Positions 1 to 60,705 of a stretch of DNA of 60,705 bases are shown piece after piece (within the stretch, counting starts at the first letter, position 1; every line of letters begins with the position of its first letter). The notes under the pieces were generated by a model that was not told where the DNA came from, searched no databases, and worked only from the letters and a program-made list of their open reading frames with translations. The translations under genes were made by a program, and so were the position numbers. The stretch lies in the NCBI RefSeq assembly GCF_000332315.1, contig NZ_KB235938.1, positions 204,380 through 265,084 of the forward strand, written 5' to 3'. The DNA is from Prochlorothrix hollandica PCC 9006 = CALU 1027 (GTDB lineage: Bacteria > Cyanobacteriota > Cyanobacteriia > Prochlorotrichales > Prochlorotrichaceae).

Positions 1-315
1 ATACTTAAAGATTTCATCTAAGGTTCTCCCTAAACGACTCTCATTGAGGTGTTCTGCTTTAATTCCTTCTCCGAGTAAGTGTTCAACGGCTTTCCCCTCG
101 AAAAATTGGGAGAATAGATAAAATGGGCTGGTCAGAAAGCCCATGCAATTTAAGACCATTGCTTTGACGGCAATGCCAACACTAATCTTTTCGAGGGAAT
201 GGGGAGGAATTAGCTGGTCGATTAAGCCAACCAAATCCATTTCGTCCATGATTCCTGCTATTATTCCTAAATGGTCAATGTCTTTGACATCGATCTCTTG
301 TTCTTTTAAGTTCAT
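1..315 (-). CDS. IS1634-type transposase, N-terminal part (cut by window edge)
   Basis: Reading the minus strand from an ATG at 313-315 gives 105 codons open to the window edge. The peptide begins MNLKEQEIDVKDIDHLGIIA and continues with LIDQLIPPHSLEKIS, VKAMVLNCMGF and EGIKAEHLNESRLGRTLDE. This is the DUF4277 N-terminal domain of IS1634-family DDE transposases. The catalytic core lies outside the window, so it cannot be told whether the copy is intact. It lies immediately downstream of rnj in the same orientation. No terminal inverted repeat was recognised between 316 and 425. Confidence 0.85.
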   Translation of the reverse strand, partial: MNLKEQEIDVKDIDHLGIIAGIMDEMDLVGLIDQLIPPHSLEKISVGIAVKAMVLNCMGFLTSPFYLFSQFFEGKAVEHLLGEGIKAEHLNESRLGRTLDEIFKY

Positions 316-425
316 CTCTTAACCCCTTTTGTTTGTGAAATTCTTAAACATTTTATCCCTTTGAACAACCTGCTGAATGTGGGTTAGAAGGGTGAGGCGT
401 TGGCGGGGTGGGGGAAACGGGTCAG

Positions 426-2366
426 TTACGACATAACCGCAGCGGCGGAGGAACGGCGCTTAATGCGACCTACGGGTACGGGTAGGGGTTCCTCAACTTT
501 GCGCACCGGCTGTTCCACGGGCACGGGTTCTTCGATTTTGCGCACCGGCTGTTCTACGGCAGCGGCTCGGGTCGGTGGCTCAACCTTATTGCGGATGGGG
601 GGATCGATGGGCGCGCGAACCGCGTCTTCAACGGTAAAGGAACTGGCTACGGGGGTTTCCACCGGTTGAATCATCACCATCACAATGGGACGACTCTTCA
701 GTTCCCGCCGTAGCCGCTGCTGGAGACCCCGCTCAATGTGGGACTGGATCCCCAGCCAATCAATGCTCTGGATTCCGCCGCCATGGGTCTGGGCATTGCG
801 GAAGTCGGCACTGTGATCCTTGAGAACCATGTCAATTTCCCGGATAGCCCAATTGCCCATGCGTTCGCGATCGCCCGCCAAAATGACCCCACGACACTGC
901 ACTTCAGGCTGTTGCACCAGTTGGCCCCGCTGATTGATCAGGGTCATGATGGTGACAATGCCATCTTCCGCCAGTTGCTGCCGTTCCTTGAGCACATGGT
1001 CATCCACCATGCCCACCCGCGAGGTATCCACCAGGGCAATGCCAGCGGTCACCTGATCCGACTTACGGATTGAATCAGGGGTCAATTCGATGACATCCCC
1101 ATTGTCAATGATCACCATGTTTTCCGCCGGGATCCCCATGCTTTGGGCCGTGGCTGCATGTTTGATCAACATCCGATGTTCCCCATGGACCGGTAGGAAG
1201 AACTTGGGACGGGTGAGGGCAAGCATCAGTTTATGGTCTTCTTGGCAACCATGGCCGGACACATGGACTCCCTGATTGCGACCATAGACCACATGGGCAC
1301 CCTGGCGCATAATGCGATCGATGGTATTGACCACAGCAATGGTATTACCGGGGATGGGGTTGGCAGAGAACACCACCGTATCCCCTTTTTTGATTTTGAC
1401 CGCATGGTGTTCCCCGTTGGAAATGCGGGTTAAAGCCGCCAAGGGTTCTCCCTGGGATCCCGTGGTCAAAATCAGCAGTTTATTGTCGGGAATAGTGCGG
1501 GTTTGGCGCATGGGGACGAATAGCTCGTCCTTACACTTGATATAGCCCAGGGTGCGGGCATGGGCGATGACATTGAGCATCGATCGGCCCAACACCGCCA
1601 CCAGTCGTCCGTGTTTTTCTGCCAGTTGCAGCAAAATATTGACCCGGTGAACCGAGGAGGCAAAGGTGGTCACCAGTAGGCGGTTGGGCGCTTCCGCAAA
1701 GACCCGATCGAGGGCGGGCACCACCGATCGTTCCGATGGGGTAAAGCCGGGGATCTCGGCATTGGTGGAGTCACTCATTAAACAGAGCACTCCCTTTTCC
1801 CCATATTCCGCCAGCCGTTGCAGGTCAAAATGTTCCCCATCCACGGGGGTGTGGTCAACCTTGAAGTCGCCACTGTGAATCACCACCCCCAGGGGCGTGC
1901 GAATGGCTACGGTGAAACTGTCAGCAATGGAGTGGGTGTTGCGGATAAACTCCACTTCAAAATATTTGCCAATGCGCACCACATCGCGGGGCATTACCGT
2001 TTTGAGGATCGTGCGCTTTAAAACTCCAGCTTCTTCCAACTTGCCTTGGAGCAGGGCCATGGCTAAGCGAGGACCATAAATAACAGGAATATCAAATTGC
2101 TTCAGGTGAAAGGCAATGCCCCCAATGTGATCTTCGTGGCCATGGGTGGCAATCATGCCCTTAATTCTGTGGGTATTTTCCTGGAGGTAGGTGATATCCG
2201 GCAACACCACATTGACCCCATGCATCCCGTCTGTGGGGAATCCTAACCCTGCATCCAGGAGCATGATTTCATCTTCATATTCAAGGACGCAGGTGTTTTT
2301 GCCAATTTCATGCAAACCACCGAGGGGAATAATTTTCAGGGTTGGTTTTGTGGGGGCTTTAATCAT
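426..2366 (-). CDS. rnj: Ribonuclease J
   Basis: Ribonuclease J is a cytoplasmic endo-/5'-exoribonuclease of mRNA decay and rRNA maturation. The 646-residue protein has an N-terminal metallo-beta-lactamase domain with the zinc motif ATHGHEDHIGG (about residues 75-85), then the beta-CASP domain (SDSTNAEIPG, TTGSQGEP, VHVSGHG), then LPVHGEHRML. The C-terminal 60 or so residues are a Pro/Glu/Val-rich tail with repeated EQPVRK(I/V)EEP segments ending in a basic patch, as cyanobacterial RNase J enzymes often extend beyond the core. It starts at ATG 2364-2366. dapA lies upstream in the same orientation, a neighbour pair common in cyanobacteria, but here 1.4 kb of repeat-rich DNA separates them. Confidence 0.95.
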   Translation of the reverse strand: MIKAPTKPTLKIIPLGGLHEIGKNTCVLEYEDEIMLLDAGLGFPTDGMHGVNVVLPDITYLQENTHRIKGMIATHGHEDHIGGIAFHLKQFDIPVIYGPRLAMALLQGKLEEAGVLKRTILKTVMPRDVVRIGKYFEVEFIRNTHSIADSFTVAIRTPLGVVIHSGDFKVDHTPVDGEHFDLQRLAEYGEKGVLCLMSDSTNAEIPGFTPSERSVVPALDRVFAEAPNRLLVTTFASSVHRVNILLQLAEKHGRLVAVLGRSMLNVIAHARTLGYIKCKDELFVPMRQTRTIPDNKLLILTTGSQGEPLAALTRISNGEHHAVKIKKGDTVVFSANPIPGNTIAVVNTIDRIMRQGAHVVYGRNQGVHVSGHGCQEDHKLMLALTRPKFFLPVHGEHRMLIKHAATAQSMGIPAENMVIIDNGDVIELTPDSIRKSDQVTAGIALVDTSRVGMVDDHVLKERQQLAEDGIVTIMTLINQRGQLVQQPEVQCRGVILAGDRERMGNWAIREIDMVLKDHSADFRNAQTHGGGIQSIDWLGIQSHIERGLQQRLRRELKSRPIVMVMIQPVETPVASSFTVEDAVRAPIDPPIRNKVEPPTRAAAVEQPVRKIEEPVPVEQPVRKVEEPLPVPVGRIKRRSSAAAVMS

Positions 2367-2933
2367 GTATTTCCTTCACGGGTAATCAGTAAACAAATCA
2401 GTCAACAAATCAGTAAACAAAGAGTCATCAGGGAAAACTTAGGCTATCGCTAACCCTCAATCGCTAACCCTCCATCGCTGACCCTCCATCGCTAACCCTC
2501 AACCATCAGACCAGCCCACCGCCATAGACAGGTTTAAGCCCTTGGGGCTAACTCGGTACGGTTGCCAGCATGGGTTGCTGCTGGGACAGGTTTAAGGATC
2601 CAGCGGATGCTGATCATGGGGAGTGCTGGCAATCTCGGTGGCTGACGATGCAGGCCATGGGATTAACGGGACTCTGCCCCTGTTCTCCTTCCTGAGAGGG
2701 GGACTGTTCCAGGCACGCCATGGGATTGCTAGGATCTCCATCGGCTAGGGTTTCCATGGGAGGGGGCGGGGCGATCGCTGACTGGATTTCACCAATGTCC
2801 CAGGGGAAAGGATCCCAGGGGAAAGGGGTGGAATCCTGAGCACCATTGCCTAGTCCCAGGAAACCTAGACAGTTAGGACGGTGAGGATTATCAGTTTCAT
2901 CGATAGCAGGGGGCTTTTTTAGGAGCTAAAACC

Positions 2934-3014
2934 GGGTATCAATTGAAGCCGGGAGAGTGGGGTGCGGAGCGCCCCACTCTCCCATTAATTTTGTCCCGCC
3001 TTTAGCGGTAAGCC
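2934..3014 (+). repeat. Family A palindromic element, copy 1
   Basis: The 81-bp element runs from GGGTATCAATTGAAGCC to AGCGGTAAGCC. It carries the strong central palindrome GGGGTGCGGAGCGCCCC and a second small CCGC..GCGG hairpin. It is bounded by a direct repeat of 19 bp with one mismatch: 2915-2933 on the left and 3015-3033 on the right, both ending TAGGAGCTAAAACC. The repeat marks the element ends and suggests target-site duplication. Confidence 0.85.
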
Positions 3015-3419
3015 TTTTCTAGGAGCTAAAACCCTAGGGAGGGATGGGGAAGACGATAGAATGGGCCTGAACGTAGGCTGTATTCTCTTGTGTAGAAGGT
3101 TGCTAGACGGTTTTTAAAACCTGTGTAGAAATTTCTAGTTAGACTAATGGCATACAACTTAAGAATCTATAGGGCGAATCTATTACCCTTAAACCGAGGG
3201 ATGGATCCACACAGGGAATACTGGGATAGCAATGTATCAGAGTCTCGATCGATGTGTTCGGTTGTATCACGGAGTCTGGTTATGTCCTAGAGGTTTACAG
3301 GATTTTTTCTACGGTTCAGGGTAAAACGTTGTTTTTGAAACGGTCGAAAAACTTAATGGTTGTCCAGGGGATCCTTTCCTTAGCGTCGGATCACCAGAGG
3401 CCCAGGTTCAGAAAAACTA

Positions 3420-3521
3420 TACAGCAATCCTAAATCAGTTGTAAGGATCTCGATAGCTGAAACCCTTGGTGTGGTGTGCGCCCTCCGGGCGCACACCACA
3501 CGACCCATTTCGGACTGCTGT
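3420..3521 (+). repeat. Family C MITE-like element, copy 1
   Basis: About 102 bp with terminal inverted repeats TACAGCAATCC and GGACTGCTGT around a perfect GC-rich hairpin, GTGTGCGCCC..GGGCGCACAC. Twelve near-complete copies occur in this window. In this copy the right end reads TGTGG, so the second TA of the expected duplication is lost. Confidence 0.85.
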
Positions 3522-3793
3522 GGCAGAGGTGATTACGGTTTAACCCCCGTCTTGGGTGATGGCTGTCTGGCTTGGGGGTTCACTGCTGTCCTTTGGTGAA
3601 CGGGTGTGCCATGCTGATGGCGATCGCCCCCCATGGGTCCGACTTACACTGAGAGCCTTGCTAAACCAGAGCTAAACCAGAGCTAAACCAGACGATAGGT
3701 TTCAGGGGGTTTTTAACCGGGCTACCCTGCGGGGACTGACCCTACTGGCCATCCTGCAAACGAGCCATGGCCTGCTTGGGGTTCCAGAGTAGC

Positions 3794-4678
3794 TTAGCCT
3801 AACAGACCTAGATTTTCCATGACCTGCTGCAATTGTTGCCGTAAATCATCAGGCATTGCCACTAGGGGCAACCGCAGGTTACCCACATCCCACCCTTGCA
3901 ACGTCAGGGCCGTTTTGACAGGTATGGGGTTGGCGGTCACAAAGAGAACCTGAAACAAGGGCAGTAGGTCGAGGTGGAGTTGGGTTGCCGTGGTGGTTTT
4001 GCCTTGTTCAAAGGCTTGAATCATTGATTGTAGGCGATCGCCCACCAAATGACTAGCGACACTGACTACGCCTGATGCCCCCACCGCCAACATGGGCAGG
4101 GTTAGGGAGTCATCTCCACTATACAGCCCAAAGTCTGAAGGGGTGAGGCGGCGTACCGTACTGGCTTGATCCAGGTTACCGCTGGCTTCCTTAATGGCCA
4201 CAATATTGGGGATTTCTGCCAAGCGGGCCACGGTTTCCGGCAGCAGGTTACAACTGGTGCGCCCGGGGACGTTATACAGCATCAGGGGCAAGTCAGGACA
4301 AGCGCGGGCAATGGCCTGGAAATGCTGGTACAGACCTTCTTGGGGGGGCTTATTGTAGTAGGGGACGACTTGCAAGGATCCCTCCAGGCCCAATTTAGCA
4401 GCGGCACGGGTTGCCTCGATCGCCTCCTGGGTTGAATTGGAACCGGTGCCCGCCATGACCTTGGCCCGCCCTGCCACCGCCCGTTGAACGACTTTGAATA
4501 ATTCCTCTTCTTCAGCCCAGGTTAAGGTGGGGGATTCTCCGGTGGTGCCACAGACCACCACTGTATCGGTACCCTGGTCAGCCAGGTGGGCGGCGAGTTG
4601 TTCTGCAACCCCATAGTTCACCGCGCCATCGGGGTGAAAGGGGGTAATCATGGCGGTCAAAACTCGTCCAAAGGTCAT
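3794..4678 (-). CDS. dapA: 4-hydroxy-tetrahydrodipicolinate synthase
   Basis: Condenses pyruvate with aspartate semialdehyde, the first committed step of lysine/diaminopimelate synthesis in the cytoplasm. The 294-residue TIM-barrel protein has the normal family length. Visible motifs are [13 protein letters not shown] near residue 45, the active-site region [12 protein letters not shown], and the Schiff-base lysine in [11 protein letters not shown]. The C-terminal [13 protein letters not shown] is also typical. The start is ATG 4676-4678; no strong Shine-Dalgarno is seen. rnj follows downstream on the same strand. Confidence 0.95.
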
Positions 4679-4868
4679 AGAAGTACGGTCGGGCTGGGGT
4701 TGAACAACGATCGGTGGAAGGCGGAGGGGCGGCGTAGCTTTTTGCAGTAGCTTTTTGCAGTAGCTTTTACAGGGGAGACTAACCTACAGCAATCCTAGCA
4801 ACTTTTGGGACACTGGTTCTGGGACACTGGTTCTGGGACACTGGTTCTGGGGCACGGGCCTATGGTTC
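4679..4868. repeat. Two short tandem arrays upstream of dapA
   Basis: A 13-bp unit GTAGCTTTTTGCA is repeated about 2.5 times at 4735-4766. A 14-bp unit GGGACACTGGTTCT is repeated three times at 4808-4849. Between them, at about 4788-4800, is a scrap matching the left end of family C (TACAGCAATCCTA). Confidence 0.7.
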
Positions 4869-5381
4869 TTAGGGGCTGGGGCGGGAACTGGCGGGGTTGC
4901 CACGGCTGACTTGGGTACGGGTGGGGTCTGGGGGGGCAGGGGGGTGGTTTTTATAGTGGGTCAATTGATCCACCGCGTCTCCCAGGGCTAGGGTGAGGCT
5001 TTCCCTCGTCTGGTTGTGGGCCTTGCGTTCGGTTTGGAGGGCATGGAGCAATTGTTGGCGTTCTTGTAAAACCTCCTGGAGTCGCTGTTGCAGCAGTTCC
5101 ACATTGGTGAGTGCCAGCACCTCAGCTTGGGTCGCCGTTAGGTCGCTATCGGTGGTCTCTAGGCTACCCCGTCCCTGGAGTTGGGCTAGGTCTGCCCGTA
5201 ACCGGATCAATTCTTCCTGGGCATGGCGCACCTCTTGCCGTCGCTGTTGGCCTTCGGTTTCATAGCGCTGTCGCCAGTTTAAGGCATCACGATGGGCTTG
5301 GTTTTTTTCCTGTTGGAGGGTGGCTACCTGTTCTTGTAGGGACTTGACTTCATGCAGCCAATACTGAATATCCTCGTTCAT
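4869..5381 (-). CDS. Conserved cyanobacterial-type coiled-coil protein
   Basis: A 170-residue soluble protein that is almost entirely heptad-rich helix: EVKSLQEQVATLQQEKNQ and later LLQQRLQEVLQERQQLL are typical coiled-coil stretches. A Pro/Arg/Ser-rich tail follows (about 145-170). No signal peptide or membrane segment is seen. I chose the ATG at 5379-5381 (MNEDIQYWLHEV) because AAGGA lies about 8 bases upstream; the frame stays open 36 bases further up. The function is not recognised. The gene stands alone between dapA and the S2P-type protease. Confidence 0.7.
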   Translation of the reverse strand: MNEDIQYWLHEVKSLQEQVATLQQEKNQAHRDALNWRQRYETEGQQRRQEVRHAQEELIRLRADLAQLQGRGSLETTDSDLTATQAEVLALTNVELLQQRLQEVLQERQQLLHALQTERKAHNQTRESLTLALGDAVDQLTHYKNHPPAPPDPTRTQVSRGNPASSRPSP

Positions 5382-5562
5382 GACGATCCTTTTCCACTTC
5401 CACGGTTGGCCTGTCAAGTTGGTGTACCCAGTTCCATCGTCAGTGATGGCGGTCAGCTTGGGGGCAGTTTTCCCTGGGTACCTGGATGGATGGGGGGAGG
5501 CTGCACCGCCGCCCGCTCTAACCCTGATGCTCCCGTTGGTCCCGGGACAACCCTGGGGATGA

Positions 5563-5845
5563 GTAATTATTCAGGGGGTCACGGGAGAATGAGGGTTTCA
5601 GACTTCAGAAAACAGACCTGAGGCGATTGGAGAGGGTCTATTTAACCTTGGCAGATTCCCCGATTTTGGTAGGGGCAATCCCCCCGTGGTTGCCCCGGTT
5701 GGGGGTCCCCAAGAGGGTCGGCACGGGGGCAAGAACCCTACCCGAGGTCGAGGGTTTCCCAGTAAACTGAACCCCTTTGAGACGGTCCTGACCCTCGAAC
5801 TGATGGCTGAAACCCTACTAACTTCGTCCCCCCCTGAATAGTTAC
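5563..5845 (+). mobile_element. Family B MITE (IS66-like ends), copy 1
   Basis: The 283-bp element has terminal inverted repeats GTAATTATTCAGGGGG and CCCCCTGAATAGTTAC. It is flanked by a perfect 8-bp direct repeat GGGGATGA (5555-5562 and 5846-5853). An 8-bp duplication with ends starting GTAA is the signature of the IS66 family, so this is probably a non-autonomous IS66 derivative. It encodes no transposase; the 97-codon frame across it is a by-product of its GC-rich sequence. Confidence 0.88.
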
Positions 5846-5878
5846 GGGGATGATTCCAGGTGCCCCCCTGATGTGGGT

Positions 5879-7411
5879 TTAGATTAACCATGACACCAGG
5901 GACTGGGGCGCGGGCAAGACAATCAACAGCAGCAGTAGCAGACAGAGAAAGCCTAGGAGATCCCGGCCATTGTTGAGTTCGCTGACATCGTTGAGGGCAG
6001 GCTCATCCACCACGGGCATGAACAGCAAGAGCAAGGCCCACAGCAGTAAGTCCGGTTGGGTAATGGAGAGGATCAGCATGAACAGACGGGTCACTTGACC
6101 GACGATCGCCCCAATGCGTTGGCCGAACATGGCATGGACGATGTGGCCCCCGTCCAGTTGTCCCACGGGCATCAGATTAAGGGCGGTGATCACCAGGCCC
6201 AGGTAACCGGCGATCGCCACGGGATGTAGTTGTAGGGCCACATCATTACTGAGGGAGTCACCCAGGGCGAGACGACTGACCAGGGCCAGCAGGATCGATC
6301 GCCAGGGATCCACCGATTCAAAATTGAGCAGACTGGACAGATCCGATCGCTCAATGACCAAGGATTGGTGTAAGCCCCACCAGAGACAGGGCAAGGTCAC
6401 CACCAAACCCGCCAAGGGTCCGGCAATGCTGACATCAAACAGGGCTTTCCGGTTGGGGACGGGGGAGCGCATTTGGATAAATGCCCCAAAGGTTCCCAGG
6501 AAAAAGGGAATGGGGATGAAGTAGGGCAGGGTGGTGCGTACTTTGTGCCAGCGGGCCGCAAAAAAGTGGCCAAACTCGTGGCAGCCCAGCACGGCTAACA
6601 GGGTGAGGCTGTAGGGCAAGCCTTCCAATAACAGAACGGAATTATCCGACAGTGTACTCATTTCCTCTGGGGTCACCCCGGCTAAGACCATGCCAATTAA
6701 GGTGGTGGTGATCAGGGTCATGAGCAGGAGGCTGAGGGCTAAGCCAGGGCGATAGATAGGGGTGGGGGCTAGGGAGCCTACAGCCGTGGGAGGGTCAGGA
6801 TCCAGGGCGGGGGCAGTGGTCTTCTGGGGGTTGGGGACTAGGGCAAAAAAGGGCTGACCTTGGAAATTCTCCTGGAGGAGAACCAGGAAGCGATCGCCAA
6901 ACCGAGCCTTCACATTTTGTTGAATCCGTTGGTAGGCAGCGGAGGGATCCGATCGGAGTTGACCCTGGCAAATCACCGCCTGGAGTCGATATTCCACCTT
7001 ATGGAGGGCGAAATGGGACCAGGGAAAGCAATGGTTCAGGTCTGCCTCTTCCTCCTGGTTCAGGGGCCGGGGCACCTTGGGAGCAGGGCTAGCTCCGTCG
7101 GGTTCTGTGGCCACAGCTTGCACCGTCCCCAGGGCTTGGTTCTCTTGGCGCTGGATGTTGCGGAGGCTCTGGCGCAACAGAACCCAGTAGAGAATGGGGC
7201 ACGCCAGAAAAGGCACAATGGCCAGGGCCACCGGCATGGGCTGCTGGGTGCCGTACACCAGGGTCCACAGAGACCAGATCAGGGCCGGGGCCATCATGAC
7301 CAGCCACAATATCCACAGGGGAGTGGTGCCCTTAGCCGCAATGCTGCGTTGTAGGAGGGAGTAGGTCATCCAACCCAACGCTAATAATAAGAAGAAAAAC
7401 CAAAGAATCAT
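5879..7411 (-). CDS. Site-2 protease family membrane metalloprotease (EGY1-like)
   Basis: A 510-residue intramembrane zinc protease of family M50, predicted to cleave membrane-embedded substrates. Hydrophobic segments lie at about 1-20, 30-55 and 60-80. A soluble domain at about 85-215 is followed by the S2P core: HEFGH at 278-282 gives the zinc ligands and catalytic glutamate, and NLMPVGQLDGGH at 411-422 gives the third ligand. The layout and the GNLR-free N-domain resemble the chloroplast EGY/cyanobacterial group. The start ATG at 7409-7411 lies only 18 bp from the divergent MBL-fold gene, so the two must share overlapping control regions. The substrate is unknown. Confidence 0.85.
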   Translation of the reverse strand: MILWFFFLLLALGWMTYSLLQRSIAAKGTTPLWILWLVMMAPALIWSLWTLVYGTQQPMPVALAIVPFLACPILYWVLLRQSLRNIQRQENQALGTVQAVATEPDGASPAPKVPRPLNQEEEADLNHCFPWSHFALHKVEYRLQAVICQGQLRSDPSAAYQRIQQNVKARFGDRFLVLLQENFQGQPFFALVPNPQKTTAPALDPDPPTAVGSLAPTPIYRPGLALSLLLMTLITTTLIGMVLAGVTPEEMSTLSDNSVLLLEGLPYSLTLLAVLGCHEFGHFFAARWHKVRTTLPYFIPIPFFLGTFGAFIQMRSPVPNRKALFDVSIAGPLAGLVVTLPCLWWGLHQSLVIERSDLSSLLNFESVDPWRSILLALVSRLALGDSLSNDVALQLHPVAIAGYLGLVITALNLMPVGQLDGGHIVHAMFGQRIGAIVGQVTRLFMLILSITQPDLLLWALLLLFMPVVDEPALNDVSELNNGRDLLGFLCLLLLLLIVLPAPQSLVSWLI

Positions 7412-7429
7412 GGCAAAATCAGGGCAAGG

Positions 7430-8176
7430 GTGGCTAGCGAATGGAAGCGGCTGCCTGCGATCGTCCGGTGTCGAAGCCGGTATCAGCCACTGTTTTATCC
7501 TAACTACTTTGTGAAAGAACCTCAGTCTGTTTTTCCGCAGGTCTTTGCCTTTCCCCCCAACCGGAAGACGTTGGGCGGGACCGCTTACCTCATTCTAGAA
7601 GAGGCCGGAAATGTTCTGGTGGATTGTCCTCCTTGGGGGCAAGAAACAGCAGATTTCCTCCAGCAACGGGGGGGAGTGCATTGGCTCTTTCTGACCCACC
7701 GCACCGCCATGGCCCAGGTGGCAGCCTTACAAGCAGCCCTCGACTGTATTGTGGTGGTGCAGGAACAGGAAGCCTATTTATTGCCGGATTTATCCTGTCA
7801 GTCTTTTCGGGATGGGGTGTCCTTGGGCGATCGTTGCCAAGGATTCTGGACCCCCGGCCACTCCCCCGGATCGGCCTGTTTGTATTGGGCGCAGGAAGGG
7901 GGCGTGTTGTTTTCTGGTCGCCACCTCTTACCCACCACCACCGGGGATCCCTCTCCCCTGCGCACCAGCAAAACCTTCCATTGGACTCGCCAGTTACAGC
8001 AGGTGCAAGGGTTACTGGATCGCTATAATTCCCAAACCTTAAACCACATTTGCCCGGGAGCCAGTGTCGGCTTTTTGCGGGGGAAACGGAGCTGCGATCG
8101 GGCCTACGATCGCCTAAAAACCCTCGATTGGACGGCCCTAAACCAATGTCCTGCCTCTGCTGACAGTTCATCATGA
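7430..8176 (+). CDS. MBL-fold protein lacking the HxHxDH motif
   Basis: A 248-residue protein with the metallo-beta-lactamase-fold pattern NTLGGTAYLI-like (KTLGGTAYLILEEAGNVLVD), FLTHR, TPGHSPGSACLYW and VLFSGRHLLP. At the place where zinc enzymes carry HxHxDH it reads LTHRTAMAQVAAL, so the N-terminal metal ligands are missing, while TPGHSPGS keeps one histidine. It is likely a non-canonical or non-catalytic member of a cyanobacterial MBL subfamily. The frame opens with GTG at 7430; no ATG is available before the conserved region, so the start is uncertain. Divergent from the S2P-type protease. Confidence 0.7.
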   Translation: MASEWKRLPAIVRCRSRYQPLFYPNYFVKEPQSVFPQVFAFPPNRKTLGGTAYLILEEAGNVLVDCPPWGQETADFLQQRGGVHWLFLTHRTAMAQVAALQAALDCIVVVQEQEAYLLPDLSCQSFRDGVSLGDRCQGFWTPGHSPGSACLYWAQEGGVLFSGRHLLPTTTGDPSPLRTSKTFHWTRQLQQVQGLLDRYNSQTLNHICPGASVGFLRGKRSCDRAYDRLKTLDWTALNQCPASADSSS

Positions 8177-8617
8177 AATTGTCCATGTTCCTGGGTAGCA
8201 ACGTAAGCCGGGAAAAAGACCATGGAAAAAAGGACTGTGGTGATGGCATACCACAGCCCCAGGGCTAGCCTCCCCCATGAACCCAATAACCCAGGGATCA
8301 TCCCCCATGGGGCAGATGACCGGATGGATGACCGGGTACTTTAGGTGAGAAGGCTTCTGATGAACGGCTTAAAGGACGTTCATGGAAACGGAAACAGACC
8401 CAGCAATGAGTAAGTCTGTTTCCGTCAAAGACTTTAACCTCTTATCGCCAAAGCAGGAGGTTAAGAGATTACGTCTGGGGCTTTATGCCCTAGGGCTAAG
8501 ATTTTATGGATCTAGGGGAACCCGTGCTTGGTTATTCCAAGACGCTCCAGTGGTTCGCACTGGATAGCCGCGATCGTAGGGCTACGCTTAAGCCCGTTTC
8601 CCCTCCGCCCCCATCGT
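8177..8617. other. Gap with strong inverted repeats between convergent MBL and speD genes
   Basis: No supported gene. It holds a perfect 11-bp inverted repeat CGGAAACAGAC (8389-8399) and GTCTGTTTCCG (8414-8424) with a 14-base loop. Further inverted repeats follow: AACCTC..GAGGTT at about 8440-8465, GCCCTAGGGC at about 8486-8500, and GGGCT..AGCCC at about 8577-8594. The clustering suggests a structured transcript or a mobile-element remnant; see findings. Confidence 0.5.
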
Positions 8618-9043
8618 TTATCCAGCCATGGCCACTGCGGGGATGCGGGTTGAAGGAATTGCAGGGGGGCGACGTTTCATAACCTGGAGGCTATGGTCGC
8701 TAGCTTGGAGAATTTCCATCAGGAAGTAGCACCCCTTTTCTGGTTTCGAGGAGCCGCAGGTAAAGACATCTACCGCTGCATAGTTCATTTCCGGCCAGGT
8801 ATGGATGGAAATATGGGATTCAGCCAGCAGTGCGAGACCTGTGACCCCCTGGGGGTTGAATTCATGAATGATTTCACCGAGTAGCGTCGATTCTGCTGCG
8901 ATCGCAGCATCCCGTAACGCTTGGGTGATAAAGGCTGGATCGTCCAGAAGTTTACTGGGACAGCCATATAGTTCCAGAATGCAGTGGGTTCCAATGGGAG
9001 CGATAGAATTATCCCCCAATTGGCCAGATAGTAATTTCAGCAT
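8618..9043 (-). CDS. speD: S-adenosylmethionine decarboxylase proenzyme
   Basis: Makes decarboxylated S-adenosylmethionine, the aminopropyl donor for spermidine. The 141-residue protein is the small prokaryotic class that self-cleaves to alpha and beta chains. The cleavage/pyruvoyl region LLAESHISIHTWPE is intact (about residues 73-86; the serine becomes the pyruvoyl group), and the conserved cysteine region DVFTCG follows. The tail (about 120-141) is a Pro-rich extension. Start ATG 9041-9043, with AGGTGA very close upstream and AGGGG further up. A near-perfect 20-bp duplication of codons 5-11 lies just upstream of the start (see findings). Confidence 0.93.
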   Translation of the reverse strand: MLKLLSGQLGDNSIAPIGTHCILELYGCPSKLLDDPAFITQALRDAAIAAESTLLGEIIHEFNPQGVTGLALLAESHISIHTWPEMNYAAVDVFTCGSSKPEKGCYFLMEILQASDHSLQVMKRRPPAIPSTRIPAVAMAG

Positions 9044-9662
9044 TTCACCTATCCCCTAATTGGCCAGATAAAGAGCTAAGTTGTTGTGCCCAGAGGAAGC
9101 ACGGCGATCTGACTCCCATTAGATTGCTCCGAATTTTAACCAAGAGTCACCGCTGGGCGGAGATTATTCTTAGGGTTGCGGATTGGTCTATTTGGAAAGG
9201 TTGGACAGGTTTTGAAGGGGCGGACGGGGTGTAGGAGCGATCGTCTCCCAAACACCAGAGTTTGCCGTAATACACACCCCAGAAGATTTGAGATCGCGGC
9301 AGCGCTACCGACTCAAATACTCCCTGGGCATGGATTGCAGCTAGCTAGAAATTGTCTACAGAAATTTTCTTTAGACGAATGTTACCCCCCCAGAGTTCAG
9401 GCTGAGAATTTTGTGTTCCCATCCTGTCCGCCGAGTTTCCAATACGTTGATTGCCAGGGTCACCATTTCGCTCTTGATCACTTTGGTTGCCTAAGGTCTG
9501 AGGAACAGAAACGAACTCAAGACAGGGGCTTTCGGGTTCTCGCCAGCTCAGCTTCTCGTGAGAATATCTTAGCTACTTGGCACACGAGACAACAGCTCTT
9601 AATCTTACGGTATTTAGTTGCATTTGGCTATAGTTGTGGCCATATTTTTTAGGCTGGGGTTC

Positions 9663-9742
9663 GGGTATCAACTTAAGCCGGGACAGTGGGGCGCTCCGCG
9701 CCCCACTGTCCCGTTAATCTTGTCCCGCTTAAAACGGGAACC
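9663..9742 (+). repeat. Family A palindromic element, copy 2
   Basis: The element begins GGGTATCAACTTAAGCC, has the central palindrome GGGGCGCTCCGCGCCCC and ends near CGGGAACC. It is bounded by the 9-bp direct repeat CTGGGGTTC (9654-9662 and 9743-9751). Confidence 0.85.
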
Positions 9743-9855
9743 CTGGGGTTCTGGGGAAATTAAGGATCCCGGAGGGGATGGGCCGGCAGGGTGGTCGATC
9801 GCCCCAGGATGGGGCTGGCCTGTGATGGAGATGGCCTGTGATGGAGATGGCCTAT

Positions 9856-9958
9856 TACAGCAGTCTGAAATGGGTCGTGTGGTGTGCACCCTCCGGGCGC
9901 ACACCACCCAAGGGGTTTCAGCGATCGAGATCCTTACAACTGATTTAGGGTTGCTGTA
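9856..9958 (-). repeat. Family C MITE-like element, copy 2
   Basis: Ends TACAGCAGTCT and GGGTTGCTGTA, with a central GTGTGC..GCACAC hairpin. TA lies at both ends (9856-9857, 9957-9958). Confidence 0.85.
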
Positions 9959-10210
9959 TGGCCATGGCAATTTCTGTAAAAATTCAGGAGAAGATATTAC
10001 CTCAAGGGAAAAGTCAGGATTTATAAAGTTTCTTTAATAAAAATTGACTTTATGTTACATTCATGAAAGTAAGTCTTGGGCCACACCCTTGACCCACAGC
10101 CAGCCAGTGACCTGGATGATTCCAGACGGCCCTGGTTTAGGACGTGTCATGGGTCTACCTTGGCTTTCTTTAGCCTCGATCTTTAATATCTGCGTCTGCG
10201 TACCAGTGCC

Positions 10211-10831
10211 ATGAACATTAGCCAGCTTTTAGGTTGTTATGCCCAAGGTCAGCGGGATTTCCCCAATTTTTGTTGCTCCCACTGTGACCTAAGTGAAGTC
10301 AACTTAACGGGAATTAGGCTGAAAAACGCCCAGATTATCTGTGCCAATCTCAGTTTGAGCCAATTGGGGCAGGTCAACTTGACTGGGGCAAATCTGTCGG
10401 GATCCAACCTTTGGCGGGCTAACCTGAGGGATGCGGTGTTGGTGGGTGCCCAGTTAGGGGGGGCGGTGTTGATCCGTACAACCTTGGTGCAGGCTAATCT
10501 CCAGAATGCCAGCCTAGGGCGGGCAGAATTGCGTTTGGCCCAGCTTCAGGGGGCGGACTTACGGGGTGCCAACTTACGGGAGGCAGATTTGCGCTATGCC
10601 GACTTACGGGGTGCGGACTTGCGGGGTGCCCAGTGCCAAGGGGTAGACTTGACCTGCGCTCGCTTAGCGGGTGCCCAACTGGAGGGGGCTGATTTCCACC
10701 ATGCCGTGTTCGATCGCGTCAACTTCGATACTGATTCCCTCCATCCCTACTGTTCAAGCCCTGAAATGGCGATCGTGACCCCGGCGATCGTTGCTCCGGC
10801 GATCGTGACCCCGGCGATCGTCTGCGGATGA
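10211..10831 (+). CDS. Pentapeptide repeat protein
   Basis: A 206-residue protein with A(D/N)LxX pentapeptide repeats from about residue 35 to 170 (ADLRGANLREADLRYADLRG and neighbours). These predict a right-handed quadrilateral beta-helix. The N-terminus NISQLLGCYAQGQRDF is a typical short cap of cyanobacterial members and there is no signal peptide, so it is probably cytoplasmic. The last 20 residues are a second, unrelated repeat, (T/A)PAIV four times. It is encoded by successive CGGCGATCG words, so a HIP1-like word array has become coding sequence. The biochemical role is unknown. Confidence 0.88.
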   Translation: MNISQLLGCYAQGQRDFPNFCCSHCDLSEVNLTGIRLKNAQIICANLSLSQLGQVNLTGANLSGSNLWRANLRDAVLVGAQLGGAVLIRTTLVQANLQNASLGRAELRLAQLQGADLRGANLREADLRYADLRGADLRGAQCQGVDLTCARLAGAQLEGADFHHAVFDRVNFDTDSLHPYCSSPEMAIVTPAIVAPAIVTPAIVCG

Positions 10832-10866
10832 CCATCGTGTTAACCCGTTAAGGAATCCCTAAACCC

Positions 10867-11205
10867 ATGACTGAACCTCAACCTCTTGCCCCCATTGTTT
10901 TGCCCCCCTCCACCAACCCTGAGAAGGAAGGGGAATGGTTGTTGTCCTCCCTCCACCACTGGTTGGACACGGAGTTTTTGCCAGAGCCGGTTAATGCAGA
11001 GATTGCGGCCCGGGCCAGCCAGGTTTTTGTGCGACAACGCATGGAGGGGGAAAATGATTTAGGGGCATTGGTCATTGCCTTGGTGGTGGAGATGGGGAAC
11101 TTTGACTTTTCCAAGAGCTTTTATGGGGAATTTGCCGTTGCCAACGCGGTGAGTGATTTGTTGCTGGATAGTTTAGGCATTGAGCATTGCTGTGGCCAGT
11201 CTTAG
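10867..11205 (+). CDS. Conserved hypothetical protein
   Basis: A 112-residue soluble, acidic, helical-looking protein. It contains WLDTEFLPEPVNAEIAARAS, VRQRMEGENDLGALVIALV and FDFSKSFYGEFAVANAVSD, with two adjacent cysteines near the C-terminus (EHCCGQS). The sequence has the look of a conserved cyanobacterial protein, but I cannot assign a function. It follows the pentapeptide gene by 35 bp in the same direction, so co-transcription is likely. Start ATG 10867. Confidence 0.7.
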   Translation: MTEPQPLAPIVLPPSTNPEKEGEWLLSSLHHWLDTEFLPEPVNAEIAARASQVFVRQRMEGENDLGALVIALVVEMGNFDFSKSFYGEFAVANAVSDLLLDSLGIEHCCGQS

Positions 11206-11562
11206 GTGGCCAGTCTTATGGGGAAAGATCCTGAGCGGGAATCCTCTAGGTCAGCACAGCCTCAGGGTGAATGCTGAGGGACTGACAAAACTGGCTAGAA
11301 TCCCGCACCCCCGGTAGGGTTAGGTTTCCTAACTGCTACATCGATCAAAACCCGGTAGGGACGGGGTTTCCCCGCTCAATGCAGAATCCTTTGTCAGTCA
11401 ACCCGGGATAAATGTCAAGGCCCGTAACAAAGCAACCTGGACTCTTAACAGAAGCTGACGGGCTTTCCCCCTCGATCGTATAGTTGGTACAGCGATCGGC
11501 TCCCGACAGGGGAGACCAAGGTTCACCCAGTTTTATATCCAGCTTTGTAAGAAAGGAATTCC
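11206..11562. promoter_or_regulatory. Upstream region of the universal stress gene
   Basis: No gene is seen in 357 bp. A hairpin CCTCAG..CTGAGG (about 11261-11280) may end the preceding transcript. A -10-like TATAGT lies at about 11480 with no clear -35. A GAAAGGAA Shine-Dalgarno (about 11551-11558) precedes ATG 11563. Confidence 0.35.
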
Positions 11563-12471
11563 ATGTTTCAGCGGGTCCTAGTTTGTACCGACTTTCATGA
11601 TGGCATTCAGCGGTTAACCCAATTTATTCCAGAACTGGCTGCCTCAGGTCTTCAAAAGCTCACGTTTTTACACTGTGTTCCCCTATGGGAAGAAGGGGAA
11701 ATTCCCCGGCCCAATCTACCTGTTTTGAAGCAAGCAGAGGAGCGATTGCAGCAGGCTTGTCAACGGGTTGAGTCCCAGATCCCTGACTCCAACCCCATTG
11801 ACGTGACCTGGGAAGTGCGATCGGGATCCCCCAATGACAACATTATGCAGGTGGCTGAAGCCCTAGACGTGGATGCCTTGATCCTGGGATCCACCACCCG
11901 TAATTTTCTGACTGAAAAGCTTTTTGGTAGCACAACGGCCACCTTGGCCCATCGCCTCCACCGCCCCCTGTTGACCCTGCGACCCCAGTTGATTTCCACC
12001 TATACCCAAGGGGAGTTGGCGTTGCGCTGTCAATTTTTGTTTCGCTATTTGCTGCTGCCTTTTGATGGCAGTGTGGCGGGGCAATATTTGGTGCAACAGG
12101 TGAAGCACTATGTCCAGCGCAGCCGGGAAATGGCCGGGGGAAAGACCGTGTTGGAACAGTGTTTGCTGTTGTGGATTATTGATGATGCAGCGCGGCGGGT
12201 TCCCCAGGATTACCACACGGAGCATCGGGAGGAGCAGTTGGCAGCGGCCCAGGCGGAACTCCAAGCCCTGGGGCTGACGGTGACCACAGAAATTCGTAGA
12301 GGTGAACCGTTGAGAGAACTGTTAGATGCGGCGATGAATCACGATATTAGTGCGATCGCCGTTTCCTCCCGCAAAGCCAATGCCCTCTTGGATTGGTCTG
12401 TGCCCAGCTTTGGCAATGAGGTGATGCGCCAGAGTTGGCATCCGGTGCTATTTTTCCCCCCCCAGCCCTAG
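11563..12471 (+). CDS. Tandem universal stress protein
   Basis: A 302-residue cytoplasmic protein made of two UspA-like domains, about 1-145 and 165-300. The first has the phosphate-binding-type pattern LILGSTTRNFLTEKLFGST followed by HRPLLTLRP. In the second the corresponding stretch is AVSSRKANALLDWSVPSFG and lacks the glycines, so only domain 1 looks able to bind nucleotide. AAAGGAA lies just before the ATG. Its last 24 bases overlap the end of the convergent def gene. Confidence 0.85.
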   Translation: MFQRVLVCTDFHDGIQRLTQFIPELAASGLQKLTFLHCVPLWEEGEIPRPNLPVLKQAEERLQQACQRVESQIPDSNPIDVTWEVRSGSPNDNIMQVAEALDVDALILGSTTRNFLTEKLFGSTTATLAHRLHRPLLTLRPQLISTYTQGELALRCQFLFRYLLLPFDGSVAGQYLVQQVKHYVQRSREMAGGKTVLEQCLLLWIIDDAARRVPQDYHTEHREEQLAAAQAELQALGLTVTTEIRRGEPLRELLDAAMNHDISAIAVSSRKANALLDWSVPSFGNEVMRQSWHPVLFFPPQP

Positions 12472-12981
12472 GATACGGCTGCGCCATTCCGGCTCTGTCA
12501 TTAAATCGGTGGTGGCGTTGACTCGATCGAGGAAAACCAGACCGTCCAAGTGATCCAGTTCATGTTGCACAATGCGGGCCACAAAATCCTCGAAGCGTTG
12601 GCGTTGGGGTTGGCCTTGGCGATCCAGAAACGACACCTCGATCCAGGAGTGGCGGGGTACGAAGCCCCGCAGTCCCGGTACACTCAGGCACCCTTCCCAA
12701 TCCTGAACCTGGGTTGCACCGCGATCGAGGATCTGGGGATTAATCAACACCAGGGGATCCATGGACGGTGCCTGGGGATAGCGATCGTTGGGGCGCGACG
12801 CAATAATCACCACCCGCTGGGACTGGCTCAGTTGGGGGGCAGCAATACCCACCCCTGGGCCTAGGTGCTCCAGGAGATCCGCGATTAAAGCCTGAACCTG
12901 GGGATCTAAGGGATCAGCAATGGCTTGGGCAGGGTGGCGCAGGATGGGGTTACCCAGGTGGACAATGGGGATGGCAGGCAT
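12448..12981 (-). CDS. def: Peptide deformylase
   Basis: Removes the N-formyl group from nascent proteins. All three signature motifs are visible: GVGIAAPQ (residues 43-50), EGCLS and QHELDHLDG, which supply the metal-binding cysteine, two histidines and the catalytic glutamate. The 177-residue length is normal. The start is ATG 12979-12981. The 3' end overlaps the convergent stress-protein gene by 24 bp, so the two transcripts will be mutually antisense at their ends unless terminated precisely. Confidence 0.95.
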   Translation of the reverse strand: MPAIPIVHLGNPILRHPAQAIADPLDPQVQALIADLLEHLGPGVGIAAPQLSQSQRVVIIASRPNDRYPQAPSMDPLVLINPQILDRGATQVQDWEGCLSVPGLRGFVPRHSWIEVSFLDRQGQPQRQRFEDFVARIVQHELDHLDGLVFLDRVNATTDLMTEPEWRSRILGLGGEK

Positions 12982-13059
12982 AGGCTAGGGCAGTGGGGGG
13001 CGTTGGGAATATTCGTGGCAAAAAGTTTAGGGGGCGATCGCAAACGGGACAAGGTTAGC

Positions 13060-13065
13060 TATACT
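13060..13065 (+). promoter_or_regulatory. Possible -10 box for tRNA-Leu
   Basis: TATACT lies about 100 bases before the tRNA in the def-tRNA gap. No matching -35 hexamer was seen, so this is tentative. Confidence 0.3.
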
Positions 13066-13166
13066 AGCTAAGCGGTGGCATCTAACGGTTTGGAGCTTTC
13101 TGATGTAGCCTAAGGCGGCATTAACGTTAAGCTCAGAACAAATCTTCAGATGTCAACACTAAATAC

Positions 13167-13248
13167 GCGGATGTGGTGGAATTGGTAGACACGCACGCTT
13201 GAGGGGCGTGTGGCTAACGCCTTGCGAGTTCGAGTCTCGCCATCCGCA
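13167..13248 (+). tRNA. tRNA-Leu (anticodon GAG)
   Basis: The acceptor arms GCGGATG and CATCCGC pair perfectly. The D-loop carries GGTGGAATTGGTAGAC. The anticodon stem CACGC/GCGTG encloses TTGAGGG, giving anticodon GAG, which reads CUC/CUU. There is a long class II variable arm, and the T arm GCGAGTTCGAGTCTCGC is intact. The CCA end is not encoded. Confidence 0.96.
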
Positions 13249-13266
13249 TTGTATATAGAACAGTGG

Positions 13267-13294
13267 GGGATAGCGACACAGCTATCCCTTTTTT
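13267..13294 (+). terminator. Rho-independent terminator of tRNA-Leu
   Basis: A perfect 8-bp stem GGGATAGC/GCTATCCC with loop GACACA is followed at once by six T. It lies 19 bases after the tRNA. A family A element has inserted right behind the T tract and its flanking duplication copies the T run. Confidence 0.9.
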
Positions 13295-13300
13295 GTGGTT

Positions 13301-13375
13301 TCCGCTGACAGCGGGACAAGATTAACAGGACAGTGGGGCGCTCCATGCCCCACTGTCCCGGCTTAAGTTGATACA
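13301..13375 (-). repeat. Family A palindromic element, copy 3
   Basis: A 75-bp reverse-orientation copy ending GGCTTAAGTTGATACA. Flanks are CCCTTTTTTGTGGTT (13286-13300) and CCCTTTTTTGGGGTT (13376-13390), a 15-bp direct repeat with one mismatch. The left copy is the terminator T tract. Confidence 0.85.
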
Positions 13376-13405
13376 CCCTTTTTTGGGGTTGTTATTTGAT
13401 GGTTT

Positions 13406-14131
13406 TTAGGGATTGCGACGATGGTTGTGGGGATTGCCAAAATCTGGCCGATTATCAGTACCGGCATCCCCCTGTTTTTTAGCATCCCGCCGCTGTTTAT
13501 AGTCTTGCCAACTGGTACCCGGCGCACCGCCTTCTGTGGCATCTGTGGCCCTCTTAGGGTTGTCAGAGGCGCGGTCATGGCGGCGTTGCTTATAGTCTTG
13601 CCAGGGTTTGCCAGAGTGGCCCATATCTATGTCGGCTGGCATAAAACCATGGCTAGGTTTTTCCGGCTGCTCTGCCCCATGGATCCGTTGCCAAGACTGG
13701 GTGGGGGTGGGTGACTTTGGTTCTGGTAATTCTGCAATGACCTGTTTCAGAGCTGTTTCCAGCAGTCGAGGCAGATCCTGCCACTGAATGCCCTCATCCT
13801 GGAGCAGTCTTCGTAACTCTGCTAAGGCCAAATGCTTGGGATCTTCTTGGAGGGGACGAAAATCGTGGAGAGGATGCTGATAAATGGTCTGAATTGCAGT
13901 GTGAACCCCCTGCCGGATGGTGAGGCGCAGTTCATGCTCCGCCCGTTTCAACTGTTCTTCAAAGCCTCGCTCTGTGCAGGCATAAAAGGGCTTAAGGCGA
14001 TTGAGCACATAGGTGACCACTTGAATGGAGGGAATGGATCCGGTCACATTGAGGGGAAGCTTACTGAGTTGATGCTCAGTTTCCTGTTCCACTAAAAGTT
14101 CGACGATGTTGCGATATTGATACTCAGCCAT
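13406..14131 (-). CDS. ComFB-domain protein with C-terminal WQDYKQRR repeats
   Basis: A 241-residue protein. The N-terminal 100 or so residues match the late-competence ComFB domain: IVELLVEQETEHQLSKLP, then VVTYVLNRLKPFYACTERGF and LRLTIRQGVHTAI. ComFB proteins have been reported as cyclic-dinucleotide receptors in cyanobacteria. The second half is a polar, probably disordered tail. It carries two copies of the motif (S/G)xxWQDYKQRR(H/D) (about residues 175-185 and 210-220), the second from an internal duplication. It may be a signalling or motility adaptor; the binding function is inferred only from the family. Confidence 0.78.
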   Translation of the reverse strand: MAEYQYRNIVELLVEQETEHQLSKLPLNVTGSIPSIQVVTYVLNRLKPFYACTERGFEEQLKRAEHELRLTIRQGVHTAIQTIYQHPLHDFRPLQEDPKHLALAELRRLLQDEGIQWQDLPRLLETALKQVIAELPEPKSPTPTQSWQRIHGAEQPEKPSHGFMPADIDMGHSGKPWQDYKQRRHDRASDNPKRATDATEGGAPGTSWQDYKQRRDAKKQGDAGTDNRPDFGNPHNHRRNP

Positions 14132-14212
14132 ACCTATAACCCATGTGTTTCATACCTTGATCCCCTGGCTCTTATTTCCTATCTCGTAATCCTTTCCTAT
14201 CTCGTAATCCCA

Positions 14213-14314
14213 TACAGTAGTCCTAAATCGGTCGTGTGGCCTGTGCCCTCTGGGCGCACACACCCAAGGGGTTTTAGCCGTCGAGATCCTTACAACTGAT
14301 TTAGGGTTGCTGTA
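14213..14314 (-). repeat. Family C MITE-like element, copy 3
   Basis: About 102 bp with TACAGTAGTCC at one end and GGGTTGCTGTA at the other, between the divergent ComFB and NuiA-like genes. TA is present at both borders. It lies in the upstream region of both genes. A short 18-bp duplication (TTTCCTATCTCGTAATCC) precedes it at about 14175-14210. Confidence 0.85.
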
Positions 14315-14387
14315 TAAGGTATTGATACAGTATCGAAATCCAGACCCAGACTTTATAGATAGCATCGCAATCGGAGAGTGCTGCCCC

Positions 14388-14849
14388 ATGTCCCAGGATG
14401 CCAAACTGCTCGAACAACTGAAGCAGAAGGTTCAAGGCTTGATTTATCAAAGTGAGATGGATGCCCGTTATCGCCCCTTCTCCTGGCGTGTGGATGGGTT
14501 CCTAACTCCAGCAGTGGTTTTACGAAAGCTAAACCTATCCCCCCGTGTTGCGATTCATCCCTTAAATCTGGAGATGTTCTTCCAAAATGTGGTGAAACCG
14601 TTGACCCCCTGTTCGGATCTGGATCACACCCCCTCCGTCCATCGGGCTAGCCAAACCGCCATTGATGTTGTTGATGTGGATCCTGCACAACAGGCTCACC
14701 GGGGTCAACTCCTGGTGACGTGGCTCCAGGATAACTTACAGGAGTTGCAAGTGTTCCAGGTGGGTCAGGTGGATACAGAGTTGGTGGTGGTGGGTCGTGC
14801 CTCTGAAGACCGGTGGCTGGGGCTACAGATTCAAGTGGTGGAAGCCTAG
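14388..14849 (+). CDS. Nuclease A inhibitor-like protein (NuiA family)
   Basis: A 153-residue protein resembling Anabaena NuiA, the tight-binding inhibitor of the sugar-nonspecific nuclease NucA. Matching stretches are LLEQLKQKVQGLIYQSEMD, PFSWRVDG, LNLEMFFQNVVKPLTP and the C-terminal FQVGQVDTELVVVGR with LGLQIQVVEA. I chose the ATG at 14388 because GGAGAG lies 10 bases upstream and the protein then begins like the family. The open frame extends 81 bases further into the family C repeat. No nucA-like gene lies in the window, so the partner is unknown. Confidence 0.75.
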   Translation: MSQDAKLLEQLKQKVQGLIYQSEMDARYRPFSWRVDGFLTPAVVLRKLNLSPRVAIHPLNLEMFFQNVVKPLTPCSDLDHTPSVHRASQTAIDVVDVDPAQQAHRGQLLVTWLQDNLQELQVFQVGQVDTELVVVGRASEDRWLGLQIQVVEA

Positions 14850-14859
14850 GGAGGGAAGT

Positions 14860-15696
14860 CTAGGGTAGCCAGGGGAACTGCCGAAAGTCCGGATCCCGCT
14901 TCTCCAGGAAAGCCTGTTTCCCTTCGCTACCTTCCTCGGTCATGTAATAGAGTAAGGTGGCATTGCCAGCCAGTTCTTGGAGTCCCGCTTGACCATCACA
15001 GTCAGCATTAAAGGCTGCTTTGAGGCAGCGGATGGCGATCGGACTTTTCTGGAGGATTTCTGAGGCCCATTGGACCCCTTCGGACTCTAATTTTTCTAGG
15101 GGGACTACCGTATTCACGAGTCCCATGGCTAGGGCTTCTTGGGCATTGTACTGGCGACAGAGATACCAAATTTCCCGCGCTTTCTTCTGGCCAACAATGC
15201 GGGCTAAGTAGCTAGAGCCAAAGCCTCCATCAAAGCTGCCCACCTTGGGTCCGGTTTGCCCAAAGATGGCATTGTCGGCGGCGATCGTCAGATCGCAGAC
15301 CACCTGAAGAACATGGCCCCCGCCGATGGCATAGCCTGCCACCAAGGCAATGACCACCTTAGGCATGGAGCGGATCAGTCGTTGTAGATCGAGCACATTG
15401 AGGCGAGGCACCCCGATCTCATCCACATAGCCCCCCTGGCCGCGAACACTTTGGTCACCACCGGAGCAGAAGGCATATTTGCCATCGGTATGGGGACCGG
15501 ACCCCGTCAGCAGGATGACCCCAATGCGGGAATCTTCCCGGGCATTACTGAAGGCATCGTACAGTTCAAAAACGGTTTTGGGGCGAAAGGCATTGCGTTT
15601 GTGGGGGCGGTTGATGGTTATTTTGGCAATGCCTGCCTCAGTTTTGTGATAGAGAATATCGTCGTAGGGTTTGGCGATGTGCCAGGTGATGCTCAT
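14860..15696 (-). CDS. menB: 1,4-dihydroxy-2-naphthoyl-CoA synthase
   Basis: Crotonase-family enzyme that closes the second ring of the naphthoquinone in phylloquinone (or menaquinone) synthesis, supplying the photosystem I quinone. The 278-residue protein shows [13 protein letters not shown], the oxyanion-hole segments [13 protein letters not shown] and [18 protein letters not shown], and [18 protein letters not shown], all typical of MenB. It converges on the NuiA-like gene with a 10-bp gap. Start ATG 15694-15696. Confidence 0.95.
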
Positions 15697-15789
15697 GGTG
15701 GCGTTGCAGTGTTTTTTAGATAGGGTTGGGGTTAGGCAGGGGGTACCCCAGGTTTATTGTGTCCTACGGGGGGACAGGGCTAGGGGAAG

Positions 15790-16025
15790 CGGTGAGGTGG
15801 ATGCGGGGTGTGGATGTGGGGTATGAGTGCGGGGTGTGGATGTGGGGTATGAGTGCGGGGTGTGGATGTGGGGTATGAGTGCGGGGTATGAGTGCGGGGT
15901 GTGGATGTGGGGTATGAGTGCGGGGTATGAGTGTGGGGTGTGGATGTGGGGTATGAGTGTGGGGTGTGGATGTGGGGTATGGGTGTGGGGTGTGGGTGCG
16001 GGGTATGAGTGCGGGGTATGAGTGT
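15790..16025 (+). repeat. GT-rich minisatellite upstream of trxA
   Basis: About 230 bp built from irregular combinations of GGGGTGTGGATGT and GGGGTATGAGTGC units (12-13 bp each). The strand is almost free of C outside the unit ends. It lies just upstream of the probable trxA promoter and encodes no credible protein. Confidence 0.85.
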
Positions 16026-16110
16026 ATCTAAATATGTACAGTCTGTGCCATAACGCGGCGAAGTTCGCTATGGTAATATCCTGATGAAAATGGAGGCAAG
16101 GGTATCAAGC

Positions 16111-16434
16111 ATGTCAGCAGCCGCAGCCGTCACCGACGCTACATTTAAGCAGGAAGTTCTTGATTCTGAACTTCCGGTACTAGTTGATTTCTGGGCACCC
16201 TGGTGTGGTCCCTGTCGTATGGTAGCCCCTGTGGTTGATGAAATTGCAGGCCAGTATGAAGGCAAGGTTCGAGTGGTTAAGGTTAACACGGATGAAAACC
16301 CCACAGTAGCCAGCCAATATGGGATTCGCAGCATTCCCACTCTCATGATTTTCAAGGGAGGTCAGCGGGTTGATATGGTCGTGGGAGCCGTGCCCAAGAC
16401 GACTTTGGCTGACACCCTGGAGCAGTATTTATAG
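16111..16434 (+). CDS. trxA: Thioredoxin (m-type)
   Basis: Small cytoplasmic dithiol-disulfide oxidoreductase that distributes photosynthetic reducing power. The protein has the active site WCGPC at residues 31-35, VDFWAP before it, and the conserved cis-Pro loop [11 protein letters not shown]. With the start at 16111 ([12 protein letters not shown]) it is 107 residues, the usual length. Two upstream in-frame ATGs (16084, 16090) would add a short basic extension without family support. A TATGGTAATAT sequence at about 16069-16079 could be the -10 region. Confidence 0.93.
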
Positions 16435-17144
16435 GACATCACTCGCAGGCTGGGCTGTGACCTCCCCCTTGGGAAAGTTCGCTCCATTTTTGGGAGAAGT
16501 CTGATGGGAACTGCCACAGTTTCCCTGCTGTTCCGTAATTCTGGGGGTAGTCCTGGGGTTGATGGGTGTGAGGTATGACCGTAGGTCTGCGATCGTTCTC
16601 GATCGTCAGCTTAGGATAGGGCAGACGATGGCTGTGCAGATGAACTCATCTAGGTGGCCGGGTACATCTCGCTTGGGTTGCCCTCACCCTAAATCCCTGT
16701 CCCAGAATGAGAGAAGGACTTTAACGTTCTGGCTCCCCGTCTCCCGCCCTGGGAGAAGGGGCTGGGGGATGAGGGATAACGTTCTGGCTCCCCGTCTCCC
16801 GCCCTGGGAGAAGGGGCTGGGGGATGAGGGATGCAGAGCAAGTTGCCAAACTGGGATGCTCCCAGGTGTCCCCTTGGTCCGGTTGGGCAGGGATAGACCT
16901 TGGGGTTGCGGATAGTTTTTTGGGAAGCCTTGTACGGGTTGCAGCGTGGTTCGTCACCACCTCAGTCTGTGGAAGGCTTTCTTCGTTTGACTCCCTAGGG
17001 TCAGGTTGCCGCTGCCCGCAGGACAAGATTAACGGGAAATGGGGCGCGGATCGTCCCACGCTTCCGCCTTAAGTTGCTAGCCCTAGGGTCATGGTAAGCT
17101 GCTAGGGTTTGGGATTGGAACTCCTTAGGGATAGGACTTTTTCC
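16435..17144. other. Intergenic DNA with a 55-bp duplication
   Basis: No supported gene. A 55-bp unit beginning AACGTTCTGGCTCCCCG occurs twice in tandem (16723-16832). Each unit contains the hairpin CTCCCGCCCTGGGAG, a common type of cyanobacterial intergenic repeat. Family A copy 4 follows at 17004-17080. Confidence 0.65.
17004..17080 (-). repeat. Family A palindromic element, copy 4
   Basis: A degenerate reverse copy whose central palindrome reads GGGGCGCGGATCGTCCC. Flanks share the 11-bp direct repeat CCCTAGGGTCA (16993-17003 and 17081-17091). Confidence 0.8.
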
Positions 17145-17906
17145 ATGGTTCACGCGCAACGTTCTCAGGCTAAACCGAGTCTCTCGCCCCTTGTCCTTTT
17201 GGCCCTTGGCTTTACCTTAGTGGCGATCGCCACCACGGACTTTTTGACCCTGACCTTCCCTCCCCAATGGGGCAGTACGGAATGGCGGTTGAGGTTGATG
17301 ACTCAACTGATCGATCGGGGTGCCATTCCCTTTATGGGACTGGCCTTCTTGTGTTTGGGCTGTTGGGTCAGTACCTATCAGCGCCAAGAGTTAGCCATTA
17401 AGCCCTTGGTGATGCGGGGTGTAATCTTGGGATCCTTGGGGTTAGCTCTGGTGTATGGGGGGATCACCCCGTTTTATTTCAGTGATAACCGCATGGCCAG
17501 TGCTCAAACGACCCAAGCTCTCAATGACCAGGCGGCCCAAGCAGAATTGCAATTGGATAATCGCCTCAATCAAGAGTTAGGACTCATTAGCAACCTCATG
17601 GACAATGAGGCCCAGTTGCAGCAGCAACTGAAGGGTCAAACCCTTTCGGGACCCCAGCAGGCCCAGTTGGACAAGGTTATGGAGCAGCTTAAGCAGTTCA
17701 AGGACGATCCGGCCACCTTGCAGCAGCGCACAACGGAAGCCCGCACCCAGGTTCTCTCGGAGATTCGCTTGCAAAAGGAGCAAGCCCAGGGGGATGCCCG
17801 CCATCGTTTTATTCGCGATGCCATTCGGCTGTCGTTGAGTAGTGTCTTGTTGGCGGCGGGTTATTTAACCCTGTCCATTATTGGTTTTCAGCAGGGGCGA
17901 GCTTGA
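17145..17906 (+). CDS. HpsJ-family membrane protein
   Basis: A 253-residue protein with hydrophobic segments at about 15-38, 60-75, 92-110 and 228-248. A long Gln-rich coiled-coil loop (about 125-225; QLQQQLKGQTLSGPQQAQLD and following) lies between the third and fourth. This layout matches HpsJ-like cyanobacterial proteins, named after a hormogonium polysaccharide locus. A link to polysaccharide or envelope is family-based only. ATG 17145 is preferred; an in-frame TTG lies 36 bp upstream. purN starts 11 bp after the stop, so they are probably co-transcribed. Confidence 0.65.
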   Translation: MVHAQRSQAKPSLSPLVLLALGFTLVAIATTDFLTLTFPPQWGSTEWRLRLMTQLIDRGAIPFMGLAFLCLGCWVSTYQRQELAIKPLVMRGVILGSLGLALVYGGITPFYFSDNRMASAQTTQALNDQAAQAELQLDNRLNQELGLISNLMDNEAQLQQQLKGQTLSGPQQAQLDKVMEQLKQFKDDPATLQQRTTEARTQVLSEIRLQKEQAQGDARHRFIRDAIRLSLSSVLLAAGYLTLSIIGFQQGRA

Positions 17907-17916
17907 GTTCTCAGTC

Positions 17917-18639
17917 ATGAATGCCATGAATGTATCGGTTCCGGCGGATCCTCAGCCTCTGCATCCCGGATTAAGCTCGGATCCAGGCAACGTTGACTTG
18001 GGATCTGCTGCCCTAGTCTCGCCTCTGCCCCATAGTCCTGGGGTAGTGAACTCACCAGTGAACTCGCCTCGGTTGGGGATTTTGGCTTCAGGTAGTGGCA
18101 GTAATTTTGAGGCAGTGATGCAGGCGATCGCCCAGGGGCAATTGCAGGCAGAGGCGGCGGTGTTGATTTATAACCAGCCAGGGGCTAAGGTTGCCGATCG
18201 CGCTCACCAGTGGCAGGTGCCGTCCCTGTTGCTGAACCACCGGGATTATGGCGATCGTGAAGGCTTGGATCGGGCGATCGTGGCGACCCTGCACCAGTTC
18301 GGCGTGCAATGGGTGGTGATGGCGGGGTGGATGCGCATTGTCACCCCCGTTCTCATTGAAGCCTTTCCCCAGCGGATCATTAATATTCACCCCAGTTTGC
18401 TCCCCAGCTTTAAGGGCATTCGGGCTGTTGAGCAAGCCCTCGCCGCCGGGGTCAGGATTGCAGGTTGCACCGTGCATTTAGTGGTAGCCGATGTGGATAG
18501 CGGGCCAATTTTAATGCAGGCTGCGGTGCCGGTTTTGGCTACGGATACGGTGGACACCCTCCACGCCCGCATCCAAGTCCAGGAACATCGTATTTTGCCA
18601 GCGGCCATTGCCCAGGCGGTGGCCAGCCAAGGGGGTTGA
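17917..18639 (+). CDS. purN: Phosphoribosylglycinamide formyltransferase
   Basis: Transfers a formyl group from 10-formyl-THF to GAR in purine synthesis. The 240-residue protein carries LGILASGSGSNFEAVMQAI (substrate loop), the catalytic INIHPSLLPSFKG with its Asn-His pair, and the conserved aspartate in VADVDSGPILMQ. About 45 residues precede the first conserved strand, and that part is Ser/Pro-rich with internal repeats (VVNSPVNSP); the core is normal. The start is taken at ATG 17917; a second ATG follows at 17926. Confidence 0.92.
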   Translation: MNAMNVSVPADPQPLHPGLSSDPGNVDLGSAALVSPLPHSPGVVNSPVNSPRLGILASGSGSNFEAVMQAIAQGQLQAEAAVLIYNQPGAKVADRAHQWQVPSLLLNHRDYGDREGLDRAIVATLHQFGVQWVVMAGWMRIVTPVLIEAFPQRIINIHPSLLPSFKGIRAVEQALAAGVRIAGCTVHLVVADVDSGPILMQAAVPVLATDTVDTLHARIQVQEHRILPAAIAQAVASQGG

Positions 18640-18735
18640 AGACGGCCCGCAGGGGTCTAGGCTCTTGATCCAAAGCTTAGGCATTTAGGGTAGTCTGGTG
18701 TTGGCCTAACGCTGAAGTATTATTAAACCGTCCCA

Positions 18736-19233
18736 ATGACTGCCGTAATAGAACCGTCCACCCTATCGCCTGAACCCGCTGAAACTCCTCCAGCGTTAGA
18801 TTTACCCATTCCTGTGGAGCGGATCCAGGGACTGTTACCCCACCGCTATCCCTTTGCTTTAGTCGATCGCATCATTGATCTCGTGCCTGGAAAACAAGCG
18901 ACGGGTATCAAAAACGTCACGGTCAATGAGCCTCATTTCCAGGGCCATTTTCCGGGTCGTCCCCTGATGCCAGGGGTGTTGATCGTGGAAGCGATGGCTC
19001 AGGTGGGGGGGGTGATTTTGGCCCAAATGCCTGACTACGGCAAGGCTCTGTTTGTGTTTGCGGGCATTGACGGTGTGCGTTTCCGTCGGCCTGTGGTGCC
19101 GGGGGATCAACTGATTATCACCACGGAACTGTTGACCATCAAGCGCAAGCGCTTCGGAAAGTTGCGGGCCATTGCCAAAGTTGATGGGCATATGGTGGCG
19201 GAAGGTGACCTAATGTTTTCGCTGCTGGAGTAG
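18736..19233 (+). CDS. fabZ: 3-hydroxyacyl-[ACP] dehydratase
   Basis: Dehydrates 3-hydroxyacyl-ACP in fatty acid elongation. The hot-dog-fold motifs [13 protein letters not shown] (catalytic His), [11 protein letters not shown] and [10 protein letters not shown] (catalytic Glu) are complete. An N-terminal 25-residue Pro-rich extension precedes the core; total length is 165. It heads the fabZ-lpxA-lpxB cluster, which links 3-hydroxyacyl supply to lipid A synthesis. The lpxC gene that often precedes fabZ in cyanobacteria is not here; purN takes its place. Confidence 0.95.
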
Positions 19234-19239
19234 TATCCT

Positions 19240-20040
19240 GTGCCCCACATTCATCCCACTGCCCTGGTGCATCCCGGCGCGGCCATCGACCCCACCGCGA
19301 CCATTGGTCCCTACAGCATTATTGGGGAACAGGTGAGTATTGGACCCGAAACCGTCATTGAGGCCCATGTGGTTATTGATGGTCACACGGATATTGGAGC
19401 CAGAAATCACATTTTCCCAGGGGTGACGATCGGTTTAGAACCCCAGGATTTGAAATATACCGGGTCCGATAGTCTGGTTAAAATTGGCGACGATAATACC
19501 CTGCGGGAATATGTCACGGTTAACCGTGCCACCGGCGAAGGGGAAGCGACGATCGTGGGTAACCACAACTTGTTGATGGCCTATGTTCATGTGGCCCATA
19601 ACTGTGTGTTGGCAGATCAGATTGTGATTGCCAACAGTGTGGCTTTGGCGGGCCATGTGGAAATTGAATCGCGGGCCGTAATTGGGGGCGTTCTGGGGGT
19701 TCACCAGTTTGTTCACATTGGCAAAATGGCCATGTTGGGGGGCATGAGCCGCATCGATCGAGATGTGCCCCCTTTCATGATGGTGGAAGGGAACCCGTCC
19801 AGAGTACGGGCCTTGAACCAGGTGGGCTTACGGCGGGCCGGGTTAATGGAGGCCGAGGGGGGCCAGATATTTCAAGCCCTCAAAAAAGCCTACCGCCTGC
19901 TCTACCGATCCAATCTGACCCTCAAGGAAGCCCTGGTGGCCTTGGAACCCTTACTGACGGTGGAACCGGTTCACCACCTGCACCAGTTTTTAACCCAGTC
20001 CCAAAGCAGCCACCGGCGCGGTCCGACGGCGGGGCGTTAA
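19240..20040 (+). CDS. lpxA: UDP-N-acetylglucosamine acyltransferase
   Basis: First step of lipid A synthesis. The 266-residue protein is a left-handed beta-helix trimer former with hexapeptide repeats from about 10 to 190 (IHPTALVHPGAAIDPTATIG and onward). It carries the catalytic histidine region AYVHVAHNCVLADQ, then VHIGKMAMLGG and a C-terminal helical domain. The start is GTG 19240, six bases after the fabZ stop, so the two genes are translationally close. A short basic tail (SSHRRGPTAGR) ends the protein. Confidence 0.95.
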   Translation: MPHIHPTALVHPGAAIDPTATIGPYSIIGEQVSIGPETVIEAHVVIDGHTDIGARNHIFPGVTIGLEPQDLKYTGSDSLVKIGDDNTLREYVTVNRATGEGEATIVGNHNLLMAYVHVAHNCVLADQIVIANSVALAGHVEIESRAVIGGVLGVHQFVHIGKMAMLGGMSRIDRDVPPFMMVEGNPSRVRALNQVGLRRAGLMEAEGGQIFQALKKAYRLLYRSNLTLKEALVALEPLLTVEPVHHLHQFLTQSQSSHRRGPTAGR

Positions 20041-20157
20041 TGATCTGGGGGGTTGGTCGTAGTTCATTGATCAGGGATCAGGATTGTGGCAGATGGCTGG
20101 GCTGTCTATCCCCATTAATCGAGGTGCCCTGATCTCAGTTCCTTTTCTATAAATCCT

Positions 20158-21333
20158 ATGCCACGTCGTATTTTCATCAGCACCGGGGAGGTCTCTGGGG
20201 ATCTTCAAGGTTCTCTGTTGGTTAGCGCATTGGTGCGCCAAGGGTTGGCACGGGGCTGGGATCTGGAGATTACGGCCTTGGGGGGAGAGCGGATGGCTGC
20301 AGCGGGAGCTACCCTGTTGGCGGACACCACCGGCTTAGGCTCTGTGGGGTTGCTGGAAGCGGTGGCTTATCTCTGGCCGTCTTGGAAAATTCAGCGCCGT
20401 ACCCGCCACTATTTAGACCAAAATCCCCCGGATGGGGTGGTGTTGATTGACTATATGGGACCAAACCTGAGTTTGGGGCAGTTTGTGGGGCAACGGTTTC
20501 CCCAGATGCCCCTGCTCTATTACATTGCTCCCCAGGAATGGGTTTGGTCTTTTGGCAACAGTAACACCAGCAAGATTGCCACGGTGACCCAGGAAATCCT
20601 GGCGATTTTTCCGGGGGAGGCAGACTATTACCGTCAACAGGGAGCGACGGTGCGGTGGGTGGGCCATCCTTTGTTAGATCGCTTGGAGCACTGTGCCGAT
20701 CGCCCTACAGCCCGTGCTGCCTTGGGCATTCCACCGGAGCAGACGGCCATTGCTCTGTTGCCTGCCTCCCGTTTCCAGGAATTAAAGTATGTGTTGCCGG
20801 TGATCTTTGGGGCGGCCCAGCGCCTGCAAGCCCAACTTCCCCAGGTTCATTTTTGGATTCCCCTGTCCCAGGCTGGGTTTAAGGAGCCTTTGCTGGAGGC
20901 TATTGCAGCCTATGGTCTCCAGGCTAGCCTGTGGACGGGAGACAGCACGACGGTGTTGGGGGCTGTGGATTTGGCCATTACCAAATCAGGGACTGTCAAT
21001 CTGGAACTGGCCCTGCAAAATACGCCCCAAGTGGTGGTCTATCGTCTGAGCCGTTTGACGGCCTGGATTGCCCAATATCTGCTGCGGTTTTCCATTCCCT
21101 TTGCGTCTCCCCCGAATTTAGTCTTGCAGCGGGAGGTGGTGCCCGAGTTGATTCAAGGGGCTGCCACGGTGGAGAGGATTACCCAAGCGGCGTTAGACCT
21201 GCTGCAAAATCCCCAACGTCGATCGCAGATGCTGGCGGACTATGGTGAACTACGATCGGCCCTGGGGGAGGTGGGAGTGTGCGATCGCGCCGCCCAAATT
21301 ATCCTGGATGCCCTCCCTGAACCCCGTTCCTAG
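20158..21333 (+). CDS. lpxB: Lipid-A-disaccharide synthase
   Basis: GT19 glycosyltransferase joining UDP-2,3-diacylglucosamine and lipid X at the cytoplasmic membrane face. The 391-residue protein has the N-terminal ISTGEVSGDLQGSLL, then YYIAPQEWVW, VGHPLLDR, LPASRFQELKYVLP and TKSGTVNLELAL, all expected for LpxB. A 117-bp spacer separates it from lpxA, but it is still co-directional. Presence of lpxA and lpxB implies a lipid A-type outer membrane. Confidence 0.94.
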   Translation: MPRRIFISTGEVSGDLQGSLLVSALVRQGLARGWDLEITALGGERMAAAGATLLADTTGLGSVGLLEAVAYLWPSWKIQRRTRHYLDQNPPDGVVLIDYMGPNLSLGQFVGQRFPQMPLLYYIAPQEWVWSFGNSNTSKIATVTQEILAIFPGEADYYRQQGATVRWVGHPLLDRLEHCADRPTARAALGIPPEQTAIALLPASRFQELKYVLPVIFGAAQRLQAQLPQVHFWIPLSQAGFKEPLLEAIAAYGLQASLWTGDSTTVLGAVDLAITKSGTVNLELALQNTPQVVVYRLSRLTAWIAQYLLRFSIPFASPPNLVLQREVVPELIQGAATVERITQAALDLLQNPQRRSQMLADYGELRSALGEVGVCDRAAQIILDALPEPRS

Positions 21334-21356
21334 GCTAGGGTACCTCGATAGCCCCT

Positions 21357-22892
21357 TTACGTGGTGGGAGCCACGGGCAAACTGATGATGTAGCGTAACC
21401 CTGACTCCTCGGATTCATGGATCCAGAGTTTCCCCCCCTGGAGTTCCGTCCAATATTGGCACAGCAGCAGGCGCAGTTGGCTGGGGCGATCGCTGTGGAC
21501 ATCCAGCTTCGGCGTACTGTTGTGGTACAACGGCAACACATCTTCCATCTCTTCTTCCACCCGTTGCAGGGCGATCTTATCCAGGGGTCCTAGCCCCTGA
21601 CCCATAGCTTTGTGGAACCCTTGGCCCATGGGCACCGGGGCTAGACCCAGGGCACTGGAGCCATCATCGAGCCAGGGATGGTCAAACCAGAAGGTTAAGC
21701 GCAATTGGCCTTGCTTCTGGGACATATGGAGCCGCAGCACACTATCTTTACTATCGTCGGTCTCACTGGTTTGGAGCAGACCGTAGATGATGTTATAAAG
21801 CATTTTCCGGGCTTTATCGCGATCGAGGTTCCAAATCCGTTGTCCCGGTTCACTGGAAACCTGCACCGAAGCCGACACCGTAATCATGACATCCTGGACA
21901 TGGTGAATGACCTGTTCACACAGGGTTTCCAGGTCTAAGGGCAACAGTTGTAGGGGCGTATTTAAATCTTCCACCTGGGCTAGTTCTAAAATCTCTTGGC
22001 TCCAGAGGCGGAGGGTTTGGCCGCTATCTTGAATAACATTCAAATATTCCTGTTGCTTGGCATTAATGGAACCATAGATGCCCCGCCCTAAAATATTGGC
22101 CATGCCCAGAATGGCCGTGAGGGGGCTAGTGAGTTGATCGGCAAGCTGGTGCACTAGGCGTAACCGAGCCTGGAGGGGTAGCAGTTCCTTGGTGCGGTTC
22201 GGAACCGACTCCGTTTTCATGGCGGGATGGGGCGGGTGGGAGACGGGCAACATGGCCCAGGATTCGCTGAAGGGGGGTGGGGTAACTTCCAACTCTTGCC
22301 ACATGGCTGCATAGGTGAATTGGTAGTCGGAGTGTTGTTGTGCTCGCATCACCAGATCCCGCTCGATTTCGCTGACACACCACCGCGCAAACATTTGGAG
22401 AATATGAATGTCGTGCTCGTTGAATTGATGGACGGACTCATCCATCAAGGTTAGGGTGCCGAGACAATGGCCACTGGACAGCAACAAGGGAACTCCCACA
22501 TAGGCCCGAATTCCATATTCTTGGGTGAGGAGAGCATCGATAAAGGCAGGGTGTCGGTGGGTGTCGGGTAAGACGAGGGCTTGGAGACTATCCACGACAT
22601 GGGTACAAAAGCTGTCATCCCGGTTGACGACCCGTTGAGAGGCTAAGGGGTTCATCAGTCCCAGGCGGTGGAGACCGATGGCGGCTTTGAGGACGAGACG
22701 ATTCCTCTCCATAAAACCCACCCAACCAAAGGGCATTTTGAGGATTTTGGCGGCAGTTTGCAGAGCCTCTTCAAAAACGGGGATATATTGGGTCTCCAGA
22801 AGACCACTATTGGCTAAGACCAGCAGGCGTTCCTGTTCTCGGCTCTTAGCATGGCGATCGTCAATGGGGCAGAAGAGGCGGTTGTCAAGCAT
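21357..22892 (-). CDS. GAF-domain protein with degenerate histidine-kinase module
   Basis: A 511-residue cytoplasmic protein. A GAF domain spans about residues 30-180 (NRDDSFCTHVVDS, YVGVPLLLSSGHCLGTL). A linker follows, then a dimerisation/phosphoacceptor-like helix pair at about 240-310. At the H-box the sequence is ADQLTSPLTA (251-260), with Asp252 where kinases have the phospho-accepting His. The C-terminal half resembles a HATPase but has no clear N, G1 or G2 boxes. It is therefore probably a sensor pseudo-kinase that binds another partner. It converges on lpxB with a 23-bp gap. Confidence 0.72.
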   Translation of the reverse strand: MLDNRLFCPIDDRHAKSREQERLLVLANSGLLETQYIPVFEEALQTAAKILKMPFGWVGFMERNRLVLKAAIGLHRLGLMNPLASQRVVNRDDSFCTHVVDSLQALVLPDTHRHPAFIDALLTQEYGIRAYVGVPLLLSSGHCLGTLTLMDESVHQFNEHDIHILQMFARWCVSEIERDLVMRAQQHSDYQFTYAAMWQELEVTPPPFSESWAMLPVSHPPHPAMKTESVPNRTKELLPLQARLRLVHQLADQLTSPLTAILGMANILGRGIYGSINAKQQEYLNVIQDSGQTLRLWSQEILELAQVEDLNTPLQLLPLDLETLCEQVIHHVQDVMITVSASVQVSSEPGQRIWNLDRDKARKMLYNIIYGLLQTSETDDSKDSVLRLHMSQKQGQLRLTFWFDHPWLDDGSSALGLAPVPMGQGFHKAMGQGLGPLDKIALQRVEEEMEDVLPLYHNSTPKLDVHSDRPSQLRLLLCQYWTELQGGKLWIHESEESGLRYIISLPVAPTT

Positions 22893-23094
22893 AACGTCCT
22901 TAAAACTTGCAATGGGTTCACACCCTCGGTATAGGGCTGCTGAACAGGGGTGATGGCTGGGGGGCTGTTGACCTGACCATTACCTGAGGAGTTGCCTCCC
23001 TTGGGTGAGAGGTTTTGGCTCAGTCCTGTGTCGGGACAACATGGTCTAGCGATCGGGGCTGATAACCCTTTGTTGTGAGCCATTGTTACCACAA

Positions 23095-23217
23095 TAACCC
23101 TGGTTCTATCGGTAACCCTGGTTCTATCGGTAACCCTGGTTCTATCGGTAACCCTGGTTCTATCAATAACCCTGGTTCTATCGGTAACCCTGGTTATATC
23201 AATAACCCTGGTTCTCT
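23095..23217. repeat. 18-bp tandem repeat array
   Basis: About seven units of AACCCTGGTTCTATCGGT, some with ATCAAT in place of ATCGGT. There are no spacers, so it is not a CRISPR. Confidence 0.9.
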
Positions 23218-23630
23218 AGCGGTGATTGTCATACGGCAGTAATAACCGGTTTCCCTGCCTTGGGAGGGGTGACCTTTTAGCCTACTGCCTCTCTCGGAGC
23301 CGCGATGTCGGAACCCTAGTGTTGCATGAGTACTCCACTGCCGTTACCGGTTAGGGGATGAACTAGGGGGATGGCCACTGGCCTTATCTTCTATGATATC
23401 AGGGGTCTAATCAATATGTTGTAAGCATGGTGTAAGCCAAACGATGGAGTCATCGGTTTCAATACGGTTTAAACGGGTTATTTTTAGGGGTTCCGAGAAT
23501 TTTGGCCATCGGTACTCCCTCCGTAGGGAAGCGGGGCGGGGTACCGGGCACTTCAGGGGGAGCGCAGTCCTCAAGGTTGGAAGGGGTCTTTATAGGTTAG
23601 ACACCTGGATTCATTATGGCCAGTGGCTTC

Positions 23631-23704
23631 GTTGTAAGCCGGGACAGTGGGGCGCGGAGCGCCCCACTGTCTCGTTAATCTTGTCCTGCTGCTAGCGGTA
23701 AGCC
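23631..23704 (+). repeat. Family A palindromic element, copy 5
   Basis: Central palindrome GGGGCGCGGAGCGCCCC and right end AGCGGTAAGCC are intact. The left end (TTGTAAGCC) is altered and no flanking direct repeat was found. Confidence 0.75.
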
Positions 23705-23754
23705 TTGTGGGTCTCCATGGTGTCTGTCCTAAAATTGCCTAAATCTATAAAAGT

Positions 23755-23785
23755 TTGAGGTAAAGGCTATGGCCTGGGATATAGT
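23755..23785 (+). promoter_or_regulatory. Possible sigma70-type promoter of the CTP-synthase-like gene
   Basis: TTGAGG (23755-23760) and TATAGT (23780-23785) are separated by 19 bp, and the ATG is about 50 bp further on. Spacing is slightly long, so this is moderate evidence. Confidence 0.4.
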
Positions 23786-23835
23786 GAGTAGTTTGTGTAT
23801 CCTTCTTGTTCGCGTTACCACCCCACGACCTCCCC

Positions 23836-25830
23836 ATGAAGATTATCTTTGTTGCCTCTGACTTTTCCGGCCTAGGTAAAGGTACTTTTGGGGCTGCCCT
23901 CGGGCGATTGCTACGCTCCCATGGCATGAATGTTCGCATTATGAAATGTGACCTGTACTACAACTATGATGCAGGTACCATTAATCCTAAAGAACATGGT
24001 GAAGTGTATGTCCTGTCTAATGGTTTAGAAACCGACCAGGATCTGGGAATTTATGAGCGTTATCTAGATGTGGAATGTAATTCCTATGACTATGTAACCT
24101 CAGGGCAAATTCATCATCAGATTTATTTGAATGAACGATCGGGCCAATATTTAGGCCAGACGGTGTCCTTTGAACATGTCATCGAAGAAATAACCCGCCG
24201 TATTAGTCGCTTTGCTGAGCAGTGTGACGTGGGTATTGTGGAAATTGGTGCCACGATCGGAGACATTAAAGGAGTTTTCTTTTTAGAAGCCTGTCGTCAA
24301 TTGCGGGCTGAGTTGGGTCGTGTTAATTCCACCTTTGTCCTGTTGTCCCATTTCCCCTATCTGCCAAGCTGTGGGGAACTCAAAACCATGGGCTGTCAAC
24401 GTAGTGTTAACGATCTACGCAGTAAAGGCTTAAAACCAGATGTCCTGGTGGCTCGTACACCCCAGGATGTGAAACTGGATGATTATCTGTTTAAGAAGAT
24501 TGAACTGTTCTGTGAGGTACCCCGGCAGGCGGTGGTGCAGTTGGCGGATATTGAAAACTCCTATGAAATCCCGCTGCTGTTGCGATCGCTAGGGTTACAG
24601 GACTACTTAGCCAGCCATATGGAGTTGAAGCTGGGGGAAGACACCTTAAATGCCTGGTATAAAAAGTTTGATTTAAAACGGGATCTTAAAATAGCCTTGG
24701 TGGGCAAATATTCCCATGCCGATGCCTATGTGTCGATTTTGCATCAATTGCGGTTTCTTGGCATTGATAGCGTTGAGTACTTGTCTAATTTGAAGCTATT
24801 AACCCAGTTTGATGCGGTGATTATTCCTGGGGGTTGGGGCAAGCGGGGCACGGAGGAAATGATTGAAGCGGCCCGCGTTTGTCGCGAGAACCGGATTCCC
24901 TGCTTAGGGATTTGCTTGGGGCTGCAAATTATGGCGATCGAATATAGCCGTAATGTTTTGGGTTTAGAAGGGGCAAATAGCACCGAATTTGATGACGAAA
25001 CCCCCTATCCTGTGGTGGTGATGCAGGATGCCCAAAAGGAAATCCACGGCTTGGGGGGAACGGCCCGCTTGGGGGATTGGGTCACCCAATTGGTGCCCGG
25101 TTCCCTAGCCGCCAGTATTTATGGCAGTGAGGAAACGACCCAACGCCATCGGCACCGTTACGAAATTAGTTCTGACATTGAGTTTGGTAATTTCAAGGTC
25201 ACGGGACGGGATAAGAAAACCAACTTGGTGGAGGTAATGGAACTGCCGGATCATCCCTTTTATCTAGGGGTGCAGTTTCACCCAGAGTTTAAGCCCGGTC
25301 GCAATCCTGTGTTTGAAGGATTGGTGAAAGCCGCCGAGAATCGTAAGGTTCTCAATAGTCAGGATTTACGGTCTCTCAAGTCTGCTTTATATTCAGGAAC
25401 GCCCGGTACGTTTTTCGAGTGTTTGAATATTAATCAGCCCCAGGAACTGCGGCAAATTGTCGATTTAGATGATGATCAGCTTCAGCACTCCGGAATTTCC
25501 TACTATCAACAAAAAATCCTACGGGAGTTTCTTAAAATCTGGGATGAGAAACAGAACGTCATCGAAGAATTAGAACGGGAAATCAGCACCTGTGAGCGGG
25601 AAATGCGCCAGATCAACATCAATGAGAAATACTCGGTGGAGCATATGCCCCTGTCGGAGTTCGATCGCCGTATCCTTACCCAACTGCGTAAAGAGACGGA
25701 AACCAAAACCCAAAAGTTAAAGGAGCTGCGGTTCTTCTATCAAGAGCAAATGCAGCGCTTTGATGAGGAGATGAGCCGCACGTTCCAGTCGGAGGTTGTT
25801 CCCGCGATCGCCCCAAACGTGGTTGGTTAG
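23836..25830 (+). CDS. CTP synthase-like protein, divergent, with C-terminal coiled-coil extension
   Basis: A 664-residue two-domain protein on the PyrG plan, about 120 residues longer than usual. The N-terminal synthase domain has SGLGKGTFGAALGRLL (P-loop), KCDLYYNYDAGTINPKEHGE, ETDQDLGIYER and VEIGATIGDIKG. The glutaminase triad is present: PCLGICLGLQ (Cys360) and QFHPEF (His482, Glu484). The UTP-site motif KTKPTQ of standard enzymes reads KTMGCQ here (residues 183-188). Residues about 560-650 form a charged helical coiled coil absent from PyrG. It may be a paralogue with altered substrate or a regulatory/filament role; a normal pyrG is expected elsewhere. ATG 23836 fits the family start; an in-frame TTG lies 30 bp upstream. 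Confidence 0.82.
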   Translation: MKIIFVASDFSGLGKGTFGAALGRLLRSHGMNVRIMKCDLYYNYDAGTINPKEHGEVYVLSNGLETDQDLGIYERYLDVECNSYDYVTSGQIHHQIYLNERSGQYLGQTVSFEHVIEEITRRISRFAEQCDVGIVEIGATIGDIKGVFFLEACRQLRAELGRVNSTFVLLSHFPYLPSCGELKTMGCQRSVNDLRSKGLKPDVLVARTPQDVKLDDYLFKKIELFCEVPRQAVVQLADIENSYEIPLLLRSLGLQDYLASHMELKLGEDTLNAWYKKFDLKRDLKIALVGKYSHADAYVSILHQLRFLGIDSVEYLSNLKLLTQFDAVIIPGGWGKRGTEEMIEAARVCRENRIPCLGICLGLQIMAIEYSRNVLGLEGANSTEFDDETPYPVVVMQDAQKEIHGLGGTARLGDWVTQLVPGSLAASIYGSEETTQRHRHRYEISSDIEFGNFKVTGRDKKTNLVEVMELPDHPFYLGVQFHPEFKPGRNPVFEGLVKAAENRKVLNSQDLRSLKSALYSGTPGTFFECLNINQPQELRQIVDLDDDQLQHSGISYYQQKILREFLKIWDEKQNVIEELEREISTCEREMRQININEKYSVEHMPLSEFDRRILTQLRKETETKTQKLKELRFFYQEQMQRFDEEMSRTFQSEVVPAIAPNVVG

Positions 25831-25984
25831 GTAACCCTACTTTGCCGCTATGATGTCTGAGGATGTGACGACGGAGCAAGGGTTTTAGCCGCCTTTAATC
25901 CTGAATCTTGATCTTGTTTCTCTGCCCCAGCCTCATTAGCCCCCTGATTGTCCCCTTGTCACGACCTTTATACCCCCTGGAACC

Positions 25985-27040
25985 ATGCTCAATTCCCTCA
26001 ATCTGCCCGAAACCTTAACTTGGAAAGCGGGAGAATTCTATCTGCTGGATCAAACCCAGTTGCCCTTAGCAACGGTGATTGAAAAACAGGAAACCCTAGA
26101 ACAGGTGTGGGATTCCATCAAGCGCTTGAAGGTGCGAGGTGCCCCCGCCATTGGGGTTGCTGGAGCCTATGGATTGGTGTTGGGTTTGCAGGGTAAGACT
26201 GACCTCGATCGCCCCCGGTTCTTGGCAGAACTAGAGCGTCAAGCGGCCTATTTAGACAGCGCCCGCCCCACCGCCGTTAACCTCCATTGGGCGCTAACCC
26301 GCATGGTAGAGAAGGCCAACGCCTTGGGGGATCTGCCGGTAGCCGATCTATATAGCCAGTTAGAAGCTGAAGCCATTCAAATTCACACCGAAGACCGCCA
26401 ACTCTGCCGTCAAATTGGGGAACAGGGTCAAGGTTTGATTCAGCCCCAGATGGGGGTTCTGACCCATTGCAATGCGGGTTCCTTGGCGACTTCAGAACTG
26501 GGTACAGCCCTCGCGCCCCTGTACTTAGCCCATCAAGGGGGGGTTCCCTTTAAGGTTTACGCCGATGAGACGCGGCCCTTGTTGCAGGGGGCACGGCTGA
26601 CCACCTGGGAACTACAACAGGCGGGTATTGATGTCACTCTCATTTGTGACAATATGGCGGCCCACCTCATGTCCCAAGGTCTGATTAACTTGGTGATTGT
26701 GGGCACCGATCGCGTGGCCGCCAATGGCGACGTGGCCAATAAAATTGGCACCTTGGGGGTGGCGATCTTGGCCCACTATTTCAAGATTCCCTTCTATGTG
26801 GCCTGTCCCTATTCCACCATTGATTTCCACACCCCCGACGGTCAAGCCATTGTGATTGAGGAACGGGGCGAGGAGGAAGTGACCCACTTTGGTCTCAAGC
26901 GCACGGCTCCGGAGGGAATGGCGGTGCGCAACCCTGCCTTTGATGTCACGCCCCATCATTTAGTGACGGGACTGATTACGGAGCGGGGGATTATTCGGTC
27001 TCCCTTGGCCACCAATTTGCAGCAGATGTATGCTTCCTAA
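25985..27040 (+). CDS. mtnA: S-methyl-5-thioribose-1-phosphate isomerase
   Basis: Methionine-salvage enzyme interconverting methylthioribose-1-phosphate and methylthioribulose-1-phosphate, within the eIF2B-like fold. The 351-residue protein has VRGAPAIGVAGAYGL, the catalytic-cysteine region LTHCNAGSLAT, the catalytic aspartate in VGTDRVAANGDVANKIGT and YSTIDFHTPDG. This favours MtnA over other eIF2B relatives. It would recycle the methylthioadenosine released by spermidine synthesis, to which speD in this window contributes. Confidence 0.93.
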   Translation: MLNSLNLPETLTWKAGEFYLLDQTQLPLATVIEKQETLEQVWDSIKRLKVRGAPAIGVAGAYGLVLGLQGKTDLDRPRFLAELERQAAYLDSARPTAVNLHWALTRMVEKANALGDLPVADLYSQLEAEAIQIHTEDRQLCRQIGEQGQGLIQPQMGVLTHCNAGSLATSELGTALAPLYLAHQGGVPFKVYADETRPLLQGARLTTWELQQAGIDVTLICDNMAAHLMSQGLINLVIVGTDRVAANGDVANKIGTLGVAILAHYFKIPFYVACPYSTIDFHTPDGQAIVIEERGEEEVTHFGLKRTAPEGMAVRNPAFDVTPHHLVTGLITERGIIRSPLATNLQQMYAS

Positions 27041-27124
27041 TTCTCAGTCGTAACCCCAGTTGTAACCCTAGTCGTAACCCTAGTCGTAACCCCAGTCGTA
27101 ACCCTTGTAACCCGCATTACCACC
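27041..27124. repeat. 12-bp tandem array between mtnA and ROK gene
   Basis: About six units of CAGTCGTAACCC with variants occupy almost the whole 84-bp gap. Confidence 0.85.
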
Positions 27125-28030
27125 ATGCTTAAGTCTGTCCCTGCCCCCGTGATTGGTGTTGATTTGGGGGGAACTGCCATCAAATTGGGTTGTTTCCAGC
27201 CTGACGGAACCCTAGTGGCGGAACGTCAAGTGCCCACCCCCCAGCCCAGTACCCCGGAAGCGGTGGTGGCGGCCATGGCGGCGGCGATCGCCGATTTGGA
27301 TCCCCAGAACCACGTCAAAACCATTGGGGTGGGGACCCCCGGTCCTGCGGATGCCCAGGGGCGTATAGCTAGAGTGGCCATTAACTTAGCAGGCTGGCAG
27401 GATGTGCCCCTGGCAGACTGGCTAGAGTCCCAAACCCAGCGATCGGTGATCATTGCCAATGATGCCAACTGTGCCGGGTTGGGGGAGGCGTGGTTAGGCT
27501 CCGGTCGATCGTTCCAGGATCTGATTCTCCTGACCCTGGGCACGGGGGTGGGGGGAGCCATTATTCTCAAGGGTGAATTATTTGTGGGGCGCGATGGCAC
27601 GGCGGCGGAATTGGGGTTAATCACCCTTAATCCTGATGGGCCGGCCTGCAATAGCGGCAATCAGGGTTCCCTGGAGCAATATGGGTCGATCCAGGCCATT
27701 GAGCGCCGCACGGGAATGGAGCCAGCCCTGTTGGGTGCCCGTGCCCAGGCGGGGGATCCGGAGGCGATCGCCTTTTGGCAAGCCTATGGTCGGGAGTTAG
27801 CAGCGGGCATTGCCAGTTTGGTCTATGTCCTGACCCCAGAAGCGGTGATTATTGGGGGCGGTATTAGCGCCAGTGCCCCCTTCTTTCTGCCGGCCCTGGA
27901 AGCGGAATTGCAGCGGCGGGTCTTGCCCAGTTCGCGTCAAGGGTTGCAACTGCGGGTGGCGGAACTTGGGAACCGGGCGGGGATGGTGGGGGCGGCGAAG
28001 CTAGCCTTGGTCCACCAGGGGCTTGGCTAG
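27125..28030 (+). CDS. ROK-family sugar kinase (glucokinase-like)
   Basis: A 301-residue cytoplasmic kinase. It has the phosphate-1 motif GVDLGGTAIKLG, NDANCAGLGEAWLGSGR (catalytic Asp), LTLGTGVGGAII, and EAVIIGGGISAS near the C-terminus. The ROK zinc motif CxCGxxGCxE reads CNSGNQGSLE, so three of the metal cysteines are missing; I have the impression that cyanobacterial members commonly lack them. Glucokinase activity is the most likely assignment. Its last 30 bases overlap the end of the convergent small gene. Confidence 0.85.
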   Translation: MLKSVPAPVIGVDLGGTAIKLGCFQPDGTLVAERQVPTPQPSTPEAVVAAMAAAIADLDPQNHVKTIGVGTPGPADAQGRIARVAINLAGWQDVPLADWLESQTQRSVIIANDANCAGLGEAWLGSGRSFQDLILLTLGTGVGGAIILKGELFVGRDGTAAELGLITLNPDGPACNSGNQGSLEQYGSIQAIERRTGMEPALLGARAQAGDPEAIAFWQAYGRELAAGIASLVYVLTPEAVIIGGGISASAPFFLPALEAELQRRVLPSSRQGLQLRVAELGNRAGMVGAAKLALVHQGLG

Positions 28031-28408
28031 GGGAGATGTGTTCTGCGGGGGGTGCGTTGCCGGGGGGTGCGTCCGGCGGTTTAAGCTGTCCCACAGGAAG
28101 CAAAAGGGACCTTCTAGGCGGAGGTGGCGCTGGGGGATTTGCTCAGCAATGGGAATGAGCATAGAGTCGGTGGGACGCACCACCATGCTGCCTTGGGCCA
28201 GGGCCGATCGCCACTGTCGTCCTGTCTTCCAGGCTACAACTTTGGTAGCATTCCACCGAGGATTGGCAGGTTGGCCAGCGAACCCCGATCGCAGTGCAGA
28301 ATGATTGACCACGGGCACCTTAGTATGGGCCAGGACTCCTTGGGCGAGTTCAATCACGACCTCTGTTTGGCGTTGGGGTGTTTCCGGTCGCTTTAGGGTG
28401 TTCGTCAT
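28001..28408 (-). CDS. Conserved hypothetical protein (small, basic)
   Basis: A 135-residue soluble protein. The central stretch WNATKVVAWKTGRQWRSAL followed by GSMVVRPTDSMLIPI looks like a conserved cyanobacterial domain, but I cannot name a function. The tail is Pro/His-rich. I chose ATG 28406-28408 because a strong Shine-Dalgarno GGAGGTGA lies 6 bases upstream; the frame itself is open 33 bases further. It overlaps the convergent ROK gene by 30 bp. Confidence 0.65.
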   Translation of the reverse strand: MTNTLKRPETPQRQTEVVIELAQGVLAHTKVPVVNHSALRSGFAGQPANPRWNATKVVAWKTGRQWRSALAQGSMVVRPTDSMLIPIAEQIPQRHLRLEGPFCFLWDSLNRRTHPPATHPPQNTSPLAKPLVDQG

Positions 28409-28465
28409 GGTTTTCACCTCCAGCAAATCAAGGGTGTTCAATGGTTCAAAGGATAGGCAAGGTTA

Positions 28466-28525
28466 GGGTATCAACTTAACGCGTCCCACTGTCCCGTTCA
28501 TCTTGTCCTGCTTTAAGGGGAAGCC
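28466..28525 (+). repeat. Family A element, shortened copy 6
   Basis: Has the ends GGGTATCAACTTAA and GGGGAAGCC. The central palindrome is collapsed to CGCGTCCCACTGTCCCG, so the large hairpin is lost. Confidence 0.7.
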
Positions 28526-28956
28526 CCAAAGTTAAAGGGATAGGGTTGGATCAGGGATGACCCATGGAGATCACCCATGGAGATCACCCATGGAGATCAC
28601 CCATGGAGACTCTCGCCCCCAAGGCTATCCAGGATCCCAGGATCATCGGATGCTTCCCCTAGTCTGGTTCTCCCCCTGGGGTGAACCGATCGCGATCTGT
28701 AGACTGCCATCGCGATCGTGGACGAACCAGACTAAAGGAACCAGACTAAAGGAACCAGACTAAAGGAACCAGACTAAAGGACTACGCTGGCTGTATTGTA
28801 CACAAGGATTTAGAACCGCGCAGACTGCCCCCCACTTTTCTAGGGGGATCTAGAGACCTTAAACGTCTTAGTTTTGGTGAAATTTACCGACTCAAGGCTC
28901 TGATATCCTCTATTACTGCTTTTCGATCTTGCTGATCTCAAATCCTGAAACTCTAC

Positions 28957-29063
28957 ATTCTGTGGCAATCCGATCGCGTTGCCTAGCCAACCGTACAGCC
29001 ATCAGCTTCGACTGTTTGCTTAGCCGGAGAATCCCCGCCCCTTGAGGTCGGGAACCATGTCAA
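28957..29063 (+). mobile_element. IS200/IS605 right-end remnant
   Basis: Diverged match to the right end of the TnpB element at 45934: TGGCAATCCGA, then GCCTAGCCAACCGTACAGC, TTAGCCGGAGAATCCCCGCC and the end CATGTCAA. The terminal hairpin CCCCGCC..GGTCGGG is partly kept. No left end was found. Confidence 0.7.
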
Positions 29064-29201
29064 TTTGGTTTGGATGTCTTGGATGTCTTGGATATCATGA
29101 TGGTGGAGATCGTGTTATGGGGGATGGGAATTTAGGGAGGCTGGTGGGTGTTAGCGCTTTCTATGGTTGGCGACTTGATGATCTCAAGGATGACTGTAAA
29201 A

Positions 29202-29395
29202 CAGGTTGCATGAAGATACAGCAACCCTAAATCAGTTGTAAGGATCTCGAAGGCTGAAACCCTTGGTGTGGTGTGCCCCCGGAGGGGGCACACCACACGA
29301 CCCATTTAGGACTGCTGTAGGTTGCATGAAGATAGGTTGCATGAAGATAGGTTGCATTAAAACAGGTTGCATTAAAACAGGTTGCATTAAGACGG
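29202..29395 (+). repeat. 15-bp minisatellite split by a family C element
   Basis: Units of AGGTTGCATGAAGAT and variants AGGTTGCATTAAAAC lie on both sides of the element at 29217-29319. Removing the element and one TA restores a continuous array. Confidence 0.85.
29217..29319 (+). repeat. Family C MITE-like element, copy 4 (diagnostic insertion)
   Basis: A 103-bp element including TA at both ends (29217-29218, 29318-29319), inserted within a 15-bp tandem repeat. The uninterrupted unit reads AAGATAGGTTGC. The left junction reads AAGATA then CAGCA, and the right junction reads GCTGTAGGTTGC, so TA was duplicated on insertion. Central hairpin GTGTGCCCCC..GGGGGCACAC. Confidence 0.92.
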
Positions 29396-29445
29396 CCACT
29401 CCATGGCTCCAGGGCTTGCAGGGGCTGGGATGTGCTGGAGCGCAG

Positions 29446-30243
29446 GTGGTTCAATCCCTAGGGCAATGGCTTGGGTGGCTGCTGGTTTGGGGGGTGCTGT
29501 GGGTGGGGGTTACCCCTGGGGTGGAGGCTGGTGCCTTGGCCGATCGCATCGCTGATTTTCCCCACTGGATCCATCCCCCTGTTACCCGTCCGGTTCAGGG
29601 GGATTTAGTCTATCCCCAGTGGTTTGAAGGCACCTGGCAGGCCACCAGTACCCTCGTGGAACAGGTGGCTCCCCTGGCCCCAGGGGTGGTAACCCCTGGG
29701 TTTGACCGCAACTCGTCCCAATTGCAAAAGCCCGTCTCCTTTCCGGTGCGTTTTGTCCGCCAAATCCCTCCCCAGGATCGCGTTAACACCTTTTTGCTGT
29801 TGCCTCCGGCCCAGGATAGCCAGGTGGTGGCCGATCGTGCCTTTAATGGCTTAAGCATTGCCCAAGCCTATGTGGGGGAGTCAGGGGTGGTCAGCGTGAC
29901 GGTGAACGATCGCAACCCCAATGAACAACTGACTCGGCTCCAGGGCAATGTCCAACTCCTGACCGTGGTCAGCGATCGTGCCACGGAAACCCCCAATTCC
30001 ACCCAGTTCATCACCACGGAAGTCTGTCAGCAAATCTTTCGTGGCCTGTCGAGTCCCTTTCTCAACATTGTCGAAACTACCACGGCATATCAGTATCAGC
30101 CCCCGCTAGCCCATCAGCCTGCCCGCATCTCCGCCGACCAAATCACTGCCATTTACCTATCCCCCCAAGATCCCGATTATTTCAAGGCCGGGGATCATCC
30201 CGTCGCCCTCTATCGTTATCAACTTCATTTGCAGCGGCTTTGA
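29446..30243 (+). CDS. DUF6816 family exported protein
   Basis: A 265-residue protein related to the DUF6816 family of cyanobacteria and chloroplasts: DLVYPQWFEGTWQATSTL, APLAPGVVTPGF, VSFPVRFVRQ, VADRAFNGLSIAQAY, TTEVCQQIFRG and the C-terminal ITAIYLSPQDPDYF. The start is ambiguous because the frame runs upstream through a minisatellite. GTG 29446 is preferred: GGAG lies 6 bases before it, and it gives a clean signal peptide (WLGWLLVWGVLWVGV, then VEAGA-LADR). It is thus probably lumenal or periplasmic. The stop codon TGA (30241-30243) belongs to the terminus of an inserted IS605 derivative. Confidence 0.8.
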   Translation: MVQSLGQWLGWLLVWGVLWVGVTPGVEAGALADRIADFPHWIHPPVTRPVQGDLVYPQWFEGTWQATSTLVEQVAPLAPGVVTPGFDRNSSQLQKPVSFPVRFVRQIPPQDRVNTFLLLPPAQDSQVVADRAFNGLSIAQAYVGESGVVSVTVNDRNPNEQLTRLQGNVQLLTVVSDRATETPNSTQFITTEVCQQIFRGLSSPFLNIVETTTAYQYQPPLAHQPARISADQITAIYLSPQDPDYFKAGDHPVALYRYQLHLQRL

Positions 30244-30403
30244 CATGCTCCCCGACCTAAAGGTGCGGGGATTCTCCGGCTAGGCGAATAGTCCAAGGTG
30301 TTCGCTGTACGGCTGGCTAGACAAAGCAGTCGGATTGCCAGAAATCCTGGTCTTACGCCCGTTCTTGGTCCATTTAGAGTCTTGGGTTAGCCCCAACCCA
30401 GAC
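30241..30403 (-). ncRNA. Candidate orphan omegaRNA (reRNA)
   Basis: Corresponds to the tnpB 3' end plus right end of the intact element, where TnpB guide RNAs are made in characterised IS200/IS605 elements. Its presumptive guide would be the flanking DNA, i.e. the 3' end of the DUF6816 gene. Expression is unproven. Confidence 0.3.
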
Positions 30404-30436
30404 CTTTATCGTGCTTTTTATGCTAATTAAATAGCA
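30241..30436 (-). mobile_element. Non-autonomous IS200/IS605 derivative, left end lost
   Basis: Reverse-oriented. Its right end (TGACATGCTCCCCGACC on the plus strand) and the last 100 or so bases of tnpB match the element at 44468-45934. The inner end reads, on the minus strand, ATGCTATTTAATTAGCAT, then AGCACGATAAAGGTCTGGG. This is the same internal deletion junction as the copy at 57694-57968. A family C element (30437-30538) abuts where the left end should be. Confidence 0.8.
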
Positions 30437-30538
30437 TACAGCAGTCCTAAATGGGTCGTGTGGTGTGCCCCCGGAGGGCGCACACCACCCAAGGGGTTTC
30501 AGCGACGAGATTCTTACAACTGATTTAGGGTTGCTGTA
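30437..30538 (-). repeat. Family C MITE-like element, copy 5
   Basis: Ends TACAGCAGTCC and GGGTTGCTGTA with TA at both borders. It truncates the IS605 derivative to its left. Confidence 0.85.
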
Positions 30539-30994
30539 GTGCAGCAAATTCCTTGATCTCAGAGCCAGTGGGGTACCTCGATGACTGGGGCTAGGCTACG
30601 CAGCCGCCCGTTACAACCCACCCATCACTGACTCCACCCATGACTCCACCCATAACCGGCGGCTTACCGCTGAACGCGGGACAAGATGAACGGGACAGTG
30701 GGGCGCGAAGTGCCCCACTGTCCTGGCTTCAGTTGATACCCTAACCAGCTACAGAACCAACCCTTAGGATTTCCAGGTTGTTTCTATAAATTTGCGATCG
30801 GGGGAATTCTCCCAAGCCCCGCCAGGTTGTTCCTAGATCTTGACCCTGGCTAGACTCCTTCTGGATGTTTTTTCCTGGTCTGTGGTGCAGGGTCTTGGGG
30901 TGGAAGTCGCTGTCACAGACAACCGAAATTTCAGAGACCGGTTACACGTACCCACATTTTTGGAAGAACAATGCCACAATAATCTTGATAAAAC
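30539..30994. other. Intergenic DNA with family A copy 7
   Basis: A short ACCCACCCATGACTCC-type repeat (about 30616-30655) precedes the family A element at 30659-30741. The rest shows no gene. Confidence 0.5.
30659..30741 (-). repeat. Family A palindromic element, copy 7
   Basis: Reverse copy from GGCTTACCGCTG to AGTTGATACCC, with central palindrome GGGGCGCGAAGTGCCCC. Flanks show an imperfect 11-bp direct repeat (CCATAACCGGC and CCCTAACCAGC, 9 of 11). Confidence 0.8.
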
Positions 30995-31029
30995 TTTGAC
31001 AAACTAAAGATCTTGTCAAACCATAACAT
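30995..31029 (+). promoter_or_regulatory. Palindromic operator/promoter candidate upstream of dnaJ
   Basis: A perfect inverted repeat TTTGACAA (30995-31002) and TTGTCAAA (31013-31020) with a 10-bp spacer. The left arm contains a consensus -35 TTGACA, and CATAAC/TAACAT about 20 bp later may be the -10. It lies in an AT-rich stretch. It is not the CIRCE element. It is the only promoter-like site seen upstream of the DnaJ gene, 340 bp away, with a family C element between. Confidence 0.45.
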
Positions 31030-31209
31030 AAGCCATTTTTGTAGCTCCATAGGGGTACTAAGGCTTGGCTTCACTCAGCTTAAAAACCCCGGAAAAGTTC
31101 GGCCTCATCGGGCTTGTTGCCGTTGGCACTACCGGGTTAACCCCTTAGACTTGCCCGAATACTAACTGAACGTCCCCCCTGGGGGTGCCGGTTGGCCTTG
31201 GGATAGGTC

Positions 31210-31312
31210 TACAGCAGTCCTAAATCGGTCATGTGGTGTGCATCCGGAGGTCGCACACCACACCAAGGGTTTCAGCCATCGAGATCCTGACAACTGATTT
31301 AGGACTGCTGTA
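31210..31312 (-). repeat. Family C MITE-like element, copy 6
   Basis: TACAGCAGTCC and GGACTGCTGTA ends with TA at both borders. The central hairpin (GTGTGC..GCACAC) is weaker than in other copies. It sits between the palindromic site at 30995 and the DnaJ gene. Confidence 0.85.
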
Positions 31313-31359
31313 TTGAGGATTGTCTGATGCGGTATTGATGTTTAAGGAGCAGCGGGGTA

Positions 31360-32388
31360 ATGGCGACCACGGATTTTAAGGACTACTACAGCGTATTAGG
31401 GGTCGCTCGATCGGCCAGCGGAGATGACATTAAACAAGCCTTTCGTCGCCTTGCCCGTAAATATCACCCGGATATGAATCCTGGTGACAAGGTCGCTGAG
31501 GGCCGGTTTAAGGAAGTGAGTGAAGCCTATGAGGTGTTGTCCGACACCGATAAACGCCGTAAATATGACCAATTTGGCAAGTATTGGAAGCAAATGGGTC
31601 AACCCAGCGGCGGCGGAACCGGTTGGCCCGGTGGCGCAGGGATGGGGTTTGAGGATGCGGAATTTGGGCGCTTTAATACCTTTGAAGAATTTGTGAATGA
31701 CCTCTTAGGACGTTTTAATACCCCAGGTTCTGGGAGTCCTGGGGGCAATAGCGGTTATTCCTCCTATCGCCCTCCATCGGGGAGCAGTGGCTTTGGTTTT
31801 AATGACTTTGCCAATGGGACAACGGGATCTAGCAAAGGTCGCTCCCCCCAATCCCTCGATCGCGAAGCCAACTTAACGTTAACCCTCAGTGAAGCCTTCC
31901 ATGGGGTAGAAAAGCGTCTTAGCATTACCGGGGAAACCATTGATGTGCGGATCCCTGCCGGTGTCACGCCCGGTAAAAAGGTGCGTCTGCGGGGTAAGGG
32001 CCAATCCAATCCCTATGCCACCCAGCAGCGGGGGGATTTATACCTGGTGATTGATCTCCAGGATCACAGCTTTTTTACGTTGGACGAGGACAATTTAATT
32101 TGCGAGGTTCCCCTGGCCCCCGATGAAGCTGTGTTGGGAACCCAGCTTGAAGTCCCGACTCCCGATGGACTCGTGAAGGTTAATGTCCCGGCAGGGGTGC
32201 GATCGGGGCAGTCTTTGCGGTTACGGGGCAAGGGTTGGCCCACGAAAAACGGTCGAGGGGATCAAATGGTGCGCCTGGTGATTACCCCGCCCAAAAGTCT
32301 GACTCCGACGGAGCAGGACTATTATGAGAAACTGCGAGACAGTCGCAGCTATGACCCCCGCAGCACCCTTCAGGGCATTACCCTTTAG
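31360..32388 (+). CDS. DnaJ/CbpA-type co-chaperone
   Basis: A 342-residue Hsp40 that stimulates DnaK ATPase. The J domain spans about 7-75 with HPD at 36-38 in [11 protein letters not shown] Gly/Ser/Phe-rich linker (about 80-165) and the two beta-barrel substrate-binding subdomains of the C-terminal region (about 168-330; [17 protein letters not shown] and [17 protein letters not shown]) follow. The cysteine zinc-finger domain of DnaJ is missing, so this is a class II (CbpA-like) protein. A Shine-Dalgarno AAGGAG lies 13 bases before ATG 31360. Confidence 0.92.
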
Positions 32389-32784
32389 ATCTAGGGATAG
32401 GTCTAGGCGCAGGTCTAGGGGCAGGTCTAGGGGCGCTAAGAGACAGGATCCATGGGGGGCTAGGGGGCATCGCCCAGGCTTAGGCTCAGGCTGAATCCCA
32501 GGGTATGGCTGCTGCTGACAAACGGGTATGAGACGCAGAAGACGGTCATACCGGGGGAAGTCTGCCGTTGGCTATAGTCTATGGGTTTAGGCACCCGATC
32601 TAAACACCCGATCTAAACACCCGATCTAAACACCCGATCTAAACACCACGTTCAGCCACCCCGGTTCTGGGTTCCATGGACAGTTCGGAGCTAGATTTGG
32701 TGTAGATTGAGAGGGATATGGATTGCCTATAGAGTGCCAACCGGGCTAAATCTGGGGATCAGGCAGGAGGCTAGAGGGGCTATT
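32389..32784. other. Gap upstream of prmA with 13-bp tandem array
   Basis: Contains a GCAGGTCTAGG-type short repeat at about 32393-32430 and four units of CACCCGATCTAAA at 32592-32643. No gene is seen. Confidence 0.6.
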
Positions 32785-33684
32785 TTGGTCAATAGTTGGT
32801 GGCATATTCAGGTTTTGGCGGATCCAATCCTGGAAGACTTAATTTTTTGGCGCTTAGATAACTTCGGGTGTCAGGGGGTGGCTGGGGAAGTTAAGGCTTC
32901 CCAATATTTGGCGCATACCTACTTGTCCCAAGACAAAGCCCATACCCTAGATTTGGCAGCTCTGGCGTTGTTGCTGCGCCAAGATGCCATTACCTTGGGT
33001 TATCCTGCACCCCAAATTCAATGGAGCCTCATTGAGGAAGAAGACTGGTCTAGTACCTGGAAAGTCCATTGGCAACCTCAACCCATTGGCGATCGCTTCC
33101 TAGTCTACCCTGCCTGGTTGGAACCCCCGGAGGCTAGCGATCGCATTATCCTGCGTCTGGATCCCGGATTGGCCTTTGGTACGGGCTATCATCCCACGAC
33201 CCAACTCTGCCTAGAAGCCCTAGAAATGCGGGTGTCTGACGATTCCCCTGACCTGATGGTGGCTGACATTGGTTGTGGGTCTGGCATTTTATCCATTGGG
33301 GCCGTGCAGTTGGGGGCCAAACAGGTCTATGGGGTGGATGTGGATCCCCTGGCCGTGAAAGCAGCCCGCAGTAATCGCGATCTCAATCAGATCGATAAGC
33401 ACCAGTTAGTGGTTGGGTTGGGGAGCGTCGAGGCATTAACCGCCTTGGGGGACAAGTCCATCTACTTTGATGGCATTATCTGTAATATTTTGGCGGAAGT
33501 GATTCTGGATTTAATTCCGGGCATGACGGCCATTGTCAAACCCAATTCCTGGGGAATTCTCAGTGGTATTTTGTTGGAACAGGCTAAACCCATTGCCGAT
33601 ACCCTGGAACAGAATGGCTGGACTGTGGCAACGCTGTGGCGGCGCAAAGACTGGTGTTGCTTTAATATTCGCCGTAGTCAGTAG
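32785..33684 (+). CDS. prmA: Ribosomal protein L11 methyltransferase
   Basis: Trimethylates ribosomal protein L11. The protein has the class I SAM-binding motif [30 protein letters not shown], and the substrate loop [16 protein letters not shown]. The catalytic-region [11 protein letters not shown] corresponds to NILA in PrmA. The frame is open from 32707, but PrmA proteins begin near xxNSWWEIQV. TTG 32785 gives [10 protein letters not shown] with AGAGGGG about 8 bases upstream, so I use that start (299 residues, the usual length). It is a rare TTG start with no ATG alternative. Confidence 0.9.
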
Positions 33685-33743
33685 CTGTGTGAATGACCTA
33701 GCCCTGGGTGATCCAGGGTTTGGGCTATAGGTGTCAAGTACCC

Positions 33744-34379
33744 ATGGATCAACCGTCGCCCCGCCAACCGTCGCCCCGTCAGCCATCCCGATCGACGGCA
33801 CCGCGATCCCGGCAATCCCGATCGCCCCGGTTGTCGTCCCAGGCTTCCCGATCGCCCAAATCGTCAGCTTTCAGCCATCGTCTGCGCCAGTGGCTGCGCC
33901 TAGACCATAGCCTCAGTACCCTGCTCATTGGTGTCGGGTCTGGGGTGATGGTGTTGGCGGTGGGATTATTGCCCACGGTCAATCGGCTCCACTGCGATCG
34001 TCAATCCACCTACTACACGGTCTGCCAATTACGCAGTTTCAGCCTGATCGGTGTACCCAGTCGCAGCATCACCCTCGATCCCTTGCAGGGTGCCCAACCT
34101 CAACCCGACACGATGACACCGGGCTATGGCACCCGTGTTCTGTTGTATGCCCAGGCATCCCGCAGGATCCCCTTCAGTCGCTATGGCACCACCTGGGCCA
34201 GCAGTGACCGCACGGCCCAGCGCATTAATGGTTTTTTGGCCAACCCTGACCTAGAGAATTTCACGGTTTGGGACTTGGTGCCCTCTCCCCTGTTATTCAG
34301 TGTCTTGGTGGGAGGAGCCAGTATCAGTGTGATGGGCTTAGGGCTTTTGTGGGTGAGTCAGGCCAAGTCCCCTGCGTAG
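33744..34379 (+). CDS. Hypothetical membrane protein with basic Ser/Arg/Pro N-terminus
   Basis: A 211-residue protein. The first 45 residues are a low-complexity Ser/Arg/Pro/Gln tract encoded largely by repeated CCCGATCG and CCGTCGCCCCG words. It is followed by a membrane segment (LSTLLIGVGSGVMVLAVGLL), an extracytoplasmic or lumenal domain of about 95 residues with a CDRQSTYYTVCQL pair of cysteines, and a C-terminal membrane segment. The mid-domain has the look of a conserved cyanobacterial protein of unknown role. ATG 33744 is preferred over an in-frame start 36 bp upstream. Confidence 0.6.
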   Translation: MDQPSPRQPSPRQPSRSTAPRSRQSRSPRLSSQASRSPKSSAFSHRLRQWLRLDHSLSTLLIGVGSGVMVLAVGLLPTVNRLHCDRQSTYYTVCQLRSFSLIGVPSRSITLDPLQGAQPQPDTMTPGYGTRVLLYAQASRRIPFSRYGTTWASSDRTAQRINGFLANPDLENFTVWDLVPSPLLFSVLVGGASISVMGLGLLWVSQAKSPA

Positions 34380-34407
34380 ACTGTGTTTAAATATCACTAC
34401 CGTTCCC

Positions 34408-34484
34408 GGCTTACCGCTGAAACCGGGACAAGATTAACTCGACAGTGGGGCGCTGTGTCCCCTTGTCCCGGCTTAAGTTGATAG
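34408..34484 (-). repeat. Family A palindromic element, copy 8
   Basis: Reverse copy between two convergent genes, where its hairpins could end both transcripts. The central palindrome is decayed (GGGGCGCTGTGTCCCC). Flanks share only CGTTCCC/TGTTCCC. Confidence 0.75.
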
Positions 34485-34499
34485 CCCTGTTCCCATCCC

Positions 34500-35048
34500 T
34501 TAAAAACGCTCGGTTTCGGGTAAACCTTCCATGCCCGGTTCCAAGAATAGGTTTTTGGCGGCATCATTTTGATAGACACAATCCACCTCTGGTGAGCTTT
34601 CTAAGGCACCGATAAAGCCAAAGGTATTCATCCGATTTTTGCATTCCCGAACATCTTGACTGGACACCAGATCCCGCTGCTCTAGGATTGTCCAGTTATT
34701 GCTGCGGAGGACGCACGCGGGTTGTAGGGTGGGCTGGGCTACATAGGCATTGAAGGGGTTGAAGGTCACAAACATGCGCATATCCACGGCAATGGCGCTG
34801 GCCCCAAATTGGGCGCAAAGTTCGGGGTTGGGGGCGGCTCGATCGATCACCTCGCGGCTTGCGACGTTCTCCGGGCTGAAGTTGGCGGTAGAACTAAAGG
34901 CAATGCCAATGCCAATGCCCAGGATAAAAACCCCTCCTAAAACGGCCAAGGATTTGGCGTTGAAGGGGGAGGAGGATGGGGTTTCAGACCGTCCTGGGGG
35001 GGAATCGTAATCGTAGCGGGATGGGCTGGGGCGGGAGCGACGGGCCAT
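34500..35048 (-). CDS. DUF3172 domain protein
   Basis: A 182-residue cyanobacterial protein. A basic/Ser-rich N-terminus (about 1-30) precedes one membrane segment (SLAVLGGVFILGIGIGIAF). The conserved DUF3172 region follows: NPELCAQFGASAIAVDMRMF, PFNAYVAQP, CVLRSNNWTILEQ, VRECKNRMNTFGFIG. The topology suggests a membrane-anchored domain in the thylakoid lumen or periplasm. No function is established for the family. Start ATG 35046-35048. Confidence 0.85.
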   Translation of the reverse strand: MARRSRPSPSRYDYDSPPGRSETPSSSPFNAKSLAVLGGVFILGIGIGIAFSSTANFSPENVASREVIDRAAPNPELCAQFGASAIAVDMRMFVTFNPFNAYVAQPTLQPACVLRSNNWTILEQRDLVSSQDVRECKNRMNTFGFIGALESSPEVDCVYQNDAAKNLFLEPGMEGLPETERF

Positions 35049-35248
35049 GGGTTTGACGGGGGGGAAGAAGAGGGCGGGTCAGGAGGCAATATTGAGGCCG
35101 TGAACAGACAGGCTAAAAGCCTGATCGTACCGTTACGACTTCACTCCGTTTGGATCACTACCAATAATTCCTAGTGTTGTCCACCAACGTGGGAACCAGG
35201 CTTGTAACGGGCTGCTGCCATTCATTGAGGGATCTGAGGGTTAATGTC

Positions 35249-35803
35249 CTAGGGTTCCTGGATGCTCCGGGGGGGCTGGCTGGGGGGCGGGGGAGTGATC
35301 CAGTTTTCGTCGGAGGGGGAGGCAGGGTAAGAAGATGTTGGGGGCGGGGTGCGATCGCCCAAATTGAGGAGGGGGCGAGGGGTGGGGCGTAGGGATTCCG
35401 GCACCTTTTGGCCCAGAACAGTGGGCTTGGGAGGGGGGGAAGGGCGGGTAAAGGTTTTCCAGGCAGCCTTAACCCCGGCAGTGATGCTGCGGCGAGTGCG
35501 TTGGGCTTGGCGAGCTTGTCGCCGTACCTCTGCCATGCTGTCATCCACTTGGCGGGCGACGTTGCCTGCGTTTTTTACCCCTTCTGTCACATCCTCGGTC
35601 AGTTCTGAGATTTCCAGCCCGGTGAGTCGGATCGCATCTAGGGTGGGGGGCAGCTCACGGGCAAGGGTATCGAAGAGCTTCTCTGCACTGCGAGCCGCCC
35701 GTGCCAGTTCTTGCAGGGCAGGGACTGCCGCCACTAAGACAGCCGTTAAGCTGATGGCCACTAGGAATAGGGAGAATGCAAGCCAGAAAAGGGGTTCGGT
35801 CAC
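35249..35803 (-). CDS. DUF948-like membrane protein
   Basis: A 184-residue protein with one N-terminal membrane helix (WLAFSLFLVAISLTAVLVAA). An amphipathic helical region (about 30-105; DVTEGVKNAGNVARQVDDSM) resembles DUF948 general-stress-type proteins, and a long Pro-rich tail follows. The frame extends upstream into family C copy 7, but those codons are repeat sequence. GTG 35801-35803 just before TEPLFWLAF is the sensible start. The YtxH-like gene lies 218 bp upstream on the same strand, a pairing also seen in other bacteria. Confidence 0.65.
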   Translation of the reverse strand: MTEPLFWLAFSLFLVAISLTAVLVAAVPALQELARAARSAEKLFDTLARELPPTLDAIRLTGLEISELTEDVTEGVKNAGNVARQVDDSMAEVRRQARQAQRTRRSITAGVKAAWKTFTRPSPPPKPTVLGQKVPESLRPTPRPLLNLGDRTPPPTSSYPASPSDENWITPPPPSQPPRSIQEP

Positions 35804-35874
35804 GGCTGAAGGGGAAGTCTGGGGCAAGGGGACTGGAACAGGACCCAGGGGTCTGGAAGGGTCTAGCTTAAGGA

Positions 35875-35977
35875 TACAGCAGTCCGAAATGGGTCGTGTG
35901 GTGTGCCCCCTCCGGGGGCACACCACAGCAAGGGTTTTAGCCATCGAGGTGCCTACAACTGATTTAGAGTTGCTGTA
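35875..35977 (-). repeat. Family C MITE-like element, copy 7
   Basis: TACAGCAGTCC and GAGTTGCTGTA ends, TA at both borders, hairpin GTGTGCCCCC..GGGGGCACAC. It lies between the YtxH-like and DUF948-like genes and supplies a spurious start region to the latter. Confidence 0.88.
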
Positions 35978-36021
35978 GACCTCTGTATAACAGTAACCGC
36001 GATGTTAATCTGGTTGCCCGT

Positions 36022-36441
36022 TTACGCCAACGACGAGGGTGAGGTGGGCACCGATCCCTCGGTCTGAGACTCTGCCAAGCCCCGGTCTGGCACACCGTCG
36101 GATTCCTCGTCATATCGATAGGCTGCTACGGCCACCGTATCGGTGGTGCTATCCTGGTGGGCTTGTTGAGTGGCATCCAGTCCGTCTGCGATCGCGGACT
36201 GACAGCGCCAAACCAGATCCTGCCAACGGTGCAGGGCGATCGCGGACCAACGACTCGTGTGGGTTTGACAGTTCTGGGCCACCTCATCGGCGAGGTGCGG
36301 AACGGTTTTGAGGGATTTTTTGATCTGCTGACGGGTTGCTTTACCGGACTGGGGGGCTGTGAGTAAGCCCACCACAGTACCCACGGCAGCCCCTACAATG
36401 AGACCACTCCAGGGGGACGATTTGGGACGGTTTGAGACCAT
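36022..36441 (-). CDS. YtxH-domain protein
   Basis: A 139-residue protein with the YtxH signature: a short membrane segment (LIVGAAVGTVVGLLTAPQSGKATRQQIKKSLK) and a following helical region. The tail is acidic and polar. YtxH proteins are small general-stress membrane proteins of unknown mechanism. Start ATG 36439-36441. Possible operon with the DUF948-like gene downstream. Confidence 0.8.
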   Translation of the reverse strand: MVSNRPKSSPWSGLIVGAAVGTVVGLLTAPQSGKATRQQIKKSLKTVPHLADEVAQNCQTHTSRWSAIALHRWQDLVWRCQSAIADGLDATQQAHQDSTTDTVAVAAYRYDEESDGVPDRGLAESQTEGSVPTSPSSLA

Positions 36442-36621
36442 GGCAGGTTGACTCCAGGGTAACGAGCAGAAGAGTTGGCTGGGGGGGATGGCGCTGACTG
36501 GTTTTGCTTAGGGTATGCCGTCGCTTGAGCCATCAGGATGCCCCTCGATCGCCGCTGATCCGTTGAATCTTCTAATCTAGTGTATCCCTTCCCCAGACTC
36601 CTGGGGACGATGGTGCGGATC

Positions 36622-36966
36622 CTAACCTCGGGGTGATTTTGGGTTTGCGTAAGGTCTTGACCTAGAAGCCTTAGGTCTCCGTCGCCAGAGACCTTGGCTC
36701 AGTTGGAGGATGGCTAGCAACTGTTGGACTTGCTCGATTTGCTGCTGAAGATGGTGGTATTGCTGGCGTAAATGCCGTGTACCCCGTTGGCCGGTGGTGA
36801 CCCCCTGGGGAGAGAGGTGCAACACCCGATGGCAGTCCCCATGGATCTGCCGCAGGGACTGACGTAGGCTGATCAGCGATCGTCGCAGTATCCACAGTTG
36901 CCCCACTCCCCAGAAACCCAGCAGCGCCAATCCCAGATTCAAGGTCACAATAACTATAATCACCAC
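36622..36966 (-). CDS. Hypothetical small membrane protein
   Basis: A 114-residue protein with one N-terminal membrane helix (VIIVIVTLNLGLALLGFWGV). A Gln/Arg/Leu-rich helical segment likely to form a coiled coil follows (QQYHHLQQQIEQVQQLLAIL), then a basic tail. No family is recognised. It lies between the YtxH-like gene and ndhE; ndhE begins 362 bp upstream on the same strand and stops 53 bp before this gene starts. Confidence 0.55.
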   Translation of the reverse strand: MVIIVIVTLNLGLALLGFWGVGQLWILRRSLISLRQSLRQIHGDCHRVLHLSPQGVTTGQRGTRHLRQQYHHLQQQIEQVQQLLAILQLSQGLWRRRPKASRSRPYANPKSPRG

Positions 36967-37019
36967 GGGTCTGACTGCGGAGTGGTCACGGATCGTCGAT
37001 TACCCAGGGGACACCGGGC

Positions 37020-37328
37020 TTACCACTTCAGCAGGTTAAATTGCTCCATGTCCACCGTATCGCGGTTACGGTAAATCGCTAGCAGAATGGCTAGTCCTAC
37101 CGCCGCCTCTGCCGCCGCCACCGTGATCACAAAAACGGTGAAAATCTGACCCTTAATGACTTCTCCATCTAAATAGTTAGAAAAAGCCATCAGATTAATA
37201 TTGACCGCATTGAGCATTAACTCAATGGACATCAAGACCCGCACCGCGTTACGACTGGTAACTAAACCATAGATACCAATACAGAACAGGGCTGCGGCCA
37301 AGAGTAAGAAATATTGCAAATACATCAA
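37020..37328 (-). CDS. ndhE: NAD(P)H-quinone oxidoreductase subunit 4L (NdhE)
   Basis: A 102-residue NuoK-type membrane subunit of NDH-1. Three membrane helices are visible, with the conserved [15 protein letters not shown] (proton-channel glutamate) and [13 protein letters not shown] (second glutamate). It is the last gene of gltA-ndhA-ndhI-ndhG-ndhE. The TACATCAAATCACTCC leader region reverses to AGGAGTGATTTG, giving an AGGAG Shine-Dalgarno 8 bases before the ATG. Confidence 0.95.
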
Positions 37329-37365
37329 ATCACTCCTAATATCATGTTTGACAGCGTTCTTTATC

Positions 37366-37608
37366 GGGTTTCCGCTGACAGCGGGACAAGATTAGTGTGG
37401 GCGCATGTCAGGGTTGGGGGGGGTGCATCGTAGGGGCGAAGCATGGGCGGCAAAACTTGGGGCGATCACCCAGAGAATACCTGCGCCCATGCTTCGACCG
37501 TACCCAAAATGGGGGCATTGACCTCCCCTGGTTTCAATCCGATCCTGCCCCCCCAATAACGAGATGCGCCCGATTAGTGTCCCACTGTCCCGGCTTCAGT
37601 TGATAGCC
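37366..37608 (-). repeat. Family A element, copy 9, interrupted by family E
   Basis: Outer parts GGTTTCCGCTGACAGCGGG and CCCACTGTCCCGGCTTCAG match family A in reverse. The element at 37399-37571 lies inside it. Confidence 0.85.
37399..37571 (-). mobile_element. Family E MITE, copy 1 (nested)
   Basis: The 173-bp element has terminal inverted repeats GGGCGCAT and ATGCGCCC, each followed inward by a TTGGGGGGG/CCCCCCCAA run. It is flanked by a perfect 9-bp direct repeat GATTAGTGT (37390-37398 and 37572-37580). The interior contains GAAGCATGGGCG..CGCCCATGCTTCG, a long hairpin. It has no coding capacity. The parent transposase family is not identified; the 9-bp duplication narrows the choice. Confidence 0.9.
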
Positions 37609-37811
37609 TTGTTATGGCCGTTACCGGTTGCGTGAACCAATGCTCTAGGGTCTGTTTCCCATCGCAGCTCAGGTTAATTGACCACACCAGACTGGACATA
37701 ATCCTCAAATCCAAGTCGCCAGCAGTTTGGTGCCGCAACCATTATCTACTCATTATCTACTCATTATCTACTACCCATTGCCTGGGGCTAGGCGAAGCCA
37801 TGGAGCCAGAT

Positions 37812-38411
37812 TTAGTCCTTGCCGGAACCCACTAATTCCCTGGGACGCTCAGGCAAGCGCAAATCATCGGTGGACTCCAGAACGTTGGGTAATTCCCCAA
37901 AGAATTCCCGCCGTGCCAGGACGATCGCCCCAATCAAGGCCACCAACAGCAGCACTGATGCCAATTCAAAGGGCAACAGAAAGTCGCTAAAGAAATGCTG
38001 GGCAATGACATAGATGGCACCATCACCTATGGGTATGCCGGTCGATAGACTCCAGGGGGTGGTGATAACCATGGTGCTGAGGAGGACAAAGAGACCCCCA
38101 CAGACAAAGGCTGTCACCCCTCGCCGTAGCCACATATAGGGTAGGGGTTTGAATTGTTCCCCCTTATTGACCAGCATGATGGCGAATAGAATCAGCACGT
38201 TAACGGCTCCCACGTAGATGAGGAGCTGGGCGGCGGCGACAAAGCTGGCATTGAGGAGCAGATATAACCCTGAAATGGTCATAAATACGCCTCCCAATAG
38301 AAAGGCGGAATAGACAATATTAGAGCTGAGCACTACCCCTAGGGCTGCCAGCAGCATGAGGGCAGCTAGGGTAACAAACGAAGCTAGTTGAACGCCTTCA
38401 GCCAGGTTCAC
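37812..38411 (-). CDS. ndhG: NAD(P)H-quinone oxidoreductase subunit 6 (NdhG)
   Basis: A 199-residue NuoJ-type membrane subunit of NDH-1. Five hydrophobic segments are visible, including VVLSSNIVYSAFLLGGVFMTISGLYLLLNASF-type helix 2-3 and AAQLLIYVGAVNVLILFAIML. The C-terminal 30 residues (RREFFGELPNVLESTDDLRLP) are soluble, as in cyanobacterial NdhG. Start ATG or nearby codon at 38409-38411, within the ndhAIGE order. Confidence 0.94.
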   Translation of the reverse strand: MNLAEGVQLASFVTLAALMLLAALGVVLSSNIVYSAFLLGGVFMTISGLYLLLNASFVAAAQLLIYVGAVNVLILFAIMLVNKGEQFKPLPYMWLRRGVTAFVCGGLFVLLSTMVITTPWSLSTGIPIGDGAIYVIAQHFFSDFLLPFELASVLLLVALIGAIVLARREFFGELPNVLESTDDLRLPERPRELVGSGKD

Positions 38412-38861
38412 GACTTGGATTCTCCCTTTGCGATGGTCAATGGACCGTTATGATGTTTGTGGAATTGCCTAGGCTATGGGTGGGGTATGGCTGACTTAAC
38501 CAACCTCCGATTCCAGAGGTTCCAGCCATCTGTGACTTTAACCGTCTGGATAATAACCGTCTGGATTAATAACCGTCTGGATTAAGGGGAAGGCTAGGGG
38601 CACCTTGCTTTTCCGTCTCTGGGGACTGACCCATGGGGCACACAGTATAGCAATCCTAAGTCAGTTGTAAGGATCTCGATGGCTGAAACCCTTTGGGTGG
38701 TGTGCGCCCGAAGGGCGCACACCACAGACCCATTTCGGACTGCTGTAGTATCTAGACTGACGCTGCTGGTTCACCCGTCACCCTAGCTGGAGGGGATTGG
38801 TCGTGGGGTTTGGATCGATCCAGAGCGATCCCGATCGATCCAGGGGAACCCCAGTCTGGGT
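38412..38861. other. Repeat-expanded ndhI-ndhG junction
   Basis: 450 bp holding a roughly 17-bp array ATAACCGTCTGGATTA (38539-38584) and family C copy 8 (38646-38747). No gene is seen. Such a hairpin inside an operon could attenuate ndhG-ndhE or require internal promoters. Confidence 0.7.
38646..38747 (+). repeat. Family C MITE-like element, copy 8
   Basis: Ends TATAGCAATCC and GGACTGCTGTA, hairpin GTGTGCGCCC..GGGCGCACAC, between ndhI and ndhG. Confidence 0.87.
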
Positions 38862-39449
38862 TTAGTCAGATTGGGCTGCTGCCACAATATCCTCAGGTCG
38901 TTGTCCTGCCCGTCCTCGTTTTGGATCGAGATCGTGGGGATCAACCTCACCCTTGGGTAAGTAAGCGAACTCCCGCAGCGCTGTCACCATGGGGTCATCA
39001 GTGACCTTGTAGGGTAAGCGTCCCAAGGCCACGTTATCGTAGTTGAGATCATGGCGATCGTAGGTGGCCAATTCATATTCTTCAGTCATCGATAGGCAAT
39101 TGGTGGGGCAATATTCCACACAGTTGCCACAAAAAATGCAAACCCCAAAGTCAATGCTGTAATGCTTCAGTTGCTTTTTCTTGATGTCCTTATTAAATTC
39201 CCAGTCCACCACGGGTAAGTTAATGGGGCAAACCCGGACACAGACCTCGCAGGAAATACACTTGTCAAACTCAAAGTGAATCCGGCCCCGGTAGCGTTCC
39301 GAGGGGATTAACTTTTCGTAGGGATAGAGAACGCTAATGGGACGGCGACGCATATGGTCAAAGGTGACAGACAAGCCTTGGCCAATGTATTTAGCCGCTT
39401 GTATGCTTTCTTTGGCGTAGTCTCCCACCTGCTTCAGGAACTTAAGCAT
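38862..39449 (-). CDS. ndhI: NAD(P)H-quinone oxidoreductase subunit I (NdhI)
   Basis: The 195-residue peripheral subunit of NDH-1 carries two [4Fe-4S] clusters. Both motifs are intact: [16 protein letters not shown] and [16 protein letters not shown]. It passes electrons along the hydrophilic arm towards plastoquinone. Its start lies 9 bp after the ndhA stop, implying translational coupling. Shine-Dalgarno-like AGGAAC or GAGG upstream is not strong. Confidence 0.96.
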
Positions 39450-39458
39450 GATTTCTGT

Positions 39459-40577
39459 CTAGCCTCCAAATGCGACGGGAAAGGTGATCTTCAGGGCAGC
39501 CGTTAGGAGTAGGTTAACCAAAGAGACCGGCAGCAAAAACTTCCAACCCAAATCTAATAATTGGTCGATGCGAACCCGGGGCAAGGTCCAACGCAGCAGG
39601 ATGGCGATGAAAACCAGGGCGTAGGTTTTGATCAGGGTCATGGTGATCCCCAGGGCAGCGGTGACAATTTGGAGAATCGGGTTAGCTGCGCTGACTCCAA
39701 TCCAGTCCGCGAGGCGATCGAGGGGCACCGGCGACTCCCATCCCCCCAAATAGAGAATGGCCACCAACAGGGCTGATAAAATCAGGTTGACGTAGGATCC
39801 CACATAAAATAGGCCGAATTTCATGCCAGAGTACTCAGTTTGGTAGCCAGCTACCAATTCTTCCTCGGCTTCTGGCAAGTCAAAGGGTAAGCGCTCACAT
39901 TCGGCCAGGGCAGAGATCCAGAAGATCAGAAAACCCGCTGGTTGCCGCCAGATATTCCAGCCCAGAATCCCATACCCTGACTGCTGCTGGACAATGTCCA
40001 CCGTGCTGAGGGAGTTGGACATCATCACCACCGCCAACACCGCCAAGGCCAGGGGAATTTCATAGCTAATGGACTGGGCTGCTGCCCGCAGACCCCCCAG
40101 GAGGGCGTATTTATTATTGGAGGCATACCCCGCCATCAGCAAGCCGATGGGCTGAATGCTAGAGAGGGCAATCCACAGGAAGATGCCCACGCCAATATTG
40201 GTGATGATCAGGTTTTGGCCAAAGGGGACAATTAGGTAAGACAGAAACACCGGGATGACCACCAGCACCGGTCCCAGGGTGAAGAGGAGGGGATCGGCCT
40301 GACCGGGGATAATGTCTTCTTTGAAGATTAGCTTCAGCCCATCAACCACCGGTTGAAGAACCCCTAGGGGACCTGCATATTCGGGACCAATGCGTTGTTG
40401 GACGGCTGCCGAAATCTTCCGTTCTAGCCAGACTGCGATCAGCACCCCCACCGTAGCCACCATAATCATCAGCAACATGGGCAGGGGCATCCAGAGGGCT
40501 TTTGCCACATCAGCCGGTAAGCCGAGTTCTACGATCGACTGAATAAAACTTCCCTGTAAATCAATTCCCGAGTTCAT
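39459..40577 (-). CDS. ndhA: NAD(P)H-quinone oxidoreductase subunit 1 (NdhA)
   Basis: A 372-residue NuoH-type subunit with about eight membrane helices, forming the quinone-binding site of NDH-1. Conserved stretches are [81 protein letters not shown] and [12 protein letters not shown]. It is preceded by gltA on the same strand (108-bp gap) and closely followed by ndhI. Confidence 0.96.
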
Positions 40578-40685
40578 AGATGAGGATCTCAGTCAGCACA
40601 TTTGTGAGTCAGTTTAGAAGTCCCTAGGATCGAGACATCGCCCTCTAGTCTATAGCAATCTCCCCCTTCGCGATCTATACGCAGT

Positions 40686-41873
40686 TTACAGCTCCTGGCC
40701 CAAGGCCAACAGACCGGGAGGTAAGGGAGTACTGCGATCGTCCAACTTGACATAGGACTGACCATGGTTGCCGGTATAGATTTGGGTGGGGCGGAAAATG
40801 CGGTTAGCCGCCAGTTGTTCTTTCCAGTGGGCCAGCCAGCCAGCCACCCGCGCAATGGCAAAGACCGGCGTGAACAAATCCGTGGGAATGCCCAGCTTTC
40901 GGTACACGAGGCCGGAGTAAAAATCGACATTGGGGTAAATTCCCTTATGGCCCAGGCGATCGGACACCACCCGTTCTAGTTCTAGGGCAATGCCATAGTA
41001 CAAATCACTGCCAAATTCATCAAACAGTTGTTCGACTAAGCCCTGCAAAATGGTTGCACGGGGATCTTTGACTTTATAGACTCGGTGGCCAAAGCCCATG
41101 ATCCGAGACTTGGTGGCAATGCATTCGTCTACATAATTGGCAACGCGATCGACGGTGCCAATGTTTTCCAGCATGTCCAGGACTTCTTCGTTGGCTCCCC
41201 CATGGAGCGGTCCGGCTAAGGTGCCCACTGCCGATGCAATGACTGCATAGGGATCGGTGAGGGTGGAAGCCGTCACCATAGCGGAGAAGGTGGAGGCGTT
41301 AATGGTGTGTTCGGCGTGGAGAATTAAACAAACATCAAAAATGCGAGCGGCCAGGGGATCGGGCTGTTTCTCATTGAGCATATAGAGAAAGTTGGCCGCA
41401 TAGTTCAAATCATCCCGAGGTTGTACGGGATCGTTGCCTTTGCGCATCAACTGAAAAGCGGCCACCATGGTGGGAATCTTGGCCAGAAGACGTACCACTG
41501 CCCGATGGATATAGGCTGGGTCATCTAAGGCACGGCGGGCATAAAACAGACCCAGGGCAGCGGCACAGGACTGGAGGGCATCCATGGGGTGGCCACTTTC
41601 GGGAAAACATTTCATCATGTCCCGAATTCGATATTTCAGCCGCCGATGCTGGTAAATCTCTTGTTCAAAGCTGGTGAGTTCTTCGGTGCTGGGTAAGGTA
41701 CCCCAGATCAACAGATAAGCAGTTTCTAAAAAATTACTGTTCTGGGCAAGTTGTTCAATGGGGATCCCGCGATATTCCAACACCCCCTTTTGACCATCGA
41801 CATAACTAATGCTGGAAAGGGTGGCTGGAACTCCTTCTAGTCCAGGCTTATATTCGTCGATCGACATAGCCAT
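40686..41873 (-). CDS. gltA: Citrate synthase
   Basis: Condenses oxaloacetate and acetyl-CoA. The 395-residue type-II-like protein shows EYRGIPIEQLAQNSNFLE, HPMDALQSC, the active-site histidines in LHAEHTINAST and MGFGHRVYKVKDPRA, GPLHGGANEEVL, and NVDFYSGLVYRKLGIP. A gltA gene preceding ndhAIGE is a recurrent cyanobacterial arrangement. Two in-frame ATGs (41871-41873, 41865-41867) are possible starts; the first is annotated. Confidence 0.95.
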   Translation of the reverse strand: MAMSIDEYKPGLEGVPATLSSISYVDGQKGVLEYRGIPIEQLAQNSNFLETAYLLIWGTLPSTEELTSFEQEIYQHRRLKYRIRDMMKCFPESGHPMDALQSCAAALGLFYARRALDDPAYIHRAVVRLLAKIPTMVAAFQLMRKGNDPVQPRDDLNYAANFLYMLNEKQPDPLAARIFDVCLILHAEHTINASTFSAMVTASTLTDPYAVIASAVGTLAGPLHGGANEEVLDMLENIGTVDRVANYVDECIATKSRIMGFGHRVYKVKDPRATILQGLVEQLFDEFGSDLYYGIALELERVVSDRLGHKGIYPNVDFYSGLVYRKLGIPTDLFTPVFAIARVAGWLAHWKEQLAANRIFRPTQIYTGNHGQSYVKLDDRSTPLPPGLLALGQEL

Positions 41874-41963
41874 TCATGCCCATGAACTAAGATTTTTCAT
41901 TTTTCACTCTAGCATCTCCAGTCTCTTCTCCTGCGCAAACCTGTCTGGAGATGCCCACAGAGG

Positions 41964-42045
41964 AGGTTATCAACTTAAGCCGGGACAGTGGGGCGCTCCG
42001 CGCCCCCCCACTGTCCCGGCAATCTTGTCCCGCTTTAAGCGGGAA
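41964..42045 (+). repeat. Family A palindromic element, copy 10
   Basis: Full-length copy with palindrome GGGGCGCTCCGCGCCCC, ending GCGGGAA. Flanks share the 10-bp direct repeat CCCACAGAGG (41954-41963 and 42046-42055). It lies between panB and gltA. Confidence 0.87.
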
Positions 42046-42085
42046 CCCACAGAGGGCAGGGAGATCTCCTCGGCGGTTGTTGGGG

Positions 42086-42880
42086 TTAAGGCGGGGAGGA
42101 GCGGGGGGCAGGAAACTGGCCGTTGCGGACTTCTTGGCAAAATTGGGCTAGGGCTTGGCTGGAAAGGCTACGGAGGTCGGCATAGGCTTTGGCAAAGGGG
42201 GGCAAGCGCTGACCCAGACCCAAAACATCGGCGGTTACCAGGATTTGGCCATCACAATGGGCACCAGCCCCAATGCCGATGGTGGGAATAGAGAGGCTTT
42301 GGCTAATGGACTGGGCCAGGGTATCGGGGATATGCTCTAGCACTAAGCCAAAGGCTCCTGCTTGCTCTAGGGCCAGGGCTTCTTGGTGCAGCCGATCCTG
42401 GTTTTCGGGGGACTGCCCCTGTTGCCGTAGTCCTTGGATATGAACGGATTGGGGGGTAAGGCCCACATGGCCCAAGACTGGAATTCCTGCGTCTACCAGG
42501 GTTGCAACTGTGGCAACCATGGTGGCATAGCCCCCTTCCACCTTAACGGCTTCCACCTCCGCTTCCTTGAGGCATCGACCCGCTGCCCGCAGGGCTTGCT
42601 GGGGACTTTCTTGGTAACTCATGAAGGGGAGATCACAGACCAGAAGGGCGTTTTTGACCGATCGTCGCACGGCCTTGGCATGGTGGATCATTTCCTCCAG
42701 GGTCAGGGGCAAGGTGGTGTGATGTCCTAGGGCCACCATAGCCAGAGAGTCCCCTACGAGAATGAGGTCTACCCCCGCTTGATCCAGCATGTCCGCCCAC
42801 AGCGCATCCCAAGCCGTTAGGGCTGTGATTAAGCGTCCCTGTTGTTTATAAAGCAAAATATCGCGGATAGAGACAGGCAT
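42086..42880 (-). CDS. panB: 3-methyl-2-oxobutanoate hydroxymethyltransferase
   Basis: First step of pantothenate/CoA synthesis from 2-oxoisovalerate. The 264-residue protein carries [30 protein letters not shown], the metal/catalytic [22 protein letters not shown] and [15 protein letters not shown]. The usual C-terminus is present. Start ATG 42878-42880. Co-directional with gltA but with the family A repeat between them, so probably an independent unit. Confidence 0.95.
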
Positions 42881-43330
42881 GGTTTTTGGGGGTTAGGCTG
42901 GGTTGCGGCGGTGGAGGCTGCCCTATGGTACAGCAACCGGGGGATTAGCTTGGACAGGAAGCCCAGGAGAGTTGGGGGTCATGGCGGGGGCACCACTGCA
43001 CCACTACTGATCAATCCTGCAAACTTTGGGGCAGGGAGGCGTTTCCGAGAGAGGCTTGGGCTGACTGAATCCGTTATCCCTAAGCGTAGAGGTTAAGGAC
43101 ACCAGGTCTTGCTAAATCGTGGTAGGGTAAGCTCCACACTCTGTTTTGGCAAAGACCCTCGCTGTGGGGTTGGGGTAGATTCCATGGTGGCAACGGATCA
43201 TGGTTTCAGGTTCCAACCGAGTCGTTCAGATGGGTCTACTCACCTCCTATACTGATGGTGTGGGGTTCATCTGACCGACGTGATCATCCCATAACAGACG
43301 GCATGACGTTTATTTCTGTACGAAGAGGCT
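42881..43330. promoter_or_regulatory. Divergent intergenic region between panB and the STAS fusion gene
   Basis: 450 bp with no repeats of the families described here and no credible ORF. It must contain the promoters of both flanking genes. A CGAAGAGGCT sequence precedes ATG 43331, with GAGG as the probable Shine-Dalgarno. Confidence 0.4.
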
Positions 43331-44350
43331 ATGGCCAGCAACTTTGAGGCTTCGCCAAATCCTGTCTCTGCGAATAGTCAGGTTTATCCCATCGTTATTC
43401 CCCCCCTCTTTAGTGCTGCTGAGGCGGTGGGGGTGAAAGAAAAGGTTGAGGAGCTTTGCCAACAGAAGGGGAGCGTGACTTCTGGCGTGACTTCCATTGT
43501 GTTGGACTTTTCTGCGACGACCTTTATGGATAGTAGTGGCATTGGTGCCTTAGTGCGATGTCACACCTTGGCCCAAAACCGGGGTATTGAGTTGAGATTA
43601 GTTCAGGTTGCCCCCACGGTGATGATGGCTCTGTCGTTGACGGAACTGGATCAGGTGCTGACGATCGATACCGTCACCCCGAACCAACAACGATCGCTCC
43701 CTGCGGCTAGCCAAGGCACAGAGAACGTGGTGGTCATGACCCATCCCTCGGTGCATTCCAAGGCGAAGCGCTTGATTGATATTGCTGGAGCCTTTGTTGG
43801 TTTGTCTTTTTTGGCCTTAATCCTACCGTTTGTCGTCATTGCCATCAAGTTTGATGATGGGGGTCCCATTTTCTTTGGTCAGGTGCGCTGTTCTTGGTTG
43901 GGTCGTCGGTTTCGGATGTGGAAGTTCCGATCGATGATCCTCAATGCTGAAGCCCTGAAACATACGGTAGAGAATAAGGCCCAGGGCGCGTTGTTTAAAA
44001 ATCCTAATGATCCTCGCATTACCCGCGTTGGTCGTTTCTTGCGCCGGACTAGTTTGGATGAATTCCCCCAGTTTTGGAATGTGTTACGGGGGGAGATGAG
44101 TTTGGTGGGCACTCGTCCCCCCACACCCGATGAGTTGGAGCGCTACGAGATCCTGCAATGGAGCCGCCTGGATATTAAGCCGGGGATTACCGGGGAATGG
44201 CAGGTGAATGGTCGATCGAATGTGTCTGATTTTGAGGATGTGGTACGCTTAGACCTCAAATACCAGGAAAACTGGAGCTTAAGCTACGACATCAAGCTCC
44301 TCATCAAAACGGTTTTATTGCTCTTTCACAAAGACTCCGGATCCTATTAA
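43331..44350 (+). CDS. STAS domain fused to undecaprenyl-phosphate sugar transferase
   Basis: A 339-residue two-domain protein. Residues about 15-125 form a STAS (anti-sigma-antagonist type) domain with the conserved FMDSSGIGALV, in which the serine of DSSG is the phosphorylation site of SpoIIAA-like proteins. Residues about 143-339 are a WcaJ/bacterial sugar transferase: KRLIDIAGAFVGL with a membrane segment, GPIFFGQVRCSWLGRRFRMWKFRSM, DEFPQFWNVLRGEMSLVGTRPP, KPGITGEWQVNGRS and YDIKLLIKTV. It should start an exopolysaccharide repeat unit at the membrane, with the STAS part suggesting control by a partner-switching kinase/phosphatase. Regulation is inferred from domain content. Confidence 0.85.
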   Translation: MASNFEASPNPVSANSQVYPIVIPPLFSAAEAVGVKEKVEELCQQKGSVTSGVTSIVLDFSATTFMDSSGIGALVRCHTLAQNRGIELRLVQVAPTVMMALSLTELDQVLTIDTVTPNQQRSLPAASQGTENVVVMTHPSVHSKAKRLIDIAGAFVGLSFLALILPFVVIAIKFDDGGPIFFGQVRCSWLGRRFRMWKFRSMILNAEALKHTVENKAQGALFKNPNDPRITRVGRFLRRTSLDEFPQFWNVLRGEMSLVGTRPPTPDELERYEILQWSRLDIKPGITGEWQVNGRSNVSDFEDVVRLDLKYQENWSLSYDIKLLIKTVLLLFHKDSGSY

Positions 44351-44403
44351 GCAGTCCCGTGGCTCCAGCAACGTCTGTCCGGTGGTCAGGGCAATGGGCT
44401 TAC

Positions 44404-44467
44404 GGCTTAAGCCGGGACAAGATTAACGGGACAGCGGGGTGCGGAGCGCCCTACTGTCTGGGCTTAC
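44404..44467 (+). repeat. Family A element, rearranged copy 11
   Basis: Contains AAGCCGGGACAAGATTAACG and palindrome GGGGTGCGGAGCGCCC, but the order of its halves differs from other copies. Its last bases (GGGCTTAC) provide the TTAC target of the following insertion sequence. Confidence 0.7.
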
Positions 44468-44673
44468 CGAAAATCTGGGTCTAAAGCCCCGTCCTTCTAG
44501 GACGGCTTTTCTTCCTGCAACCGATCTATCCAGTCTTCCACAAGCTGGGTCATAGTCTTCTCTCTCTCTGTTCCGCAATCCGCCTAAGCTTTGCCAACCT
44601 AGCGCCCGACACCCTTAAACCGAGCCTTTCTTTCGCCATTGCGCCTACCCATCGTCTATCCATCTATGCTATC

Positions 44674-45894
44674 ATGGTTAGCATGAAAGTACGATACCAG
44701 TATCGAATTTATCCGACACCGCAACAGGTCAAAGGGCTGAATCAGCTTTTTGGGTGTTGTCGAGTTGTGTACAACGATGCCCTGGCGATTGTGCGGTCAG
44801 TGCCGCAGGGCGAGAAATGGCCCAGCAATGCTGAACTGCAAAAGCTGGTGATCACTCAGGCCAAAAAGACGGCTGAACGGAAATGGTTGGCCGATGTGTC
44901 AGCCGTGCCCTTGCAGCAGTCGGTTCAGGATTTAGGTGTTGCCTTCAAGAACTTTTTCGAGAGCCGTAGCGGTAAACGAAAAGGGCCAAAGGTGGGCTTC
45001 CCTCGGTTCAAAAAGAAGCTGAACCAACAGTCGGCACGGTTTGTTCGGACGGGATTCTCCCTCAAGGGCAATAAGCTTGAACTGGCCAAATTAGGCCGCT
45101 TCAAGGTGAAGTGGTCAAGGCCACTGCCCTCTGAGCCTAGCTCTGTGACCATTATCCGCAACACGGCTGGACAATACCATGCCAGCTTTGTCGTGGAGAT
45201 TGGCTCCATCAACATTGAGCCACTACGGCCCTCAATTGGGGTAGATCTAGGCATCAAAACCTTTGCCTTTCTCAGCACAGGTGATCGGGTAGAATCCCCT
45301 GGATATAATCGGTTAGACCGAAAGACGCGACGGTTTCAGCGTAAGCTGGCCCGCCAAGTTAAAGGGTCTAAGCGTCGCGAAAAGACTAGGCTACGCCTTG
45401 CAAAGCTGAAGCTAAAAACGGCCAATATCCGAAAAGACTTTCTCCACAAGACCACGACCCAGCTCATCCACGAAAATCAAGTGGTGGTGTTGGAGGATCT
45501 GGCGGTGAAGAATATGCTTGGTAATCGGAAGTTGGCACGGGCCATCAGTGAGCAGGGTTGGGGCACCGCACGAACCTTGTGCGAGGCCAAGGCCAACAGG
45601 GTTAATGATCGAGAGGTCAGGATCATCAGTCGGTGGGAGCCAACCAGTCAGATCTGTTCTGATTGTGGCTTTCGGTGGGGCAAGGTTGCTCTATCGGTTC
45701 GTTCCATCCTCTGTGTGAGTTGCGGAACCGAACATGATAGAGATGGTAATGCCGCCAAAAATATCGAAAAGTCTGGGTTGGGGCTAACCCAAGACTCTAA
45801 ATGGACAAAGAACGGGCGTAAGACCAGGATGTCTGGCAATCCGACTGCTTTGTCTAGCCAGCCGTACAGCGAACAGCTTGGATTATTCGCCTAG
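44674..45894 (+). CDS. tnpB: TnpB RNA-guided nuclease of IS200/IS605
   Basis: A 406-residue OrfB protein. The RuvC catalytic residues are complete: Asp191 in IGVDLGIKTFAFL, Glu274 in VVLEDLAVKNML and Asp357 in HDRDGNAAKNI. The zinc ribbon has C328-x2-C331 and C347-x2-C350. The N-terminal MKVRYQYRIYPTPQQ is typical; ATG 44683 matches the family start and ATG 44674 adds three residues. TnpB proteins use an RNA derived from the element's right end to cut DNA next to a short target-adjacent motif, here probably TTAC from the left flank. The gene looks intact and active. Confidence 0.93.
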   Translation: MVSMKVRYQYRIYPTPQQVKGLNQLFGCCRVVYNDALAIVRSVPQGEKWPSNAELQKLVITQAKKTAERKWLADVSAVPLQQSVQDLGVAFKNFFESRSGKRKGPKVGFPRFKKKLNQQSARFVRTGFSLKGNKLELAKLGRFKVKWSRPLPSEPSSVTIIRNTAGQYHASFVVEIGSINIEPLRPSIGVDLGIKTFAFLSTGDRVESPGYNRLDRKTRRFQRKLARQVKGSKRREKTRLRLAKLKLKTANIRKDFLHKTTTQLIHENQVVVLEDLAVKNMLGNRKLARAISEQGWGTARTLCEAKANRVNDREVRIISRWEPTSQICSDCGFRWGKVALSVRSILCVSCGTEHDRDGNAAKNIEKSGLGLTQDSKWTKNGRKTRMSGNPTALSSQPYSEQLGLFA

Positions 45895-45934
45895 CCGGAG
45901 AATCCCCGCACCTTTAGGTCGGGGAGCATGTCAA
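45770..45934 (+). ncRNA. Predicted omegaRNA (reRNA) at the tnpB 3' end
   Basis: In studied IS200/IS605 elements the guide RNA overlaps the tnpB 3' end and the right end, and its guide is the adjacent flank. This segment is conserved in the two deletion derivatives that lost the rest of tnpB, and ends in a strong hairpin (CCCCGCACC..GGTCGGGG). The guide here would start CTTAAGTGAGGC, the end of mraY. RNA boundaries are inferred. Confidence 0.45.
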
Positions 45935-45935
45935 C

Positions 45936-47045
45936 TTAAGTGAGGCTGACGGTAACGGCGATCGCGCTGAGTAGGGCCGTAATGCCATAGAAGAAGGCAA
46001 CAATGCGCGTTTCATGCCAGCCACTGAGTTCTAAGTGATGGTGGTATGGGGCCATCTTAAAGAGACGCTTACCGATGCCATCAGCCCCCTTGGTGGCTTT
46101 GTAGTAGCCCACCTGAAGAACGACAGAGATAGACTCGAAGCAGAACAGACCACCGGCCAATAACAAGGCCCAGAGCGTATTACTCATAATGGCGACGGCG
46201 GCCAGGGCACCCCCCAGGGCCAGGGAGCCAGTGTCCCCCATAAAAACCCGTGCTGGGTTGCGGTTATGGGTGAGAAAGCCCAGGTAGCTGCCCCCTAAGG
46301 CGGCACAAAAGAGGGTGAGGTCGGGGTGGTTTGGGGCTACGATCGCCCCCAGACCTACGAGGGCGATCGCGCCGGTTCCAGCAGCGAGGCCATCCAGACC
46401 ATCGGTTAAGTTTGTGGCGTTGCTTTCAGCGGTGAGGGTGAAGACAGCCAAGGGCCAAAACAGAAAGCCTAGGGGCAGAACCCAATTTTGCCAGGGTAGT
46501 TGCACCGTGGTCAGGTCTGTGCTGAAACCGTGGCTCCAGCCGACCCACAGACAAAAGAGGCTACCAAAACCCACTTGTAGGGCGAGTTTGGTGAGGGGGG
46601 AAATTCCTTTGTTGGAGTGATGGCGTAAAATTTGCCAGTCATCCAGCCAACCAATGAAACCATAGGCTAGGGTCAGCAGGGAGACGGCCACAGTGGACAG
46701 GGCAAACCCAGACCAGAGCAGGGCCACCACGAGACCAACGGGAATCACAAAGATACCGCCCATGGTGGGGGTGCCTGCTTTTTTCAGGTGTGCCTGGGGT
46801 CCATCTTCGCGGATGAACTGGCCTGCTTTCAGTTGGCGCAGCAGGGGGACAGCCCAGTGTCCTAGGAGCGAGGTGGCCAGGGTACAAACCACCAAGGGCA
46901 AAAACAGGGATTGGAGTTGAAGGGGCGATCGGGCAGCCCATTGATCCAGGATTAGGGCAACTGCACTAATGCAGCCGGTTAATCCCCACAGGAGTTGACG
47001 ACCGGAGAGGAAGACCCCTCGTGTTACGGAAAATCTAGCATCCAC
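45936..47045 (-). CDS. mraY: Phospho-N-acetylmuramoyl-pentapeptide transferase
   Basis: Makes lipid I from UDP-MurNAc-pentapeptide and undecaprenyl phosphate in the cytoplasmic membrane. The 369-residue polytopic protein has the hallmark DGPQAHLKKAGTPTMGG, catalytic aspartates in NATNLTDGLDGLAAG, MGDTGSLALGG and the HHH motif APYHHHLELSGW. Length and about ten membrane helices fit. The stop codon (45936-45938) is adjacent to the TnpB element's right end; the encoded C-terminus VTVSLT appears natural. Confidence 0.95.
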   Translation of the reverse strand: MDARFSVTRGVFLSGRQLLWGLTGCISAVALILDQWAARSPLQLQSLFLPLVVCTLATSLLGHWAVPLLRQLKAGQFIREDGPQAHLKKAGTPTMGGIFVIPVGLVVALLWSGFALSTVAVSLLTLAYGFIGWLDDWQILRHHSNKGISPLTKLALQVGFGSLFCLWVGWSHGFSTDLTTVQLPWQNWVLPLGFLFWPLAVFTLTAESNATNLTDGLDGLAAGTGAIALVGLGAIVAPNHPDLTLFCAALGGSYLGFLTHNRNPARVFMGDTGSLALGGALAAVAIMSNTLWALLLAGGLFCFESISVVLQVGYYKATKGADGIGKRLFKMAPYHHHLELSGWHETRIVAFFYGITALLSAIAVTVSLT

Positions 47046-47444
47046 GATTGTTTGCTCTCACACCACAGACCATTGCACGGAATAAACAGGACCCTAGGGA
47101 ATGGGTTTGTTTATAAAAGTTAAGAATAGCAGGAATTTTGGGAGCGACTGACCCGCGACTCACTTTGGAGCCTTGGGTTCCCTGGGAAGCTGCGCTCACT
47201 TTAACCTATCGGGGGCACATTGCAAGTCCGACCATTTCGGACTGCTGTAGCATCTGGCGTTTTGGGGTTAGGGATCGGCCATCGCGGCGGTGGGGATATT
47301 AACAGCATGATTCTGGCTCATCTCCCGTGGGGCGTTATCCACGGCAACTGTCGCCTTAGGATCGCCTTAGGATCGCCTTAGGATTATTAGACAAAGCACT
47401 ATAGAATTAAGGCGTTATCCACCTATTGAAGCGCTAGCCGACCC
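47046..47444. other. Divergent gap between mraY and comB
   Basis: Holds a half copy of family C (about 47230-47250, GACCATTTCGGACTGCTGTAG) and an 11-bp array ATCGCCTTAGG (47351-47383). A TATAGAATTAA sequence at about 47400 may serve as a -10 for comB. Confidence 0.45.
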
Positions 47445-48179
47445 GTGAAGCTATCTCTGTTCCATACCCCAGAACTGACCCCTACGACCAGCCAACCTGC
47501 CTGTGCCATTGTCATTGATGTGTTGCGGGCCACGACCACGATCGCCAGCGCCTTGCAAGCAGGAGCCGAAGCGGTTCAAGCCTTTAGTGATTTAGAGAAA
47601 TTGATGGCCATCAGCGAGCAATGGCCTGGGGAAAAACGGCTGCGTGCCGGGGAACGGGGAGGGCAAAAAGTAGAGGGCTACGATTTGGGCAATTCCCCCC
47701 TCGATTGCACCCCAGAGTGTGTGGGCGGTAAGCGCCTGTTTGTCAGCACCACCAATGGCACCCGTGCCCTACAACGGGTCGAGATGGCTCCCACGGTGCT
47801 GACCGCTGCCCTGGTCAACCGTCAGCGGGTGGTCAACTATCTTCAGTCTGTCCAGCCGGAAACCGTGTGGATGGTGGGATCGGGCTGGGAAGGCAGTTTT
47901 TCCCTGGAAGATACGGTGTGTGCGGGGGCGATCGCCCACCAACTCAGTCAGGTTACCCAACGCCCCTTGATGGAACTGGCCGCCAATGACGAAGTGGTGG
48001 CTGCGGTTGCGTTGTTTCAGCAGTGGCACGATCGTCTGGTGGATTTATTGCACCATGCTAGCCATGGTCAGCGGTTGCTGCGCCTGGGTAATACGGCAGA
48101 TCTGGAATTTTGCGCCCAATTGGATGTCTTAACGGTGTTGCCGATGCAACGGGAACGGGGCGTGTTGGTTAAATCCTAG
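47445..48179 (+). CDS. comB: ComB family 2-phosphosulfolactate phosphatase-like protein
   Basis: A 244-residue cytoplasmic protein with the ComB pattern: [46 protein letters not shown] and a later [14 protein letters not shown]. ComB removes phosphate from 2-phosphosulfolactate in coenzyme M synthesis in archaea. In cyanobacteria, which do not make coenzyme M, the physiological substrate is unclear, so treat the name as a family label. Start is GTG 47445. The VOC gene follows by 13 bp. Confidence 0.85.
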
Positions 48180-48192
48180 GAGCGGGTCTGGG

Positions 48193-48570
48193 ATGCGGGA
48201 TCAACTACCGTGGCTAGGATCGGGGTTTGTGGCGATCGCGGCCCTGGATCTGGAGCCATTAATCCAGTTTTACCGGCGGCTCTGGCAGCAGGATCCCCAT
48301 CCCTATGAGGGCGATCGCTATGGGGAGTTTCACCTTGGCTCTTTGCGTCTGGTCCTCTTTCGTCCCCAAGGTTCCCAAGGGGCTAGCTTTGCTCCCACTC
48401 CCCCTGGCAGTTTGAGTATTTGTGTCACGGTGAGGGATTTGGCGGCGGCGATCGCCCATTGCCAGGATCTAGGCTTAACCGTAGATCCCCCCTTAAAAGC
48501 CAGCCATGGTCAAGAGTTTCAGATTCGAGATCCCCTCGGTAATCGCATTATCTTTTATCAGCCCACATAG
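48193..48570 (+). CDS. VOC (glyoxalase/bleomycin-resistance) superfamily protein
   Basis: A 125-residue single VOC domain: GFVAIAALDLEPLIQFYRRLW at the start, GSLSICVTVRDLAAAIAHCQDLG in the middle and FQIRDPLGNRIIFYQP at the end. The last motif carries the usual metal-ligand neighbourhood of the fold. AGGAG lies about 10 bases before ATG 48193 and overlaps the comB stop, so it is likely co-translated with comB. Substrate unknown. Confidence 0.8.
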   Translation: MRDQLPWLGSGFVAIAALDLEPLIQFYRRLWQQDPHPYEGDRYGEFHLGSLRLVLFRPQGSQGASFAPTPPGSLSICVTVRDLAAAIAHCQDLGLTVDPPLKASHGQEFQIRDPLGNRIIFYQPT

Positions 48571-48610
48571 TAATCCTGCCACATAGTAATCCTGTCACCC
48601 AAAATCCTGG

Positions 48611-49726
48611 CTAATTGGGGGAAGGACTGACCTGGGGGGTGGGGGAGGGACTGGTGGGTTCTGCTAAGGGTTGCCCCTCCGCTGCCGAAACCCCCTGGCC
48701 TTGGAAGCCGAAATACCACAGGGCCGCTGCCGCCTCAGCACGGGTGACGGTTTTTTGGGGTTGGAAGAGCTTGGTATAGCCAAAAACTCGGCGAATGTTG
48801 GACAGATCTCCGTTTTGGAAATCTGCCAAGACTACCCCCAGGGCTGGGGCACTGATGCGGGCAGTATCTTGGAAGCCCCAGGTTTGTTGAATGGCTTCGA
48901 TCGTCGCCGTCGGTAGTCCTTGGCGCAAATCTAAGGGCACCTTCCATTGCAACAACGCTTCCCGTGTGAGGGGTAAATTGGGCTGAAATTGGACAGCGGT
49001 TAGGTCACCCCTGAGGGTACTGGCAATGATCCCGGCATTGGCTAATCCTTGAATGGCTCCAAAATCAGGATCTTGGGACGATACATCCTGAAAAACCGGG
49101 GTTTCCGTGGCTACTGCCAACCGAATTTGCTGAGCCGGACGATTGGCATAGACGATGTTATTGGTGGTGACCAACCAGCGGACAAACTCTCGACGAGTCA
49201 AGGCTTGATCGAAGGGAAAGGGCAGAGTGTTGGGGGCTGGAGATGACGTTAGGACTAAACTGCCCAGGGCGATCACATCCCGAATAGCGGGTTGCAGGGC
49301 CAGGGGAGCGGTGGTCAGATCGACCAGTGCTGAGGATTGGGCGGGATCTAAACTTAAGACCACTTCATTGGCTGATAAATCGCGGGATACCACCCCCCCA
49401 GGACTGTCGGCTGTAGCGTTGGTCTCTGGAGAAGAGAGAGGATCCTCGACTGGGGTACTGACATCGGGGGTACTGACATCGGGGTTCGGGGAGGGTTCGG
49501 GGTTCGGGATCTCAGGGCTGGGGGGATCCTGTCCTGGGGATGGGGCTGGGGTCCCGGTAGAATTGCCGGAGGACAGTGCCCGCTCCACCGCCGATCCCAA
49601 ACCTGTCCCTGCACAGGATTGCAAGAAGAGGGTGGCCACCACCAGGCCCAGGGCGGCGGATCTGCGCCGGTTTAAACCTCGATCTTGGGGTGGTTCTTGG
49701 GGCGATTGCCGTGGGATCAGGGACAA
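48611..49726 (-). CDS. SLH-domain lipoprotein
   Basis: A roughly 370-residue exported protein. The N-terminus NRRRSAALGLVVATLFLQSC is a lipoprotein signal with lipobox LQSC. A Ser/Pro/Thr-rich linker follows, with tandem PDVSTPDVSTP. The C-terminal half has S-layer-homology-type segments: LTRREFVRWLVTTNN, IQGLANAGII, QFQPNLPLTREALLQW and KTVTRAEAAAALWYFG. It probably binds the cell wall or a secondary polymer from the outer side. There is no ATG before the signal; TTG 49724-49726 is used, while GTG 49745-49747 and TTG 49795 are alternatives. Divergent from ruvC. Confidence 0.75.
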   Translation of the reverse strand: MSLIPRQSPQEPPQDRGLNRRRSAALGLVVATLFLQSCAGTGLGSAVERALSSGNSTGTPAPSPGQDPPSPEIPNPEPSPNPDVSTPDVSTPVEDPLSSPETNATADSPGGVVSRDLSANEVVLSLDPAQSSALVDLTTAPLALQPAIRDVIALGSLVLTSSPAPNTLPFPFDQALTRREFVRWLVTTNNIVYANRPAQQIRLAVATETPVFQDVSSQDPDFGAIQGLANAGIIASTLRGDLTAVQFQPNLPLTREALLQWKVPLDLRQGLPTATIEAIQQTWGFQDTARISAPALGVVLADFQNGDLSNIRRVFGYTKLFQPQKTVTRAEAAAALWYFGFQGQGVSAAEGQPLAEPTSPSPTPQVSPSPN

Positions 49727-49831
49727 AATAAAACGAACTAATAGCACAAACGGGACTCGGGTAGGGCACAGATAGGGCACAGAACAGGGGTACAAAAAAT
49801 TGTATAGCAGTGGGTTAGTGGGATCTTAGAA

Positions 49832-50326
49832 TTGACTAAAACCAAGCGCATCTTAGGCTTAGATCCAGGGTTGGCAACCTTGGGGTTTGGGGCGATCGAG
49901 GGTCTGCCCCAGGACCCGGAGACCTTACAGGTTCTGGACTTTGGGGTGATCAAAACCACCGCTGGGACTCCCCTGGGGGATCGTCTGGCTACCATTTATG
50001 ATGACCTAACCACCGTCATTCAGCAGGTTCAGCCCGATGTGGTGATCCTGGAAAAATTCTTTTTCTATCGCATGAGTAGCACCATTCTGGTGGCCCAGGC
50101 ACGGGGAGTGATTGTGTTGGTGCTGGCCCAGCAGACGATGCCCTTTTTGGAATTCACCCCAGCCCAAGTTAAGCAGGCGATCGCAGGCTATGGTAACGCC
50201 GATAAACGGGCCGTGCAGGAGGCTGTGGCCCGAGAGCTAAACCTAACCTGTATTCCTAAGCCCGATGATGCAGCGGATGCCCTGGCTTTAGCCTTGACGG
50301 GCTGGTTTCAGCCCCCATCTGGATGA
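49832..50326 (+). CDS. ruvC: Holliday junction resolvase RuvC
   Basis: The 164-residue endonuclease resolves Holliday junctions with RuvAB. The four acidic residues are in place: [13 protein letters not shown] (first Asp), [11 protein letters not shown] (Glu), and [13 protein letters not shown] (two Asp). The start is TTG 49832 ([13 protein letters not shown]) with GGATC about 10 bases upstream; no ATG is available. The SLH gene runs divergently, so the two share a short control region. Confidence 0.95.
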
Positions 50327-50622
50327 TTCCAGGGGTGCCGGTGGCCTAACCGCTGTAGTACCCCAGATAAATAGCAAAAACGCCCCCAAGACGGGAGCGA
50401 TCGTACCTGAAGTGGACGCTGGACCTACTGCCCTGAAGCTATCCCTGGCACCCCCGTTAGGCGGGGGTCAGCTTTGGGCCTCAGGATTGACCTACTGGCC
50501 CTCACAACAGCTTAATGGGATCCTAATGGGAACCTCGAAAAATCCAAATTCTCGCCCCTGTAGCAACGCAAGAATAGGGGGTGTGGCGGGCGGCTCCGCC
50601 CAACCCAATTAATCGAGGGATC
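50327..50622. other. Convergent gap between ruvC and the cyAbrB gene
   Basis: Two GC-rich hairpins are visible: ACCCCCGTTAGGCGGGGGT (about 50450-50468) and GGGCGGCTCCGCCC (about 50588-50601). Neither has a T run, but both lie where transcripts from each side should end. Confidence 0.5.
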
Positions 50623-50991
50623 CTAATCTTCCTCGTTCAGTTGTGTTAGCTTAATGTGCTTACGGCCTAGGGTAATCTGGAACTCGTCCCCAGGGTGCAA
50701 GTCCATTTGCTTGGTGTAGGCAGGGCCGATCAACAAGTTACCATTGGCCTGGACGGCAATGCGGTAACTGGCGCTGCGTCCACCCTGTCCATTGGCATCC
50801 TTATTTCTGCCGTCCAGCTCAATGCCTTCTGCATCAATGAGGGCGTTGAGGAACTTCATCATGTTGACGCGATCGACACCACCTTTGGTTTTGGTGGCAT
50901 AACCACAGGCACGGGCCTTGTCTTCCTTAGGCATATTACCCAAGTCTTTAACTTTCTGTAGTAAGACTTCTCCAGTTAGGGGATTACTCAT
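50623..50991 (-). CDS. cyAbrB-type transcriptional regulator
   Basis: A 122-residue cyanobacterial AbrB-like DNA-binding protein. The N-terminal half is the cyAbrB-specific region (LTGEVLLQKVKDL, RACGYATKTKGGVDRVNMMKFLNAL). The C-terminal half is the AbrB-like domain (SYRIAVQANGNLLIGPAYTK, GDEFQITLGRKHIKLTQL). Members control nitrogen, carbon and hydrogenase genes; whether this is the cyAbrB1 or cyAbrB2 type is not decided here. ATG 50989-50991 with GGA 6 bases upstream is preferred over a GTG 15 bp earlier. Confidence 0.88.
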   Translation of the reverse strand: MSNPLTGEVLLQKVKDLGNMPKEDKARACGYATKTKGGVDRVNMMKFLNALIDAEGIELDGRNKDANGQGGRSASYRIAVQANGNLLIGPAYTKQMDLHPGDEFQITLGRKHIKLTQLNEED

Positions 50992-52160
50992 GTTAATTCC
51001 ATTCACTAAAATTCAACGGATTCGATGCAAATAAGGAGCACTGAACTAACCCTTCCAGCTTGGGAGATGGGAAACGTGAATAAATCACGGTTTTACCCCT
51101 AAGGTTAGTCATCCTAGGTTAGGGACAACCCGGCACTAGTTCTTCTGAAAGTCAAGACTTACAACCTAGGCTGTGGAGGGACATAAACTAAGAACTGACT
51201 GGCTCCGGTCAGACGTTAATGCATCATCACCTAGGCTTAGATCTAGTTGCTTAGAGCTTACAGAAACTTTGAATTGGTCTATCAATTCATTAACAACTGA
51301 ATCTTATCTTACACGAACATTTGATTTTATATCATCGAGTTCATCCATGGATATGTCTATCAACGTTACATTTCCCTTGGAGAAGCCTTTCCCAAGCAAT
51401 GGGAACCGATGGAAAAGAGGTCAGGGCGGCGGGTCTTAGGACAGGTCACCTCTCTGGGGTCTGATGGGATCTTCCCCTGGGTTACCATAGTCTTAAGGAG
51501 TCTTTAGCCTGTAAGGTTTAGACGATTCTAAGATCGAAGAAGAGGCCCGATCGACCCCTCCCAGCCTTCAGGAACTGGATGACAAGACTCAGGAATCTGG
51601 GCAATCCTTCCCTGTCGAGATCCCTTGGCTTGTAGCGTTCTGTATGGTGATGTCTCCCTGGTTGTCTAGGCCCGACCAGGAACGAGACACACCTCAATCT
51701 GCTGAACCCAGATACTAGCAACCGATAGGGACCCTACGGGAGACGATCGCTGAATCCTTGGCAAATTTCCCCTTCCTGATTGTTAAGTTTTGCGTAACCG
51801 TAGCTCATTTCTCCAGGACAAAATCAAGGCAGCTAGCGGGGTAGCTTGGTGTTTAAAGGCTGATGGGACAAGGACTTGGCAGAGAGTTCCCTTTAGTAAT
51901 ACTGGAGGCTCTTCCTTTGTTTTGGGAACGACTGACTGACACCGGGGAGTGGCTCCGGCCTAGGGTTATTATCGTCCCCTTGCCTTTAGGGGTTGGGCCA
52001 TCTCTCGTTGATCTGAGCGGTATCCTGGGCTAGGAACTGTCGAAAAACAGCGATCGTTTGACAGACCGATCGCCAGACCATTGGATAGTCCCAGGGGATC
52101 CCATGGAACCCCTTGGAAGCCTTGGTTTAGCGTTACTCCTAGATGTGTTAAATTGCTGCT
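50992..52160. other. 1.2-kb divergent region upstream of cyAbrB and the Rrf2 gene
   Basis: There is no convincing gene. The open frames (for example 51173-51439) show no family motif. The part at 51170-51400 is distinctly AT-richer than the rest of the window. An inverted repeat ACGTGA..TCACG with GTTTT lies at about 51075-51095. TTAAAT at about 52149 is a possible -10 close to the Rrf2 start. Unusually, none of families A, B, C or E is present here. Confidence 0.45.
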
Positions 52161-52604
52161 ATGAAACTGACGACCCGTGGCCATTACAGTGTGAAAGCCC
52201 TGCTTGATCTGAGTTTGCAACCGGACTATGGTCCGGCCTCGGTTAGGGCCATTGCCCAGCGCCAAGATCTACCGTCCCCCTATTTAGAAAAATTACTGAT
52301 TCAATTGCGCCACGCTGGTTTAGTGCATTCTGTGCGCGGTGCCCATGGGGGCTACCGTCTTGCCCGTGCCCCTGCGGCCATTTCCTTAGGTCAAATTCTT
52401 GAAGCCGTGGGGGAAACCATTGAACCCCTACCCCACCATCACCCGAATCATCAACAGGCCGAAGACTGGGTTACCTTGACCCTCTGGAAACGGCTTCACC
52501 AAAAACTAAAAGAAGCCCTTTATAGCATTTCCCTGGCTGATCTTTACTATGATGCCCGCAGTTGGCAAGCATCCCAAGGGGAGGGTCACCAGTTTGTCAT
52601 TTAG
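52161..52604 (+). CDS. Rrf2-family transcriptional regulator without cysteines
   Basis: A 147-residue winged-helix regulator: MKLTTRGHYSVKALLDLS, VRAIAQRQDLPSPYLEKLLIQLRHAGLV (helix-turn-helix) and VRGAHGGYRLARAP are standard for IscR/Rrf2. The three cysteines that hold the Fe-S cluster in IscR are absent, and there is no Cys at all. Their loop instead reads PLPHHHPNHQQAED, a histidine cluster. It is therefore either a cluster-free regulator or one that binds another metal or ligand. Targets unknown. Confidence 0.88.
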   Translation: MKLTTRGHYSVKALLDLSLQPDYGPASVRAIAQRQDLPSPYLEKLLIQLRHAGLVHSVRGAHGGYRLARAPAAISLGQILEAVGETIEPLPHHHPNHQQAEDWVTLTLWKRLHQKLKEALYSISLADLYYDARSWQASQGEGHQFVI

Positions 52605-52856
52605 GGTGGAGGGGAGAGTTCTGGCGCTGTTTGACTGACACAACTTCTGAGAGGCTTATGTTCCCGTAGGTTAGGTAGAGCTTTGCGAAACCCAACACAA
52701 CCCTTGTGGCTGTTGGGTTTCGTACTTCAACCCAACCTACAGCGACCATCTTGTGTCAGTCAACCCGGTTCTGGCGACTGAGCACCGGTTTTGCTGTTTA
52801 GCCCCATAATCCAGAGATTTCAGCTTTAGCTAACTACAGCAATCCTAAATCAGTTG

Positions 52857-53058
52857 GTAATGATTCAGGGGTCCACAGGAGAATGAGGGTTTCAGGCTCT
52901 AGACCACAGACCTGAGGCGATGGGATCGGGTCTATTTCCCGTTGGCAGATTCCCCAATTTTGGCCTGATTTGGGTAGGGGCAATCCCCCCGTGGTTGCCC
53001 CGGTTCTTGGCCACCAAGAGGGTCGGCACGGGGGCGAGAACCCTACCCGATGTCGATC
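52857..53058 (+). mobile_element. Family B MITE, truncated copy 2
   Basis: Left end GTAATGATTCAGGGG and interior match copy 1 up to ACCCTACCCGATGTCGA. The right third and right terminal repeat are missing and replaced by a tandem array. Its left end sits exactly inside a family C element, after CAATCCTAAATCAGTTG. Confidence 0.8.
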
Positions 53059-53159
53059 TTGCCTGTCGCCTTGATTGCCTGTCGCCGTGATTGCCTGTCG
53101 CCTTGATTGCCTGTCCCCTTGATTGCCTACTGCCTCTGTTGTCTATTGCATTGATTGCT

Positions 53160-53262
53160 TACAGCAGTCCTAAATGGGTCGTGTGGTGTGCCCCCGGAGG
53201 GGGCACACCACACCAGGGGTTTCAGCCATCGAGATGCCTACAACTGATTTAGGGTTGCTGTA
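53160..53262 (+). repeat. Family C MITE-like element, copy 9
   Basis: Complete copy with TA borders and hairpin GTGTGCCCCC..GGGGGCACAC. Its right TA is only 5 bases before the cobD start codon, so the element forms the 5' leader of cobD. Confidence 0.88.
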
Positions 53263-53267
53263 TCGCA

Positions 53268-54236
53268 ATGTTATCTATCGCAATTTTAGGACTGGCCGCT
53301 GGCCTAGATTTCATCCTAGGGGATCCCTGGGGTTGGACCCATCCGGTGCAGGTCATGGGCTGGGCGATCGATCGCGGGAAAGCCCGCCTTTTAGCCTGGG
53401 AAGCCTGGAGCCAAGGGCAGCGGTGGGGGGGAGTAGCGTTAACCGTTGCCGTGGTGGGGGGCAGTGGGGGGGTGGGATGGCTCTTGGTGGCGGGGGGGAA
53501 CGTTCTGGATCCCCGGTTGGGGGGGGCGATCGCCACCGTATTGCTGGCCAGTTGTTTTGCGGGTCGGAGCTTACGCCATGCGGCCCAGTCGGTGTTGGAA
53601 CCTCTCCGGCTGGGGGATCTCGATCTGGCTCGATCGCACCTGGCGTTGTATGTGGGGCGAGACACCACTGATCTGTCGGAGGCTGAAATCCTGAGGGCGG
53701 TGCTGGAAACCGTCACCGAAAATGCCGTCGATGGGGTGTTAGCGCCGTTATTTTATGGGCTGGTGGGGGCTGCAATTCCAGGGTTGGGCAGTGTGCCCTT
53801 GGCCTTAGCCTACAAAGCCGCTAGCACCTTAGATTCCATGGTGGGCTACCGCGCAGCCCCCTATACTCACCTGGGCTGGTTCAGCGCCCGCTTTGAGGAT
53901 GGGTTCACCTGGCTACCCTGTCGCTGTGCGGTGGTGACCTTGGCCCTCCTATCGGGACAACCCCGGCGAGTGTTAGCTGTCTGTCGGCGGGATGCTCCCC
54001 AGGATCCCAGTCCCAATGCAGGCTGGAGTGAATGTGTCTATGCGGCCATTGTGGGGGTGCAGATGGGGGGGGTGAATCGCTATGGCGGGCAACTGAAAAC
54101 AAAGCCCCTGTTGGGGGATCCCCTGCGGCCCATTAGCCCCGATCGCATTCGGGAAGCCATGGCCCTGACTCGCCTCTGTTTTCTGGTGTGGCTGGGGTTG
54201 GGCTGTGCCATTCTCTGGGGCTTGAGCCTAGTCTAG
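53268..54236 (+). CDS. cobD: Adenosylcobinamide-phosphate synthase
   Basis: CbiB/CobD attaches the aminopropanol arm in cobalamin synthesis at the membrane. The 322-residue protein has LDFILGDPWGWTHPVQVMGWAI at the N-terminus, ETVTENAVDGVLAPLFYGLVGA, YKAASTLDSMVGYR and the C-terminal PNAGWSECVYAAIVGVQMGG, all CbiB landmarks. Several hydrophobic segments are present. The ATG at 53268 follows a family C repeat with no Shine-Dalgarno, so initiation may depend on the repeat-derived leader. Confidence 0.93.
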   Translation: MLSIAILGLAAGLDFILGDPWGWTHPVQVMGWAIDRGKARLLAWEAWSQGQRWGGVALTVAVVGGSGGVGWLLVAGGNVLDPRLGGAIATVLLASCFAGRSLRHAAQSVLEPLRLGDLDLARSHLALYVGRDTTDLSEAEILRAVLETVTENAVDGVLAPLFYGLVGAAIPGLGSVPLALAYKAASTLDSMVGYRAAPYTHLGWFSARFEDGFTWLPCRCAVVTLALLSGQPRRVLAVCRRDAPQDPSPNAGWSECVYAAIVGVQMGGVNRYGGQLKTKPLLGDPLRPISPDRIREAMALTRLCFLVWLGLGCAILWGLSLV

Positions 54237-54274
54237 GGGTGGGGTTTCGGAGAATGACCCCCACAATCCCGGCC

Positions 54275-55729
54275 TCACAATTGACTAGCCCACTCCTTGG
54301 CCCAGGCCAAGGTTTCTTGCACCACCTTGGGGGTTGCCCCTTCGCAATAGAGCCGGAGTAAGGGTTCCGTTCCACTGAAGCGCACCATGAGCCACCGTTG
54401 ATCCGCCAAGCGAAACTTAAAACCATCGGTGGTGAGGCAGTCGATGACGGTCTGTCCGGCGATGGTGGTCGGGGGGGTGGTTTGGAGGGTGGTTTGAACC
54501 CGATCGCGCACGGCCATACTGCTTAAGGGCAAATCAATGCGATCGTAGGCAGAGCTAAACCCTGTTTTCTCCTGTAATTGACCGTAAAGCTGCCCCAGTT
54601 CTGATTCAGATTCCACCATAGCTTCCAACAAATAGAGGGCCGACAGCAGACCATCCCGTTCTGGAATATGGTTCCCGTAGCCAATGCCCCCAGACTCTTC
54701 CCCCCCCAAGAGCACTGCCGTGGTTAACATGCGATCGGCAATGTATTTATAGCCCACTGCCGTTTCCGCCACGGGGCAACCGTACAGTTCTGCCACCTTG
54801 GGCATGAGGTCGGAGCCACTGACGGTTTTGATCACCGTCCCTTGCAGCTTTTGGCGCACTGCCAAATGCTCAATCAGAATGGGAATCAGCACTTGGGAAC
54901 TAAGAAACTCCCCGGAGCCATCCACCGCCGCAATGCGATCGGCATCCCCATCAAACACAAGACCCACCTTCAGCCCTGGGCCGCGATCGCTGCGAATGGT
55001 GCGAAATAAATCTGCTAAATGCCGGGGCAAGGGTTCGGGGGCACCGCCGCCAAAGAGGGGATCCCGTTGCCCATGGAGTTCCTCAACGGCCACCCCCAAC
55101 AGTTGGGCCATGCCCCCCGCTGCTGCCCCATACATGACATCGACAAACACCCGCAGTTTGCCGCTGTTTACCGCTGCTTGGATCGACCCAATATTGACCT
55201 TACTGCGCAGAACTTCACAGTAGCTGACCCAGGGGTTAAAGGTTTCCCAGGTTTGGGCTGGGGGTACCGCTGGGGGACTAGTGGTCTGGAGCAGGTGCTC
55301 AATTTTGGCGGTGATCTCTGGGGGCACTGATCCGCCAAAGGCTCCCTTGACCTTTAGCCCGGAGTAGTGGCCAGGGTTGTGGCTGGCGGTGATGACCAAC
55401 GCCCCCAGGGCTTTTTGGTCATAGGCAGCCCAACTTAAGGCGGGGGTGGGGGCATAGGTGTCTGCTAGCACCGGCTGGAATCCCGCCGCCTGGACTGCTA
55501 GGGCCACTGTTTGGGCAAAGGTTTCCGAGAGAAATCGGCGATCGTAGCCCACCATAATTTTGGGCTGAGTCTCCGCTGAGCCATAGACCTCTCCCAAGAC
55601 CTGGGCTGCTGCCACTGCTGCCCCATAAAGGCGTTCGATCGTGAAGTCCGCAGCAATGACACCCCGCCAGCCATCGGTACCAAATTGAATCGGCCCAGGG
55701 GGCAGAACCGGAATAAAAGAAGAAACCAT
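54275..55729 (-). CDS. Phosphoglucomutase/phosphomannomutase family protein
   Basis: A 484-residue alpha-phosphohexomutase. The catalytic phosphoserine motif is ITASHNPGHYSGLK, the metal-binding loop is DGDADRIAA, the sugar-binding loop is GGEESGGIGYG, and the C-terminal phosphate loop is RFSGTEPLLRLY. The N-terminus (IQFGTDGWRGVI) resembles the Slr1334 group of cyanobacteria, whose members have been reported to make glucose-1,6-bisphosphate; I cannot separate that from ordinary PGM/PMM by eye. ATG 55727-55729 is preferred because upstream codons lie in family C copy 10. Confidence 0.88.
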   Translation of the reverse strand: MVSSFIPVLPPGPIQFGTDGWRGVIAADFTIERLYGAAVAAAQVLGEVYGSAETQPKIMVGYDRRFLSETFAQTVALAVQAAGFQPVLADTYAPTPALSWAAYDQKALGALVITASHNPGHYSGLKVKGAFGGSVPPEITAKIEHLLQTTSPPAVPPAQTWETFNPWVSYCEVLRSKVNIGSIQAAVNSGKLRVFVDVMYGAAAGGMAQLLGVAVEELHGQRDPLFGGGAPEPLPRHLADLFRTIRSDRGPGLKVGLVFDGDADRIAAVDGSGEFLSSQVLIPILIEHLAVRQKLQGTVIKTVSGSDLMPKVAELYGCPVAETAVGYKYIADRMLTTAVLLGGEESGGIGYGNHIPERDGLLSALYLLEAMVESESELGQLYGQLQEKTGFSSAYDRIDLPLSSMAVRDRVQTTLQTTPPTTIAGQTVIDCLTTDGFKFRLADQRWLMVRFSGTEPLLRLYCEGATPKVVQETLAWAKEWASQL

Positions 55730-55783
55730 AGTAATTAAAGGGCTATCTAATGCTTTAGGATATGGGCAACACAATTCAGGGGA

Positions 55784-55886
55784 TACAGCAGTCCGAAATG
55801 GGTCCTGTGGTGCGCGCCCTCCGGGCGCACACCACACCAAGGGTTTCAGCCATCAAGATGCCTACAACTGATTTAGGGTTGCTGTA
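55784..55886 (-). repeat. Family C MITE-like element, copy 10
   Basis: TACAGCAGTCC and GGGTTGCTGTA ends, hairpin GCGCGCCC..GGGCGCAC, TA borders. A partial second right end (about 55887-55910) follows directly. It sits in the upstream region of the phosphohexomutase gene. Confidence 0.87.
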
Positions 55887-55929
55887 CCACTGATTTAGAA
55901 TTGCTTTAGACTTCCTATATTAAGATACA

Positions 55930-56225
55930 AGTCACTAACTCCGCCCTAAAGGACGGAGCTTGCCTAAACCAATTTAGGCAACGTAAGTAGCGACTACCAC
56001 ACTGAGACACAACTTGGCACAGACCTCCGAATACTTCCCCAGTTCGGATTCCCTCTAAGCCTTATTGGTAGGGCGTTGTGAGACAAGCCATCTTAGTTGT
56101 GTTGTGGGAGGGGACTTAAACGAGTTTGCTGGTTCTCGGCCTTATCGGCAATTAAAAACCAGTGCCCGCAAGGGTTCTATGTAAAGCCGTGCTGAAGCAC
56201 GGGGTTTCTACCCAAATTTTTGATG
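55930..56225. mobile_element. Possible second IS200/IS605-type non-autonomous element
   Basis: One end holds the hairpin CTCCGCCCTAAAGGACGGAG and the other the hairpin GCCGTGCTGAAGCACGG. Both are styles of IS200/IS605 ends in cyanobacteria, and they are unlike the TnpB element at 44468. No transposase or TnpB remnant lies between. Borders are approximate. Confidence 0.5.
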
Positions 56226-56256
56226 AACGTCTTAATACCCTGCACCCCCAACCACC

Positions 56257-56496
56257 ATGACAGTTAAAAATCCCGCTCTCCAAGAATATCCCCGCTACCA
56301 AGCGGCTCCCGTGTTGCCGTCTACGGGGAATGCTTCGATTTTGGACTGGCTGGAAGCAACCGGTCGGTTATTGCCTCGGGAGGTCACCGATCCTGATTAT
56401 GCGGCAGAAGATGCTGAAGAAATTGAAGGGCTGATGGTCGATGACAACAGCTTTGAGGAAGACGATGATGATGATGATTTTGATGGAGATGACTAA
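56257..56496 (+). CDS. DUF3134 family protein
   Basis: A 79-residue cyanobacterial protein. The conserved core is NPALQEYPRYQAAPVLP followed by SILDWLEATGRLLPRE. The C-terminal third is highly acidic, ending in a run of Asp (EEDDDDDDFDGDD). No signal or membrane segment is seen. Function unknown. It converges on mdh with a family C hairpin (copy 11) between the two stop codons. Confidence 0.85.
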   Translation: MTVKNPALQEYPRYQAAPVLPSTGNASILDWLEATGRLLPREVTDPDYAAEDAEEIEGLMVDDNSFEEDDDDDDFDGDD

Positions 56497-56524
56497 GCTG
56501 TCCCAAACGTATCGATCTAGGGAC

Positions 56525-56627
56525 TAAAGCAGTCCTAAATGGGTCGTGGGGTGTGCGCCCGGAGGGGGCACACCACCCCAAGGGTTTCAGCTATCGAGAT
56601 GCCTACAACTGATGTGGGGTTGCTGTA
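56525..56627 (+). repeat. Family C MITE-like element, copy 11, between two gene ends
   Basis: TAAAGCAGTCC and GGGTTGCTGTA ends. The perfect GC hairpin lies between the convergent DUF3134 and mdh genes (28 bp from one stop, 5 bp from the other), where it could act as a two-way terminator. Confidence 0.87.
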
Positions 56628-56631
56628 ACGT

Positions 56632-57639
56632 CTAGGATTTAAGTAAAGAACGTACCCGATCGATCTGGCCCCGCACCAGTTCTCCCGCTGACCGTAGGCT
56701 GTCCTGCTCCTGATCCGTCAGGTTGAGTTCCACCACAGCTTCTACCCCTTGTCGCCCCAAACGACAGGGGACACCCAGGTAAATATCCTTGAGACCATAT
56801 TCCCCCTGGAGATAGCAAGCGGCGGGCAGCAGACGGGATCGATCGGCCAACATCGCCTCCACCATCCCACAGGCTGCTGACGCGGGGGCATAGAACGCTC
56901 CCCCCGTTTTCATCAAGTTGACAATTTCGCTGCCGGCAAACCGAGTTCGTTCCACGAGGCGATCGATCGTGTCCTGATCCAGGAATTCTGTAATGGGCAC
57001 CCCATTGATCGTACAAAAACGGGGTAGGGGCACCATCGCATCCCCATGGGTGCCCAAGACCATGGTGTGGACATCCAACACGGAGACCCCTAGTTCTAGG
57101 GCAATAAAGGTTTGGAACCGAGCAGAATCCAACACCCCCGCCATGCCTAACACCCGCTGGGGCGGTAAACCCGTGGCCTGCCATGCCACATAGGCCATGG
57201 TGTCTAGGGGATTGGTCACAATTAAGAGCAGAGCATTGGGGGAGTGGGTGATGGCCTGCTGGGCAGCATGGGCGACGATCGTGCCATTAATATCCAGTAA
57301 ATCATCGCGGCTCATGCCGGGGAGCCGGGGTTTGCCCGCTGTGATCACCACCACATCCATGGCGGTCAGGTCAGCATAATCATTGGTGCCGATGATGGCG
57401 CGATCGTGGCGCTCTACCCCCCGCGCCTCCATAAGGTCTAAGGCAATGCCCTGGGGTAAACCGGGCACCACATCCAGCAAGGTCACATCAGCAATTTCTT
57501 TTTCCGCCAGTCGCTGGGCCAAAGTACTGCCAACTTTACCCGCTCCAATCACTGCGACCCGAGGGGGCGAGAAGGGCACTGGGGGGGTGAGGGACTGAGA
57601 TAAGCTAGCCACAGAATCTTCCGTCATAATACTGATCAT
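56632..57639 (-). CDS. mdh: Malate dehydrogenase
   Basis: Oxidises malate to oxaloacetate with NAD. The 335-residue LDH-like enzyme has VAVIGAGKVGSTLAQRLA (nucleotide fold), TAGKPRLPGMSRDDLLDIN, IVTNPLDTMAYVAW, LDSARFQTFIA (substrate Arg) and the catalytic MVLGTHGDAMVPL. Arginine in KPRLPGMSR at the substrate loop favours malate over lactate. About 20 extra residues precede the core; two in-frame ATGs (57639 and 57627 ends) are possible. Confidence 0.94.
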   Translation of the reverse strand: MISIMTEDSVASLSQSLTPPVPFSPPRVAVIGAGKVGSTLAQRLAEKEIADVTLLDVVPGLPQGIALDLMEARGVERHDRAIIGTNDYADLTAMDVVVITAGKPRLPGMSRDDLLDINGTIVAHAAQQAITHSPNALLLIVTNPLDTMAYVAWQATGLPPQRVLGMAGVLDSARFQTFIALELGVSVLDVHTMVLGTHGDAMVPLPRFCTINGVPITEFLDQDTIDRLVERTRFAGSEIVNLMKTGGAFYAPASAACGMVEAMLADRSRLLPAACYLQGEYGLKDIYLGVPCRLGRQGVEAVVELNLTDQEQDSLRSAGELVRGQIDRVRSLLKS

Positions 57640-57693
57640 CCCATTATCCCCACCGGAGATGGATCCTGGTATACCTCAGCCATGATCCGTTAC

Positions 57694-57968
57694 CTAAAAT
57701 CTGGGTCTAAAGCCCCGTCCTTCTAGGACGGCTTTTCTTCCTGCAACTGATCTATCCAGCCTTCTCCATCTATGCTATTTTGATTAGCATAAAAGCACAA
57801 TAAAAGTCTGGGTTGGAGCTAATCCAAGACTCTAAATGGACAAAGAACGGGCGTAAGACCAGTATTTCTGGCAATCCGACTGCTTTGTCTAGCCAGCCGT
57901 ACAGCGAACAGCTTGGACTATTCGCCTAGTCGGAGAATCCCCGCACCTTTAGGTCGGGGAGCATGTCA
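57694..57968 (+). mobile_element. Non-autonomous IS200/IS605 derivative with both ends
   Basis: A 275-bp element. The left end after TTAC (57690-57693) begins CTAAAATCTGGGTCTAAAGC and matches the TnpB element to AGCATAAAAGCACAATA. It then jumps to the last 100 or so bases of tnpB (AAGTCTGGGTTGGAGC) and the full right end to GCATGTCAA. About 1.1 kb of tnpB is missing. The same junction occurs in the copy at 30241-30436, so this deletion form has itself moved. Confidence 0.88.
57806..57968 (+). ncRNA. Candidate orphan omegaRNA
   Basis: About 163 nt matching the presumptive guide-RNA scaffold of the TnpB element with only about half a dozen differences and the terminal hairpin intact. The presumptive guide is the flank AAGGAGCCTGTGCC. 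Could load the TnpB encoded at 44674. Expression is untested. Confidence 0.35.
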
Positions 57969-58211
57969 AAAGGAGCCTGTGCCGGTTCACCTTGCCCTCC
58001 GGTATTACCGCTTTTTGCACCTACCCCATAACTCGGAGTATTGCTAATCCTCTGCGGCGATCGCCTGGTTAAACCCACCCCTAGCCCCGACCAAGGAGGG
58101 GAACAAGATGGCATTTCCCCCCAGAATTGGGGGCAGCGGCGGGCGAAGATCAGCACCGCGAGGTTTAGATCAATAGGTGGGTACACGGTAGCCTGGGCAC
58201 GGGGTAACTGA

Positions 58212-58314
58212 TACAGCAGTCCTAAATGGGTCGTGTGGTGTGCGCCCGGAGGGCGCACACCACCCAAAGGGTTTCAGCCATCGAGATCCTTACAACTGAT
58301 TTAGGACTGCTGTA
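58212..58314 (+). repeat. Family C MITE-like element, copy 12
   Basis: Best-preserved copy: TACAGCAGTCCTAAAT and its complement ATTTAGGACTGCTGTA at the ends, hairpin GTGTGCGCCC..GGGCGCACAC, TA borders. Confidence 0.9.
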
Positions 58315-58367
58315 CGGGGTCACTGATAGAGTTCCCCAGATCCGGACCCGCCGCTGTGCCGCTTCAG

Positions 58368-58738
58368 GGTATCAACGTGAGCCGGGATAGTGGGGCGTGG
58401 AGCGCCACTGTCCCACTAGTCCTGTCCCGCTGTAACTATTCAGGGGGGGACGAAGTTAGTAGGGTTTCAGCCCGACGATCGCCGGTCAGGACCGTCTCAA
58501 AGGGGTTCAATTTACTGGGGAACCCTCGACCTCGGGTAGGGGTCGCGCCCCCGTGCCGACCCTCTTCGCGACCCACAACCGGGGCAACCACGGGGGGATT
58601 GCCCCTACCAAAATCGGTGAACCCACCCCAGTGAAATGGACCCTCTCAAATCGCCTAAGGTCTGTTGTCTAGAGCCTGAAACCCTCATTCTCCTGTGGAC
58701 CCCTGAATAATTACGTCCCGCTTTCAGCGGTAAGCCCA
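58368..58738 (+). repeat. Family A element, copy 12, interrupted by family B
   Basis: Left part GTATCAACGTGAGCCGGG to GTCCCGCT (58431) and right part from GTCCCGCTTTCAGCGG to AAGCCCA. The outer flanks share GCTTCAGGGT (58361-58370 and 58739-58748). Confidence 0.85.
58432..58714 (-). mobile_element. Family B MITE, copy 3 (nested in family A)
   Basis: Exactly 283 bp like copy 1, with ends GTAACTATTCAGGGGG and CCCCTGAATAATTAC. It is flanked by a perfect 8-bp duplication GTCCCGCT (58424-58431 and 58715-58722). Precise excision restores a normal family A sequence, so this is a clean transposition event. Confidence 0.93.
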
Positions 58739-58768
58739 GCTTCAGGGTGTCATCCCATACCTAAACCC

Positions 58769-60319
58769 ATGTCTAACCCATCCCATCCCAAACCCCAGAG
58801 ATCCCAGGCTTCAGGGTCCTCCGCTGGCCCTGGGGAACCGCCACCCCAGTGGCATCAGGTTCAAGCGGCTTTCCAGAGAATCTGGGGCTATAGTGATTTT
58901 CGATCGCCCCAGGGGGAAATTGTCCAAGCCCTGATCCAAGGCCAAGATGCCCTAGTGGTCATGCCCACCGGTGGGGGTAAGTCCATTTGTTTCCAACTAC
59001 CCGCTCTGCTGCACACCGGACTCACCCTCGTTATTTCCCCCCTAGTGGCCCTGATGGAAAACCAGGTGGCGGATCTCCACCAGAAACGCTTACCGGCTGC
59101 CCTGCTCCATAGTCAACTGTCCAAATCCCAACGCCAGACAACCCTCACCAGCCTGGAACAGGGTCGGCTCCGTCTCCTCTACTTGTCCCCTGAGACCCTC
59201 TTTAGTCCCCCGGTCTGGCAACGGCTCCAGGCTCCGGATTTACGAATTCAGGGGTTAATGCTGGACGAAGCCCATTGTTTGGTGCAGTGGGGGGACACGT
59301 TTCGCCCCGATTACCGCCGCCTCGGTAGTGTGCGGCCTGCTCTTTTGCGCCACAAACCCCCCGGTACTCGCCTGACCATCGCCGCCTTTACCGCCACCGC
59401 TGACCCTGAGACCCAGGCGAGTCTCTGCCAGGTTCTCCAACTGCGACGACCCCAGAAATTTATCCTCAATCCCTACCGTCCCCAACTGACCCTGGGGGTT
59501 CACTACACTTGGTCTCCTCGCCAACGCTGGGAGCGGATCCACCACTACCTCAGCCAGCGATCGCCCCAATCCCAGGAGTCGGGCCTAATCTATGTGCGCA
59601 CCCGCCAAGATGGGGAAAACCTGGCCGAAAAACTGCGGAACCTGGGCCACAAAACCCTGGCTTACCATGGGGGACTGAAGGGGGCAGAACGGCGGCGCAT
59701 TGAAGGGGACTGGATGGCCCATCGCCTGCCCTTTGTGGTATCCACCAATGCTTTTGGCATGGGGGTGGACAATCCCCGTGTCCGCTGGGTGATCCACTAC
59801 CAGGTTCCCCTGTTGTTGGCGGAGTATATTCAGGAAGTGGGACGGGCCGGACGCGATGGGAAACCCGCCGAGGCTCTGGCCTTCATTAGCGAACCGACGG
59901 GCTGGCTGGATCCCAGCGATCGTCAGCGGTGGCGATTTTTCCAAGAGCAACAACAACGGCAACACCACAATGCCCTGCGTCTGGCCAACAAAATTCCTCC
60001 CCAGGGAACCATTCAACTGATCCAAGAGCAGTTTCCCCAGGGAACCATGGCCCTTGGTTTGCTCCACAGCCTCGATCGACTCCAATGGCAGGATCCCTTT
60101 ACCTATCGCATTCTACAGACCCCCCGATCTAAGTTCACCCAGGCCCATGGCCCTAAGGCTAAAAATCCCAGTCAAGCCATGGCCCACTACCTCCACAACC
60201 GTCGCCATTGCCGTTGGGGGTTACTGCTCCAAGCCTTTGGTTTCCAACCCCGAAAAGCCCAGTGCGGTCACTGTGACAACTGTCTGCGATCGCAGCGCCC
60301 CTTGCCCCGCTCAGGATGA
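58769..60319 (+). CDS. recQ: RecQ-family ATP-dependent DNA helicase (short form)
   Basis: A 516-residue 3'-5' DNA helicase. Visible motifs are FRSPQGEIVQALIQGQDALV (Q/0 motif), VMPTGGGKSICFQLPA (Walker A), LMLDEAHCLVQWG (DEAH), AFTATADPETQ, VSTNAFGMGVDNPRVRWVIH and EVGRAGRDGKP. The zinc-binding region HCRWGLLLQAF..CGHCDNCLR ends the protein, so the winged-helix and HRDC domains of the 600-residue enzymes are missing. The stop codon seems natural. Start ATG 58769 with no strong Shine-Dalgarno. Confidence 0.9.
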   Translation: MSNPSHPKPQRSQASGSSAGPGEPPPQWHQVQAAFQRIWGYSDFRSPQGEIVQALIQGQDALVVMPTGGGKSICFQLPALLHTGLTLVISPLVALMENQVADLHQKRLPAALLHSQLSKSQRQTTLTSLEQGRLRLLYLSPETLFSPPVWQRLQAPDLRIQGLMLDEAHCLVQWGDTFRPDYRRLGSVRPALLRHKPPGTRLTIAAFTATADPETQASLCQVLQLRRPQKFILNPYRPQLTLGVHYTWSPRQRWERIHHYLSQRSPQSQESGLIYVRTRQDGENLAEKLRNLGHKTLAYHGGLKGAERRRIEGDWMAHRLPFVVSTNAFGMGVDNPRVRWVIHYQVPLLLAEYIQEVGRAGRDGKPAEALAFISEPTGWLDPSDRQRWRFFQEQQQRQHHNALRLANKIPPQGTIQLIQEQFPQGTMALGLLHSLDRLQWQDPFTYRILQTPRSKFTQAHGPKAKNPSQAMAHYLHNRRHCRWGLLLQAFGFQPRKAQCGHCDNCLRSQRPLPRSG

Positions 60320-60356
60320 GGCGATCCTGATCCTAAGCTCTAGGCTCTAGGCTCCA

Positions 60357-60520
60357 GGGCGCATCTCGTCATTGGGGGGGCAGGATCGGATTGAAATCAG
60401 GGGAGGTCAATGCCCCCATTTTGGGTACGGGCGAAGCATGGGCGCAGGTCTTCTCTGGGTGATCGCCCCAAGTTTTGCCGCCCATGCTTCGCCCCTACGA
60501 TGCACCCCCCCAACCCTGAC
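60357..60520 (+). mobile_element. Family E MITE, copy 2 (one end decayed)
   Basis: Matches copy 1 in opposite orientation from GGGCGCATCTCGTCATTGG to CCCCAACCCTGAC. The outer right inverted repeat ATGCGCCC is replaced by CGATCGG. The internal GAAGCATGGGCG hairpin is kept. Confidence 0.8.
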
Positions 60521-60585
60521 CGATCGGACGACCTGATCAAGAACTACCAGACCCAGGCCGACCCCAGGGTTCTGAGCCGGTTAAG

Positions 60586-60630
60586 TTAAAACCGATGGGG
60601 TTAAAACCAATGGGGTTAAAACCGATGGGG
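60586..60630. repeat. 15-bp tandem array upstream of the last gene
   Basis: Three units of TTAAAACCGATGGGG (one with AA for GA). Confidence 0.85.
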
Positions 60631-60700
60631 TATTAGAGAGTTTCAATCAGATAATGATGAGCTAAAATAGATTACGGAGTTTAGCGTAAAGGAGAGTCTC

Positions 60701-60705
60701 ATGCC
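60701..60705 (+). CDS. Start of a further gene, cut by the window edge
   Basis: ATGCC at the last five bases is preceded by a strong Shine-Dalgarno AAAGGAGAG about 5 bases upstream and an AT-rich stretch with TAAAAT at about 60663. Only the initiator methionine and one further codon are in view, so no identity can be given. Confidence 0.5.

Follow-up and report, generated by a model that had tools for sequence, protein, structure and literature searches.

The genome of Prochlorothrix hollandica PCC 9006 encodes a CTP synthase (CTPS) that lacks several of the residues with which this enzyme contacts UTP. The gene lies at positions 23836 to 25830 of the window (the whole 60,705-nucleotide stretch of DNA that was analysed) on the plus strand, as do the two genes that follow it, and it is the sole CTPS gene found in the genome. 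Judged from sequence, it probably represents the only, functional glutamine-dependent CTPS of this organism, belonging to a rare divergent clade with a rebuilt pocket for UTP/CTP. CTPS counts in textbooks as universal, and the CTP that it makes is a building block of RNA and DNA. None of the residues that contact UTP varied in any other CTPS that we examined, including phage enzymes at 33–41% identity. If the only CTPS of a free-living organism is short of several of these contacts, then either an acceptor site can be remodelled while the essential reaction is kept, or the enzyme has shifted its chemistry to a different substrate; both outcomes matter for nucleotide recognition, for CTP feedback and for the design of CTPS inhibitors. 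It is also possible that a gene of phage type has here taken the place of an essential core enzyme.

Domain structure and catalytic residues

Read from its ATG start, the gene encodes 664 amino acids (an alternative TTG at 23806 would add 10 residues). A strong, terminator-like inverted repeat of 16 pairs is located at 23640–23674, about 160 bases upstream of the start. The protein consists of a synthase (amidoligase) domain (aa 1–264, 23836–24627; CTP_synth_N, PF06418, matching aa 3–264), a class-I glutaminase domain with an intact triad (aa 301–490, 24736–25305; GATase, PF00117) and an additional C-terminal tail. Its score against the NCBIfam PyrG equivalog TIGR00337 (511.6 bits) is above the cut-off of 462.75, compared with 650–818 bits for three other phage CTPS, and in the comparison of genomes it reaches 274 bits versus 420–441 bits for the canonical pyrG products of 38 comparison cyanobacteria. 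The core was modelled confidently by AlphaFold2 from a 37-sequence alignment (mostly >90 pLDDT), and Foldseek matched the model to solved CTP synthases (best E 5e-53, TM-score to the targets ∼0.88). Domain order and fold are those of PyrG (TIGR00337; E. coli 1S1M, T. thermophilus 1VCO, M. tuberculosis 4ZDI), as are the catalytic lysines, the metal ligands, the glutaminase triad and the CTP-pocket residues E155, R158 and F227 (E. coli numbering).

The alignment places the ATP- and phosphoryl-transfer residues K18, K40, D72 and E140 among those kept, along with S14, D42, D147, K187, T188, Q192 and K223, and equivalents of the E. coli triad C379/H515/E517 are present. The earlier note, which was made from the sequence alone, had listed the complete triad and the metal-site stretches ETDQDLG and VEIGATIGDI as retained, and both observations are borne out. 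In E. coli CTPS, the exchange E155K abolishes feedback by CTP (PMC4126345); E155, the residue used here to assign the CTP-feedback class, is present according to the alignment. Retention of the catalytic set suggests an ordinary course of reaction, in which the C-terminal domain would hydrolyse glutamine and pass the ammonia through a channel to the synthase domain, where ATP would phosphorylate O4 of the acceptor before its amination. We infer that the enzyme produces CTP.

An altered acceptor site

Four segments of the synthase domain differ from PyrG. The P-loop ASDFSGLGKG (aa 7–16, 23854–23883) is one residue shorter than the canonical GGVVSSLGKG, and the replacement of GGV by SD plus a deletion was found in the compared set only here and in a phage protein, L041, described below. 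The TVS-FEH segment (aa 109–114, 24160–24177) carries Q114S, P117E and a one-residue deletion relative to the canonical TVQVIPH, the EIGATIGDIKG segment (aa 136–146, 24241–24273) carries G143A and E149K, the latter at a ribose contact (PMC8325340), and KTMGCQR (aa 183–189, 24382–24402) takes the place of KTKPTQH, with K189M and P190G at a site of UTP contact (PMC8325340). The canonical triphosphate motif K-[TS]-K-P-x-Q of the acceptor site and the ribose ligand E149 are thus both absent, and the protein has KTMGCQ and Lys145 instead. Both the altered UTP-site motif (KTMGCQ for KTKPTQ, aa 183–188) and the altered P-loop context had been noticed earlier and hold in the alignment. Both the linker and the glutaminase domain also carry deletions relative to PyrG, and a tail of ∼155 residues is added; overall identity is about 40–44%. 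Our literature searches retrieved no report of a CTPS with such an altered site.

In the Drosophila enzyme, the ribose of UTP is contacted by the residues equivalent to D147 and E149 and its triphosphate by those equivalent to K187, T188 and K189, with the Q114 equivalent reaching the triphosphate via water (PMC8325340); the E149 equivalent bonds the 3′-OH of UTP (PMC7619001). In the proposed pocket the triphosphate and ribose of the acceptor would be held by a different set of residues, with K189 exchanged for Met, E149 for Lys, Q114 for Ser and G143 for Ala and the P-loop shortened, while K187, T188, Q192, S14, D147 and K223 are retained; the new Lys145 may take over the charge lost at K189. 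Because the exchanges strike direct UTP contacts, they could equally mean that another acceptor is used, which counts against our preferred reading.

The exchanges were compared with 92 other CTPS (14 cyanobacterial sequences, E. coli, LR756511 and 76 from IMG/VR). In this set 92 alignment columns are ≥97% conserved, and 71 of them are kept in both the window CTPS and L041, 18 are lost in both and three in just one of the two, so that the shared loss of conserved columns is, in terms of sequence, more than chance. Ten positions invariant in 92/92 are changed identically in both proteins: G10S, Q114S, P117E, T120I, G143A, E149K, K189M, P190G, F353W and E465Q. With 42% of all positions different between the two proteins, the retention of these shared changes suggests selection rather than drift.

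A relative on a phage contig

The pattern E-x-KTMGCQ-x-S-V retrieved a single IMG/VR contig, IMGVR_UViG_3300031673_016563, whose CTPS (L041) is 58% identical to the window CTPS over aa 1–507. The two have in common DFSGLGKG, TVS-xEH, GDIKG, KTMGCQR and the glutaminase deletions; L041 differs in lacking the C-terminal tail and in being encoded in an AT-rich phage genome. Genes for a terminase, a portal and a major head protein, a clamp loader, an NAD-dependent ligase, PurM, PurB and PurD (the last assigned by reading its sequence) identify the contig as that of a tailed phage, and both terminase and portal are similar to proteins of phages of 308–485 kb. The proximity of the PurM, PurB and PurD genes to the CTPS gene suggests a phage nucleotide-supply module, and the NAD-dependent DNA ligase occurs in several separate frames within bases 1–20000 of the contig.

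The remaining phage CTPS (phrog_28378; LR756511 and the 76 IMG/VR sequences) share the fold and the catalytic residues, and the PHROG profile phrog_28378 matches the window CTPS at 439 bits. Unlike it, all of them keep E149, K189, P190, Q114 and P117 at only 33–41% identity. The window CTPS and L041 form a clade with 100/100 support on a long stem (∼1.7 changes per site), in line with the earlier proposal that the KTMGCQ form might be a clade of its own. The altered form is, on the evidence of these sequences, a real lineage with one cyanobacterial and one phage member known. Searches for more members gave three stretches with KTMGCQxSV in our genome contig collection, none of them a CTPS, and one further strong match among 386 genomes of the phylum, a canonical PyrG (KTKPSQ) outside the clade. 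Of four patterns run against viral contigs, three found only the known contig besides chance stretches and the fourth missed it though its DNA matches, so that these scans are not exhaustive.

Copy number, CTP supply and genomic context

The genome assembly (5.65 Mb, 13 contigs, 99.16% complete) gave a single match, the window gene, in each of two profile searches (CTP_synth_N and PyrG), searches which produced a match in 14/14 control genomes. A fragment search at E values up to 10 added just two matches of ∼10 bits, and a paralogue beside a canonical pyrG was rejected on these grounds. All 38 comparison cyanobacteria, versus this single divergent gene, hold exactly one canonical pyrG each. 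The earlier note had taken the gene for a paralogue and expected a housekeeping pyrG elsewhere in the genome; neither expectation is supported, and as the only CTPS found the gene is best read as a divergent housekeeping enzyme, the reading which that note itself had reserved for such a case. No uridine/cytidine kinase scored over the curated cut-off in the genome, so that the cell has no evident way to obtain CTP by salvage; the two matches below the threshold fall in frames of 320–338 aa, presumably phosphoribulokinase-like proteins given their size. If the acceptor had changed, the cell would be left without a known source of CTP, unless a gap in the assembly hides a canonical pyrG. A match to the window CTPS was absent from nine of 390 sampled cyanobacterial genomes, and the Pfam CTPS model found none in any of the five of these nine to which it was applied (0/5), four of which are drafts in hundreds of contigs. 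Since at least five of the 390 show no CTPS, a canonical pyrG hidden between the 13 contigs is an unlikely but possible artefact that counts against our reading. One cyanobacterial genome (G142) is without any CTP_synth_N match in a single contig of 3.8 Mb at 99% completeness.

The CTPS gene is followed by an mtnA-like gene (25985–27040, PF01008), which we take to encode a methylthioribose-1-phosphate isomerase, and by a ROK-family kinase gene (27125–28030, PF00480), 1.3 kb from the CTPS gene. The ROK orthologue stands directly next to the canonical pyrG, in convergent orientation, in at least nine other cyanobacteria of seven families (G017, G024, G033, G036, G050, G104, G106, G126 and G128), and it is a probable ancestral neighbour of pyrG. 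Compared with that arrangement, the window CTPS gene lies on the other side of ROK, on the same strand and with mtnA in between, which speaks against a simple allelic swap. A remnant of a canonical pyrG in the window was also considered and rejected (18 CTPS searched by tblastn gave a best E of 0.12 beyond the CTPS gene itself). Short tandem-repeat arrays with units of 12–18 bp surround the CTPS-mtnA-ROK block (23095–23215, 27045–27104, 28556–28609, 28724–28781 and 29318–29392) and are possibly linked to rearrangement there. Further along the window, 44674–45891 encodes a protein that resembles IS200/IS605-type OrfB/TnpB, as judged from its N-terminal sequence alone.

Function and origin

That the gene is the sole CTPS is supported by the single match, where each of the 38 relatives has its one canonical copy, by the lack of an obvious kinase salvage route and by the ROK neighbourhood shared with the canonical pyrG of at least nine genomes in seven families, and its function as a CTPS is argued for by the kept catalytic residues, the passed PyrG cut-off, the fold match and a phage homologue with the same pocket. 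A decayed or non-functional enzyme, to which the loss of otherwise invariant residues might point, is very improbable given the full-length open frame, the intact catalytic residues, the same substitutions in a homologue differing at 42% of positions and the lack of any other CTPS in the genome. A more serious competitor, though we consider it improbable, is an accessory enzyme acting on another acceptor (e.g., dUTP, a modified uridine nucleotide or a non-triphosphate form), with the canonical pyrG hidden in an assembly gap: K189, E149, Q114 and G143, invariant in 92/92 others, are changed identically in both clade members, the equivalents of E149 and K189 contact UTP directly (PMC8325340) and that of E149 bonds its 3′-OH (PMC7619001), and some cyanobacterial genomes have no detectable pyrG. 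However, a 99.16% complete genome yielded no second CTPS, the ROK gene that neighbours canonical pyrG is close by, and D42, D147, K187, T188, Q192, K223, E155, R158 and F227 are all kept. Taking the divergent but functional CTPS as the preferred reading, we tentatively raise the broader idea of a second acceptor-site solution, by which a lineage of a phage and one cyanobacterium aminates another nucleotide or holds UTP with new residues, and has there replaced the otherwise universal PyrG.

As to origin, either a phage-like source would have replaced the canonical pyrG, or a resident copy would have diverged greatly and been picked up by a phage. We give about an even chance to transfer, in which a CTPS derived from or carried by a phage took the place of the resident pyrG and gained its tail later. 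The nearest relative lies on a tailed-phage contig, the gene has a GC content of 47.5% and a GC3 of 50.6% (GC of the window 54.5%, GC3 of three neighbouring genes 62–67%), and in the unconstrained tree the protein falls outside the cyanobacterial PyrG clade on its long stem. Yet only one such phage contig is known, the probable ancestral neighbour of pyrG is found close to the gene, and the AU test rejects neither a grouping with cyanobacterial PyrG (p = 0.26) nor one with the large phage-CTPS group (p = 0.53). The locus near ROK and the standing of the cyanobacterial grouping in the AU test would suit rapid divergence of the resident pyrG in an isolated cyanobacterial lineage, with a phage capturing a copy from a relative, an origin that we regard as possible but less likely, because the identity to cyanobacterial PyrG (≤44%) is about equal to that with Bacillus or Cetobacterium PyrG (42.6–42.8%), the stem spans ∼1.7 changes per site and the GC content is low.

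C-terminal tail and filament contacts

The extra tail (aa ∼505–664, 25348–25827) is predicted by AlphaFold2 to form mostly a long helical hairpin, with helices at 556–602 and 608–662 modelled at moderate confidence (pLDDT mostly 55–80). The extra coiled-coil domain described in the earlier note thus finds its counterpart in ∼155 residues with two predicted long helices, and the filament-forming role suggested there is weakened as far as the known E. coli interface is concerned. E. coli CTPS filaments are held by contacts of the linker helix 274–284 and the glutaminase helix 330–336 (PMC4126345). The window CTPS is shortened in the region of the latter helix, and both contact segments are partly deleted in it and in L041 (E. 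coli positions 279–282 in the linker and 333–338; 320–324 also in the window CTPS), which makes polymerisation control of the E. coli type unlikely. The helical tail may offer a new surface for self-association or partner binding.

No Pfam family matched aa 505–664 over its curated cut-off, and weak coiled-coil matches were the only ones seen. Against a profile of the N-terminal region of cyanobacterial TPR proteins the tail scored 13.0 bits, compared with a maximum of 6.6 in 500 shuffles and with 15.5 for an unrelated coiled segment of a peptidase. These TPR proteins (L168–L187) are ∼620–660 aa long and share a conserved N-terminal domain with the motif GTGEIFERCL; about half of 145 cyanobacteria encode a single protein of this kind, and the copy that we checked contains TPR repeats.
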